DNA of 64,000 bases from Porodaedalea pini (lineage: Eukaryota > Basidiomycota > Agaricomycetes > Hymenochaetales > Hymenochaetaceae). The stretch spans positions 333,444 through 397,443 of the forward strand of contig NBAY01000043.1 in NCBI GenBank assembly GCA_002794775.1, in the 5' to 3' direction. The position numbers and the translations under genes are program-made. Positions 1 to 64,000 of the stretch are shown piece by piece. Each line of letters opens with the position of its first letter. Positions within the stretch are counted from its first letter, which is position 1. The notes below the pieces were generated by a model. The model did not search any database. It was not told where the DNA came from and worked only from the letters and a program-made list of their open reading frames with translations.

Positions 1-990
1 TTGAATTGAAAAATGAAGGGGCCCTTTTCTGTGATTGTATGATATAGCCTTGTCAATCAGTCCCAATCATAAAACCAGATAACTGATAGAAAAATCAAGA
101 CCAGCACTTTGTATAATATGATGACACTCCCTCAAGGTCACAGTGACTTTATTAAAATCAGAGACACAGAATAAAAAAACTGACTGTGAGTTTGTATGAT
201 ACTATTACAGAACCTGAGCTCACGGTCCCTTCATAGAATCTCTTCCTTACTTGAATAGAAAATGACCGCAGACACATTGTATTTTGTATGATATCACTTG
301 CTGAAATATAATCAATGATTGATAAGTTTTTACAACAAGACCACAGCTTTAAATGATAGAATAATAAACCCTTTGCCATATGCCCACACAATAGAAACAA
401 TCCCCGTATTAATTATATAACCTGACCACATCGGTTTCAAAATATTCACAGCACCTGCTATAATACAATGGGCCCAACTCTGAATCATGACCAACCCGCA
501 TTCACTCCTGGCTTATTTTCATATCAGACCGCTCAAATAGATAATATTATAATGCCATGCTTCATCATGCATGACCCTCTGTGGCCCTACCCCCATGTAT
601 TATCATAACTGGAGCAACCACGGCTCCTATTTCTCTATAAATTATCAATGCAAATTCATTGCTTCTATGCAATCATGCAGCTTGGGTAAAGGCAGTGTGC
701 ACAGGTACAACACTTGAAGCACTGAAAGTAGTTTATATTGGTTATTTTGTACTGCTATAAATACTGAAAAGAGCAAACATGGTCTGTAATACACTGACCA
801 TACCCGTATTTGGAGGAAAGTACAGTCATAACCATCATACAACACGGTACAGAGCCCTATGAGGACAGCTTCTCAAAGGCGCTGGTGTATGTAGTTTGGT
901 TCTTCAGTACTTGATGAATATGAGCTGCACCTTGGCTTTTCCTCTCCACCATCCTGTCCTCCCTTTGACCTGTAAGGTCTGCTGGATCAG
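1..990. other. AT-rich intergenic stretch, no gene recognised
   Basis: Only short unrelated open frames occur on either strand, rich in Cys, Leu and Ile as expected of translated AT-rich non-coding DNA. I see no repeat, RNA gene or conserved motif here. Confidence 0.5.
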
Positions 991-3578
991 ATGGATGTCG
1001 TGCTGAAGACACACTATAGTGCAGAAGACATTGATCACTGGGAGAGATGCTCACTTCACTCATCGATAAGCACAAACGCGACCACGGATAATCTCCCCGG
1101 CACTGGTCTCACGCTTGGGACCTTCTATGACTTCGCAGGCAGACACTTAGAGGAGCACCTTGGCCCAGTCATACAAAAACTGCAAAAGCATCACCATACT
1201 GATCATCCATCTTCAGGATCGCCAAGCCATCTGTCACATCCCCATCATGATGAGGAAGACTTGAACTCAGACTACCGCATGCAGCAATGCTCACTTGTCT
1301 TGTCCATCAGCACGACTGCGACCGCAGATAATCTTCCTGGGGCGGGTCGTATACTCGGCCTCTTCTATGGCTCTGCAGGAAGGTGGTTGGAATTGCAGCT
1401 TGGACGATGGGCAGAGAAGCTGGGTAAAGGGCCTCGTGTAATGGTGATGCAGATCCAGCATCACCGCTCAAAGGCAATAAACCTTCCAGTCGACAGCAAG
1501 AAACATTCTGAGAAAAATGTGAAGGTGAAGAAAGACTGTAAAGAGCTGCTGAAGTATGTTGATTAAGTGCTTCCTCACTTTCAAGAGGAAACATTATGTA
1601 AAGAGGTGATTATAGGTCTCACATACTGTCGACACGGCTTCAAGCACTAGATCATATCATCAACCTCGCTGTGGATGATCCATTTGTTCGAGATGCTCTG
1701 CTTTTTATAAATGCCAGAAGAGTTATAGAGCCTTTGCAGAGGATGTCACCCTGGGTTGAATTTTTGCCAACACTCCTCGATAGATCTCGCAGAGCTTTAC
1801 TCTTGTTGGATGACCCTGAAGTACACACTCTTGTGCAGAGGATCGATGGAATAGTGGATCCAAGCGCTGGATTGTGGTGGCATCCACAATTGTATATGAA
1901 GCAGCTGATGAGATATTTGAAGTACATGGAATAATGCTGACATTTAATCCGCAGTCTATTCACAGTTCATCCAGGAATCCAGACCGTGCCTTTCTTGTTG
2001 TTCAACATCTTGAGCATCTATCATGCAAGATGCAAGCTTTTCATATACACACAATGATGAATTCAATCAAGATCCCCAACCTACCCGATGGCTCTTTCAA
2101 ATGGTCTACTCTTGATCTCTTGCTTTCGCGATACTTGAGGGTTTTCTTAGATGAAACATGTTCTGGTTGGCTCCTTCAATCGAGTAGTTTGCCTTGCTTG
2201 ATGGAGTTTATAATACGGTAAGCTCTAGATTGATATAATACGAAGCTGTCTCTATTCACACCTTTCTAGATTCTCGGATAAATTGCCTCTATCACTGCAG
2301 TTGGAGTTTTTCTCTTCGCTTGCAGCTTCGGACACTATCAAAGAGATACACATTTATGTGTCATGGTGTCTGTTATCCGGCATTGTGCTTGCTAACGGAC
2401 TTCAAGAAGAAAGCATTTTCAAACTCAAATTCAGTTGTCTTCAAAAAATGTATCCTCATACAGCAATTCACCCTCTCTTATGCAGGATAACTTGTCTGCC
2501 TGAGCTCATAATATGTAGCATTTTTGCTGCTAGGCTCACCGTTCTTGACCCGGTGTACTTTTCCTACTGGTCTGCAGCTGGTAATGTTGTTCACCCTGAG
2601 AGGCTCGAGCAAGTTTGCAAAAGTCTATCGCGCTTTATAGATAGGTAGTGTTCATCTTAGCAACTTTAAAGTGCTATGCTGAGACATCGGTAGTGAGGAT
2701 GGACTACTCCGAGAACATGCTCTACATGCCTTCAGCTATTTGCTGGTTGTTGACATTTACTGTCATAGAGCAGCTTCATGCGCATTGTCGACAACTCGAT
2801 TTGCTCAGACAGTCGAATATGTGTTTCTTCTAAATGATTCAAGGAGGTTTCCCTCTGACCTTCGATTTGGAAATGTATGGCTCCAAATTGAAAGACATTG
2901 TGATGTAGATGGGAAGCTAATTCACTTATTGGGGGAATATCCAGTGAGTTTCTTTAACATAGAGGCCTTTGCAGAAGAAAAGGTATCATAATAATCTGTT
3001 CCATGTAGAATGCATACCAGTGTCACATTGCCTGTCATGAACTGTTTGGAGGAGTAATACAGGAGCTAGAGTATGGACTACGAGGTGTTCTAAATTTGAT
3101 GGTACCTTGTGGGATGGCCTTCTCTGCTGCAGGACATCATCCACTTCTAGCCGGGATTTCAATTGGCAGTGAGTGAGCTTACATAGCTAGGCCTGTGAGC
3201 AAGGATAACTATGAAGGACACTACATTGCGATCACCGAAGGCACAAAGCCCGAAGAGTTGAGTATGTGGGACCGCTCGCTGAGCGATGCTGGAATGAGGA
3301 AGAAAGTGATGCCTATGTTCCTCCTCGTCTTCGTCCTGCGCTACCTGCCTATGGCATACATGCATGGGGAACATTTTGCTCTTGATGATGATGGTGAAGT
3401 TGGCCATGACTCGACTGGTCCATATTCATGGAAGCCCCAGGATTCCGTAATGAATGCATGGATTATCAATGACGTAGATCCAGATGATGTTGAAGTTAGA
3501 ATAGTGTGGGTGAATATCTTAGAACAGGAAGGTTCTCACGTCGGACTCAAGCTGGAAAAATGCGGAGGCACGCTATAA
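991..3578 (+). CDS. multi-exon hypothetical protein with an internally duplicated N-terminal motif
   Basis: Function not recognised. The first open block (991-1566, 191 residues) contains two copies of a roughly 40-residue motif (about residues 20-65 and 100-150) sharing the pattern CSL-SIST-AT-DNLPG-G--LG-FY--AGR-LE--LG. Coding-like frames continue in other phases: DDPFVRDALLFINARRVIEP near 1671-1934, then 1960-2220, 2283-2648, 2740-2991, 3001-3170 and 3195-3578, where it ends in a TAA. The phase changes are consistent with short introns, for example GTATCA..TAG around 2984-3007. The exact exon borders are not resolved, so this may be one gene or two. Codon and base composition match the surrounding host-like DNA. 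The C-terminal part is acidic (near 3390-3500). I assign no role. Confidence 0.45.
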
Positions 3579-4848
3579 ATGTCAGTGATGACTGAAGAGG
3601 GGTGGATGACTGCTTCCGATTTTGAATGTGCCTGTATCGTGTCAGAATAGAATTTCCATGCACATTTTCTTCCACTAGACGGATCAAGGGGTTATCTCTA
3701 AGGTTGGAACAGTAGAAATATGGCATTCTTCATACAGTAGCATACTCACATACAGTATCCACAATGGACTTTTTGCAACTTGGTAGCATATTTCTCTTGC
3801 GATGATGAGTACTGACTCGGGACTCTGGTCATTGACAAGTACACTGAGAGCAGGAGAATGGACAAGCAAGTGCACATCCAGATTGGGTCTACGCAAGACT
3901 TTTGTGCTTGTCAAGGCTGAACCCGAAATGATCCTTCGCGCATCACACAAGCACAAGCACAAGGATGACAGATCTTCTACAAAATTGTTGATGAAAGGCT
4001 TCTTGTTCAGATTGAGCACTCTCGGTGATATCCAGTCTATGTTCGCAGTGCATCATTACAGCACTGAGACCACGACACATCTCCCCTAAGAAGCTCATAT
4101 CCGCTAAAACTGATGTAATGATAGATGCTCAAGTCTCGAGATCCGATGCAAGAGGGAGTGTAACTCACCAAATCGAAATAATTAGTCTTCTATATCATTG
4201 GTCTTCCTTTCCATCACCGACTGTCAATTAGGCTTTCTGCCAGCATCACAATTTCCCTTGTGCAACCATGAAAGAACCTTCATGTAGCCACCGTCTTGCT
4301 TTGGCGCTGCTGGTTGGTATCATTTCATATTTGAGTTCTGGACCTGGCGAGCCACCGACAGTAGCGGAGCTAAAAAGAAGCAACGAGGGCTCAACTGTAC
4401 TATGATTGTGATGAGGGAGGCGGCTAAAGAGCATAACCAGTTGGACACTACGGGCCAGTGGTCTTAGGATAAATTGCCTTATGTAGCTCGCTCAACATGG
4501 TGATTAGCAGTGGAGCCGCAACTGACATTATAGAGGAACAAACAAAGTAGCATGCCTGTATTGTGGAAAACAGTCACAGCTCATTGGTGTTCCTCAATTG
4601 GACGACACTGGGAAACGTGCCTCACCTCACCTCAACCACCAGGAGTTGTGCGCTTGTTTTCTCTGGGATAGCCGTGGATGGCATTCAAGGTTACAGAAGA
4701 TCATCAGGCTTTTCTCCAACCAGTTACACTTACACCAAGGCTATGTATGCCATCACAGAGTCTAAGCCTACCACAGATACCAGCAAAAGTGCGCATAAAC
4801 TACAGCTTCAGTAAATAGAACACTTATAATTACTAAGTACTTGAGAAC
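3579..4848. other. no clear gene
   Basis: Open frames on both strands (for example 3802-4089 + and 3684-4019 -) overlap each other and show no family-like pattern. Part may belong to untranslated regions of the flanking genes. No repeat or RNA gene seen. Confidence 0.4.
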
Positions 4849-6367
4849 TCATTGGATCAACGAACTGTGAGTGCTCCTCAGCTGCAGCTCCACTTCATCC
4901 GGCCAACAATCTTTCTCTTTGCCATATTCATACAGCCTCTGCCTGAGTAGCAAACCATCGGGGCTGTTCAGCCACAGATAGAGATGACAAACAACAGTGT
5001 TCACAAGCAAAATTGGCATTCTGTTTTTAGAGACAGTGAGAATCGAAGCTGAAGAACAGAAACGACAGTTGAGATACGTATGCAATGCCTAGAACAGCTA
5101 TAGGGGCCTGTGTGAGATGAGAGTTACATGAGCACCATCATTTCCGGATTGATTCTGAACTTACCGGGGCAGCGACAGTGATGAGCAAGGACAGGATGCG
5201 AAGACCTGAGGGTTTAGAACCATTCTCAGAAAGGAAGTACACATGCACACTTGGAACTTAACTTACCGAATGTCATCTACACTCCTTGGGTAAGAATAGT
5301 ACAAAGGCGCAACGAGCAAGCAACGACTCACAATGAAAAATACGAGGCCGTCTCCCCAAAGCAAACTCAAAAGACTCTGAGAAGTAGAACGAGGCCGTGA
5401 CATAGCATTGAGGAACAGCAGCAGAGACCAATATAGTTCCAAAATGACCTATTGACAGCGTAAGTTGAATAGTCCCTTATGAAGAGAGGACGCGTTACTG
5501 ATGGGATGAATATGCCTTTAAATGCATGAGGATCCACACTAGAGACGCACATCTGAATGCTATCAATCTCAAGAAGTCAAAATGCTCCTTTTGTAGCCAA
5601 GTCAACTACCAGTTCTGCTCAGTATTTTTTTGGTCCTTGTACCTTGCAGCTGCGTGATGGCAAAAACCATTGCAATGATGGTGCTAGAATGGACAAGCAC
5701 GAAACTGATGGTCATCATTCTAAGCACATTCTTGCTACTACCCCAAAGCTTTACAAGCTCGTTGAGTACAATTGCTTCAAATTTCATCTGGTGAGAGGCC
5801 TTAGAATCATATTGTCTAAAGCTTACCATTTCTGACGGTTTCAAGTAGGACTGTCAGAGAAACAGACACTATCCCAGCACGTGTGCACCTGAATGATGAA
5901 GATGTTGATAGTCAGTATTCTCTTCCACATCACATCTGTGTCAAGGCGAGGCGTCGATGTTCTACTGATGTAGCTGTCAAAAAAACATGAAATAGCAAAG
6001 GTGAGAAGGAAGACTCACCCATTCTTTAGAATAATCCCATAATGGAATTAGAACTTCAGTATAAACGGCGTACGTGAGCATCTAATCCGGACTGTGCAAG
6101 TACTGGGACATACATGCTAGGAAGAAGGCTGCCCCAATGATAGTGTTGTAATGGTAAAATGTAAACACGGTCTTTGATAAAGTCTGTTTCCATGCATTCC
6201 ATATCACTTTTGCCTCATCGTCCCAAGTCAGGAGAATATCGTACAAAAGGACTGTTAGTCCAACAACTAATGCGAAGAAAATTAGACACAGCTGTATCTC
6301 AGTAGTAGAATGCAAACTCACATGTCATATACCGAACATCGATGAACTGCCCTACTGTGACAGCCAT
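4849..6367 (-). CDS. DUF6533-like integral membrane protein (multi-exon)
   Basis: The second coding block (6290-6082) has the pattern I associate with the N-terminal domain of basidiomycete DUF6533 proteins: a hydrophobic helix, then LLYDILLTWDDEAKVIW, a basic stretch, and a helix starting FTFYHYN. These are multi-helix membrane proteins of unknown role. A plausible start is the ATG at 6367-6365 (MAVTVGQFIDVRYM), followed by a short intron beginning GTGAGT. Further hydrophobic blocks lie at about 5844-5602 and 5552-5367. The last block (5085-4849) ends in a hydrophilic tail closing with TGA. Several phase changes show that introns separate the blocks, and I could not fix every splice site. 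Alone in its orientation relative to the gene on its left, on the same strand as the genes on its right. Confidence 0.6.
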
Positions 6368-7635
6368 GGCTAACAGGTCTTGAGAGCTGGAGGACATTAT
6401 GCAGGAGGGGCAGAATTGAGCCAGTTGCTCTATTATATGATGGGTCAAATACAGTCCAGGTGGGAATATACACAGGAGATGACTGTACAGCTATATGCCT
6501 TTGTTCTGATGATAGTAGATGGAGAGCATGTGGCAACACTGGGAATGAAGCGAAGACGTGGCATATAGTTCTCGCCATGCTCCTAGGAAATCAGAAGGTC
6601 TGAAACCAATAGGATATCAATTGATCACAAATATCAACAGTTTGGGGCACTGCTGTTTTGTGAGTGAGCTTTGGTTTGGCATCTGATGTGTGTAGCGCAG
6701 TGGTTTTGAGAAGATAGGATCAATTCGGGCTTCAGACTAAGTAAACCGGTGTTTATGGATGACTCACCAACATCACTAGTACTAGAACTGTAAAAGACAT
6801 CATGCAATGTCTTCATCAGATGTTTGGCAATATGGATTAAGGTCACGATGAGATCACCAAGGGTTGTCAGTGGCTTAAGCTTGCCTCTGGAATGAGGCGA
6901 TGGCCAATCAACCCAGGACTGATCACTTATAAAGATATTCTCACGCAAGCAGAAGGACGAGGCTGCCACGTGTCGCTTACCCCACTTAATTCTTGATAAG
7001 CACAAGCGAACCCGGATTGGGTATTTGCTTAGGCATGAGGCACACAGACTGATGATTGGCTCGAGAGCTCACTACTATGGACTACTTTTTCTAGTGACTT
7101 TATTATTTGTTAATTTATTCTTTTGAATGGATAATGAAAGTTTTTTTCCTTATCCTTTATGTGTTTCACAGCAATAGCAGCTTACCATGAGCCCAAAACA
7201 TTTTAGTATAAAGCCTTTTTTATTTTCGTTTACCCGCCTGTGACATTTGCAACCCACGCAGATGACTGAGGTGGGTTATACCGCATTATATTTTTTAGGT
7301 TATATTGTACTTACATTATTTGCTGGTAGAATACTTGTTATTATGTTTTTTTTTGTTGCATGATTTTATTTTACCTGCTGATAGAGACATCATTTTGCAT
7401 GACAAGGAGATGAGTGGAGGCTGAGTACATCGTTGACATGCACGGTGAACAAATCAAGACAATTTTGGATAGATTTTGTGACAAGAAGTTTTCAAAAATG
7501 CGAAGTGCATCTTTGACTTCAGTCTTCATGGTTGCTTGCCCCTTACTCACTTCTTCGAAGCCTGTACATTTATGAGTTGTGATGTGCCTCTGGATCATGA
7601 GAAACTGAAGTTTTTAAGGATGTAATGTCTAGCTC
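6368..7635. other. intergenic, no gene recognised
   Basis: Contains an open frame at 6634-7005 (-) without recognisable pattern, then a very T-rich tract (about 7080-7360). No repeat shared with the rest of the window was noticed. Confidence 0.4.
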
Positions 7636-9405
7636 CTATGTGTTGAAATCATCCTTTGTGACCTCCATCGACTCCATGAATATGTCATCATGCGATTCCA
7701 GTGCACCGCCTTTTGAAACTACAACTGCAGTTGTGAGCATGAGTAGGACGACCAGGCTTGTTCCAGGTGCTTGCAGAGCTGCCAAGACTCCCAAAAGCAC
7801 AGTCATGACAATGACAGTGCCCAGAGATGCACCCCAGTGCATCCATATGCACTCAAACCTCTTGATAGTTTTGAAAGAGTGCACAGACTCGATTGTGGTG
7901 TTTCCCAGTGAGCCGGAAAAGTACATGTTTGCACCAACAACGGTCGTTGCTCAATTCAAAGTTGAAGAGATGTTTGATAACAACTGCAGTGTTACAGGTG
8001 ATGTGGGTGAGAGTATTTGAAGCACAAGGTTGAATGCAAGAAGGCTGGAGCCCACACTTCCAATGGTGTCCAAGCTGGCTAGGTTTGCAGTGGTCGAGTC
8101 GCTAGGAAGGCCATTAAGACCAGCACTAATCACTAATGCTGTTGTATTCCAATCTAGGTCTCCATTTCCAGTCATACCATTTTCATTTGCATAGGCATGT
8201 GAAATGCTGAATGTGTGGTCCTTGAGGATGGCATCGATGGTACCAATCTCCATGTGAGGGTCACAAAGGAGAACTGACCCAGTTGTCCAGACACTGTTCT
8301 GCTCAAAGCCAGATGCATTGTATGTCTTGTTTGAATCAGGGATGAAATCAAGGTTAAAAGGTGTGAAGGACCCTCCATCCATTGAGTTTCCTCTGATAAG
8401 GATCCATGCAAATGTCCCATTCAGTGCACCGCTGTCTTCCATGGCCTCAAGTGCGAAGAACCCTGTGTCGAAATCATAGGTACCATCTTTACATGTAAAA
8501 AATCCAGATTTAATCATGGGGAACATCGGTCTGGCAGCAGGAGAGATGCACCACCAATGAAAAGATTAGGCTGAACTTGGACAGCATCCGTATGAGTCTC
8601 AATGATCCATTCAGCGGAAGACAAATCCTGTCAAATTATCTCCAGAGGGGATGTATGCTGGTGCGATCCACTGGCATTCAAAGTCATAATGGACCGCTTC
8701 CGTGTGATAAGACAACTGTTCTGAGAGCATTGTCCGAGGTGGTAATCTGAATAGTGAGTTGTTAGTGGCAAGTTGCTGCCAGGCGATGGTAAAATTGGGC
8801 TTTTGAGCAGATAAGATATTAGGAGCTCACATAATTCAACAGAATGTCCTCGATCATGGTGAGGTATGCAAATCAGGTTGCTGTAAGTTGTGCTTCAGTG
8901 TCAAATGCAGCTGAAACAGGAACGGATCTGATTTGAAGTGAAATGACTGTTGAGATGATGTCTGCGCTGGTATTGATGGCCCCAGGTGCAATTGTCTTGA
9001 GAACTATTGATAGGAGAGAGATTGCGAATGCTATCCTGAACCACCAACTTGCGTGCTGGTTCCACACATGCTTGGTGCAATCCAAGAGCCCTGAAGTGAG
9101 TGTTGAGATGCAGTCAACATGCCTTTCAATCTCAGAGCTAGCCCCTCTATAACTCTGGACTCTAACTGAGCATGAATGTGCGACCACTCGCTGGAGAGTG
9201 TCTCCATGATAATGCTAAGGACAGGGATGAGGGCCAGAAGTTGCCAGATGATGGCAACGGTCAACAGCCCATCTTGTGAGAACTCTGAAAATGATGTCAA
9301 GGAGAGTTTAATAGTGTGAAAATGCACAATCAGACTCAACGCGAGCCAAATGAGCTTCAAAATCAGAAATGCAAAAATCCGGAAGAGGCATACACAGCTA
9401 TTCAT
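7636..9405 (-). CDS. large hypothetical membrane protein, downstream copy of a tandem pair
   Basis: Architecture by eye: an N-terminal hydrophobic segment (ILKLIWLALSLIVHF), then a second helix with GLLTVAIIWQLLALIPVLSI. A third helix pair lies near 9030-8950 (LLSIVLKTIAPGAI). A long N-glycosylation-rich extracellular-like region follows (8526-7951), including LLCDPHMEIGTIDAILKDH. The last part is a C-terminal two-helix region (7800-7720) followed by a short tail. This layout is common among mushroom hypothetical surface proteins, but I know of no assigned function. The proposed start, ATG at 9405 (MNSCVC), is chosen because it aligns with the N-terminus of the upstream copy; the frame is open further upstream. 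Introns are implied by phase changes near 8530-8880. Confidence 0.5.
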
Positions 9406-11217
9406 CACTGCTGAAATGGACTGTATGTTTCGAGGGAGTAGGTGGACAGCTGTCAGAGCTGTTGCCAGTGAAAATGTAACCGGTAAATATTCCCCTCCTT
9501 GTGTGACATTTATAAGTAGGAGAATCAGAAGAGCAATTAGAAAGGTCAGTCTGCAACTGGTCAATAAATTAGACAAGTTCCACTCCAGACGCTGTGTGTT
9601 CTGTAATGACAGCATGGTGACATTCACACTACCTAAGGTCCCATCAAGATAGACATTAGAGCCTACGATAGATGTATACCAGTTCAGGGATGTGGATATG
9701 TTTCCAAGTGACTGAGGAACTGCTGCAGTGCTGGTGTTTTCAGTGGACAGGAGGAAGAGTAATTCGAAAGCTAGTCAGCTCATGTCATTCCCATCATCTG
9801 AGTTAAAGATGGGGAGCTTAGTAAAATCATTGTTTAGTGCAAGCTCATTCAGGCTCGAACCCGGTCGAGGTCACTGCCTGTAGGGATTCTAGTCCCATCT
9901 CCAATCTGTACTGCACTCAGCACCTGGTTCTATAGTATGGCATCGACATAGCCAAGTTCCATGTTTGGGTCACAGAAAAGAACTGCGCTAACAGTATTGA
10001 TGAGATCCGAGGGTGTTATCCCCAAAGAGTTTGTCATTTTGCGATCATCAGGAATGGATGAAAGGTTGAGGGCTGTACCCAATGAAGAATTACTGCCATT
10101 GACTAACCAGGTGAATGATCCATTCTGTGAGCCCAGCCCGGACTGCAGTATCAAAGGGTAGGCACCTGGGTTAATGTACGATTAGTCGAAAATCTTATAT
10201 TCATAATGAAAAACTTACCAAATCCAGTCCAATCTGCTTTGTCTACAAGAACCTCATCCAATGAACCGATCACGTTGCTGCCTACTCCAAACTTCCAGTC
10301 ATCGATCTCAGTGGAATTTTTAGTATTTGGTAACACAATGTTTGGCACAAGCCACTGACAGCTGAAATTGTAAAACACAGCGCCAGTGCGATAGCTGAGC
10401 TGGTCTGTAAGCATATTGCAAGGCAGCATCCCAAACAGCATATAGTTTGAGGCAAGTTGCTGGTTGTCAATTAATATTAGAGTGAGATACAATAACAAGA
10501 AGCAGGTTCTTCTACACTCACAAAGCCCATTCTCGATTTCTCACTTGACGCAACAGAGACATAATGTACTGCCCTATCTAAAAGAAAACTCTGCAGGATG
10601 ACTCTGTTGTCACTCGGCGACGAAATGGGATCGCTATTTGATAAGAGTGCCATTTGATTAGGCATAAGTGTTCCAACCAAAATAGGCACATCGCTCTTAG
10701 TCGAAATCATAGTTCTGGCGGTTGTGATGGATCTGGGGGCAAGAGCTTGGAGCGCAAACACCAAAATAAAGACCACAAAAGTGAGACAGTATCAGAAGCT
10801 GGCTCCTTTACTTAGCACGTGTCGAAGTTGATCAGCGAACCCAAATGCCAATGTCAAGATGCGGTCTATGGTGGATCCGCTATCAATGCTGCTGTTTGTC
10901 TGAGCTAGCATAAGCTTCCATTCACCCATGTATGTCTCTTTTACAATGTCAGCAATTGGGATGAGCACTATTAGCTGCCAAATGATGGCAACCGTGGCTA
11001 GCCCAGACTTGAAGAGTGCATCCCGAGACATCTGATTGTTCCCGACAACCACTAGCTGCATGCTGGATGGTGTCTTGACTATAACAAAGTGCACAATAAG
11101 TGCAAACACAATCCAGAGGAGCTTGAGTACGATGAAAACTCCCAGACAGTCCAGTTGTGAATGGCCCAGGACAAAGACCCAACCTGGCTTAATGATCCAT
11201 CCTTTGACTGCATGCAT
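9406..11217 (-). pseudogene. upstream tandem copy of the same membrane protein, probably decaying
   Basis: Starts with a Met at 11217 and carries the same modules in the same order: KLLWIVFALIVHF, then GLATVAIIWQLIVLIPIADI, then LQALAPRSITTARTMIS (10776-10690). The glycosylation-rich ectodomain contains LFCDPNMELGYVDAIL (9990-9930). The C-terminal YLDGTLG plus hydrophobic region (about 9650-9420) matches YFSGSLG in the neighbour. After VDAIL there are in-frame stops (about 9930, 9870) where the neighbour is open, so the copy is probably broken, unless an unrecognised intron removes them. Its C-terminal hydrophobic block runs without a stop into the start of the downstream copy. Confidence 0.45.
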
Positions 11218-12127
11218 AAAGACGTCATGTCATTGGACTGGCTCCAGACTCGAGGCCCGAGCTGTGGTCAAGTATGGAGGAAAGCAGAAAGCCTTGTTCT
11301 TTCATTGTCAAATAAATCTTCATCTGAACTCCTGCAGACTTGAGTATATCTATCCGACATGGATGTGAGAGGACATCAGAGGGCTGTAAAAAATGTATTG
11401 ATGCAAAACACGATTACAGATGATCTGATTTATTTACCCTGTGGATATCAGAAACTTTTGTTAGGCAAAGCTAAGATACAGCCTAATGGCCCTAACCCCA
11501 GTGATTGTTCATCATCACCAGCAACCGTAGCAGGCAAAGATGCACCGATGAAGATGTGCCGACTGATATTGGGGATTGGCATTGCGCGTTAGAAAAGTGT
11601 GCCTCTTTTTTTTAAAAATCGGAGTGTAAATACACCCCTAATATAGAAATTTGTGGCAATGCAATTGTTGAAAGTTTTGCAAGCACACTTAAAAATGCTA
11701 GAAATTCTGCTGGTGGTTCCCTGGACAGAATCTGGTAAAATTAAGTTGTGTGATGTATAACTAGAAGCCCTGAGGGAAAGCTTTTGAGGTCAAACAATCA
11801 ATTACATGCTTCTGCCACTGCTTATTTGCCTAGCAGTGGCACTAAGAATTATATACAGAATTCTTAGTGCTAGTAGTACAAACTGACCTATCATTCCTAC
11901 CTAATACATTAAGTAGTTCCATTGACATATTTATGCTCAATATCACACTTTGAGTAAAATATATGCATTTATATACTGTATTTTTACATTTATATGTGTT
12001 TTCCTCAGTACATTGGCATGTACTATGGAGCTGAACTGAGATGAGACAACGACACATTCCCTATATGCCATCATGTGAGCACTATTTTCTACCTTCCAGC
12101 TTGACTTTCAGAATCTGTCAACAATAC
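11218..12127. other. intergenic, no gene recognised
   Basis: Small frames at 11359-11592 (+) and 11842-12057 (-) show no family pattern. AT-rich around 11600-12100. The ATCAT at 12128-12132 is the left target duplication of element A. Confidence 0.45.
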
Positions 12128-12132
12128 ATCAT

Positions 12133-12275
12133 TGTTAGGACTTGAACTTTCACCTTTTCTTTTACTTTTCTTTTACCATTTCTTTTCTTTTAACCACTCC
12201 TTTTCATTATATTTAATCGTCTTTTCAATCATTTCCCACACTCCCTCCACATGACCTTCATTTGTTCCATTCCGT
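12133..12275 (+). repeat. element A 5' LTR, left piece
   Basis: Matches the first 143 bp of the 3' LTR at 28728 with very few differences. It is interrupted at 12276 by the TGTAG start of element B. The last four bases, CCGT (12272-12275), recur at 23030-23033 on the other side of B. Confidence 0.95.
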
Positions 12276-13210
12276 TGTAGAGCTGTGCCGATCGTCCCAT
12301 CACCACCGATCACTCCAGAAGCATTCAAGAACTGGTTCCGACGCGTACCGATCAGTACCGGACTCAACCCGATCGGTCCGGTCTCGAATCAGAACCTCGC
12401 GATCGTGTCATCAGCACGTTCCGACACCTCCGAAAGCATACCGGAACGTACCGGAGATCTTATCTCGACGATTAGGGACGTGGTCACATGGAGCATACAG
12501 CCAAGACGCGTACCAGACTGCTGTCCGACGACGGGAGCCACGTACCGATTGGACGATCTGAGTTCCGGTGGAGCACCGGTGTGATCGGACGCGAAGTGGA
12601 CGTTTTCCTCATTATGATTTATGTTTTTTCCTATGTTCTTCTGATTTCTATGCACTCTATGCACGCCTCTATGACCTTTGACTTTTCCTTTCGACTTCTC
12701 TATGTTTCGACTGATATGCACAGTATGCCCGTATGGAAATTATTAACTGTAGATAGATCTTTGGACTTAGTATAAATAGGCACCCCATGTCGTAGGTAGA
12801 GGACAAGTCAGTTCTACCGCAGAGTCTCCCTCAGATAGGGTAACTTGGGTGCGATCCGTCTTTGTTCTCGTAATCTTGTAGTCGTTCCGTCTTCGTCTTA
12901 GCATCTCGTCTTTCGAAACCGTCTCTCGTCTCATACTTCGTAACTCGAACCTCACCGCTCGTCGTGATCACATCGTTCCGGTGATTGATAACCCGCACGT
13001 ACCGACTCCGTACTGGTCAAACCACAGACGCAACAGGAGTTCCCGACCTTTGTTCTCGAAATCAACACGTACCGGCACGTACCGAAGCGTACCGACGCAT
13101 ACCGGTACGTCGAGTAATCTCACCGCAGTCTACCCCTAACCTCCCAGAGCAACACGATCACGTCCCCAAAAGGACCGTTGATCCCAGACACCCCTAAGTC
13201 AGGATCTACA
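12276..13210 (+). repeat. element B 5' LTR (935 bp)
   Basis: Same length and sequence as 22095-23029 apart from CpG transitions. Contains a TATA-like box at 12771-12778 (TATAAATA). About 290 bp downstream, at roughly 13064-13112, is a dense cluster of CGTACCG/CGGTACG units. Ends AGGATCTACA. Confidence 0.95.
12771..12778 (+). promoter_or_regulatory. TATA box of the B LTR
   Basis: TATAAATA in the middle of the LTR, repeated unchanged in the 3' LTR at 22590-22597. The position suits an LTR RNA polymerase II promoter, with U3 to the left and R-U5 to the right. Confidence 0.6.
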
Positions 13211-13212
13211 AG

Positions 13213-13229
13213 TGGAGCCCACCGCGAGG
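13213..13229 (+). other. element B primer-binding site
   Basis: TGGAGCCCACCGCGAGG lies two bases after the 5' LTR. It starts with TGG, as expected for pairing with a tRNA 3' CCA end. Element F has almost the same site at 53315 (one base different over 17). I cannot name the tRNA. Confidence 0.6.
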
Positions 13230-13718
13230 GGGTTAAACGTGTCGCGATCCTCTCGTCCACCGCGTTCGTTGTGTGGGACATCTCAGCAGACTATTGAACC
13301 CCCTCATCCATATCGAACCGCTAACGCTTGGCAGCGTAGACGCCGTATCGAAGAGCACGCTACGGATTTGGATTCAGAGTCCATAGAGCGTTACCTTGAT
13401 TCGGACTTAGAACAACTTAACACGTCATTCGACTCCGGAGCGCAGTCTCCCTTCTCATTAATCAGCTCGTCCGCAGTCCCGTCGACAGTCCCCTCAGCCC
13501 CGTTGACTAGCTCGTCACCACTAACCGAGCTCGAGAGCGACAACCCAGACGATACCACTCAGCTCGTCTTACCGGATCCTAGTTCGTCCGTACCGGGACA
13601 GACGTCTTCGCCCGTCGGTACGTCGTCAGTTCCGTCGAACCCAGTTAACACACAGGCTACGCGGCCCCGGACATTGACCATAGTAGCTCCGGTACAGCCA
13701 GTACCCCCAGTAAGAATC

Positions 13719-15716
13719 ATGTCAAACCGTCCTCCACGTCGCAGAGCCAGAGACGCTCCCTTCTTCGATGGACACAACCCGTTAGACCTTCCTCAGTACT
13801 TCGAGGATATCAAATATATCGCGACCGACTGCAACTTAGACGACGCGGCAAAGATCCGGTATGCGAAGTATTACACTTTGAGTTCCGTAGCTGAGCTGTG
13901 GGATACTGCCGATGGTGTCGGTACGGGAGCAAACAATTGGACGAAGGCGAAAGAGGTGATTATAGTGTTCTACCCGGCATTGGCGCCCGGCATGCGCTTC
14001 ACCCGGGAAGACCTCGACAGGCTCGTCGAAGGTTGGAGGAGTAAAGGAATACAGTCGAGGGAGGATTTCGGAGAGTATAAGAGAGAGTTCATGGTGAGGT
14101 CAAAGTATTTGGAACGTAACTTGATCGTTTCAGCGGAGGAAGCAGCACACGCGTTCGTTCAAGCCTTTACGGGCAAGATGAAGGACAGGTTACAGCAACA
14201 CCTAGAAATGAAGGAGGCTGACCCGTCCCCGGGCAAACCGTATATGATCGATGTGGTGGTAAAGCACACGGACTACATCCTGGCCGGTACGGTTTTCGAC
14301 GACGTACCGACGACTCGAGCGCCTGACCCGTCGAATCAGTCAAAGGTAAAGTCGGAGGAAGTGGATATCGGTACGGTGTGGGAAGCAGTCAAGAACATTC
14401 AGGTTCAGGTACAGTCACTCGGGCAAAGACCGCCGCCAGCGACGACGTCCCAGAGGAGTCCTGGGTGTGCGTTCTGTGGCGACACGAGCCACTACATTAG
14501 GTTGTGCCCGAAGGTGCTGGAGTATATCCAGGCAGGCAAGTGTGTGAGGGATGCGAACGGGAAGGTGATGCTACCGAACGGAGGGTTCGTACCGAGCACG
14601 GCGGTGGGTAATAATTTGATGGAAAAGATAGACTCGTTGCGTCAGGAGACCAGTACAGCCTCGGTTAACCTCATAGAGGTAGCGACGTCGACAACAACGG
14701 GCACCGAAGTGTCGGAAGGCCCAGCGATGATGGCCGAAATTGTGGAGGAAGTATCGGACGAAGAGTTGGAAGTGGCGCAGTACGAAACATTGTTGAATGA
14801 AGCAAAGAAGCGAGCGTCGGCGGTGAAGAAAGCCAAGTTCGATGGAGTCGAGATACCGGTACGACCGAAACCCGGTCCAGCGAACGTACCGACGACCTCG
14901 AATGCGAAACTGAGTGTACCGAAGCCAGCGGGTAACCCGAACGTCCCCCAGGAGAGCCAATCGACGACGAATTTGGGCGGGAACCAGCCACAGTTCCGGT
15001 ACGTCGCTCCAATCGAGGATCCGGCGACGGTTCAGAAGGTATTGTCGAGGATGTTAGACTCGGCGGTAACGGTCACACAGAGGGAGCTCCTCGCTCTGTC
15101 TTCGGATATGAGGTGGCAGATGAAAGAATTGACAACAGCAAAGCGGTACGCGGTCGGTAACGTCAACCTTGTCGAGTCGGACCAGGAAGGGAGCGAAGTC
15201 GCGGAGTACCGAGCGGTACCGGAGTCGTTGGCTCCGGTTCTCTTAGAGTCGGGACCGGCGGCACACGACGTGCTTCCCATCCGCGTAATTAAGGTATTGA
15301 TTGAGGACGCCGTCGAAGCAGAAGCCATACTTGATCAAGGGGCAGTGGTGTGCATCATTCGGGAAGACGTGTGGGAGAAGCTAGGAATTCATTTAGATCC
15401 GGATCACGCGATGACGCTCGAAGCCGCAGACGCGGGGAAATCGTCGACATTGGGAAGGATTCGAGACACCAGATTCAGGGTAGCGGGTGTGGATTTGAAG
15501 TTGCAGGTTCAGGTGGTTTCGGTGGCGCCGTTCGAAGTATTGTTGGGGCGACCATTTTTCGCTCTTACCGAATGCGGAACGAAGGATTTCTTGTCGGGCG
15601 ATCAGCATATAACCATCACGGATCCCCGAGATCGGAATCGTAGGAGCAAGGTGTCGACCGGTATCTGGGCGTTCTGGCGCGCTCCAGAATCGGGTTTTCA
15701 CAAGTTGAGGAACTGA
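13719..15716 (+). CDS. gag: element B Gag-protease polyprotein
   Basis: The frame is open from the end of the LTR (13212) to a TGA at 15714-15716, but the first ATG is at 13719 (MSNRPPRRR); the roughly 170 preceding Ser/Pro-rich codons may be translated from a non-AUG start or be leader. A Gag-like helical region (about 13740-14290) contains the DLPQYFEDIK and YKREFMVRSKYL patterns. A CCHC zinc knuckle follows at about 14468-14510 (CAFCGDTSHYIRLC). An acidic linker leads to an aspartic protease-like domain (15280-15600) with D-Q-G-A at the catalytic position, in place of the commoner DSG, and a downstream LLGRPFF. No premature stops. Gag packages element RNA; the protease matures the polyprotein. 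Confidence 0.85.
   Translation: MSNRPPRRRARDAPFFDGHNPLDLPQYFEDIKYIATDCNLDDAAKIRYAKYYTLSSVAELWDTADGVGTGANNWTKAKEVIIVFYPALAPGMRFTREDLDRLVEGWRSKGIQSREDFGEYKREFMVRSKYLERNLIVSAEEAAHAFVQAFTGKMKDRLQQHLEMKEADPSPGKPYMIDVVVKHTDYILAGTVFDDVPTTRAPDPSNQSKVKSEEVDIGTVWEAVKNIQVQVQSLGQRPPPATTSQRSPGCAFCGDTSHYIRLCPKVLEYIQAGKCVRDANGKVMLPNGGFVPSTAVGNNLMEKIDSLRQETSTASVNLIEVATSTTTGTEVSEGPAMMAEIVEEVSDEELEVAQYETLLNEAKKRASAVKKAKFDGVEIPVRPKPGPANVPTTSNAKLSVPKPAGNPNVPQESQSTTNLGGNQPQFRYVAPIEDPATVQKVLSRMLDSAVTVTQRELLALSSDMRWQMKELTTAKRYAVGNVNLVESDQEGSEVAEYRAVPESLAPVLLESGPAAHDVLPIRVIKVLIEDAVEAEAILDQGAVVCIIREDVWEKLGIHLDPDHAMTLEAADAGKSSTLGRIRDTRFRVAGVDLKLQVQVVSVAPFEVLLGRPFFALTECGTKDFLSGDQHITITDPRDRNRRSKVSTGIWAFWRAPESGFHKLRN
15692..15698 (+). 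promoter_or_regulatory. candidate -1 ribosomal frameshift site, GGGTTTT (element B)
   Basis: In the gag frame it reads tcG GGT TTT cac, an X XXY YYZ slippery heptamer 16 nt before the gag stop. The pol frame is exactly -1 and is open from this point through the RT region. The A/C/D family has the same heptamer in the same place. Confidence 0.65.
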
Positions 15717-18700
15717 CGCAGCGGTGCCGGCGAGACAAGTGGAAACAGACAGTATGCGAGACGTGCCGTGGAGTCGATCTGTCGGTACGCGTACCGAGCT
15801 CATGTACAGACGTTTTATCTTTGCGTTTTAATGACCCCGATTATTTATCTCGTCGTCCAACCCCTTCTCAAACCAAAATTAATTCTCAATTTGTTCAACC
15901 CATTTACAGTTTTCAACAAATGTCCCCTAATGTTTTAAACCAATCCGATTCGACTATTTCCCGTTACGTTTCCCCAAATTTTACCTTGAATACCCCAGCT
16001 CCATTTATTTATTCGCAGAGATTGAACTTTCTTTTATCTCCTTGCACCGTTGCTTTGGACGCTTCTTCGGACACTTTTGGTTCGGTGGTGCTGGATTCGA
16101 CGGAGGATGAAGGAAGTGTTTTGGTGTACAAGCGGGTGGCGCAGAAGGTCCGTCCCATACCGGGAGTGTTGCCGGAGGAGTTTCGTATAGTTCGAAGGCG
16201 ACATCCCGATCCGTTGGCCGACATGCCAAAGTTACCGACGAAACTGGTATCGTTCGTACCGATGGGAAAGTTTACGCAGGAAAGGCTGGACGTGATGGAT
16301 TTGGACCCAGGCGGATTTCTGTGGGACGAAGAGAAGAAGTTGGTGGTGAATCTGATCATGTTGCAGGAAGGGGCGTTTGCGTGGTCGGAGACGGAGAGAG
16401 GGACCTTAGATCCGACGTATTTCGATCCAGTACGCATACCGATGGTGGCGCATGTACCGTGGGTACGGAAGAACATACCGATCCCCCCTGGGATACTTGA
16501 AAAGACGCTAAACATACTCAGGGAGAAGATCGCCGCCGGAGTTATCGAACCGTCGAACTCGTCGTACTGCTCGAGGTGGTTTTGTGTGGTAAAGAAAGAC
16601 AGAGTGTCCTTACAGTTCGTTATTGACTTGCAGGATCTGAACGGAGTGACCATTCGAGACTCGGCCGTACCGCCGGACATCGAGACACTAGTAGACGCGT
16701 GCAGCGGGCGCGCGTGTTACACGGTACTTGATCTCGCTGTTGCTTTCAACCAGCGAATGCTCGATGAACGGTCCCGAGACTTAACGACGTTCCAGACCCC
16801 GCTCGGTACGTTTCGACTGAAGGTGTTACCGATGGGATACACGAATTCGCTGCAGATTCTCCATGGAGACATCACATTTATTCTCAGCGACGAAATTCCT
16901 AAGGTGGCGCAGCCGTTCACGGACGATGTAATTACGCAAGGAGGGTTTACACGGTACGAGCGTACCGATGGAGGGTTCGAAACGATTCCCGAGAACCCGG
17001 GCATCCGCCGGTTCGTCTACGAACACTTGTGCGACGTAAATTGAGTGCTGCAGAGGATGAGGAAAGTGGGCGGTACGTTTTCCGGGAAGAAATTCCAGGC
17101 GTGTACTGATTCGGCGATATTTTTGGGGAATAAACTCACGTACCGAGGGCGCGAACCGGACGATTCGAAGGTTCAGAAGGTGCGGGATTGGCCCCCATGT
17201 CGAACGGTGATGGAGGTGAAAGGATTTCTCGGTACGGTTGGAGTGTTGAGGGTGTTTATTAAGGATTTCGCGAAGAAAGCTCGACCATTGACCCGACTTA
17301 CGCGTAAAAACAACATATTCGATTGGGGACCGGAAGAGCAGGATTTGATGGACACATTGAAGGAAGCGGTTATCGACTGCCCGGCACTGTGCGCGATCGA
17401 CTACGGGTCGGACAGAGCAGTTATCTTAGCAGTGGATTCGTCGATCATAGGAGTAGGGTGGACGTTGGGCCAGGATCACCCGGACGGTAGGAGAAGGATT
17501 AATTGGTTCGGGTCGATCAACTGGAACTCAGTACAGGCAACGTACTCCCAGCCGAAGATCGAGTTGTTCGGGTTGTTTAGGGCATTGAGGGTGGTGAGGT
17601 TGTTTATTTATGGAGTTAAGCTCCTGGTGGTCAAGATGGACGCTGCGTACATCAAAGGGATGATTAACAATCCGGATCTACAGCCAAACGTGACAATAAA
17701 CTGGTGGATTGCAGGAATTCTCCTTTTCGACTTCGAGCTTCGCCACGTACCAGCCACAGAATTTACGTGTACCGACGGACTGTTGAGACGGCGAGCCGTG
17801 CCAGAGGACCCCCAAGAAGAAGACGGCTATGAAGAATGGATCGATGCAGCGTATGCATTTTTGTATGGAGCGGTGTTGAGTACCGACGTCGAGGAAGGGC
17901 CCGGTACAGCCACAGATCCTCAGGGGCAGCGATTTCCAGCCTCAGATTCGGTAAAGTCGCGAGATAAGCGATTAGAGTTGGTTCGGTACCTCCTCGAACA
18001 CGGAAGGAAGCCCTCGGAGATCGACGAGAAGCACTTTCCCTCGTTCGTCCGGTACGCCTCCGGATTCTTCGTGCGAGCAGGACGGCTTTGGTGAAAGACC
18101 TGACGAGAGCATCCCCAGCTGGTCGTCGAACAGGAATGCCGCTGGTCGCTCGTCCAGCAGGCTCACGATGATCTCGGACACAAGGGAGTGTATTCGGTAC
18201 GCGCTTGGTTGCTGGATCGGTTTTGGTGGCCGTCGATTTCAGAGGACGTCAAATACTTTGTGCGTACGTGTCATATCTGTCAGGTGCGCCAGACCACGAA
18301 AGTGTCGATACCGCCATCGGTACCGGACGTACCGACATTGTTTGCCCGGATCCACATCGACACGAAGCACATGCCCGCTTCAGGAGGCTTTCACTACATC
18401 GTACATGCACGGTGCTCCTTGTCCAGTTACCCGGAGTTCTGACTGTTACGAAAGCAGACTGGTCACACGATCGGGCAGTTCATTTTTCAGGAATTACTGT
18501 GTCGGTACAGCGCGTGTCCCGAACTTGTTACCGATAATGGTACTCCGTTTATCGCTGCGCTTGATTGGTTGCGGGATCGGTACCACATTTCGCACATCAA
18601 GATCTCGGCGTATAATTCTCAGGCCAACGGGATCGTCGAACGACGGCATTACGACGTCCAGGAAGCCTTGATCAAGGCAGCCGACAGGAATGCATCCAAG

Positions 18701-19321
18701 TGGCATGAGCACGCTTACTCGGTTTTCTGGGCCGAGCGTATCACAATCCAGAAATCGACCGGTATGTCGCCGTACTACATGGTTCATGGAGTCGAGCCAG
18801 TACTTCCCTTTGATCTCGCCGAGGCCACTTATCTTGCTCCGCCGTTGGATTCCCCGATGCGTACCGAGGAACTGATAGCGACCCGGGCGCGCCAGTTACA
18901 GAAGCGTCCGGTGGACCTTGATAGGATCGCGCAGTTGGTTCGAGATGCTCGACACAAGTACGCTAGACAGTTCGCCGAAGTCCATAAGCACGTCATCAAG
19001 GACTACGATTTCCAGCCCGGTCGACTCGTACTTGTGTGGAACACCCGGATCGAAAAAGAGTTGGACCGAAAGACGAAGGCCCGGTACTTGGGACCATACG
19101 TCATCGTCCGTAGGACACGTTCCGGAGCGTATATCATCTCGGAACTCGATGGATCGGTTTCCCGGATTCGGGTTGCAGCTTTTCGTCTCATTCCTTATTT
19201 TCCCCAATCTGACATTTCTGTTCCCCTTGACGAAATCCTTCGACAGGATGACGACGAACATAGCATGATGAAGGAAGATCTGGTAGAAGAAGACAGCTCT
19301 GAGTCGGACTCTGATACCTAG
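15692..19321 (+). pseudogene. pol: element B Pol (RT, RNase H, integrase), broken by four TGA stops
   Basis: One continuous frame interrupted only by TGA at 17042-17044, 18092-18094, 18101-18103 and 18440-18442. At least the first falls where this family has Arg (DVNRVLQRM pattern). RT spans about 16470-17140, with VLDLAVAFNQR for the first catalytic Asp and PFTDDV (about 16914-16931) for the second motif. The RNase H-like region (about 17390-17800) includes LAVDSS. The integrase has a zinc-binding H..H..CHIC segment (about 18170-18290). Its catalytic residues are in IHIDTKH, VTDNGT and NGIVERR, so D, D and E are retained. The C-terminus is Asp/Glu/Ser-rich and ends in TAG. There are no frameshifts, so this is a recently disabled copy. 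Confidence 0.88.
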
Positions 19322-19742
19322 TCGCGAATTCTGATTATGTTTGCCATCCAAGGTATCGGTACGCGTACCGACACGTACCGACGCCTCCTTATTTTATTAT
19401 CTTTTAATCAATTATGATCCAATTATGTTTTAACCATGGAACCGTTTACATTCTTTCATACGGAACTCTTTCTCGATTATCGAAACATTAAATATATGGC
19501 CTATCTTCGATTTCCCCTTCGGTACAATAGTAAAATCACAAACGGACACTTAACGATGACCTTTCCTTTTCTTATTCTCTTCGTTCTTTCATTTTTTCAC
19601 ACCCAAAAACTTAAAGAAAACAAAAGAAAAATCCATATTCAAAAATATATACAAATAAATTACTACACTTTGTATTATTTTTCTTTTTTTCTTTTTCTTT
19701 CTGCAGGACCAAGTCGTACCGACGCGTACCGACGCGTACTGA
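19322..19742. other. spacer between B pol and the accessory gene 3' end
   Basis: T/A-rich and pyrimidine-rich tracts (19550-19710) are bracketed by GTACCG clusters at 19357-19386 and 19711-19740. It holds the converging 3' ends of the sense pol unit and the antisense gene. Confidence 0.5.
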
Positions 19743-22038
19743 CTAGTCCTCCTCCTCCTCCCTTGCGCCCCACTTCCCCTTCTCAAGTGCCGCAAGGCGC
19801 GCGCGGATTGAGGCCGCTTCGGCCGCCTGACGAGTCGCCTCCGCAGCGAGTCGACGCGAGCTACGCCCGAGCTCGCGGACGTCGCGCACGAGCTCCGCGA
19901 CGATGTGGTCGAACTCATCTTCGGAGTCGTGCTCCGAGACGAGCTCGCGCAGGTCCTCGTATGCGCCGGCGAACTGGCTTGGACCTGCGACGGGCGGTGA
20001 GGCAGCGCGGCCCCTCTGTTGCTGCTGCTGCTGCCGCGGTACGCGTGTGGCAGCAGGCCTCGGTACACAAGGCGGTGGGGATGGCGTGTCCACCACGATC
20101 AGAGAAGCCGGCGCGGGCGGCGCAGACGACGCAGATGGCTGCGGCTGTTGCTGCTGCTGTTGCTGCTGCTGCTGCGGTGCCTTAGGCGCAGCGCGCGGTA
20201 CGCTCTCGTCGCGGGCGGCACGTTTCCGCTTTCCACCCGACTTTCTGCCCCGGACCTCCTTCGCGTGTCCCTGGGTTGCCAGCGAGCACCCCGTCCACCA
20301 GACGACCATGCAGAGGAAGCAAGCCCTACCGGGCTGCCCCTGACACGTTCTCCCCCGACGTGCGCAGTTGGCGCACGCTTCCTTGAGAGGGACCGGCAGC
20401 GGTCCCGCCCACCGTAGACGACCGGTCGCCGGGTTGACCAGTTCGACCCCGTCGAACACGGTGACCGAGGGACCCGACGTACCATCGGTACGCCCTTCGT
20501 CTGCGTGGTGGTATGACGAACCACCACCCTCTGCCTCCATCGATATGGGGGCGGGCTCAGCTGGAGCGAGACGCCCCTCCACCTCTTTGACTGGCAGCTC
20601 CCAGCGTTGCTTCATGTGAGGGCCCCCACGACCTCGCTCACGCGCTCGACGTGCGCCTCCTCCACTCTCCCGATGACCGCGCGCACGCGCCCGACGTGTC
20701 GCTTCCGCCTGCTTCCAAGCCTCTTCCTGAGCGGCTAACATGGCAGCGAGACCGGCTTCGTCTCGCGCCCGCTGCTCGGCTTCGTGCTCTGCGGCTGCCT
20801 CCATCTCGAAGAATAGTCCCCCAGGCGCATTCGCTGGGGGCGGGACACTTGACGCCGTGCTCGGCGTGGGTTGTTGCTGCTGCTGTTGCCGCAGCGGCTC
20901 CTCGCATGGTCCGGTACGCGTTCCCTCCTCGTCGTCAGATGCGATCTCGACGGTCGTACGCCATCGCCACTTGTCGGCACCCGTCTGCTGTTGCTGTTGT
21001 GCGGACGGGGCGTCACCAGTACGCGGTACGCCGGACCTCTCCTCGCGCATCGCGCTCGCCTCGACTTCGCGCGGACCCGTCTGCTGTTGCTGTTGCGCAG
21101 ACGTGGTACCATTGGTACGTGGGACGGTGCGCTCCTCCTCCTCGTTCACGACCTCCTCGACCTTGGGCGGACCAGGCGTTTCGAGATGTTCGACGAACGC
21201 CTCGACTGCCGGTACAGCCAACAGGACCCCAACGAAGTGCGGTTGTGCCTCACGCTCCACGGGGTAGACGAACTTATACCCATACCCGTCAGGTACGAGT
21301 ATGCGCTCGAGCTCTCCGCCAATGTACGGTACGTCATCCGGCCAGTCCGCGACCGGTACGACGAATCCCTCACCCTGGTACTTGGTGAGGTTGACCGTCT
21401 GGTGGTCGGCGAAATACCGACCGTAGAGCTGGTCGGCGGTGGACTTGTCGAGCCCATCCAGCGCCCACCGCATCTCCTTCCAGACCCACGTGACCTGGAG
21501 GTACGTCCGCAGATCAGACGCGATCGGGTGGCGGTTCGCCAGCACCACGGAGTCCCAGTAGAGCTGGTAGTAGCTCTCCAGGGTGTGCTATTTCGAATTG
21601 GTCAGCTCGGTATGCGTGCTTGATCAAGTTTCGAGGACTCACCTTCATGCCGTATGCCCACTCGGCCCACTTCCACCATTTGCCGATCTCGCAACCCCGA
21701 CTCCCCGCCAGTAACGTCTCCCGCCATTTCACGTACCGCCCGAGGCGACGTCGCACGTACCGGTCGATGTCGACCAGCCGTTGCTCGATCTCGCGGGTGT
21801 CCCACGTGATCTTCTCACGCTCAACGGCGCCGACGTTGTCGATGTACCCTGGTACGTGGGGTGCCTTGCACGCCAGCCGAGGTGGCGCCGTGCTGTTGCT
21901 GTTGCTGCTGCTGTCGCGGTGCGGAGACAACATGGTTGGAAGAAGCAGGAGAAAAACCCGTCGGTACGACCACTTTTCCAACGCCCTCTCTAGCGTGTTC
22001 CGACGCACGTGATCAGCGTGATCAAGCTTCTTGCGCAT
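19743..22038 (-). CDS. antisense accessory protein of element B with a Zn(II)2Cys6-spaced cysteine cluster
   Basis: Two exons: 22038-21643 (132 codons from ATG) and 21587-19743 (614 codons plus stop), giving 746 residues. The 55-bp intron (21642-21588) has GTGAGT..TAG and a GCTGACC branch-like motif. Residues 1-330 are globular-looking and Trp/Tyr-rich (KWWKWAEWAYGMK, YFADHQTVN). Then come Gln-rich linkers and a charged helical block (about 405-470). The cysteine cluster C-X2-C-X6-C-X7-C-X2-C-X7-C falls at 537-566 (CANCARRGRTC...CFLC...C) and matches fungal Zn2Cys6 spacing. A basic nuclear-signal-like segment (RGRKSGGKRKR), two poly-Gln runs and a C-terminal coiled-coil-like tail follow. There is no signal peptide or membrane anchor, which argues against an envelope protein. 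The likely role is nuclear DNA or RNA binding; the target is unknown. Its promoter should lie in or next to the 3' LTR, firing toward pol. No stop mutations despite the broken pol. Confidence 0.8.
20288..20375 (-). other. Zn(II)2Cys6-type cysteine cluster within the accessory protein
   Basis: Six Cys with spacing 2-6-7-2-7. The region between Cys 2 and Cys 3 is basic (ARRGRT), as in true Zn2Cys6 DNA-binding domains, but the segment before the last Cys is Trp-rich (MVVWWTG), which is atypical. It lies in the C-terminal third of the protein rather than at the N-terminus. Confidence 0.65.
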
Positions 22039-22080
22039 ATCAAAAGAAGAGAAGGCGTGACTGGGGACAGTCACGATTTA

Positions 22081-22094
22081 AACGCCCCGGGAGA
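22081..22094 (+). other. element B polypurine-like tract before the 3' LTR
   Basis: AACGCCCCGGGAGA abuts the TGTAG start of the 3' LTR. Family F has a similar GGCCCCCCAGGAGA in the same place. It is a plausible plus-strand primer site, although the purine run is short. Confidence 0.45.
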
Positions 22095-23029
22095 TGTAGA
22101 GCCGTGCCGATCGTCCCATCACCGCCGATCACTCCAGAAGCATTCAAGAACTGGTTCCGACACGTACCGATCAGTACCGGACTCAACCCGATCGGTCCGG
22201 TCTCGAATCAGAACCTCGCGATCGCGTCATCAGCATGTTCTGACACCTCCGAAAGCATACCGGAACGTACCGGAGATCTTATCTCGACGATTAGGGACGC
22301 GGTCACATGGAGCATACAGCCAAGATGCGTACCAGACTGCTGTCCGACGACGGGAGCCACGTACCGATTGGACGATCTGAGTTCCGGTGGAGCACCGGTG
22401 TGATCGGACGCGAAGTGGACGTTTTCCTCATTATGATTTATGTTTTTTCCTATGTTCTTCTGATTTCTATGCACTCTATGCACGCCTCTATGACCTTTGA
22501 CTTTTCCTTTCGACTTCTCTATGTTTCGACTGATATGCACAGTATGCCCGTATGGAAATTATTAACTGTAGATAGATCTTTGGACTTAGTATAAATAGGC
22601 ACCCCATGTCGTAGGTAGAGGACAAGTCAGTTCTACCGCAGAGTCTCCCTCAGATAGGGTAACTTGGGTGCGATCCGTCTTTGTTCTCGTAATCTTGTAG
22701 TCGTTCCGTCTTCGTCTTAGCATCTCGTCTTTCGAAACCGTCTCTCGTCTCATACTTCGTAACTCAAACCTCACCGCTCGTCGTGATCACATCGTTCCGG
22801 TGATTGATAACCTGCACGTACCGACTCCGTACTGGTCAAACCACAGACGCAACAGGAGTTCCCGACCTTTGTTCTCGAAATCAACACGTACCGGCGCGTA
22901 CCAAAGCATACCAACGCGTACCGGTACGTCGAGTAATCTCACCGCAGTCTACCCCTAACCTCCCAGAGCAACGCGATCACGTCCCCAAAAGGACCGTTGA
23001 TCCCAGACACCCCTAAGTCAGGATCTACA
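22095..23029 (+). repeat. element B 3' LTR (935 bp)
   Basis: Collinear with 12276-13210 with no indels that I can see. The differences are transitions at CpG, for example ACGTGG/ACGCGG, CTCGAAC/CTCAAAC and CCCGC/CCTGC. It contains the same TATA box and GTACCG cluster, and by position could also drive the antisense gene. Confidence 0.95.
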
Positions 23030-23338
23030 CCGTTCATTTATGTAACTTTAGATAATATAGTCCCATGGTTGCCAGCTATATAAGGTCTCAGGAATCGCAT
23101 CAACTCCTTGTTCTGCTTTTCCTCTTACCTCTGTGACAACCTAGGTGAGACTCGCCCCCCTTGTATTAGTTTAGACTTGTATTAATTCTCTTACCTCCGC
23201 GACAACCTAGTCTGAGTAAACCTGCTGCCCGAACTTCGCATTTGAGATACAGCCCATCCCAGACAATGTCTGTGTCACCGTCAGGTGCCGCACATTGAGG
23301 TTGCCTAGTCTGAGTTCCACCCAGACTTCCACCTAACA
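23030..23338 (+). repeat. element A 5' LTR, right piece
   Basis: Begins with the duplicated CCGT and continues the A LTR exactly where the left piece stopped, ending CTAACA at 23338. Compared with 28874-29175 the differences are mostly C/T or G/A at CpG. Confidence 0.95.
23077..23120 (+). promoter_or_regulatory. element A TATA box and self-primer sequence in the LTR
   Basis: TATATAA (23077-23083) is followed 27 bp later by GTTCTGCTTTT (23110-23120), close to the expected transcription start. That 11-mer is the exact reverse complement of the segment just after the LTR (23340-23350). The 3' LTR has the same pair at 28914-28920 and 28947-28957. Confidence 0.75.
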
Positions 23339-23339
23339 T

Positions 23340-23350
23340 AAAAGCAGAAC
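23340..23350 (+). other. element A self-priming primer-binding site
   Basis: AAAAGCAGAAC starts one base after the LTR end. It does not start with TGG like a tRNA site. It is perfectly complementary to the presumed RNA 5' end, the arrangement known from the Tf1/sushi group of Ty3/gypsy elements. Conserved in C (49682-49692) and D (58929-58939). Confidence 0.75.
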
Positions 23351-23874
23351 CCCACCCAGGCTCATCCCCAGTGTACGTCGTCGCTGTTGACTCGCCTTCA
23401 CTCAGTCTAGAGGAGCACTCCCCTCGACGGATTTGAAGTGTAAACCCCCTAAACAACAACCCTCAACCCTGCCCAGACATTTTCGGATGTTCGTGTATTA
23501 CATAAACTTTTCAACCGACTTTTCCCAACCCTGGCTCTCCGCATCTCCCTCTGGTGGAGGAGCCACTTAACTTGGACATGGGTGACGTTATGTGTTCAGT
23601 CGTCAACATCATTGTCAATTGTTATCTCTGCCGCGTCTTTCCGCCTCATCATCAACTTCGCCAACGAACCCGTTCAACGTTGGCATAACCCCAGATCAAA
23701 TGCACAACCAATCCCCATTCCTCCACCATCATCAAGATAGATCTCACCAACGAACAGTGACAGGCCCTTCCTGCATCAGCCCGTTGGGATCCAGACCGAC
23801 CAAGCTACGTCGCGACCAACAATAGTGGTGTTACACATGAGATCTGGTGGAGTGAGATCCGGCATAGCTGGTAT
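23351..23874 (+). other. element A leader before the recognisable gag
   Basis: Leader similar to 58940-59460 of D and 49693-50300 of C. In-frame coding-like sequence of gag (IDLTNEQ, ARWDPDRP) starts about 23735 without an ATG, so the true gag start is uncertain. Confidence 0.5.
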
Positions 23875-25131
23875 TTGACGAATGAAGAAGGAAGGAGAGC
23901 TAGGTGGCCCCCAGCCGTCCCGTCATCACCTGCACCATCGACATCCACCATCAACCTACCGCCGACTCCAGGACCATACCGGGAGACCAATAGGGACCTG
24001 TCACCCCCGACTCCCCCTGAACCTTCAATGCCGACGATCAAACCAGAAATGTCAACAGGGGGTTTCAGTCAGCAGCAGATGGAGCAGATTGCTGCAATCG
24101 TCACAGGTGCCTTTGCCCATCAAGCGAACAACGCCCTGGCACCGGTCGCTGCAGCCAATCCCCTGACCCCTAGTATTGACGTCACCTGGCCACGTGAATT
24201 CACTGGCAGCGATGATTATCTAGACTTCAAATGCAAAGTCCTTCTTTTCATCTCGGCAAACCTGAACTGATACCCCACGTTGGAAAGTAAGATCTATGTT
24301 GCTCTCTCCTACTTAAAGGGAGGCAATGCAGTGACGTGGGTGCAGAACTACGTGGAGGAGTCGATGACAGCTGGCATTGTGACCTTCACCGATAGCTGGG
24401 TGAGATTCCAGGAACACCTGGACGCCTCGTTTGATGACCCAAATCGGAAGGAGAAGGCGCTAGCGAAGTTCCGAACAAAGGTTCAGAAGGATCTCACCAC
24501 TGACGAGTTCTTCCAGGACCTCGATGTCGTCATCACAAGAGCAGGACTGACAGACGACAGCATCATCTGTGACCGTCTAAAGCAAGCAATGAACATCGAG
24601 GTGGTATGAGGAGTGCTGAGGTCGATGCCAGTCCCAACAACATATGATGCCTGGAAGAAGAAGGCCATTGAGATCGACTGAGGCGAGCAACAAATCCAGG
24701 CAATCCAGCAAGGTCGTACATTCCCACTTCCACCATGCCAGCAGCAGCAACAGGCACCCCCGGCTCACCGTCAGAACGCAGCCCCCCATGTCGACAAACG
24801 TGATGTGACTGGTGTCACTTTCGGAGGTGCCAGCCAGCCGATGGATGTCTCAATGAATGAGGTGCAATGCAGACGCGCGTGCTGGATCTGTGGCCAACTG
24901 GGTCACTTCAAGGATAAGTGCCCACAAGGACAGGGAATCATGCAGCGTATGCTGCAGATGATGGTGCCCGGTGAACATCGCCTCCTCACTGACGAGCTAG
25001 GCGCGATGAAGGAATCGGCATTCGAGGAAGTCGTAGACACTCAAAGATCGACAGTGGAGGACTATGTGGAGGAGGAAGGAGATGACGAAGAGGTCATCAA
25101 CTCGCAGGGTTTTGCAAGTGGTCAGGCATAG
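23875..25131 (+). pseudogene. gag: element A Gag, broken
   Basis: Equivalent to the intact D Gag (59638-60720). A Pro-rich N-terminus leads to the conserved MSTGGFSQQQMEQI and FTGSDDYLDFK segments. A capsid-like helical region (24280-24610) and a CCHC knuckle (CWICGQLGHFKDKC, about 24880-24922) follow. The acidic C-terminus ends in TAG at 25131. TGA interrupts the frame at 24268, 24607 and 24679, in each case where D has Arg (RY, VRGVL, IDRGE). Confidence 0.88.
25107..25113 (+). promoter_or_regulatory. candidate -1 frameshift site GGGTTTT (element A)
   Basis: cag GGT TTT gca in the gag frame gives G GGT TTT, 15 nt before the gag TAG. The pol frame is -1 and open across this point. Confidence 0.65.
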
Positions 25132-28100
25132 CCATCAGGGCGACTGACCGAGTAGAACAAGGGACTTTGAATCTGGATCCGTTAAAATATAACCAACCGT
25201 CTGTACAATACATAGATGCAAATGACGTTGATGGTTTTCCTGATTACGAAGTCCCCACCGGTGTGAACAAGGATAGCGAGTACGATCAGCTGTTCATGAG
25301 GGGAACTGGTGGACACCAGCTGGACCTCCTCCTGAATGTCAGATGTAATGTGGAGGGTGAGATAAGGGAGGTGGATGTGCATGCCCTCATGGATTCGGGG
25401 TGTATGGGATCATGCATTGATGTGAGGTTCGTTGAACGACACGGGTTGGAGACCAAGCGCTATATCAGACCCCTTGCGGTGCTCAATGCGGACGGCACAC
25501 ACAATGAGGCCGGTCTGATCGAGAAATATGTCGACGTCGAGCTAATGATTGGACACCACAAGGAAAGGATTGTCCTTGCTGTAACATCCCTAGCATCTTT
25601 GAACATCTTCCTTGGCTATGACTGGCTTCGATGCCACAACCTGGAGGTCGACTGGAAGACAGGTTCAATTGAATTCACCCGTTGCCCGGAGGAGTGTGTG
25701 ATCAAGAAGAAGGTTGTGGAGGAGATGAGGAGGGTGAGAGAGGTGCAAATGGACAAGGCATCCTGGCCCGCATACCTCAACGACTTTGCCGACATCTTCA
25801 GTGAGAAAGGCTTCGAAAAGCTACCGGAACATTGCCCCTGGGATCACATCATCGACTTGAAACCTGACTTCAAGCCTAGCATATGCAAGATTTATCTGCT
25901 GACGCCGACAGAACAGCAGTCACTGAAGGACTTCCTCGAAGAGAACCTGAAGTCGGGCCACATACAAAAGTTGATCTCACTGATGGTGTCGCCCTTCTTT
26001 TTCATTAAGAAGGCCGACAAATCGCTACGCCCGATCCAGGACTACTGTAAACTCAACGACGGCACGATCAAGAACAAGTATCCTCTCCCCCTCATCGACG
26101 AACTGGTCGACAAGGTCAAGAAGGTGAAGTTCATCACCAAACTTGATCTTCGCTGGGGATACTACAATGTCCGGATCTGAGAAGGCGATGAATGGAAGGC
26201 AGTGTTCCACATGAACATGGGTCTTTTTGAACCGACAGTCATGTTCTTTGGCCTTTGCAATGCACCGGTGACGTTCCAGGCTTTTGTCAACCACATCTTC
26301 AAGGGACTGATCTACGATAACTTGATCATTGTCTATCTCGACAATATACTGATTCTCTCACAAACTCTCGAGGAACATATCGAGACATCGAGATGAGTAC
26401 TTCAGATCCTGCGAGAAAATGGTCTATACCTGAAGCCCAAAAAGTGCGAGTTCGACACTAAAGTTGTAAAGTACCTCGGCCACATCATCGGAAATGGCGA
26501 GATCAGGGTGGACCCGGCGAAGACAGAAGCAATTGCAGACTGGCCAGTTCTGTGAAACCTCAAACAGCTGCAACAATTCCTTGGCATGGGCAACTGGCTG
26601 CGATGGTTCATCAAGGACTACAGCAAAGTGGTCCATCTGCTGATGTTGCTGACAGGCAAGAAGGACTGGGTATGGGAGACCAAACAGCAGGAGGCGTTCG
26701 AGGAGTTGAGACGACGTCTCTGCTCACCTCCAGTCCTGGCCATCATGAACGATGAGGGACCTTTCCATATCGAAGCGGACTCATCAAACTTTGCGCTTGG
26801 AGGCATGTTGTTGCAGAAGCAGGAAGGCAAGTGGAGGGTAGTCACCTACAGGTCAGAAGTGCTCCTGCCAGCGGAACGAAACTACAAGATCTACGACAAG
26901 GAGATGCTCGCGATCATTTCGGCACTCAAGGAATGGAGACAGTACCTTCTTGGCGCCCGTCACAAGATTGAGATCTGGTCTGACCACACCAATCTCACCT
27001 ACTTCAGGTTGGTGCAGAAGCTGAGCTATTGCCAAGCTCGCTGGCGGACAGAGCTCAAGGAATTCGACTTCCACCTTGAGCACAAGTCAGGGAAGACGAT
27101 GGGCAAGGCGGACCTACTGTTGTGCAAGGCTGGCTGTGACGAGGGCAAGGATGACAATAATGGCATTGTGTTCATCAAGAAGAAGTGGCTAAATCGTGGG
27201 GTGGTGAGGATGTCACATGACGAGGTGTTGGAACGAGTGGGTGAGGCGCAGAGGGTGCAGAACGAGTCGGAGAGGCCAACAGGGATGATGGAGAAAGACA
27301 GTTTATGGCGGATGAAGGGCAAGGTATACATCCCGTCGACGATAAAGGAATCTGTGTTGCAGGAGTGTCACGACTCGGTACTGGCTGGGCATCCAGGAGC
27401 CTCGAAAACAGTAGAGCTTGTCCATCGAGACTTCTGGTGGGTGTTGATGTTCTCTGATGTCCAAGCATATGTCCAAGGGTGTGATCGTTGTCAGTGAACA
27501 AAGGCTCTGAGGGCGTCGAGGTCAAGGCCACTTCACCCGAATGCAGTCCCTGAAGGTCCTTGGGAAATTGTTACAGTCGACCTCATCGGAGAGCTCCCAG
27601 ACTTGAAGGGACATAATGCAATCTGCGTCTTCATGGATAGATTCTCAAAACAGATGCACGCAATCCCGACAATGACAAAGCTGTCAGCGGAAGGCATGGC
27701 TCAGTTGTACCGCAACCATGTCTTCCGCCTCCATGGCCTACCAAAGAAGATTATCCATGACCATGGCACGCAGTTTGACACGTCGATGATGAAGGAGCTA
27801 TACAAACTCCTGCACATCGAAGGCAACCCATCAACGGCATATCACCCGCAGACAGACGGTCAGACGGAACGCGTTAACCAAGAGCTCAAACAGTACCTTA
27901 GGCTCTTCATTAACCATCGGCAATCGGACTGGAAGGACTGGCTCCCCCTTGCAGAGTTTGCATACAACAACCGCGAACACTCGGCAACAAAAATGTCCCC
28001 CTTCTATGCAAATACAGGACGTCACCCTCTAAGCTTCAACACGATGTGAACCTCCTATACCAACATGTTGGCAGAAGAATTCACGAAGCACATCAAGGAG

Positions 28101-28714
28101 ACTCATCGTGTCGCAAAAGACAACCTGATCAAGGCAGCTGAGGACATGAAATGCTACCATGACTGAACAGCAGGGACGTCGGTGGAGTACCAGCCCAGTG
28201 ACAAGGTCTTCCTCGATGGTTGGAACATCAGCACAGATGCACCGACAAAGAAGCTAGCAGACAAGTGGTACGGACCCTTCGAAATTGTCAACAAGGTGGG
28301 CACAAGCACGTACAAGCTCAAACTCCCCAAGCGATGGAAGAAAGTCCACCCTGTCTTCAACAAAGCCCTGTTAAAACCTGCTATCAAACCATCCTTCGAA
28401 GGCCAGAAGCAGCAGCCACTGCCACCACTGGAGATTGTTGACAATGAGGAGGAATACGAAGTCAAGGAAGTCATCAACTCACGTCTGCATTGAGGAAAAC
28501 TACAGTACCTCATCAAGTGGGTCGGATACAACGAACTGACTTGGCAGCCTGAGACAGATTTCGGTGAGAATGCAAAGGAGGCGATCACTGAATTCTATCA
28601 AAAACACCCCGGCACTCCTAGAAGACTCAACATTCCTTGCCAACGACTCTGTCCACTCTTCGTCGACACTGAACCAGACAACCATGATCTTCATTGGTTG
28701 GGACGCCCAACCTT

Positions 28715-28724
28715 GAAGGGGGGG
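28715..28724 (+). other. element A polypurine tract
   Basis: GAAGGGGGGG three bases before the 3' LTR, overlapping the last pol codons. Confidence 0.7.
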
Positions 28725-28727
28725 TAA

Positions 28728-29175
28728 TGTTAGGACTTGAACTTTCACCTTTTCTTTTACTTTCCTTTTACCATTTCTTTTCTTTTAACCACTCCTTTTC
28801 ATTATATTTAATCGTCTTTTCAATCATTTCCCACACTCCCTCCACATGACCTTCATTTGTTCCATTCCGTTTGTTTATGTAACTTTAGATAATATAGTCC
28901 CACGGTCGCCAGCTATATAAGGTCTCAGGAATCGCATCAACTCCTTGTTCTGCTTTTCCTCTTACCTCCGCGACAACCTAGGTGAGACTCACCCCCCTTG
29001 TATTAGTTTAGACTTGTATTAATTCTCTTACCTCTGCGACAACCTAGTCTGAGTAAACCCGCTGCCCGAACTTCGCGTTTGAGATACAGCCCATCCCAGA
29101 CAATGTCTGCGTCACCATCAGGTGCCACACATTGAGGTTGCCTAGTCTGAGTTCCACCCAGACTTCTGCCTAACA
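28728..29175 (+). repeat. element A 3' LTR (448 bp)
   Basis: TGTTAG..CTAACA, uninterrupted, with TATATAA at 28914 and the self-primer 11-mer at 28947. Followed by the ATCAT duplication at 29176-29180. Confidence 0.95.
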
Positions 29176-29180
29176 ATCAT

Positions 29181-29828
29181 CCCAAAAGTCATTGATTTTT
29201 CTGTTGCAACTTATTTTTCTTGTGACAAACTTGAATTGTCCATAAGGAATTTTTAAAAAAAAAATTATTCACAGAGAAACAAGTGATTCTCCCATTAAGT
29301 TAACAGTATCTTGGTTAATTTTTCACTTATTTAAAAACTGTCTTGGGTAATTCAATATATATTCCAATAGTATTATTTACAGATTTTTACTTATTTATTT
29401 GTGAGCTGAGGAAGGAGGAAGCATAGCTACAGAAACAAGAGTTTTCCTTTGACACAGATTGACGTGTGGCATGACATGCTGAGGGCCATGGGAACGCATG
29501 CTTTTCATTCAAGCAATGCCGACCCCCACTGATATGAAAGATCCAGCGAACACCGGTCAATAACATGGAGAGTGACAAGCATGTGCACAGTACTACATAG
29601 TGTAACCGAATATTATCGGAATAAGATGTGGGTCTACTCGATCTGCATTCCCTCTTACTTCAACAGCTGACTTTGAAATTTCATTTCCAGTTTGGTGGCA
29701 GAAGAATTACAGATTGTTCTGGGGTAGATAGAGCTAAAATAGCAAATTGTAGCTTTTATGGCAGAGGTAAAAGTGAAAGACAAAAGAATCGAACTTGTGG
29801 ACTGCAAATCTGTGAATGGCAATTTTGC
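29181..29828. other. intergenic, nothing recognised
   Basis: Original insertion locus of element A; AT-rich with poly-A/T runs. The frame at 29387-29578 (-) shows no pattern. Confidence 0.45.
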
Positions 29829-30685
29829 CTTACAGCCTTTTTCATAAGTCCTGCGACACGTGCATGTCATGTGAAATGAGCCGCGTCAGAGCCAAAGTGT
29901 CGAAAAATTAGAATGAATGCCTATTTTCTCTATAAATTCTGCACAGTACCTGCTCATTAAGTACTCAAAAGAAAGGCATGGTTCTCAGGAGAATAAATAT
30001 GTAAAATATGGAGAAATAAATTGACTGTGAAGGCAGGTGGAGATCAAACAAGTGCAGCTGGTCTGTTCTCTCACCCATTTCCACTGAGATTCAAAAATTA
30101 TGGCTCCCCTACATCTACCTATAAAGTTCTTTCCTGTGTCTGTAAATTAAGTATATGACTATACCAACATCTCCTGAAAGTTTGAAGCCAATCCATTCAG
30201 TATTCATGGTGCAGCAGCAAGATTTGTGTTCTACTCTGCAAGACCTGTTGTGAGAAAAGGAGGGTGCAAAGAGCTTGAAGTAGAACACAAATCTTGCTGC
30301 TGCACCACGAATACTGAATGGATTGGCTTCAAACTTTCAGGAGATGTTGGTATAGTCATATACTTAATTTACAGACACAGGAAAGAACTTTATAGGTAGA
30401 TGTAGGGGAGCCATAATTTTTGAATCTCAGTGGAAATGAGTGAGAGAACAGACCAGCTGCACTTGTTTGATCTCCACCCACCTACACAGTCAATTTATTG
30501 CTCCATATTTTACATATTTATTCTCCTGAGAACCGTGCCTTTTTTTTGAGTACTTAATGAGCAGGTACTGTGCAGAATTCACAGAGAAAATAGGCATTCA
30601 TTCTAATTTTTCGACACTTTGGCTCTGACGCGGCTCATTTCATGTGACATGCACGTGTCACAGGACTTATGAAAAAGGCTGTAAG
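29829..30685. repeat. 857-bp foldback element with two 407-bp inverted arms
   Basis: Arm 29829-30235 is the near-exact reverse complement of arm 30279-30685, separated by a 43-bp loop. The ends read CTTACAGCC..GGCTGTAAG, compatible with CAG..CTG termini and a TA target duplication. Only a few mismatches were seen along the arms, plus small changes such as AAAAGAAAGG/AAAAAAAAGG. No coding capacity. It is either a hairpin-type MITE (Tc1/mariner-like if TA is right) or two inverted copies of a short element. Confidence 0.88.
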
Positions 30686-31360
30686 ATGAATAGAGCTCTG
30701 GGTCCATGGTGCACCAGGCGCTCGTGGGGTACTTCCATGTTGTCTAGTTGTCAGCAATGTGCGGGAATCGGAAGTGGCATTACGATACTGTTCATCGCTA
30801 GCGCAGCTTGCTTCTGTGACAACATGTGTAATTCTAAGACTCAGGTTTCTCTTATGGCCTTGCATTTGCAATTTAAGTTGGAGATCCACAGACATCACAA
30901 AATTTTGCATCAAATGATATATGCTTTTGGGAATGATAATGACGCAGTAATGATCGGACCAGACTAAATTAGGTTATATGCAGCTTTAATGGGATGACAA
31001 GGCTTCCTAAAGGCTTATAAGCATGCATAATAATTGTGCAAGGTTGTAAGGGTAATTTAAGACTTTCCACAAGGATATAAGGGCATGAAATAGTTGTACA
31101 TATGTTTCATGCAAATGTAATGTGCTGGAAAGTCTGTCACTTCCATAATAAGCAAGGCGTAAGTTTTGCAAGCATCTCATATACTTGTGCAAGACTTTGG
31201 TGGTTATATACGATGCTTATAAGCATCTCTGCAAGTATTACATGGAAAGTATAATTGCATTAAATACCTGAAGAACTATGTCATATAACTACAATTGCAT
31301 TAAATACATGAAGAACTATGCCGTATAATTACAATGTATCCTATCCAATAATGAGTGATG
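30686..31360. other. intergenic, nothing recognised
   Basis: Contains short tandem similarities such as TGCATTAAATAC-TGAAGAACTATG at about 31256 and 31296. No gene pattern. Confidence 0.4.
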
Positions 31361-34026
31361 CTACAGCAGCGAGACGGGAATGTTACAGTGCATAGAGGGA
31401 ATGTGATTGAAATATTGAACGAAGGTCTCAACGTAGAATGAGATCAAGGGACAGAAGTCCTTCACACTGGCACCTACGCTCGTGGGGAAGCCAGGCCACA
31501 CCTTCAGAATGAGGAAAAGGGCCTCAATGGAGCCGTCGTCCAATTGTTCTCCCCAGTACTCCCTTATTGGCTTCCGTATGTCAGGAATGACAGTGGTCGA
31601 GCCGTCAGTGGTGCCGAGATAGATGTGGCTCAATAGAGCATTCCATTGCCGATGCTCGTCTGTTTTCATGTGTTTGCATGGCAGGATCAGTTGATCGAGC
31701 GCATACAGCTTGTACTGGAATAAAAGCTCGGAAAGTTCCCACTGGACTTCCATTTGAAGGACCTTGTTGCGGCCTATGCAGTCTGTTGAGACGGATTTAC
31801 CACGCCATACCTGCTGCTTAGTTCGATCGAATGGCTCCAAGTGGCGCTCGATGCCGAACACGACCTTGATGGTTGCCTTGTCAGAAATTCATTGCCGTTT
31901 TGCAGGAGGCAAGTCGCTCACATCTGGCGTGTCACGATCATGCGAAGAGAGAGAGATGTGACTGGCAGCCTGTCTGGACGGACTGGCATCTAGTACCAAA
32001 GGCATCCTGTTGTAGATGCGCTCTACGAATGGATCGGCAGTGTTCAGTGGGAGCGGCGTGGACTTCATGTAGTCGCTGTGCACAATGGTCTTCCAGTCTC
32101 GCAGCCTGCGCCATATTGACTTGTCGAAGATGCCGCCTTTGAGGAGCATATCAATCAATGTAGGCCATATACAGATGTAGTTGAGATAAAGATCCGCTGT
32201 CTTTTCTGTGCTGGGGTGGATGAGCAGGAAAGGTGGAGGGAGTGGGTAGAGTGCAGCGTGGGTCTTGTTCTGGCCTATGGTGCCAAGTTTTGTCAGACTG
32301 CCCAACATGACCTTGTGGTACGAAGGCAGGTCCGGTCGACCATCAACTCCATTTGGTATGTGGAGGATATGAGCGTAGTTAATGTAAGGCTCGCTTTGTG
32401 CCTTCTGCTTCCCCTTGTTCTCTGCCTTTTCTTTCTCGGCCCTCTTCTTGAAGCTCTTCTTCTTCTTTGAAGGTACGTTCACCCAGGACACTGCGTCAGT
32501 GGAAGGGACTGAAGACAAAGGTATTGAAGGAGGAGCCTGAGTGTGTTTCGTAGCAGATGACGATGACGAAGGATGACTGAAAGCGGGAGCTCCGGGTTGA
32601 TGATTCTGAAAGCCGTACATTTGCTCGAGGAGCTCGCTGATGTCGTCTTCCACCATGAACTGACTCCTTGACAGATCTCGCAAATGCGCATCCAGTTGAA
32701 AGCTAAAGCCGTCATGAAGAGGCCTTCCTTTAAATTGGAATAAGCCGCTTTCAACGTACTTTGACCATGGAACACAATCCTGGATGGCAAAATTTTTTCC
32801 ATCTAACTGTTCATGCCGACAAATGAACCACACAGGTATACTGATCCGATAGAGGTGGTTGACGATGGAGGGCTTGGTAGTGAATGCGCCGCAAACAGGC
32901 AGGATCTCTGTTTCATAGGATTGCTTTGACTTGATGCGTGGCAGCATGACATCGAGGTACGTATGCAGCCCATGCAGTTCGAGAATGGAGCGCTGGATGT
33001 CGCGTACAGTGAACAATGTCTGCCGCCAGCTGCTTTTCAGGAGGCGAAGACGCTCGACTCCAAACTGGCCCACTTGCAAGCACCACCTGTATGTCTTGTC
33101 CATTCTGTCGTCGGACCCTTCTTGCCTGCATATTGAGCCACTAGTTCGCGTTTTTGCCGCTATCAAGAGCAGTGCGGTTTCCAAATTGTCAATAAGTTCT
33201 CGACGCAACTGGCCGACTTGCATCTGTGGTTCATTGTTGTGCCAGTGCTCCTTGTTACCATCCTCGTCGAGCAGGAGGACCTCCATAAAGTCCTCAGACT
33301 CTTTGGGATCGTACAAAGGAATGTCTACAACAAGAGAACAAAGGCGCACAAAGCTACCCATGGTGTTATTCACATCGAACGGGATGCAAGCGTGATGGAT
33401 GGAAGTTTTTGAGAAAAATTGGGGCCATTGGCTGTATTTGTGACCTCCCCAAAAGCCATTGACATGTTTGAGAACACCAAGTTTCTCATTCACTATCAGG
33501 TATTGCGGTACCCAGTTTGTGTTTGGACTTGAGATGATGTTCTTGTTATACTGCATATCCACCAAAACTCAGGCATCTAGGGCTCGTACTGAGTATACAC
33601 TCTCATCTGCGTGCGAATACTTTAGAATGCATTTCAGAATCAGCAGCTCGCAAATGTACCGAGATCATGCGTCTTTTTCAAAGGTAAGGAATTCTGTTGT
33701 TGTCCTTCGCTCCTCGAACAACGCTCATCGCCCCACGAGCCAGGCTCATTGCTCCATGAGCCAAGCTCTCCATCCCACTGGTACGAGCCTTGCTCCTTGC
33801 ACCCCAAGCCTTGCTCTTTGCCCCACGAGCGAAGCTCCCACTGGCCCGAGCCTTGCTCTTTGCCCCCCAAGCCTTGCTCTTTGCCCCCCAAGCCTTGCTC
33901 TTTTCCCCCCGAGCCTTGCTCCTTGCCCCACAAGCCAAGCTCCCACTGGCACGAGCCTTGCTCTTTTCCCCATGAGCTATTCTCACCATTCGTACCATAC
34001 CAAGAGTAATCACCTCTGCTTGACAT
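31361..34026 (-). pseudogene. mushroom-type hypothetical protein, split by in-frame TGA
   Basis: The main block 33565-31889 (558 residues) and the block 31861-31361 are in one frame, separated by TGA at 31891-31889 (KRQ*ISDK), so the original protein ran about 730 residues beyond this exon start. Recognisable but unnamed segments include DKTYRWCLQVGQFGVERLRL, DIQRSILELHGLHTYLDVML and a Lys-rich stretch (KKKKSFKKRAEKEKAENKGK). A first exon may lie at 34026-33656 (MSSRGDYSWYG, then GKEQG repeats), joined through GTACAT..CAG to 33589 with another TGA just after. Function unknown; I recall similar proteins only as hypotheticals in agarics. Confidence 0.6.
33790..33975. repeat. G/C-skewed minisatellite, unit about 21 bp
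   Basis: Imperfect repeats of CCTTGCTCTTTGCCCCCCAAG with longer interspersed units (CTCCCACTGG-CGAG). Read on the minus strand they encode GKEQGLG-type heptads in the presumed first exon of the neighbouring gene, and all three minus frames are open across it. Confidence 0.75.
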
Positions 34027-34804
34027 CTTGAGATAGGTCTGTCGCAAGTTACGTGGTCGACAAAGGATTGAAATTTGGAGAACTTTGAGAAAGCCTTGAT
34101 GTAGGATGAATCAGGATTGGACTGAAATGTCTTTGAAAATGTTCGAGCCTTCAGCGCATTCAAACAAGCAACTTTCTATGACACACCTCGCAATTTCAAT
34201 CTGCCTCTCTGCGGAGAAATCCTTGAAGTGTTGGGCCCTGAAGACAATGACCTTCAGCTCAGCAAATACGAATTGTAGCCGCTGAGATACACAAGACAGT
34301 TTGCTACTGCAGACCGTCGATGATATGTCCACGAGTATGCACTAGGCTGACTCTTAGGGACTTTGTGATGGCCGGGTGGGTTCTTCAGGTGGTGGTAATG
34401 GGTTGATTGATGGTGGGAGGTAACTTGAAGTCAACGACGAGAGCAGCAGTGGTGATGATTGACTTTGGACCGAGTCATCACATGCCGGAGTACGTGGGAA
34501 TGCATGTGTGACTCGCGGCAATTGCTCCCAACTAGGCTCAGGCCCCACTGCCGCAAGCCTGACTCTCACACCAATGTCTCCCTCCCCCCTATCTCATTCT
34601 CTGCAACTGTAGCCCTTCAACCATCCTCAATCTTTTACTTGACCATGACCAAGCACACGCTCAACAGCCAGATTACGAGTAGTAGGTGCAATCATGCTAC
34701 CTTGCTAGACTGAGCTTGCAAAACAGCATGGACCACCGCTCAGGTTTGGTAAGTAATTGTTTCCTTTTCTTTCTGCATAGTCAATAACTCATGGGCTTTG
34801 TTAC
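34027..34804. other. no clear gene
   Basis: A frame at 34332-34111 (-) may be another upstream exon of the gene on its left, but has no family pattern. Otherwise nothing recognised. Confidence 0.35.
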
Positions 34805-35070
34805 TTGCGTGAGTGTCTGCGTACCACTCGAACGACCGACACACCAAGGATCAGTGACACATCAGGGATCAATGATGTTATCCTCCAGTGGATCGTTTTC
34901 CCATCCGTTGACAACGAGTCGACACGGCCAGATAATGATCACAAAGACTTACGTGGATTCGAGACCGAGACACTCACAAAGCTCCTGGCCCCTGCAGAGG
35001 TTCAGCCACTCACTCCGGAGTAAGTACTTTGAGATAATCCTCCAGTGGATCATTTTCCCATCCATTGATA
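34805..35070 (+). repeat. duplicated exon of the DUF6698-like gene
   Basis: 34860-35035 is a near copy of 36010-36180: ILQWI-FPS-DNESTRPDNDHKDLRGFE then LLAP-EVQPLTPE, including the splice donor GTAAGTACTTTGAGATAAT. A third fragment, CCTCCAGTGGATCATTTTCCCATCCATTGAT, follows at about 35038-35068. Confidence 0.8.
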
Positions 35071-35589
35071 TGAGTCGACAACAGCAGCTGTTGTAGCAAG
35101 CCATGATATGGACTTCGTGCATTACCCAACAAGTTTGAGCACTAGAACTCAAGAAAGAGGTCCATATACTAAAACATATCATATTGCTTTACCAGCTGAC
35201 CATCGACAGCCAGATCAAGCAAATACTGGGATCTGAGCTTTCTGGGATCAGGATGGGATTTCTTGCTGTCTCGAGCCTTCTTTCACCTCGTCTTTCGACA
35301 AGTGCTCCCAGGCTCGATAGCAACCGCTGTCATAGTATAGCCAACCCTGCCATCGTCGCCAGCCTAGTGCATGCGACAGGTGGGGTGGAGTATGCAGTAC
35401 CGCAAACTATAGTTAGCGGTGCTGTTTTTTGATAGGGTGAAGGATGCGCATTGAACATACATCATCATGTCAGGCGAGATATTATGATTGATTCAAAAAG
35501 AGGTGTGTACTATTCTTTCTTCTGTCTTTCTGTGATCTGAGCTTTCTGTGATCAGTATGCTGGCTTCTTCCTCTTGTCCTCGTTTATCT

Positions 35590-37028
35590 GTTTACTTTAC
35601 TCATTTGCAGTACTGCAGCAGACATCTTCATCAGCAAGGGACGCTACCTTGCTAGAGCATATGAACCATGGACTAGCCCACAACAAATTCTAAACAAAGG
35701 TATTCCTAATGCAAAGCTTAGCCCTGCTGAATTACAACAAATCACTGATCCGTCATAAGTGATTGGTTTTATTCTACTTTATTCTTTCAATAATCAGTTC
35801 TTGTGTCAGTGTCCACTGTGCTGTGGATGCTGTGAAGGCTTTATTCGATGTCAACACCTTGCTGTACAAGAAGGTCATCAAGGCGGATACTCAGACATTC
35901 AAATATATAGTTAATTGCATGAGTCATTGCTTTTTTTTCCTCTGCATAGATAAACTCTCACAATGTTTACAGTTGCGTGATGGTCAGTGTGCCGCTCGGT
36001 CTGCCAATACATCAGGAATCAGGAAAATTATCCTCCAGTGGATCATTTTCCCATCCATTGACAACGAGTCGACACGGCCAGATAATGATCACAAAGACTT
36101 ACGTGGATTCGAGAACGAGACACTCGCAAAGCTCCTGGCCCCCACAGAGGTTCAGCCGCTCACTCCAGAGTAAGTACTTTGAGATAATCTTAAACAAAAG
36201 AAGATGTGCTCATGCCTTTCCTATCACATCATTGCTGATTTATATTACATACTTTCTAGATATCTAGCTTTGTTGCGTGCAGACAGGGCCACGGTAACAA
36301 ACAAAAAAGGAGTTACCCATGAACTTGATGGCAACCATAGCCGAGTATTTGCCTTTGAAAATGGTATTTATCATCCAAGGAACCCTCTGAAGGGCTTCTT
36401 GAAGGGTAATTTGATCGTCAGGGCAAGTCTTCTTCCTTTTTCTTTCTTAATGTGTTTACATCTTTTTGTAGGCCTATAAACACATCTTTACGGCACCTTC
36501 TTCTGCTAACTCAGGTCCCGCTGTCAAAGGCTCAAGGTGTACGAAAATAGGTAATGCAGAGATCCATGGTATGACCGAAGTCACTCCAGGATCACTTGCA
36601 TACATTACTGTCCAGGTATTTTATTTGTTTCATGGTTTGCGCGTATATAATACTGAAAAATGAATTACTACCAGGTCTACTTTGCTCTTAGCACAAGGCT
36701 CCATTTCTCTACATCGAGTGCTCCAGAAATACCTGAGATGTTTAATGGTATTATTCAATTGTTCAGGTCTGACGTCCCACATGTCAAGAGGTACACTGCT
36801 GAGCTATTAATTTGGTGGAATCGGTATGTTCATCTGCATCTATGTGATATTATGGTCCCTTACTAACCCTTACTCAGAATTATCTTTCCGAATACCCAAG
36901 CGGCAACCGATCCTCATGACCTAGGTGCCATAGCTGATATTGAAGACTTCTATCGAGACTGGACTGAGGATGAGGAGGGCAATGAAGAGGGTGAGGAGGA
37001 CAATGAAGAGGAAGAGGACAATGTATGA
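35590..37028 (+). CDS. DUF6698-like fungal protein (multi-exon)
   Basis: Exons read DIFISKGRYLARAYEPW (about 35620-35757, ending at a stop or unseen intron), the DNESTRPDNDHKDLRG exon ending at 36169, and YLALLRADRA from 36260. Next are FENGIYHPRNPLKGFLKGNL, AYKHIFTAPSSAN (from about 36473), NAEIHGMTEVTPGSLAYITVQ, and VYFALS to ELLIWWNR. The acidic tail ends in TGA at 37026-37028. The order AYKHIFT, IHGM-VTP-S-AY, and FALS then WWN matches what I know as DUF6698, which is abundant in Agaricomycetes and without known function. One intron (about 36422-36472) appears to use a GC donor (GCAAGT). The N-terminal gene model is uncertain because of the exon duplication upstream. Confidence 0.6.
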
Positions 37029-37841
37029 ATTTTGATTGAAATTTCCACTCACATTCAATCTGATACCATCCATCTTGAACAGCTATTTCTATTTTCCCTA
37101 TCATTGGTCGCATATTGTTATGTGCTATTTCAATTTCATTCTATTCCAATACTTCCATCTAATTGTCATCCACGACAACTGCTGCTAAGTGAGCTATAAC
37201 TATTATACACATGAGAACCAACAGTGTGCATCACCATCAATTAGAAAGCATTATAAGTAATTTCTTGCTTTTATAACTCCGACAACTCTTCCGCCGCCTT
37301 GTAATCCTGACTTTAGAATTTATTTAATTATATATAAGTCTGCAATACTTCCGCTAACTTATACTCTATTGAAAGTCTTATCATGTATTAAAATCTCTCA
37401 TAAGTGTTTTGATATATTATAATTTGGTATGACTGTTATGCTTTTCGGTAAGTATTATGGTGGATTGTAAGATGGAGTTCAGATTTTATTGCTCTATAAT
37501 TATGCCCAAAATGATTATATGTATTACATGTCTTTTAAGACTTATAATTGAATATAATTAGTTATAATACTCTGCAGATTTTTGTGATGGAATGGAAAAG
37601 GAGATTGGAAACGATTGGAGCCCGTAACTTTAGGATCATCATCTTCTTGACGCCTTCACTCGCCAGCACCCAGGGACGTGACCAATTTCTCTATTGTGCA
37701 GCAATCATCCTCCCGGCCTAAGGTGAGCAATACAGTCCCATCCTAGGTATAAAGTTAAAGTGCTTCACTGACTTAACCAGTTACGCTGAATTCACTACTG
37801 CTCAAGAAAAGACTTGTTGCTCCTCATAGCCATCTTTAAGA
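37029..37841. other. AT-rich intergenic region
   Basis: Strongly AT-rich (37200-37560), no coding pattern or repeats noticed. Confidence 0.5.
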
Positions 37842-38662
37842 ATGAGTCAGAATGTGGATGACGGTGTCATTATGTGAGCCCTGTGGTTGTCTTTTGATAG
37901 AATCTATGTTGCAATGACTGAAATGCACACGCAGGGATCTCTTGTTCATCCAGGATGCAACCGAAAGCATGGGCAAATACATCGAAAGTGCAAAGAACAG
38001 CATACTTGAGATCTGTGGAATCCTTCTCGCATCAGGAAGATTGAAACGTGATAAAGGGCTTCAAGTCGGTCTTCTCGCATACTGCGACTATTCTGATGAG
38101 CATGAAACTTTTCTACTCGATCCACATCCTTTCACATATGACATGGAGGCCATGAAGGGTTATCTCACACCTCTTGAAGCTGAAGGCAGCAGTGATCTCA
38201 CTGAAGCGTTCAGCACAGCACTAGATTACACCTATGGCAAGATGCAAGGGTGGAGAAAGAAAGCGCTCAAAGTGATTGTGGTTATCACAGATGCTGCACC
38301 GCATGGCATTGAAAGGAACAGTGATAGCTTCCCCAATGGAGGCCCTGAAGGTGTGTATTACACGTTTACACTACGAGGTGCACGACCGACTTTTAATCTA
38401 TAAAGGATCAATGATTGCTGACCCTATTAAGCTTGCAAAGAAGATGAGATATCGAAACTATTCAATTGTATGCCTTCCTTCTTTTCAAAGGTAACACTTC
38501 ACAGCTCACAAAAAATGATCTAGTTTACACTCACGTGCGAACCGACCCTAAGTGACAATACAGTAAGATTTATTCAACTTGTCTCAAGAATTATGGTTTG
38601 CTTAAATCACTTAGGAATTCGCACCAGACTTCTATAAAGCGCTGTCGGATCTAACACTGTAA
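37842..38662 (+). CDS. von Willebrand factor A (vWA) domain protein
   Basis: The first exon (37842-37873, MSQNVDDGVI) joins through a GTGAGC..CAG intron (37874-37934) to DLLFIQDATESMGKYIESA. DATESM is a DxTxS-type MIDAS metal site. Later conserved points are LQVGLLAYCDYSDEHE, then VIVVITDAAPHGIE and FPNGGPEG. After an intron beginning GTGTGTATTACACG, the frame continues DPIKLAKKMRYRNYSIVCLP. A third intron leads to EFAPDFYKALSDLTL and TAA at 38660. The domain order fits fungal vWA proteins. About 220 residues, little beyond the domain, so the C-terminus may be cut off by the adjacent hAT element. Probably cytosolic, since no signal peptide is visible; role unknown. Confidence 0.65.
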
Positions 38663-39055
38663 GAGGCAGCCTCAGTCACATGCAGCCCATATCTCAGACA
38701 AGGTCCGAGGTTATTTCAAGGTGAGTTTTCGCTCAACCACCATACCTGTCTCTTGTTACATGATTCCTTTCCATCAACATCCCAGCTTTTGTTTGTCTCC
38801 ATCCTAATTAGCATTGATACAGAACCGTGGGCGAAATATACATCTAGCCATTGATGGATGGACTGCACCTATTGTAGCTTCATACCTTGGAGTTGTTGTC
38901 ATTTGGTCTGAAGCTGGGGAGATTCACTGAGCAGTACTTGAGTTTATACAGTGAGCCAGTTCTTTTACCTTCATCCCACTCAGTATCGATGATAACACAT
39001 GTGAGTACCTGTATCATCTCTCCAGCCATAGTCGCTCATCATCAAGCAGCTGGAC

Positions 39056-40770
39056 GTGTTCAATTTCCTGCGTTCTGACACTCTCACTTGTGGCCCTCCC
39101 TTGACGATCACTGTCAGCTCAGAGTCTGCCTCAGCGTATGAAACCTTGTCCTTATACTCGGAGTCTTTCTATAATCAAGCCTCCTTGAATTATTCCTTCC
39201 CGTTTGACCTGGATATGGACTTCTTGTGTGTGTCCATCAGTGCCCATAGCGATTATGGTGCTGCATCCACCACCCAGAACACTCCCTCTGGTCTGGCTAC
39301 CAACACAGTGTCCGATCACTCATATGAGGCATGAAGGCATTTGCCTGCAAGCAGCAGCTTGGGCAACATCTCGCTCAAAGAGTATATCCACACCCTCCCT
39401 CATCTGCCAACCATAATGGCACCTTGGTCTACTCAAGTTACGATTCTTGTTCTGAGTACATCCCATCAGTGGCTCCAGTCATCCATCATTGACTTATGCA
39501 TCTGTTGTCTCACCAGCCACGATATCTGCATGCAGCCAACCAGCATGGAACAGCATCGCACGCACACTGAACCTGTATGCTGCAGATGGCGCATGCACAC
39601 CTGCATGGAAAGTGGCTGCGAAGATGCCAGCACATGTACTGACCACCAGAAACTCCTGGGGTGGAGGCGCAAGTCCACAGTGGCAAGCTGGGCAGTCAAC
39701 CTGGGGTGGAGTGGACTCTTGGGGAGAGACATTTTCTGTGGTAAGGAGTTCCTTTGTGTTGTGAATGGTGCTATACTCATTAATGTAATATTTCTGTCTT
39801 TTCCACAATAGCCCACGCCGTTTGCAGTGGCGACTCCTGCCATTAGTGCTCCAATACCTGGTGCAGGAGTTTAGGGCGATGACTCGAGCACCATGGGCTC
39901 ATGGGGTAGTGGTGCATTCTCTCAGACACCCGCAGAACTGCCCGATACACCATGGAATGGGCCAAGTGAGGGCTTTGCACATCCGAATGAGCCACCTAAA
40001 GATGGTAGGCACCTTTTTTGGCCTGAATTTCTTCGGATATTGCTAAGCCTGCGATTTTTAAGATGCGTCCTCTTGGTGGAAACCCGTGCAGGTCCAGTCG
40101 CCCCAGGCTCACGCACTCAGTCTGCCATGTCATTACTCCCCCAAATCTCACAAAACAACAGCTGCTCTGTTCCTCGCCTTCATCTGGTGTCACAGATAGC
40201 AGAACGTCACAATGGCTTGCATCATCCACAAGATGAGTCGAGTGAGGACCTGTGCAAGAAGTATCAGTGCAGTTAATGCCCTCGTGCTTTTGGTCGACTG
40301 TCCAACCTTTCAATGCATCTCGGGACACATGATCTTCCTCGCCCAAAGCCCTTCACTTGTATTCACTCAGGGTGTGGCCATTCCTTCTCCCACAAGCACG
40401 ACTTGGGTCGCTACTTGGTATCGATTCATTGCGATGAGGCAGCCGTGAGCGGCTCTGCATCATACAATGGTTGAAGTGACAATGGGAGTGCCAGTGGTGA
40501 GCTGTGCATTCAGGTTGTGGACATGAAGGAGGGGACGAGTCTATTGAGGATCCACGCAAGAAGTATCAATGCAGTCAGCACCATTGTGGTTTCGCTCGGG
40601 CGTACAACCTTAAAGCACATATGGCAACACATGATCTCCCTGCCCCAAAGCCTTTCACTTGTACTCACTGTGGTTGGGCCTGCTCCTTCTCCTGCAAGCA
40701 CAACTTGGGTCGCCACTTGGTATCAATTCATCGTGATGAGGGCAGCTGTGAGAGGCTCTGCATCGTATGA
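39056..40770 (+). pseudogene. C2H2 zinc-finger protein gene lying in the hAT intron
   Basis: The N-terminal part is Ser/Tyr/Pro-rich (SESASAYETLSLYSESFYNQ) and then Trp/Gly/Gln-rich (SWGGGASPQWQAGQSTWGG). A GTAAGG..TAG intron lies at about 39741-39811. Near the C-terminus a two-finger unit occurs twice: about 40225-40445 (YQCS*CPRAF...H-GTH, then FTCIHSGCGHSFSHKHDLGRY) and about 40540-40750 (YQCSQHHCGFARAYNLKAHM, then FTCTHCGWACSFSCKHNLGRH). In the first unit a TAA replaces a Cys-X2-Cys spacer residue and one His is Tyr. The layout suggests a fungal C2H2 transcription factor with low-complexity activation regions, now decaying. The frame also has TGA at about 39332. Confidence 0.6.
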
Positions 40771-41600
40771 TTCACACGTGAGTTCCATTTGCTATCCAAT
40801 TCATGGCATTCTGATCACATCTCATTAGATGGTTGCCTCTGTCTTCATCCTTTGTTGAAATGAGTGACACCGAATGATGCATCCTGTTTCAATCTATGCC
40901 TCAGTCCCAAGCTTTTTTTTCCATATATGTTCTCAGATGAGCACAAACAAACACATCTACCAATCTTAAAACTGAATCCCCTTGCTGACATTTCTTCTGT
41001 GTTATTATAGCCTTACTCAGAGCCATACTGGAGCCTATCTAGTGGAGCAGTTGTCAGAATGTTTAAAGTGCTTCAAACTTGACAACTTTGTGAGTTTAAC
41101 ATATTCTGTCTTATTTACTGATGCTGATGTGTTCAAGCTGCACGTCCTGAACATGGACAATGCTGGGAATTGTAACACAACAGCAATTGAAGCCGCAAAG
41201 CTGATGCCTGCATTTTGTGGTTCAAAATCGCATGCTTGGTGCTTTGGGCATATTTTGAATTTGATCGCAAAGGTAAGTCATGCTAGATTTTACATAGCAC
41301 ACCACACTATGCTCATATCTACTGCTCACTACATGCATATGTCACTTTAGGCCATTCTTTCACTGTTCTTCAAGCCCATCAAGCAGAAGAAAGCTGTTAA
41401 AATTGGCTCAGGTACTCAGAGAGCCAAAACCCAGCCATTGCATGATGAGCTAGTAATTGAAGCTGGTGACCAGCTCACATGTGAGGAAGCTGAGCTCGCT
41501 GATGTCCTTGCTGATGATAATGTTACTGGGGATGATGGACAAGTTGTCCATGACACTCACATTGTTACCAGTTTGCATGGCAGGGCAATCTCAGACATGT

Positions 41601-42590
41601 GCTGAAAGGTGATGGTATGGTCTACTGGCAGACTTGGACCTGGTTGAGTTCGGCCACTGGGGGTTCACTCTAGTGTGTCTGGTGGAGGGGATAGTGTCAG
41701 GAAGTGTAGGGAAGTGTAGGGGAATACTCGGGACTAGGTGTCGACTCGGGGACACAAGTACAAAGGATGACTGGCAAAATGTGCCTAAATGTGGTCGGAG
41801 AACAAAGAGCGACTACGATCTTGACAACCCGGGCTCGGAAACTTGCCAGTGAAGACAGTAATCGATACGATTCGTCGAGACGATTCCGAATCTGAAAAGA
41901 CCTCGAGATGCGATGCAGAATTGACGGAGATATGGCAGTTGCACTGGTTGCGGCTGGCGGAACGCACGGAACTCCCGGAACCAAAAGCTATTTTCGTAGC
42001 TCTATGACGCGGGCTCGGAATCGTGCAAGACAAGACAGTATTCGAAAGCGATTTTCGACGAGATTAAGAATCTGAAGAGAGCTCGAGAATCGGTTTAGAA
42101 CTGAGGGCGATATAGCGAAAGCAAGATTTGACCAAAAACGGAACTTGAGACGGAACGGACGGAACGACACTGAACGGCGATGGAGACGAGAACTAAAGAC
42201 TGGGACTGACTTGGGGGAACTAAACTTTTATTTTTAAGACATTTACATGAGTGTTTAAATAACCAACAGAGGGTTGAGCCTCTGAGTGGCATACAAAGGA
42301 CACAAAGACAGACTGGAGGCTCTAGCCAAACAACACCAAATAGCCAGAACTCGGAGCCGGAACTCAGGCACACGAGAAATTAAGCTTTGGGAGGCTCGGA
42401 ACAATACCAGACCTGACCCAAAACAGACTTTGGTGGCTCACTGGTGCATGACCAAGCTGTATGCATTGAGTTAATCCAGCCAAACACTGAAAGTGTCCTG
42501 AAATGCGTTGGGGATACTTGTAAGACTGTCCTGAGTTGAGTTGAACCTAATAGAGCCAATTCTGAGGCCAGCGGCATCAGGATCTCCACA
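41601..42590. mobile_element. unclassified roughly 1-kb insertion splitting the hAT transposase
   Basis: Transposase coding stops after HGRAISDMC (41602) and resumes at GVEVMSNELK (about 42602). The intervening DNA is CpG-richer than its host. It contains two diverged copies of a roughly 120-bp unit (41826-41945 and 42007-42125; shared GGGCTCGGAA, AGACAGTA-TCGA, GAATCTGAA). Possible ends are GTGCTG (41600) and CAGCAC (42590). It could be a solo LTR or a non-autonomous DNA element. Confidence 0.45.
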
Positions 42591-44387
42591 GCACGTAAAA
42601 GGTGTTGAGGTCATGTCAAATGAACTGAAAACTGCTGAGATCATTCTTGCAAAGGTAGGTACTTACTGTACTCTGCTAATTCATCACAAGGGGGCTGATA
42701 GGCTGCTTACGCTTATATGCCTATCATGCCATTCAGATTGCGGGTTTAGCAAAAAAGGTTCATGACTCTGCTACGCTGAAGGAGCGTTTCAACAAACTTG
42801 TTGCTGCAGAGGTCAGCAGTCCTGGCTCGCACATTTCTGGTCACAAAACAACTCTTGACCGTCGAGTTTCCACACGCTGGAACTCTGAGCTTGCCTGTCT
42901 TGATGTGCATCTCTATTTATACCCTGCTGTTGAGCAATTGACTGGAATTAGAGACTTGAAGCTACAGAACTTTATCCTTGATGATATGCAATTGCATCTT
43001 GCAAAGGAGTTACGAGAAGTTCTTTCCATAAGTTATTATTATTTTATCTATGATATATTACTCATAACTATACAGATTCTTGAGGAACCAACACTCTTGT
43101 TCTCACAGGCAGATGTGCCCCTCATTGCAGATGTCATTCCAATGCTCCTCAATGTTCAGCAAGCACTCAAAGATGCAAGGGAGGATAAGAACTTGCCAGG
43201 TGTCCTGCGCATAGCAGCTCATGCAGGTGCTCTTGTCTGTGAGAAATACTATGCTCTTGCTGATGAATGTGAGGTTTATCACATTGCAGTAGGTAAGCAG
43301 ACTATGTATTGTTCTCATAGCTTTGTATCAACCTCATTCTATAGTCTTTTGATTGTTTTCAAGCTTGCTAACACCTGAGTTATATAGTGATGTCACCAGA
43401 CAAGAAGCTTGAGTGGTTCTCAAAGCAAAACTTTCCTGCAAATGAGATACAGGAAATTCAGAATTGTGTTATTTCATGCTGGCAGGAGACATACAAGGGC
43501 TATCAAATGATATCATCAGATTCTATGCTTTCTCATGCTGGTCAGCCTCTGGTAAACGTCAAGCACTGTTATTTTTCTTTATAATCTAATTTTTTTTTGT
43601 TTTAGTGTCGGTCTCGTTACTTGGCTTGTACCATGTCCATGGATGATGAGCCAAATGATAGCATCCTGGCTTATCTCAGTGAACCACCAGTCTCATTGTC
43701 TGTCATCATAGCAGCAGGCGGCCTTCTGCAGTATTGGTATGCTGCTGAAAGCCACCATCCGAGTGTAGCTAGGATGGGAACTGACTTCTGCTCTGCTCCT
43801 GGCAAGTGCTCTATTAACTACAATTTATTATATGCTTTCTTACTCATACTCTTTATTAGCTTCATCCATTGATGCAGAACATGCATTCTCTGCAGGCTGT
43901 CGCCAGGTCAACTTTATGCAACACAATATGTCATCACAAACATTCAGAGTACAGATGGCAGTTGGTTCTTGGGATGGTACTCCTCTTTTCTCTGATGTTG
44001 GAGATGCTATAGATATTATTGAAGCAAAGATGTCTCATACCCACACCTCTTAGGCAAATATTCTTATACCTCTTTATTGGTTCTGTGTAGATTTTTACTT
44101 TTATACCTGATTAATCCTTTAGAATTAGTAGTAAATAATTAATGGTTATATTGTGCACTTTTTATTATCTGGTCTGACTATGGATTGGTAAAAACAAACA
44201 TCATGAACAACTTTTATTGCTCTCATGATTTATTGCCAGAGTGTGGATCGAACGTTGACAGAGTGTTGCGGTTCATCTGCAAAAACTGTGGTATCCGTGG
44301 GAATTTCATCTGCAGATAGCCCATGCGTGGTGTGGATGCGGATAAGTGCGGACAGATACCGCTGTAGTCCCTAGACTCTTGCAGTCA

Positions 44388-44990
44388 CCCACACTCGCTG
44401 GAGGTTCATGGTCTCAATTCTGTACCACAGTCGCCATAGCCAGTCCCGATTACAAGGGCCTCACGCAACTCGCATATGAAGAAGTATACTGCATGGTGTT
44501 CAGATGGATTGTGAGCAGGAAGGAAACCTCATACAAATCGGCCCTGACCCTCTCTCGGTTTAACGCTGCAGCAATGGTGTCCTATGTCCAGCCAGCATAC
44601 CTCAGCCAACTGTACGAAGCCTGAGAATCGCTAATTTCTGCAGAAGCCGAGCAGGCTGACTTCGCAGTGATGCTTGAAGACGCCAAGCAAGAATGCACAG
44701 CACACAAAGCACAACAGTCAGCCCTTCAGGAAACAGTGCTCAGGATGGCCCGCCTCACCGAAGTTGCTTGGGAACAAGCCATCAAAGCCCACAATCTACT
44801 CTCACAGTTATTCGGTCAATTAAATGAGCTGCATATTGCACCGATCAACCTGGGTGAGCACATGAACCTGATCGTGTCCTGGAATGACTTCAATGTGACA
44901 TTCTCAGCCAAGTACAGAAGGGTCACACAGGAAGGATCAGCCATGACAAACAGACAGGCCAAAGCCGAACACCTGGTGCATTTCTCTTAA
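44388..44990 (+). pseudogene. F2 copy of the family-F ORF1, truncated
   Basis: Matches residues from about 120 to the end of the F protein at 56112-57074 (GGSWSQFCT-V-IASPD, FRWI-SRK-TSYKSALTLS, Q--YLSQLYEA). TGA at 44622-44624 replaces a Gln codon's position after YEA, and the 5' third is absent. Confidence 0.75.
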
Positions 44991-45293
44991 ACCCCCCTGA
45001 TTCAACCACCTCATGTTACATTAGGCAAAATAGAGTACCCCTCCATTTCCCTTAATAACAAGAACCCCATTTCATATGACAACAAGCACCGACCCTCTCT
45101 ATTTTTACTTTCTCTCCACCAAAAAAAGTTTTTTACACCAAACATCGCACTAACTACTAACCCTGAGTCTCTATAAAATACTCCCTCCTTTTCATTCATT
45201 CAGAATCATCTGCTCTACAATATCCCCCTCTCAAATAATTCAACTTTGTGCTTCTTCACTTCTACCCCTTCACCAACCACATGCTCAGACTAA

Positions 45294-45830
45294 ACCAGCA
45301 CCGAGTCTTTCTATGACAACCAAATCCTGTGCCTGGACAACATATGTGGGGTTCACAACTGGTCGATATCATTCACTCTTGCTGTCGCACGCCATCACTC
45401 ATGTCAGGCCACTCTCAAGGATGTCCTACATCACTCCAGATCTCACCAGTGCTTCTGGCACTCAATCACTGAGCCTGGCATGAAGGTGCATGAGTTCTTC
45501 CTGTGCCTGTACATGGTGATCAACGTCCAGTATGGACCCCAACCAAGCTTGATCAACAACCACACAAAATACATCATCAATCAAGGCCTGGAACTACCAG
45601 TGAATCAGCGTCTACATTTGGCAGTGACACATGACCTCATCCAGATCACAATTATCCCATGGCACCCAGACCTCCAGACCAGCATACACCACCTAGCCCC
45701 ATCAGTTCAACTCAAGAACCTACATGACATGGTCACGCAGCAGATAGCGCACATCACGAAACTCCAGGGTGCAATTTTGGCATTGATCAGTGAACTGTCA
45801 GCCTCTTCCTCTTCTTCTTCACACCATTAA
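45294..45830 (+). CDS. family-F ORF2 (F2 copy)
   Basis: Open from the TAA at 45291 to the stop at 45830, with an ATG at 45480 (MKVHEFFLCLYMVINVQ). Closely matches 57341-57877 in F, with most substitutions in both copies being transitions. The C-terminus is a Ser run, then HH. Function not recognised; no enzyme motif. Confidence 0.45.
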   Translation, partial: TSTESFYDNQILCLDNICGVHNWSISFTLAVARHHSCQATLKDVLHHSRSHQCFWHSITEPGMKVHEFFLCLYMVINVQYGPQPSLINNHTKYIINQGLELPVNQRLHLAVTHDLIQITIIPWHPDLQTSIHHLAPSVQLKNLHDMVTQQIAHITKLQGAILALISELSASSSSSSHH

Positions 45831-45935
45831 ATACCACAGAATGCACTGAACCTCACTCATTACACATTCTTTAATTTCCAATTCAACCACTTCTCATGTA
45901 CACCGCAAACACTTTTTTTCTGGCCCCCTGGGAGA

Positions 45936-46761
45936 TGTAGCAATTAACCATCACCTACACGCCAGCCGAGTCTTTCTCCCCTCACTTACACTACTCCTTT
46001 GACTCCCTTTACTGGCTGCCGAACATTACTATTGATACATTTGCAATCGGCGGCCAACCCTTTAATATAATCCTTGGTATGGACACGATTGGATGGACAG
46101 ATGTCGTACAAACTCGATCAGCACATGGACAACCGACTCTCGTGGGCACAGGTGGAAGGATTTAGGCGAGTAGGACAAGGACGTGGGATATAGTGGTGCA
46201 GTGGTGAGAGACAAGAGAGCAGGTTGGGCACTATAACATCACTCCACGATGATCAGCTGTGTGATGTGCACAGGCCGATCGCCGACTCACCTTCACATCC
46301 ATTCACACAGACTCGGCTGAGTCTTGCACCGCTTTCTCTGCTTCAGTTTAGTATAAATTCGCAGTAGTTTGTAGACACAGAGAGAGAAAGGGAGATACGA
46401 GACAAGTACAGACAGTCCTCTCTCCACCTCTAGACTGCAATCTACTACATGCATTACTATGCACTACTCGCCTGACTCTCACTCTGAAAACAGTATACAC
46501 CAACTCTGTCACCAACTCTCAGAACTCCGTCACCTAATCACTGAATGCCCTTGGCCACTGTCACAAGTGCCAATTCTACCCGCCTGAGTCTTGGTCCAAC
46601 TGGAATCCCGCACGTATCCATATTGCCGAGTCTTCATATCTCAAACCTTGCTCTACTTAGGTTGTCCCTCTCGGTATACTGAGTCACCGCAGTCCCCCTT
46701 GGGTTGATCACGAGCCGTAGCCCGAATCCACCTTCAGATTAGAAGAGTCTGCACCTCTACA
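45936..46761 (+). repeat. family-F LTR (826 bp), 3' LTR of F2
   Basis: TGTAGCAATTAACC..CACCTCTACA, the same length as the F 5' LTR at 52486-53311. It contains TATAAA-like TATAAATTC at about 46351. The termini TGTAG..CTACA match those of element B. Confidence 0.92.
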
Positions 46762-49255
46762 ATGTCACTGATGGGAAAGAAGGGCTGGGTATGGGAGACC
46801 AAACAGCAGGAAGTGTTTGAGGAGCTGAAGCATTGTCTCAGCTCACCTCCAGTCCTGGTGATCGCCAACAATGAGGGCCCTTTCCATGTAGAGGTGGTGT
46901 AGATCCTGTGTATGGGTTGTTTAGGATTGGCAGTTCGTTTGGGGACGTGTTTCCATTGAGTTTTGAAGTAAATATAAGCTCAGTATGAGTGCGGGAAAAA
47001 TCTCGGTACATGTCAGTACGCGTCGGTACGTGTCGGTACGTGTCAATACTGTAAAGTGCTCCGGACCCGATGTGAGTGTCAGTACAGAGCCTGAACGAAT
47101 GAGATATCAACTCCGGTATGAGACAATAGCGATAGCAGAGATGAGAACGAGAGCGAGACAAGAGACAAGACTGAAGATGAGGTTGCCACAAAACCAACTG
47201 TTGTGGAGACTAACTGCATGCATGGAAGCTGCCCTATCTGAGGGGAACTCTGTGGTAGTATGTTTCTCCCTTGCTACCTACAACAGGGAAGTCCCTAAAT
47301 ACAAGGTGCAAGAGATCTATCTACAGGAATTATTCCAAAGTGAGTATAATGTGTATACTGGGTGAAACATAGAGCATTGGAGAGAAAACACTCGGAACAT
47401 AAGAGAAATATAGAAAATCAAAAGAAAACATGTCCATGCGACAAATTCCCCATTTGCCTCAGTCCATCATCCGGTCATATCGCAGCTCCACTGGAACTGA
47501 GATCCTCCAATTGGTGAGTCGTCATCCATCATCAGGCTGATCTCCGGTACACATCCCAACTGACTCCGATGAGGTAAGCTTTCCAGTACGTCCCAAATTG
47601 CCAGGGGGATCTTCCTAGTGATCCACTGATGTGATGTCGGATAAATTGTCCTGTGTCCAGTATGCATCGGGCAAATCATTCTGAGTCCGGTACGTGTCAA
47701 TACCTGTTGGAACATGCAATGGATGGCATCTAGAGGGATCTGCAGTGGTTGGCCACTCGTCGGTACTCTACAGTGAACTCGTCAAACTTTGCACTTGGAG
47801 GTGTGCTGTTGCAGAAGCAGGAAGGCAAGTGGAGGGTGATCGCCTACTGGTCAGAGGCACTACTGCCCACTGAATGAAACTATGAGATCTATGACAAAGA
47901 GATGCTCGTGATCATCTCAGCACTCAAGGAATGGTGACAATACCTCCTTGGAGCCTGTCACAAGATCGAGATCTGGTCTGACCACACCAACCTCACGTAC
48001 TTCAGGTCAGTGCAGAAGCTGAGCTATCATCAAGCTTGCTGGCAAACAGAGCTCGAGGAATTTGACTTCCACCTCGAGCACAAGTCAGGAAAGACAATGG
48101 GCAAGGTGGACCTGCTGTCATGCAAGGTGGGCTATGATGAGGGCAAGGATGACAACAATGGTGTTGTGTTCATCAAGGAGAGGTGGCTGAACCATGGGGT
48201 GGTATGGACATTGTGCGATGAGGTGGTGGAACGAGTGGGTGAAGCGCAGAGGGTGCAGGATGAGTCAGAGAGGCTGACAGGTATGACAGAGGTCGATGGG
48301 TTGTGGTGGATGAAGAGCAAGGTGTACGTGCCGTTGACAATGAAGGAGGCCATATTGTGGGAGTGTCATGACTCGGTACTGGCTGGACATCCAGGAGCGT
48401 CGAAGACAGTAGAACTGGTCAGGTGAGACTTCTGGTGGGCATCAATGTTCTCCAATATTCGAGTGTACATTTGAGGATGTGATCGCTGTCAGCAAACAAA
48501 AGCTCTGAGGACATCAAGGTCAAGGCCACTCCATCTGATCACGGTCCCCGAAGGCCCTTGGGAAATCGTCACAGTCAACCTCATCAGAGAGCTCCCAGAC
48601 TCGAAGGGACATAACACGATCTGTGTCTTTGTGGACAGGTTCTCGAAGCAGATGCACGTGATCCCAACAACAACGAAACTGTCAGCAGAAGGCATGGCTC
48701 AATTATACCACGACCACGTCTTCTGCCTCCACAGCCTACCAAAGAAGATTATCCACGACTGAGGCATGCAGTTTGACGTGTCAATGATGAAGGAGCTATA
48801 CAAACTCCTGCACATCAAAGGCAACCTGTCAATGGCATATCATCCACAAACAGATGGTCAAACAGAATGAGTCAACCAAGAGCTCAAACAGTACCTTTGG
48901 CTCTTCATTAACCATTGGCAATCAGACTGGAAAGACTGGCTTCCTCTTGCAGAGTTTGCATACAACAACCATGAACACTCAGCAATGAAGATGTCCCCCT
49001 TCTATGCAAATACCAGACATCATCCCTTGAGCTTTGACATGACGTGAACCTCATCTGCTAACATGTTGGTGGAAGAATTCATGAAGCACATCAAGGAGAC
49101 TCATTGTGTCATGAAGGATAATCTGGTCAAGGCAGCAGAGGACATGAAGCACTACCATGACCGGACAGCAGGGACTTCAGTAGAGTACAAGGCTGGAGAC
49201 AAAGTCTTCCTCAATGGGCAAAACATCAGCACAGATTCACTGACGAAGAAGCTAG
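46762..49255 (+). pseudogene. pol: element E: old Ty3/gypsy pol remnant (RNase H to integrase)
   Basis: Starts mid-RNase H (SLMGKKGWVWETKQQ) directly after F2. It is interrupted at 46898-47772 by a solo LTR, resumes at NSSNFALGG, and runs through YDKEMLVIISALKEW, the integrase zinc-binding region, and QTDGQTE*VNQEL. It is cut at 49255 within TKKL by the LTR of element C. Stops near 47876, 47936, 48424, 48472, 48760, 48867 and 49043 are all TGA at Arg positions of element D. Among copies of this family it looks the most CpG-depleted, so it is probably the oldest. Confidence 0.9.
46898..47772 (-). repeat. solo LTR of a B-related family, inserted in reverse into E
   Basis: Begins TGTAGATCCTG and ends CTCTACA, the reverse complement of the B LTR ends (TGTAGAG..AGGATCTACA). 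It carries the same CGGTACGTGTCGGTACG cluster at about 47005-47045. It interrupts RNase H codons, with GTGG on the left and GTGA on the right as a 4-bp target duplication with one change. Confidence 0.85.
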
Positions 49256-49680
49256 TGTTAGGACTTGAACTTTCACCTTTTCTTCTACTTTCCTTTTACC
49301 ATTTCTTTTCTTTTAACTGCTCCTTTTCATTATATTTAATCATCTTTTCAATCATTTCCCACACTCCCTCCACATGACCTTCATTCATTCCATTCCGTTT
49401 GTTTATGTAACTTTAGATAATATAGTCTCACGGTCACTGCTATATAAGGTCTCAGGAATCACATGAACTCCTTGTTCTGCTTTTCCTCTAACCTCCATGA
49501 TGACCTAGGTGAGACTCGTCCCCCTTGTATTAGTTTAGACCTGTATTAATCCTCTTACCTCTGCGACGACCTAGCCTGAGTACAGCATGTCCCAAGTCTT
49601 CGCTCGAGTATAGCATGTCCCAGACAACAGTCAGCTGAGGCCTGCCCAGTCCAAGTCATCTCCCGGACTCCCACCTAACA
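49256..49680 (+). repeat. element C 5' LTR (425 bp)
   Basis: TGTTAG..CTAACA, with TATATAA at 49441 and the self-primer GTTCTGCTTTT at 49474-49484; the complementary primer site is at 49682-49692. Its 3' half is closer to the D LTR (GTCCCAGACA, CTCCCGGACTCC) than to A. Confidence 0.93.
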
Positions 49681-50368
49681 TAAAAGCAGAACCCCACCCA
49701 GGCTCATCCTCAGCGTACGTCGTCGCTGTCGACTCACCTTCACCCGGTCTAGAGGAGTGCTCCCCTCGAAGGACTTGACATGTAAACCCCCTAAACAACA
49801 ACCCTCAACCCTGCCCGGACATTTTCAGACATTCGTGTATTACATAATACCACTAACCAACCTTTCCTGACCCCACCCAAAAGTCCTACCGAGTTTGCTT
49901 AGTGCTAACTCAAGGCAGACGCTGATGAATTCGTCAGTGTCTAAAGCGTTGTGACCAAAGGTCACTGCTCGCCGACTTCTCTGACCCTGGCTCTCCGCAT
50001 CTCCCTTTGGTGGAGGAGCCACTTAACTTGGACATGGGTGATGTTACATGTCCAGTTGTCAACATCATTGTCAATTGTTATCTCGGCCGCATCTTTTCGC
50101 CTCATCATAAATTTGCCGACGAACCTGTTCAACGTTGGCGTAACCCCGGATCGAACGCCCAACCCGTCCCTGTCCCTCTGCCGGCATCAAGATAGATCTC
50201 ACCAATGAACAGCGACAGGCCCTCCCTGCATCAGCCTGTTGGAATCCAGACCGACCAGGCTACGTCACGACCAACAACAGCAGCGTCATACACGATATCT
50301 GGTGGAGTGAAGTCCAGCACAGCTGGTATTCATCAGACAAACAAGGAAGGAGAGCAAGGTGGCCCCTG

Positions 50369-51586
50369 GTGGCTCCATCATTGCCTGCACCATCGACGTC
50401 CACGGTCCTCCTGCCGCTAACTCCAGGCCCTTACCACGAGACTTGTAGAGACCCTTCACCGCCAACCCCCCCTGAACCTTTGACGCCCATGCCCGAACCT
50501 GCAATGTCAACAGGAGGGTTTAGTCAACAGCAGATGGAGCAGATCACAGCAATTGTTGCAGGCACCTTCACCCATCAGGCGAACAACACCCCAGCACCGG
50601 TCGCTGCAGCCAATCCCCTGACCCCCAGCATCGACGTCACCCAGCCACGTGAATTCACTGGCGGTGACGATTATTTAGACTTCAAATGTGAAGTCCTTCT
50701 TTTCATCTCGGCAAACCCGAGCCGATACCCCACATCGGAGAGTAAGATCTACGTTGCTCTCTCCTACTTGAAGGGTGGTAATGTGGCGACATGGGCACAG
50801 AACTATGTGGAGGAATCAACGACGGCCAGCATTGTAACCTTTACTGACAGTTGGACAAGGTTCCAAGAGCACCTAGACACCTCATTCGATGATCTGAACT
50901 GGAAGGAAAAGGTGCTGGCAAAATTCCAGACCAAGGTTCAGAAGGACCTCACCACCAACGAGTTCTTCCAGGATCTTGATGTCGTCATCACGAGAGCGGG
51001 TCTAACAGACAACAGAATCATCTGTGACTGCATGAAGCGAGCGATGAACATCGAGGTGGTACAAGGGGTGCTGAGGTTGACGCCAGTCCCGACAACATAT
51101 GACGACTGGAAGAAGAAGGCGATTGAGATCGACCGGGGCGAACAACAGATCTGTGCCATCCAACAAGGCTGCACATTTCCACCCCCACCACGCCCGCAGC
51201 AGCAACAGGCACCCCCAGCTCATCGCCAGGTAGCAGTCCCCCATGTTGACAAATGCGATGCAACTGGCGTCACTTTTGGCGGCGCTGGTCAGCCTATGGA
51301 CGTCTCAATGAATGAGGCACAATGCTGACGAGCGTGCTGGATCTGTGGCCAGCTAGGTCACTTCAAGGATAAGTGCCTGCAAGGACAGGGGATAGTGCAG
51401 CACATGCTGCAAATGATGGCACCCGGAAAACGTCACCTCCTCGCTGATGAGCTAGGCGCAATGAAGGAATCGGCATTCGAGGAAGTCGTAGATACTCGAA
51501 GGTCGACAGTGGAGGACTACATGGAAGAGGAGGGAGATGACAAAGAGGTCATCGACTCGCAGGGTTTTGTGAGTGGTCAGGCATAG
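50369..51586 (+). pseudogene. gag: element C Gag, one stop
   Basis: Open from about 50200 in frame. Conserved MSTGGFSQQQMEQI, FTGGDDYLDFK, and a zinc knuckle (CWICGQLGHFKDKC, about 51339-51380). One TGA (51326-51328) lies just before the knuckle, at Arg of D (QRRRACW). Ends in TAG after GFVSGQA, with slippery GGGTTTT at 51562-51568. Confidence 0.85.
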
Positions 51587-52485
51587 CCATCGGGGCGACT
51601 GACCGAGTAGAACAAGGGACTTTGAATCTGGATCCACTAAAATATAACCAACCGTCTGTACAATACATAGATGTAAACAACATTGATGGTTTTCCCAATT
51701 ACGAAGTCCCCACCGGTGTGAATAAGGAAAGCGAGTACGAGCAGCTGTTCATGAGGGGAACTGGCGGATGCCAGCTGGACCTCCTCCTGAACATTGGATG
51801 TAATGTGGAAGGTGAGATAAGGGAGGTGGACGTGCATGCCCTCGTGGATTCAGGGTGTATGGGATCATGCATTGATGTGAGGTTCATTGAACGATATGGG
51901 TTGGAGACCAAGCGCTACATCAGACCCCTTGCAGTGCTCAACATGGATGGCACACACACCGAGGCCAGTCTGATTGAGAAATACGTCGACGTTGAGCTGA
52001 TGATTGGACACCACAAGGAAAGGATTGTCCTTGCTGTAACATCCCTAGCATCATCAAACATCTTCCTTGGCTATGACTGGCTTTGACGCCACAACCTGGA
52101 GGTCGACTGGAAGATGGGTTCGATTGAATTCACCCGTTTCCCAGAGGAGTGTGCGATCAAGAAGGAGGTTGTGGAGGAGATGAGGAGGGTGAGAGAGGTG
52201 CAAATGGACAAGGCATCCTGGCCTGCATACCTCAACGACTTTGCCAATGTCTTCAGTGAGAAAGGCTTCGAAAAGCTACCGGAACATCGCCCCTGGGATC
52301 ATGTCATTGACTTGAAACCCAACTTCAAGCCTAGCAACTGCAAGATCTATCCGCTGACACCAACAGAACAGCAGTCACTGAAGGACTTCCTCGAAGAGAA
52401 CTTGAAGTCGGGCCGCATATGAAAGTTGATCTCACCAATGGCGTCGCCCTTCTTTTTCATTAAGAAGGCCAACAAATCACTATGC
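51562..52485 (+). pseudogene. pol: element C Pol, N-terminal part
   Basis: Protease with LVDSGCMGSCID (about 51841-51876), then the start of RT (WPAYLNDFANVFSEKGFEKL, KIYPLTPTEQQSLKDFL). TGA at 52084-52086 and 52420-52422 replaces Arg of D (LRRHN, GRIRRS). Truncated at the F insertion after KKANKSLC. Confidence 0.87.
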
Positions 52486-53311
52486 TGTAGCGATTAACCA
52501 TCACCTATGCGCCGGCCGAGTCTTTCTCCCCTCACTTACACTACTCCTTTGAATCCCTTTACTGGCCACCAAACTTTACCATTTATTCATTCATAATTGG
52601 CAGCCGACTCTTCATTATAATTCTTGGTATAGACACAATCGGACGGACAGATGTCGCACGAACTCGATCAGCACATGGATGACTGACTCTTGTGGGGACA
52701 GGTGGAAGGAATTAGGCAAGTAGGACAAGGATGTGGGATACGGGTGTGCAGTGGTGGGAGACGAAAGAGCAGGTTGGGGACTCCAACATCACTCCACGAC
52801 GATCAGCTGTGTGATGTGTGCAGACCGATCGCCGACTCACTTTCACATCCATTCACACAGACTCGGCTGAGTCTTGCACCGCTTTCTCTGCTTCAGTTTA
52901 GTATAAATTCGCAGTAGTTTGTACAGACAGAGATAGGGAGAGATAGGGAGATACGAGACAAGTACAGAGACAAACAGTCCCCTCTCCACCTCTAGACTGC
53001 AATCTACTACATGCATTACTACGCACTACTCACCCGACTCTCATTCTGAAAACAGTATACACCGACTCTCAGAACTCTGTCACCCAATCACCGAATGCCC
53101 TCGGCTGCTGCCACAAGTGCCGATTCTACCCACCCAAGTCTTGGTTCAACCGGAATCCTGCAGGTATCCGTATCACCAAGTCTTCCTATCTTGAACCTCG
53201 CTCTACTTAGGTTGTCCCTCTTGATATACTAAGTTACCGCAGTTCCCCTTGGGTTGATCATGAGCCGTAGCCCAAATTGCCCTTTGGATTAGAAGAGTCT
53301 GCACCCCTACA
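52486..53311 (+). repeat. element F 5' LTR (826 bp)
   Basis: TGTAGCGATTAACC..GCACCCCTACA, matching 45936-46761 throughout. TATAAATTCGCAG at about 52902 is a likely promoter box. Confidence 0.93.
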
Positions 53312-53314
53312 CAT

Positions 53315-53331
53315 TGGAGCCCACCGCAAGG
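53315..53331 (+). other. element F primer-binding site
   Basis: TGGAGCCCACCGCAAGG, three bases after the LTR; identical to the B site but for one G/A at a CpG. Confidence 0.6.
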
Positions 53332-53332
53332 G

Positions 53333-54290
53333 GGACAAGGTGCCTCGCCTAAGTATCAGGTCGACGTCTGAAGCTCCTCGGTGCTCTATGCACATACAAG
53401 CAAAGGTTCAGGAAGAACCAAGCAACCCACCACCACCACCCAGAGGACAGGGCCAAGGAAGACCAAGAGGTCACCCACTGGCCACAGCCACCCCTCGAAT
53501 CTTACACACTCCCAGAGAAGCGTCGACGTCACCCTTTTGCCGATCTGGAATCGCCAACCCAGAAAACACACTTCAGGACACCAAACAACAACAGCCACCC
53601 TCAGTAACTGAACCAAAACCCACACAGGAATGAGGACGACCAGTCGAACCCAGAAGAATCCTACCTGATCTCATTGAAACCCCGATATCACTTTGTATCC
53701 CAGGAAGTTTCATAACCAGCAACAGGTCTCATCTCAGCATCACCAGTACACCACTCAGTCGGCAGATTCAAAGACCCAGAGGAACACCCAAAAGCGAGGA
53801 AAGGAACCCAGGCCTCGAAGGATACAGGAGTCCAACAAGGGAACAAAGTCGCTCCAGATCTGAAGAAGTAGTCAGGAAATTAGTATCGCCAGGACCGTGA
53901 GAATCAGCAACACCGTATTGAAACCAGTCACTAGGATCATTGTCACCCACAAGACCAGGGTCACCACTTAATTAGGGCAGACAAGCCATCAGAAGATGGA
54001 TTGATGAACATCTGATTCAAACAGGAGGACCAATAGAAGTACCAACAGAATGAAACTCCGAACCTGAGAATCCTACCCCTGACCAAGAAGAACAATCAAC
54101 CCTGGAATCACCACAGAATTGGTCTGAAACATCGGAGGAAGAACTAGTCCCGCCACCACTGCCACCAACTCCAGAGGGATCAATACCTATTGCGATATCA
54201 AGGATCGCAGACCCATACCTGGAAACTTGCCCTTCGACTCCAGAACAGCCGAGAAGGACACCAACTCCACCCTCACCCATACCCACACCG
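53333..54290 (+). pseudogene. element F Pro/Glu-rich leader frame, broken
   Basis: Low-complexity Pro/Thr/Gln/Glu-rich coding-like sequence (PPPPPRGQGQGRPRGHP; then ETSEEELVPPPLPPTPEGS and RIADPYLETC). TGA at 53631-53633 (QE*GRPVEPRR) interrupts it. By position it would be the N-terminal part of a Gag-like product. It stops at the 54296 insertion. Confidence 0.4.
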
Positions 54291-54295
54291 GTGAT

Positions 54296-55556
54296 AATTC
54301 TGAGTTCCGGTTGTTAGTGAATAGGAATCAGATGATTGAGTTCGAGGGAGACGTGTCTAATGGGTCAATACCCTCGTTCCGGTCGAGTTCCGTGGGTTCC
54401 GGATCGCAGGATTCGGGTTGCGTGCGTTCCGGTGCGTCAGGGGCAATGGAATCGACGAAGCGTACTAATAGGGAAGTGTTCGAAGCGTAGCGCCGGCGGA
54501 GCGCTCGAGATGTGTGGGGGATCGTCGGTGGCTGTGTCAGAAGACACGGAGACGCGCTAATACTAACACGACTTTCTCGGAGCAGGATTGTCCTCGGGAT
54601 GGACGGCTGGTCCCTGTGCTCAACAGACGTCGTCTGGAGTACCAGAGAGCGGGGCGAGATACGGGACTTAATTCAGAAGATAAGAGACGAGAGGGAGTCG
54701 AAGTCGAGATAACGAGAACGAAGCGAAACGAGGTAAGGACGGAACGGACGGAACGAGTGCAATGGGCGCAACGCGAATAAAACGAAGTCGAGGTGAGCGA
54801 TTCGAGTCACTGAGGCACCGAGGCGTACCTAGAGACAGTCCTGAGAGATAGCACACGAAGTTAGGCGTCGAAACTCGGGGGTGGAATTGCTGTTCTATCT
54901 ACAACATTCGACACTCTATAAATACTAAACAAGTGTCCTGCGTAAACATGAAAGGCGAAATAAAATAAGACGAGTCCTCTATTGTCCTACCACTGAGCCT
55001 CCTGAGTGTTTCCTTTGAGCGGCTCCACAATCCAAACTACTGAAAGGCGGGGATGGCGTGTGTTGACTTGGCATAGCGTTGGTGAGCTTCGGGATCCTTT
55101 GTACGGAGCCGGAACGACCAATGCCGGGCTGCCGCATGTTCGTTAGACAAAGGCAAATGAACGAACCTTTGGCAGGGTTGAGTGGACACGCGCACAGATA
55201 AGTGCACCGGGGTCGGTCCGAGTAGCTGATGCGTGCGATCCAGCCGTTGCGTGCGTTCCGTGTTCGGGTAATCACCGCCGACCCGGGTGTACCGCTTTGC
55301 TCGATTGCCGAGTCGAGGCTCTTCGACTTCGTGACGTACATCGCGTGTGTTCCACTCGTTCCGTGCCCAACGAACCAGTTGGTGTTACAGCGGGGGTGCA
55401 CGGGACGGTATCGGGAGTTGTAGTGTTGTCCATCGAATGGGTAAGGTGAGACGGAGGAGGTGGTAGTAAAAAGTAGAGGGGGACACGTTTCAAAAACTAC
55501 GACGATCTTTACCAACAGGAATCACGCCCCCACGTTACCGGACCAGAACAAGCGCC
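54296..55556. mobile_element. unclassified 1.26-kb CpG-rich insertion inside element F
   Basis: Flanked by GTGAT at 54291-54295 and 55557-55561. Base composition changes sharply: CpG- and CGGA-rich, unlike the CpG-depleted Pro-rich frame on both sides. It carries TATAAATAC at about 54917. The ends have a weak inverted similarity (TTCTGAGTTCCGGT at 54298 against the complement of ACCGGACCAGAA near 55540). No coding pattern. Confidence 0.5.
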
Positions 55557-55561
55557 GTGAT

Positions 55562-56111
55562 CACACTCAAGAAGCATGATGTGGAACCCGGTCATTTCAA
55601 GATCACTGAAGCGCCCGAAACGGTTCTCGACGATCACACACCTCAAAAGCCAATCACATGTGGATCCAGACCACACCAAATACAGCACGAACCTGCCAAT
55701 CACTCACAACAAACCCAGGCACATGCCAAACACCAGCAGCTAACTGCAAGCCTGCTCCTACCAAAAAGGGACCCCGAGGCACGCAACACACAAATACTCA
55801 ACGGAAAACAAACACCAAAGAAAATAACTATGCCGAACCAGGACCACCAAACAAAAATCACAACCGGCAATACAGAGACACGAACCGGTACCAAACACAC
55901 GAAATATGAAACAGTGGACTAAAAAGACACACAAATCTGCCGATTGACCGGCCGCCGACCATGAGAAAATGACACCATTGCTGTCATGAATCACCCACCG
56001 AAGGACCAACTAAAGCATGCGAATGAATTGCCTGAAACACGCAATGAATGCGAACTCCACCGACTGACGGCATGACCAATACAGAGAGGTCCACCCAATA
56101 CAGACACACAA
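55562..56111 (+). other. element F interior, Lys/Thr/Gln-rich low-complexity sequence
   Basis: A-rich, with open frames in two phases (55557-55922, 55658-55909), probably the continuation of the leader frame broken by the insertion. No motif. Confidence 0.4.
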
Positions 56112-57074
56112 ATGACTCAGGCGACGCAACTGTCCTTAAAAAGACACGACATTACTGAAAGTGACAAAAAGAAAAAGAAACAACATCCAACCCTGCCCAC
56201 AATGGAAAGTACAGACATTACCCCTCCCCACATGATTGTTCTCAAGGGCATGGCATGCTGCATGCCCAACCCGACACCCGGTGACCTTGCACTGGCCAAC
56301 CCTCACCCGATGGGGGTCTCGCAGATAGTCATGTTTGACCTGGCAATGACCTCATTCGCCAAGTTTGCAGTGGAACTACTGTTCGCATTTGATAAGCTCA
56401 CACCCATAGACCCGACTCTGATATACGTGGCCTACACGTTCTGCACACCTGAAATACAAGAGCGACTCTCGCAGTCACCCGCACTTGCTGGAGGTTCATG
56501 GTCTCAATTCTGCACCGCAGTCACCATAGCCAGCCCCGATTGCGAGGGGCTCACACAACTCATGTACAAAGAAGTATACTGCACGGTGTTCAGATGGATC
56601 GCAAGCAGGAAGGCAACCTCCTACGAATCAGCCCTGACCCTATCTCAGTTCAATGCCGCAGCAATGGTGTCCTACGTCCAACCGGCATACCTCAGCCAAC
56701 TGTACGAAGCCCAGGAATCGCTGATTTCTGCAGAAGCCGAGCAGGCCAACTTTGCAGCAATGCTCAAAGACGCCGAGCAGGAGTGTACAGTACGTGAAGC
56801 ACAACAGTCGGCCCTTCAGGAAACAGCGATCTCGATGGCCCGCCTTGCCAAAACCACTCGGGAACAAGCCATCAAAGCCCACGAACTACTCTCACAGTTA
56901 GTCGGTCAACTCAACGAGCACCACTTTGTACCGATCAACCTGGGCGAGCACATGAACTTGATCGCATCGTGGAACGACTTCAATGCGACGTTCGCAGCCG
57001 AGTATGGAAGGATCGCACAGGAAGGATCAGCTATGACGGACGGGGAGGCTAAAGCCAAACACCTGGCAAAATAG
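56112..57074 (+). CDS. element F ORF1, 320-residue protein (possible Gag-like)
   Basis: Starts at ATG with a basic N-terminus (DKKKKKQHP) and ends KHLAK then TAG. Helical, Ala/Glu/Gln-rich second half (about 190-290; YEAQESLISAEAEQANFAAM) likely forms coiled coil. No CCHC knuckle and no enzyme motif. Position between primer site and purine tract, and conservation in F2, suggest it is an element structural protein, perhaps a Gag analogue. A captured host gene cannot be excluded. Intact here, truncated in F2. Confidence 0.55.
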   Translation: MTQATQLSLKRHDITESDKKKKKQHPTLPTMESTDITPPHMIVLKGMACCMPNPTPGDLALANPHPMGVSQIVMFDLAMTSFAKFAVELLFAFDKLTPIDPTLIYVAYTFCTPEIQERLSQSPALAGGSWSQFCTAVTIASPDCEGLTQLMYKEVYCTVFRWIASRKATSYESALTLSQFNAAAMVSYVQPAYLSQLYEAQESLISAEAEQANFAAMLKDAEQECTVREAQQSALQETAISMARLAKTTREQAIKAHELLSQLVGQLNEHHFVPINLGEHMNLIASWNDFNATFAAEYGRIAQEGSAMTDGEAKAKHLAK

Positions 57075-57340
57075 AGTACCCCTCCATTCCTTTAATAACA
57101 AAGAACCCCGTTTTCATTTGACAACAGACACTGACCCTCTCTATTTTACTTTCTCTCTGCCCCCAATTTTTTTTTTCTCTTACACTGAACATTGCACTAA
57201 TTAATAACTCCAAGTCTCTATAAAATACCCCCTCCTTTTCATTCATTTAGAATCACCCGCCCTACAATATCCCCCTCTCAAATAATTCAACTTTGTTCTT
57301 CTTCACTTCTACCCCCTCACCGACCATGTGTTCAGACTGA

Positions 57341-57877
57341 ACCAGCACCGAGTCTTTCTATGACAACCAAATCCTATGCCCGGATGACATATGCGGGGTT
57401 CACAACTGGTCGATATCATTCACTCTCACTGTCGCACACCATCACTCGCATCAGGCCACCCTTGAGGATGTCCTACACCACTCCGGATCTCACCAGCACT
57501 TTTGGCACTCAATCACCGAGCCTGGCATGAAGGTGCACAAGTTCTTCCTGTGCCTGTACATGGTGATCGACATCCAGTTCCAACCCCGACCGACCTTGAT
57601 CAACAACCACACAAAATATGTCATTAATCAAGGCCTGGAGCTGCCAGTGAATCAGTGTCTACGTTCAGCAGTGACACATGACCTGATCTGGATCGCAATT
57701 ATCCCATGGCACCCGGACCTCCAGATGAGCATACACCACCTAGCCCCATCAGTCCAACTCAAGAACCTCCGTGACACGGTCGCGCAGCAAATAGCACACA
57801 TCACAAAACTCCAGGGTGTGATTTCGGCATTGATCGGTGAACCATCAACCTCTTCTTCTTCTTCTTCGCACCATTAA
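57341..57877 (+). CDS. element F ORF2, unknown
   Basis: Open from a TGA at 57338 to TAA at 57877. The first ATG in frame is well inside (57527, MKVHKFFLCLYM), but the upstream part (CGVHNWSISFTL, LHHSGSHQHFWHSI) looks coding, so it may be a spliced second exon. Ends with a Ser run and HH. No known domain. Confidence 0.4.
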   Translation, partial: TSTESFYDNQILCPDDICGVHNWSISFTLTVAHHHSHQATLEDVLHHSGSHQHFWHSITEPGMKVHKFFLCLYMVIDIQFQPRPTLINNHTKYVINQGLELPVNQCLRSAVTHDLIWIAIIPWHPDLQMSIHHLAPSVQLKNLRDTVAQQIAHITKLQGVISALIGEPSTSSSSSSHH

Positions 57878-57984
57878 AAAACCACAGAATGCACTGAACC
57901 TCGCCCATTACACATTCTTTAATTTCCAATTCAACCACTTCTCATGTACACCACAAACACTTTTTTTTCTGGCCCCCCAGGAGA

Positions 57985-58501
57985 TGTAGCGATTAACCAT
58001 CACCTACACGCTGGCCAAGTCTTTCTCCCCCCACTTACACTACTCCTTTGAATCCCTTTACCGGCCACCAAACTTTACCATTTATTCATTCATAATTGGC
58101 AGCCGACTCTTCATTATAATTCTTGGTATGGACACAATCGGACGGACGGATGTCGCACGAACTCGATCAGCACATGGATGACTGACTCTTGTGGGGACAG
58201 GTGGAAGGAATTAGGCAAGTAGGACAAGGACGTGGGATATGGGTGTGCAGTGGTGGGAGACAAAAGAGCAGGTTGGGGACTCCAACATCACTCCACAACG
58301 ATCGGCTGCGTGATGTGCGCAGACCGATCACCGACTCACTTTCACATCCATTCACACAGACTCGGCCGAGTCTTGCACCGCTTTCTCTGCTTCAGTTTAG
58401 TATAAATTTGCAGTAGTTTGTACAGAGAGGGAGAGGGAGATACGAGACAAGTACAGAGACAGACAGTCCCCTCTCCACCTCTAGACCGCAATCTACTACA
58501 T
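57985..58501 (+). repeat. element F 3' LTR, first 517 bp
   Basis: Matches the F 5' LTR up to the CTACTACAT point, where element D starts. Preceded by CTGGCCCCCCAGGAGA, a B-like purine tract. The remainder must lie to the right of D, outside the window. Confidence 0.92.
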
Positions 58502-58927
58502 TGTCAGAACTCGAACCTTCGCCTTTTCCTTTATTTTCCCCTTACCATTTCTTTTCCTTTTAACCGCTCCTTTTTCATTATAGTTAATCATCTTTCCAAT
58601 CATTTCCCACACTCCTTTCACGCGACCTTCATTCGTTCCATTCCCGCTCGTTATGTAATGTTAAGTAATATAGTCTCAGGGTCGTCGCTATATAAGGTCT
58701 CAGGAATCGCATGAACTCCTTGTTCTGCTTTTCCTCTTACCTCCGCGACGACCTAGGTGAGACTCGTTCCCCTTGTATTAGTTTAGATGTGTATTAATCC
58801 TCTTACCTCCGCGACGACCTAGCCTGAGTAAGCGTGTCCCGAGCCTACGCTCGAGTATAGCACGTCCCAGACGACAGTCAGCCGAGGCCTGCCCAGTCCG
58901 AGTCGTCTCCCGGACTCCCGCCTAACA
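58502..58927 (+). repeat. element D 5' LTR (426 bp)
   Basis: Collinear with the A and C LTRs, with many C where they have T. It starts TGTCAGAACTCGAACC, suggesting the ancestral TGTCAG/TGTTAG start also lost a C in the others. Confidence 0.93.
58689..58732 (+). promoter_or_regulatory. element D TATA box and self-primer
   Basis: TATATAA at 58689-58695; GTTCTGCTTTT at 58722-58732, complementary to the primer site at 58929-58939. Spacing is identical to A and C. Confidence 0.75.
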
Positions 58928-58928
58928 T

Positions 58929-58939
58929 AAAAGCAGAAC
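58929..58939 (+). other. element D self-priming primer-binding site
   Basis: AAAAGCAGAAC, one base after the LTR, an 11-nt perfect complement of the LTR self-primer. Confidence 0.75.
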
Positions 58940-59637
58940 CCCACCCAGGCTCATCCCCAGCGTACGTCGTCGCTGTCGACTCGCCTTCACTCAGTCTAGA
59001 GGAGCGCTCCCCTCGACGGACTTGACGTGTAAACCCCCTAAACGACAACCCTCAACCCTGCCCGGACGTTTTCGGACGTTCGTGTATTACGTAATTATAT
59101 CAACCGACATTTCCCAACCCTGGCTTTACGAGTTAGCCTCTGGTGGAGCACGCACCTAACGTGGACGTGGGTAACAAGACGAGTTCAAACCTCGACGACA
59201 ATCTCGTTTGTAATCTCGCTCGGATCCTACCGCCTCGTCATCAACTTCGCTGACGAACCCGCTCAACGTTGGCGTAACCCCGGATCAAACGCACAACCGA
59301 TCCCTGTTCCACCCCCGACGTCAAGATAGATCTCACCGACGAACAGCAACGGGCCCTTCCTGCTTCAGCCCGTTGGGATCCAGACCGACCAGGCTACGTC
59401 GCAACCAATAATAGCGGCGTTACTCACGACATCTGGTGGAGTGAAATCCGGCGCGGCTGGTACTCATCAGACGAACGAGGGAGGAGAGCAAGGTGGCCCC
59501 CAGCCGCTCCGTCGTCACCTGCACCGTCAACATCCACGGTTAACCTACCGCCGACCCCAGGTCCTTACCGTGAAACCAACAGAGACCCCTCACCGCCGAC
59601 TCCTCCAGAACCTTCGACACCCGCACCCGAACCTGCG

Positions 59638-60720
59638 ATGTCAACAGAAGGTTTTAGCCAACAGCAAATGGCGCAGATCACGGCCATCGTTGCGAATGCC
59701 TTCGCCCATCAGGCGAACAACGCCCCAGCACCGGTCGTGGCCGCTAACCCCCCGACCCCCAACATCGAAGTCGCCCGACCACGTGAATTCACCGGTGGCG
59801 ACGACTACCTCGACTTCAGACGAGAAGTCCTTCTCTTTGTATCCGCGAACCCGAACCGATACCCTACGTCAGAGAGTAAGATCTATGTAGCTCTCTCCTA
59901 CCTGAAGGGTGGTAACGCGGCGACGTGGGCGCAGAACTACGTCGAGGAGTCGACAACGTCGGGAATCGTCACCTTCACCGACAGCTGGGAGAAATTCCAG
60001 GAACGACTCGACGCCTCGTTCGACGACCCGAATCGCAAGGAAGCGGCGCTGAAGGAGTTCCGGGAGAAAGTTCAAAAGGACCTCACCGCAGATAAGTTCT
60101 TCCAACAGCTCGACGTCATCATCAAGCGTGCGGAACTGAAGGACGACGGCATCATCTGCGATCGTCTCAAACGCGCGATGAACATCGAAGTAGTGCGTGG
60201 AGTCCTGAGATCAACGCCGGTCCCGACAAAGTACGAAGACTGGAAAAACAAGGCTATCGAGATCGATCGCGGCGAACAACAGATCCGCGCGATCCAACGA
60301 GGCCGCCCGTTCATACCTCAGCCTCGCCCGCCGCAACAACAAGGACCCCCGGCTCGCCGTCAGGTAGCGGCCCCTCACGTCGACAGACGCGACGCGACCG
60401 GCGTCACTTTCGGAGGCGCTGGCCAACCGATGGACGTCTCAATGAACGAGGCGCAACGGCGACGCGCGTGCTGGATCTGCGGCGGGCTGGGCCATTTCAA
60501 GGACAAGTGCCCGCAGGGGAAGCCGATCATCCAGCGCATGTTGGAACTAATGGCACCAGGCGAACGCCGCATCCTCGTGGACGAACTCGGCGCGATGAAG
60601 GAATCAGCCTTCGAGGAAGTCGTAGACACTCGGAGGTCGACGGTGGAGGACTATGTGGAGGAAGAAGAAAATGACGAAGAGGTCGTCGACTCGCAGGGTT
60701 TTGCGAGTGGTCAGGCGTAG
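59638..60720 (+). CDS. gag: element D Gag, intact
   Basis: First ATG at 59638; the frame stays open upstream to 59278 with residues conserved in A and C (IDLTDEQQRALPA, HDIWWSEI), so the true start may be earlier or spliced. Conserved FTGGDDYLDFRREVLLF, then a capsid-like helical region with YLKGGNAATWAQNYVEEST. A CCHC zinc knuckle lies at about 60471-60512 (CWICGGLGHFKDKC). The acidic tail (VEEEENDEEVVDSQ) ends at TAG. No premature stops, unlike A (three) and C (one). Confidence 0.9.
   Translation: MSTEGFSQQQMAQITAIVANAFAHQANNAPAPVVAANPPTPNIEVARPREFTGGDDYLDFRREVLLFVSANPNRYPTSESKIYVALSYLKGGNAATWAQNYVEESTTSGIVTFTDSWEKFQERLDASFDDPNRKEAALKEFREKVQKDLTADKFFQQLDVIIKRAELKDDGIICDRLKRAMNIEVVRGVLRSTPVPTKYEDWKNKAIEIDRGEQQIRAIQRGRPFIPQPRPPQQQGPPARRQVAAPHVDRRDATGVTFGGAGQPMDVSMNEAQRRRACWICGGLGHFKDKCPQGKPIIQRMLELMAPGERRILVDELGAMKESAFEEVVDTRRSTVEDYVEEEENDEEVVDSQGFASGQA
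60696..60702 (+). promoter_or_regulatory. candidate -1 frameshift site GGGTTTT (element D)
   Basis: caG GGT TTT gcg in gag phase, 15 nt before the TAG. The pol phase is -1 and open from here to the window end. Confidence 0.7.
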
Positions 60721-63700
60721 CCATCGGGGCGACTGACCAAGAAGAACAAGAGACTTCGAATCCGGATCCGCTAAAATATAACCAACCGTTTGTACAATAC
60801 GTAGATGCGAACAACGTCGATGGTTTTCCCGATTACGAAGTCTCTACCGGTGTGAAAGAAAGGGAAGAGTATGAGCAGCTGTTCATGAGAGGAACTGGTG
60901 GACGCCAGCTGGACCTTCTCCTGAACGTCGGACACAGCGTGGAAGGTGAAGTGAGGGAGGTGGACGCACACGCACTCGTAGATTCGGGATGTACGGGATC
61001 GTGCATTGACGTAAGGTTCGTCGAACGGTATGGACTGGAGACGAAGCGTTATATCCGACCCCTTGCGGTACTCAATGCCGACGGCACACACAACGAAGCC
61101 GGATTGATCGAAGAGTACGTCGACGTCGAACTTACGATCGGCCACCATAAAGAACAGATCGTCCTGGCGGTGACCTCACTGGCATCGTCCAACATCTTTC
61201 TAGGGTACGACTGGCTTCGTCGACACAACCCAGAAGTCGACTGGAAAACGGGAACACTCGACTTTACGCGTTGCCCGAGTGAATGTGTGGTGGAGAGGGA
61301 CGTGGAAGAAGGCATGCGGAAGGTGTGGAGAGCAGTGGAAGAGACGAAGAGGGTGAGAAAGGTGCGAATGGACAAGACGTCCTGGCCCGCATACCTCAAC
61401 GACTACGCCGATGTGTTTAGCGAAAAAGGTTTTGAAAAGCTACCGGAACATCGCCCCTGGGACCACGTTATCGACTTGAAGCCCGACTTCAAACCGAGCG
61501 ACTGTAAGATCTACCCGCTCACACCAACTGAGCAGCAGTCGCTCAAGGACTTCCTCGATGAAAATCTAAAGTCAGGTCGCATCCGACGGTCGATATCGCC
61601 CATGGCGTCGCCTTTCTTCTTCATAAAGAAGGCCGACAAATCGCTACGCCCGATCCAGGATTACCGCAAACTCAACGACGGTACGATCAAGAATAAGTAC
61701 CCCCTCCCTCTCATCGACGAACTTGTTGATAAGGTCAAGAAGGCGAAGTACATCACTAAGCTTGACCTTCGCTGGGGGTACTACAACGTCCGGATCCGCG
61801 AAGGCGACGAGTGGAAGGCGGCATTTCGCACGAACATGGGCCTCTTCGAGCCGACAGTCATGTTCTTCGGTCTTTGCAATGCGCCGGCGACGTTCCAAGC
61901 GTTCGTCAACCACATCTTCAAGGAACTGATCTACGCAAACTTGATTATCGTATACCTCGACGACATACTGATCCTCTCAGAAACCATTGAGGAACATATC
62001 GACACGTCGAGGCGCGTACTTCAGATCCTCCGGGAAAACGGCCTGTACTTGAAACCGGAGAAGTGCGAATTCGATGCCAAGGTCGTTAAGTATCTCGGTC
62101 ACATCATCGGCAACGGCGAGATCAAGGCAGACCCGGCAAAGACGGAGGCGATTGCGAACTGGCCTGTCCCACGAAACCTCAAGGAGCTACAACAGTTCCT
62201 CGGCATGGGTAATTGGCTACGACGGTTCATCAAGGACTACAGCAAGGTGGTCCATCCGCTAACGTCGCTGACGGGCAAGAAGGACTGGGTATGGGAGACC
62301 GAACAGCAGGAGGCGTTCGAGGAGCTGAGACGACGTCTCTGCTCACCTCCAGTCCTGGTCATCGCTAACGACGAGGGCCCTTTCCGCGTTGAGGCGGACT
62401 CGTCGAACTTCGCACTCGGAGGCGTACTATTGCAGAAACAGGAAGGCAAGTGGAGGGTAGTCGCCTATAGGTCAGAAGCGCTCCTACCGGCCGAACGAAA
62501 CTACGAGATCTACGACAAGGAGATGCTCGCAATCGTCTCGGCACTCAAGGAATGGCGTCAATACCTCCTGGGCGCTCGCCACAAGATCGAGATCTGGTCC
62601 GACCATGCCAACCTCACCTACTTCAGGTCGGCACAGAAACTGAGCTATCGACAAGCTCGCTGGCGGACAGAACTCGAGGAATTCGACTTCCACCTCGAGC
62701 ACAAGTCGGGGAAGACGATGGGCAAGGCGGACCTACTGTCATGCAAGGCAGGCTACGATGAGGGAAAAGATGACAACGATGACGTTGTGTTCATCAAGGA
62801 CAAGTGGCTGAACCGTGGAGTGGTGAGGACGTCGCGTGAGGAAGTGTTGGAACGAGTGGGTGACGCGCAGAGAGCGCAAGACGAGTCGGAGAGGCCGACG
62901 AATATGGTGAAGGTCGACGGATTGTGGCGGATGAAAGGCAAGGTGTACGTGCCGTCGACGATGAAGGAAGCGATTTTACGGGAATGCCACGACTCGACCC
63001 TGGCAGGACATCCCGGATCGTCAAAGACGGTCGAACTGGTACGTCGAGACTTCTGGTGGGCGTCGATGTTCTCCGACGTTCGAACATACGTCCGAGGATG
63101 CGACCGTTGCCAGCGGACGAAGGCTCTGAGAACATCGAGATCAAGGCCACTTCACCCAAACACGGTCCCGGAAGGCCCATGGGAAATCGTCACGGTCGAC
63201 CTCATCGGAGAACTCCCAGACTCCAAGGGGCACAACGCAATCTGTGTCTTCGTGGATAGGTTCTCGAAGCAGATGCACGCGGTCCCGACGACGACGAAGC
63301 TGTCAGCAGAAGGCATGGCCCAACTGTACCGCGACCATGTCTTCCGCCTCCATGGCCTGCCGAAGAAGATCATCCACGACCGAGGCACGCAGTTCGATGC
63401 GTCGATGATGAAGGAGCTGTACAGACTTCTGCACATTGAAGGCAACCCGTCGACAGCGTACCATCCACAGACGGATGGTCAAACGGAACGCGTCAACCAA
63501 GAGCTCGAACAGTACCTTCGACTCTTCGTTAACCATCGGCAATCGGACTGGAAGGACTGGCTCCCCCTCGCAGAGTTCGCATACAACAACCGCGAACACT
63601 CAGCAACGAAGATGTCCCCTTTCTACGCGAACACAGGACGTCACCCCTTGAGCTTCGACACGACGCGAACCTCATCTGCTAACATGTCAGCGGAAGAATT

Positions 63701-64000
63701 CGCAAAGCACATCAAGGAGACTCATCGCGTTGCTAAGGACAACCTAGTCAAGGCAGCAGAAGACATGAAGCGCTACCATGACCGGACAGCAGGAGCTTCA
63801 GTGGAGTACAGGGCTGGAGACAAGGTCTTTCTTGACGGGCGAAACATCAGCACGGACTCGCCGACAAAGAAACTCGCAGACAAATGGTACGGCCCCTTTG
63901 ACGTCGTCGACAAAGTAGGAGCGAGCGCGTACAAACTCAAACTCCCGAAGCGATGGAAAAAGGTCCACCCTGTCTTCAATGAAGCCCTGTTGAAACCCGC
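60696..64000 (+). CDS. pol: element D Pol, unbroken, 3' end outside window
   Basis: About 1,100 codons without a stop. Protease: LVDSGCTGSCID (about 60980) and IFLGYDWL. RT: KLDLRWGYYNVRI (about 61741-61797) and the intact YLDDIL (about 61951-61968). RNase H: VEADSSNFALGG, YDKEMLAI, WSDHANLTYF and KADLLS give the four acidic residues. Integrase: H..H..C..C (about 62980-63110, GCDRCQRTK), then VDLIGELP, IHDRGTQF and QTDGQTERVN for D, D, E. A post-integrase segment (DKWYGPFDVV) follows. The chromodomain seen in A should follow beyond the edge. All key catalytic residues are present, so this copy could encode working enzymes. Confidence 0.92.

What the first reader, a model, noticed from the sequence alone, without database searches (positions are those of the whole stretch)
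19743..22038. A gypsy retrotransposon carrying an intact antisense gene with a Zn2Cys6-type cluster
Seen: between B's pol and 3' LTR, on the opposite strand, there is a two-exon 746-codon frame with a canonical 55-bp intron. It has C-X2-C-X6-C-X7-C-X2-C-X7-C at residues 537-566, a basic segment, poly-Gln runs and helical tails. Known: Zn2Cys6 domains are fungal DNA-binding domains. Inference: the element encodes its own nuclear regulator, transcribed against pol. It could control LTR transcription, dampen the sense RNA by antisense overlap, or guide integration. An accessory regulator of this kind, antisense and spliced, may be undescribed for this family.
Basis: partly seen in the sequence, partly recalled or inferred. 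Interest (0 to 1): 0.88.

Follow-up and report, generated by a model that had tools for sequence, protein, structure and literature searches.

The report
Antisense zinc-cluster gene in fungal retrotransposons
A lineage of retrotransposons in this fungal genome carries, on the strand opposite to its gag-pol genes, a spliced gene for a protein with a six-cysteine cluster that looks like a self-encoded regulator of the element; comparable antisense genes are known from plants, one other fungus and a human retrovirus.

Summary
The frame is real, with the intron and cysteine cluster described, inside a discrete gypsy insertion (12276-23029; LTRs 98.3% alike; 5-bp target duplication). Copies move the start codon to 21933 (kept in 22 of 22 copies) from 22038 (6 of 22): 711 residues. 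The GTGAGT...AG intron is kept in 24 of 24 readable copies.

The finding is larger than one element. Five diverged gypsy families in this genome (integrases about 50% identical between the furthest) carry an antisense gene downstream of integrase encoding C-x2-C-x3-G-x2-C-x-G-x(n)-C-x2-C-x(6-7)-C. Of 103 integrase places at >=45% identity, 96 have one within 4 kb, all antisense; below 45%, 2 of 11. Non-CpG substitutions show constraint; CpG transitions look like neutral decay in family I.

Best reading: an element-encoded nuclear regulator, working like plant Retand TRP28 proteins or retroviral HBZ. Expression, DNA binding and direction of regulation are untested, and no protein tested reaches Pfam's Zn2Cys6 cut-off. 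Antisense accessory genes are known in gypsy elements (Grande, RIRE2, Retand; brtn in Boty), so this is a new variant of a known kind. A palindrome conserved beside the gene's start in two families is a candidate operator.

The parts
12272..12276 (.). target-site duplication CCGTT (partner 23030-23034); the last T overlaps the LTR terminus TG
12276..13210 (+). 5' LTR
   Evidence: 98.3% to the 3' LTR over 935 columns
13182..15716 (+). gag-protease frame (stop to stop), with a C-X2-C-X4-H-X4-C knuckle and aspartyl protease; DUF4100 match
15644..19321 (+). pol region (RT, RNase H, H2C2 integrase), broken in this copy: frames 15644-17044, 17045-18094, 18104-18442, 18443-19321
19322..19742 (.). AT-rich spacer (35% GC) where pol and the antisense gene converge
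19743..21587 (-). exon 2 of the antisense gene, with stop codon
19749..19922 (-). C-terminal long helix (single-sequence model, pLDDT about 80 in this part only)
20208..20261 (-). basic segment after the cysteine cluster (KEVRGRKSGGKRKRAARD), possible nuclear localisation signal (inference)
   Evidence: sequence
20286..20375 (-). six-cysteine cluster C-X2-C-X6-C-X7-C-X2-C-X7-C
21588..21642 (-). 55-nt intron GTGAGT...CTGAC...TAG
21643..21933 (-). exon 1 from the conserved start codon (ATG 21933-21931)
   Evidence: ATG kept in 22 of 22 copies examined
22057..22074 (.). palindrome GTGACTGGGGACAGTCAC (outer pair C-G here, A-T in family II), conserved beside the antisense start region; candidate operator or hairpin
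22077..22082 (-). TTTAAA box, presumed core promoter of the antisense gene (inference)
   Evidence: present in 26 of the 27 loci listed (my count)
22089..22094 (+). short purine stretch GGGAGA before the 3' LTR, likely polypurine tract (inference)
   Evidence: sequence
22095..23029 (+). 3' LTR

Best explanation
The gene is an accessory gene of a gypsy lineage, read antisense to gag-pol from a promoter just inside the 3' LTR, with one intron in this family, encoding a protein with a six-cysteine cluster, a basic stretch, Gln-rich linkers and a C-terminal helix. Shown: element-borne, positionally fixed, shared by five families, conserved splice signals, constrained at non-CpG sites. Inferred: it is transcribed, its protein enters the nucleus, binds zinc and DNA through the cluster, pairs through its helical tail, and adjusts transcription of the element, most likely as negative feedback on the sense RNA; the palindrome between its TTTAAA box and its start in families I and II may be its own operator. 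Confidence is about 0.95 that it is a selected, element-encoded antisense protein gene, and about 0.5 for a DNA-binding regulator of the element; the sign (repress or activate) is open.
For: Position: 96 of 103 integrase places at >=45% identity (matches of 600 nt or more) have such a gene within 4 kb downstream, all antisense; reading two of the seven exceptions gave one more variant gene (family V) and one copy apparently cut by a nested insertion. Of 11 places below 45%, 2 have one, both family IV. Five families keep the same cysteine and glycine positions. Splice sites are kept in 24 of 24 readable family I copies; family II has its own 51-nt phase-0 intron. Selection: codon-model omega 0.63-0.65 in 8 open copies and 0.55 in 13, with omega=1 worse by 2dlnL of about 24 and 106 at the best kappa tried. 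Non-CpG N/S relative to neutral is 0.58 (transitions) and 0.50 (transversions) in family I (4 pairs of the 8 open copies), and 0.32 and 0.20 in family IV (3 pairs, 6 of the 8 loci fetched); on all changes together the other two frames of the same strand give 1.06-1.63. Family V has the cluster followed by a leucine-zipper-like end (bZIP_2 E 0.011, 16.2 bits, cut-off 22.3). Leader palindrome and TTTAAA box are conserved between families I and II, whose LTRs gave no match; 51 of 70 palindrome matches lie within 1.5 kb upstream of a family I or II gene on the opposite strand.
Against: No transcript, protein or binding data. PF00172 stays below cut-off (best 12.2 of 21 bits) and is not listed for families I, III and V; no solved structure matched significantly for the three proteins tried (best E 0.3). 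Families I/II and III/IV are linked pairwise by sequence, but those two groups and family V only by position and motif. In the window copy no basic residue lies between the fourth and sixth cysteines. CpG transitions, most of the differences between family I copies, show no constraint (ratio 1.02), so many copies decay freely, and over all changes family I N/S is only 0.89 of neutral among open copies (0.81 in five pairs with decayed ones). One control class, transversions in frame 2, gave 0.82. The mirror frame on the gag-pol strand gives a similar pairwise dN/dS (0.42-0.46), though it holds 9-18 stops. No palindrome was found before the family IV start in 6 copies.
Confidence: 0.5

Rival explanations
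1. The protein is an integration factor: a Cys6 DNA-binding protein that tethers the preintegration complex to chosen chromatin or sites, rather than a transcription regulator.
For: It neighbours integrase, and Pfam lists no chromodomain in the window's pol frames. Elements nest in one another.
Against: No target-site preference was measured here. A separate antisense unit suits a trans-acting regulator better than a virion component (inference). Nesting is common in TE-rich regions (recalled).
Confidence: 0.15
2. Nucleic-acid chaperone or packaging protein: the cluster binds RNA or cDNA as a nucleocapsid-like helper.
For: Cysteine-rich and basic; basic residues lie between the second and third cysteines in family I.
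Against: Gag already has a CCHC knuckle. The spacing fits a Zn2Cys6 cluster in all five representatives, not a CCHC knuckle.
Confidence: 0.1
3. What is selected is antisense RNA (dampening of the sense RNA, or small RNAs), and the protein is incidental.
For: Antisense RNA overlapping the 3' end could silence the element; transposon-derived antisense noncoding RNAs are reported in a fungal pathogen (search listing and start of abstract of PMC10648671).
Against: Frame-specific protein-level constraint at non-CpG sites; start codon in 22 of 22 copies; cysteines unchanged in 8 of 8 open copies and in the family II copy aligned. An RNA role beside the protein is not excluded.
Confidence: 0.1
4. A captured host transcription-factor gene carried as a passenger.
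For: Zn2Cys6 factors are common fungal host proteins (recalled); a spliceosomal-type intron is present.
Against: Five families with integrases about 50% identical share it at one position. Four whole-genome protein searches gave no hit that I could call a host gene, with the limit that 26 of 159 places without a listed integrase nearby were not read. Ancient capture as the origin stays possible.
Confidence: 0.1
5. A chance long frame in GC-rich sequence opposite a non-coding 3' region.
For: The region is about 65% GC, and several long frames exist on the other strand.
Against: Constraint, splice-site and start-codon conservation, and the same motif in five families.
Confidence: 0.02

Closest known systems
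Plant Retand gypsy elements with antisense TRP28 (PF04195) genes (PMC11963269; passages read)
   Same: Antisense gene between pol and 3' LTR, a fixed feature of a gypsy lineage (97% of clusters there), predicted DNA binding, regulator proposed.
   Different: Plants; TRP28 domain rather than a six-cysteine cluster; the words zinc and intron do not occur in its main text.
brtn of Boty-like elements in Botrytis cinerea (Zhao et al. 2011, Virology 417:248; title in reference lists and short mentions only; paper not held)
   Same: Fungal LTR retrotransposon with an additional antisense gene.
Grande gene23, RIRE2, PvRetro13 antisense aORFs (aORF-3R) (PMC7264820; passages read)
   Same: Antisense ORF between pol and 3' LTR; nuclear location and own promoter reported for gene23.
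   Different: Plant elements; no clear similarity of aORF-3R proteins to other proteins; the word zinc does not occur in the main text.
HTLV-1 HBZ (PMC1459196 abstract; listing)
   Same: Antisense gene at the 3' end of a retroelement, spliced, encoding a regulator that inhibits Tax-dependent activation.
   Different: bZIP protein; transcript starts inside the 3' LTR; animal retrovirus; no sequence relation tested.
Fungal Zn2Cys6 transcription factors (PF00172)
   Same: Cysteine spacing in all five representatives; helical or zipper-like C-terminal end in families I and V.
   Different: Score below the Pfam cut-off or no match; cluster sits mid to C-terminal; extra conserved glycines; encoded by a retroelement.

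Membership tests
Ty3/gypsy LTR retrotransposon (the host element) | two LTRs, target duplication, gag-protease-RT-RNase H-integrase order | tested here: met
   RT match is sub-threshold in this broken copy, protease, RNase H and H2C2 integrase pass
Gypsy elements with antisense aORF-3R (plant type) | ORF downstream of pol before the 3' LTR, antisense, in most copies | tested here: met
   96 of 103 integrase places at >=45% identity; 3' LTR directly 5' of exon 1 in 22 of 30 family I loci
Gypsy elements with antisense aORF-3R (plant type) | antisense transcript | not testable with these tools
   no RNA data held
Retand TRP28 | PF04195 domain in the antisense ORF | tested here: not met
   searches list no PF04195
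Boty/brtn | sequence relation to brtn | not tested
   paper not held, sequence unavailable
Boty/brtn | chromodomain in pol | tested here: inconclusive
   none listed for the window frames; the 3' end of pol was not scanned in the other families
Zn2Cys6 (PF00172) | C-X2-C-X6-C-X5-12-C-X2-C-X6-8-C spacing (recalled) | tested here: met
   five of five family representatives; 0 of 5000 shuffles each
Zn2Cys6 (PF00172) | curated Pfam score | tested here: not met
   best 12.2 bits, cut-off 21; no match listed for families I, III, V
Zn2Cys6 (PF00172) | binuclear zinc fold | tested here: inconclusive
   single-sequence model, mean pLDDT 53.8, cluster region 52-58 per block of ten
HBZ-like antisense regulator (works like) | antisense, spliced, nuclear regulator of LTR transcription | tested here: inconclusive
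   antisense position and splice signals met; nuclear location and regulation not testable here

The most novel reading that the evidence does not exclude
An entire lineage of fungal gypsy elements is built around a compulsory antisense zinc-cluster regulator: each full element carries a second, oppositely directed transcription unit whose protein, in families I and II, binds a palindrome between its own promoter box and start, so that the element measures and limits its own copy number, a fungal counterpart of HBZ that evolved independently.
Probability: 0.27. Interest if true: 0.85.

Novelty: new variant of a known kind. Interest (0 to 1): 0.68.

Why it matters
Antisense accessory genes of LTR retrotransposons have no settled function (said of plants in the review passages). 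Here a lineage with five diverged families, many copies in one genome, a recognisable motif and a candidate target site makes the regulator hypothesis directly testable with one expressed protein and one reporter. It also suggests that such frames may be listed as host Zn2Cys6-like genes in fungal annotations (inference). Together with plant TRP28 and retroviral HBZ it would mean that antisense regulators arose repeatedly in retroelements.

Tried and rejected
Protein look-ups in 5.8 billion predicted proteins: family I exon 2, family II and family IV gave nothing at E<=0.001. The first two scored 7984 and 7991 candidates sharing most words, probably dominated by Gln/Glu runs (inference); the third scored 285. 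No positive control with pol was run, and the fungal coverage of that set is unknown, so absence is weak evidence. IMG/VR scans with family IV and with the integrase confirmed no relative. NCBIfam and PDB sequence searches gave nothing significant.

Post-insertion protection of the antisense gene: family IV exons are mostly listed without stops where neighbouring integrases hold several TGA. Rejected as special, because five such exons hold 0-1 CGA codons per 254 against 7-8 per 292 in three family I integrases (family IV integrases were not counted), and TGA arises from CGA by CpG decay.

My first selection test overstated the case: Nei-Gojobori gave median 0.46, and the first omega=1 run used kappa 2. 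With kappa free omega is 0.63-0.65, and with kappa scanned at omega=1 the likelihood gain fell from about 650 to about 24 for the 8 open copies. Splitting by CpG showed the CpG class to be neutral in family I.

Structure: a single-sequence model of the C-terminal 318 residues was too weak for a fold search, so none was run. Whole-genome searches score only the best candidates; counts are lower bounds.

Not done: reading the other five integrase places without a gene, the 26 gene places without a listed integrase nearby, and the 18 palindrome matches without a listed gene; other fungal genomes (the host genome has no relatives here); naming the host.

Full report
1. The observation. The window holds a gypsy element with LTRs 12276-13210 and 22095-23029 (98.3% over 935 columns), flanked by CCGTT and inserted into the 5' LTR of another gypsy element, whose 3' LTR shows the uninterrupted site. 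The antisense frame is as described: two exons, a 55-nt intron and 746 codons, with the six cysteines at residues 537-566. The other five frames of exon 2 hold 4 to 15 stops in this copy. Pol of this copy is broken into four frames, while the antisense gene is open.

2. Copies in the host genome. Exon 2 finds 42 DNA matches and 71 protein matches, both lower bounds. Of 30 loci around protein matches (L009-L038), 22 have the 3' LTR directly 5' of exon 1 in the expected orientation, and 18 show the family's integrase piece; in all 18 it is on the opposite strand (my counts). The remaining loci are cut, nested or rearranged; L033 has LTR pieces in the other orientation, not resolved. The intron was sought in 26 copies and read in 24; all 24 begin GTGAGT and end AG, 23 of them 55 nt and one 54 nt. 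The protein is therefore most likely 711 residues. Of the 13 full-length, one-frame exon-2 copies used below, 8 have no stop.

3. More families. Two weak hits led to a second family (L039, L040, L045) whose antisense gene is about 30% identical to the first in the aligned part, with the cluster CDQCLMRGIECTGTPGKACTSCRRLRIRC and a 51-nt phase-0 intron; its start and donor words occur at the same spacing in L040 and L045. Integrases near 50% identity led to a third (L041, L042; CDACVETGIPCVGIPNEGPCLRCKSSHLAGC), a fourth (CDTCIVVGASCDGVPKSRRCTRCSWNKARC; 70 matches, two of them the family III genes) and a fifth (L055; CKRCKAAGKACVGEAGKAACMDCALKKKKC followed by a leucine-zipper-like end). The shared motif is C-x2-C-x3-G-x2-C-x-G-x(n)-C-x2-C-x(6,7)-C; 0 of 5000 shuffles of each of five proteins contain it or the looser spacing. 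Families I and II are linked by sequence (E 3e-9), III and IV likewise (E 4e-7 and 3e-6); between those groups and family V only the motif and the position are shared.

4. Census. Of 134 integrase rows, 114 have matches of at least 600 nt. With a gene hit within 4 kb downstream: 31 of 36 at >=77% identity, 21 of 22 at 53-76%, 44 of 45 at 45-52% and 2 of 11 below 45% (both family IV); all are antisense. One same-strand case occurs among the 20 shorter integrase fragments. Of the seven exceptions at >=45%, C113 carries family V and C13 is apparently cut by a nested family I element; the other five were not read. Two representatives below 45% (L043, L044) show no antisense Cys cluster in frames of 90 residues or more within 5 kb. 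In a small unrooted integrase tree (10 sequences) these two pair with full support on the branch between families I/II and III/IV/V; this fits one gain of the gene if the root lies there, but does not test it.

5. Selection. Pairwise Nei-Gojobori values (median 0.46, range 0.37-0.74, 28 pairs) are biased by many CpG transitions. A codon model gives omega 0.63-0.65 (kappa 29) for 8 open copies and 0.55 (kappa 16) for 13; omega=1 at the best kappa tried is worse by 2dlnL of about 24 and 106. By class, in four pairs of the open copies, CpG transitions are neutral (N/S relative to expectation 1.02), while non-CpG transitions (0.58) and transversions (0.50) are constrained; over all changes N/S is 0.89, and 0.81 in five pairs that include decayed copies. 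For the integrase piece the class values are 1.10, 0.43 and 0.05 (five transversions only), and for family IV (three pairs) 0.76, 0.32 and 0.20. On all changes together, other frames give 1.06-1.10 in family I and 1.33-1.63 in family IV; by class, frame 1 of family I gives 1.25 and 1.99, and frame 2 gives 1.57 and 0.82 for non-CpG transitions and transversions. This fits selection during the element's active life followed by neutral CpG decay in place. The mirror frame on the opposite strand shows a similar pairwise value (0.42-0.46), which I ascribe to third positions facing each other, and carries 9 to 18 stops.

6. Control region. Between exon 1 and the 3' LTR lies GTGACTNGGGACAGTCAC, next to TTTAAA (26 of the 27 loci listed, my count) and 20 nt before the LTR. 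The stretch is 83.6% alike between families I and II, whereas the family I LTR gave no match in the two family II loci searched. The outer pair changes from C-G to A-T. The genome has 70 matches to RTGACTNGGGACAGTCAY (0 for the pattern read backwards); 51 of 70 lie within 1.5 kb upstream of a listed family I or II gene on the opposite strand, 1 on the same strand, and 18 have none in reach. No perfect palindrome with 7-nt arms was found in up to 500 nt before the family IV start in 6 copies. Read antisense, the order is TTTAAA, palindrome, pyrimidine-rich leader, ATG. I infer an internal antisense promoter with a possible operator; a role in plus-strand priming or an RNA hairpin is an equal alternative for the palindrome.

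7. What it does. The element makes its own Gag knuckle and integrase, so the cluster protein is extra. A six-cysteine cluster, a basic stretch, low-complexity linkers and a helical tail suit a dimeric nuclear DNA-binding protein (inference). I put about 0.5 on a regulator of the element's transcription. The single-sequence model supports only the C-terminal helix.

8. Known relatives. [quoted passage not shown] A fungal case, brtn in Boty, is known to me only by title and short mentions. HBZ is the functional parallel (abstract of PMC1459196). Six paper searches aimed at this question listed 20 of 75, 20 of 168, 12 of 697, 12 of 189, 10 of 30 and 8 of 130 papers; going by titles and abstract starts none describes an antisense cysteine-cluster gene in fungal gypsy elements. 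'LTR Retrotransposons in Fungi' contains no 'antisense', nor does the Laccaria TE survey; passages of a Moniliophthora genome paper and of a review of retroviral antisense transcription held nothing on it. Unlisted rows and most subscription papers are not covered.

Noticed in passing
29829-30685: Inverted repeat with 407-nt arms, 97% complementary, 43 nt apart: a long near-perfect hairpin or nested foldback element.
   Followed up: no
33704-33982: Array of degenerate 21-nt units.
   Followed up: no
12133-29166: Nested gypsy insertions: the element of the finding sits in the 5' LTR of another gypsy element whose 3' LTR covers about 28728-29166.
   Followed up: partly
genome-wide: Stops in decayed integrases are mostly TGA, consistent with CpG to TpG decay of CGA codons in this fungus.
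   Followed up: partly
L054 3472-4899 (element orientation): Endonuclease/reverse-transcriptase-like frames of what looks by eye like a non-LTR element, next to a family II gypsy copy that runs into a family I gag on the other strand (no family search made).
   Followed up: no
13182-15716: Gag frame matches Pfam DUF4100 above its cut-off (29.7 against 27.9 bits), so that 'unknown function' family may be part of gypsy Gag.
   Followed up: no
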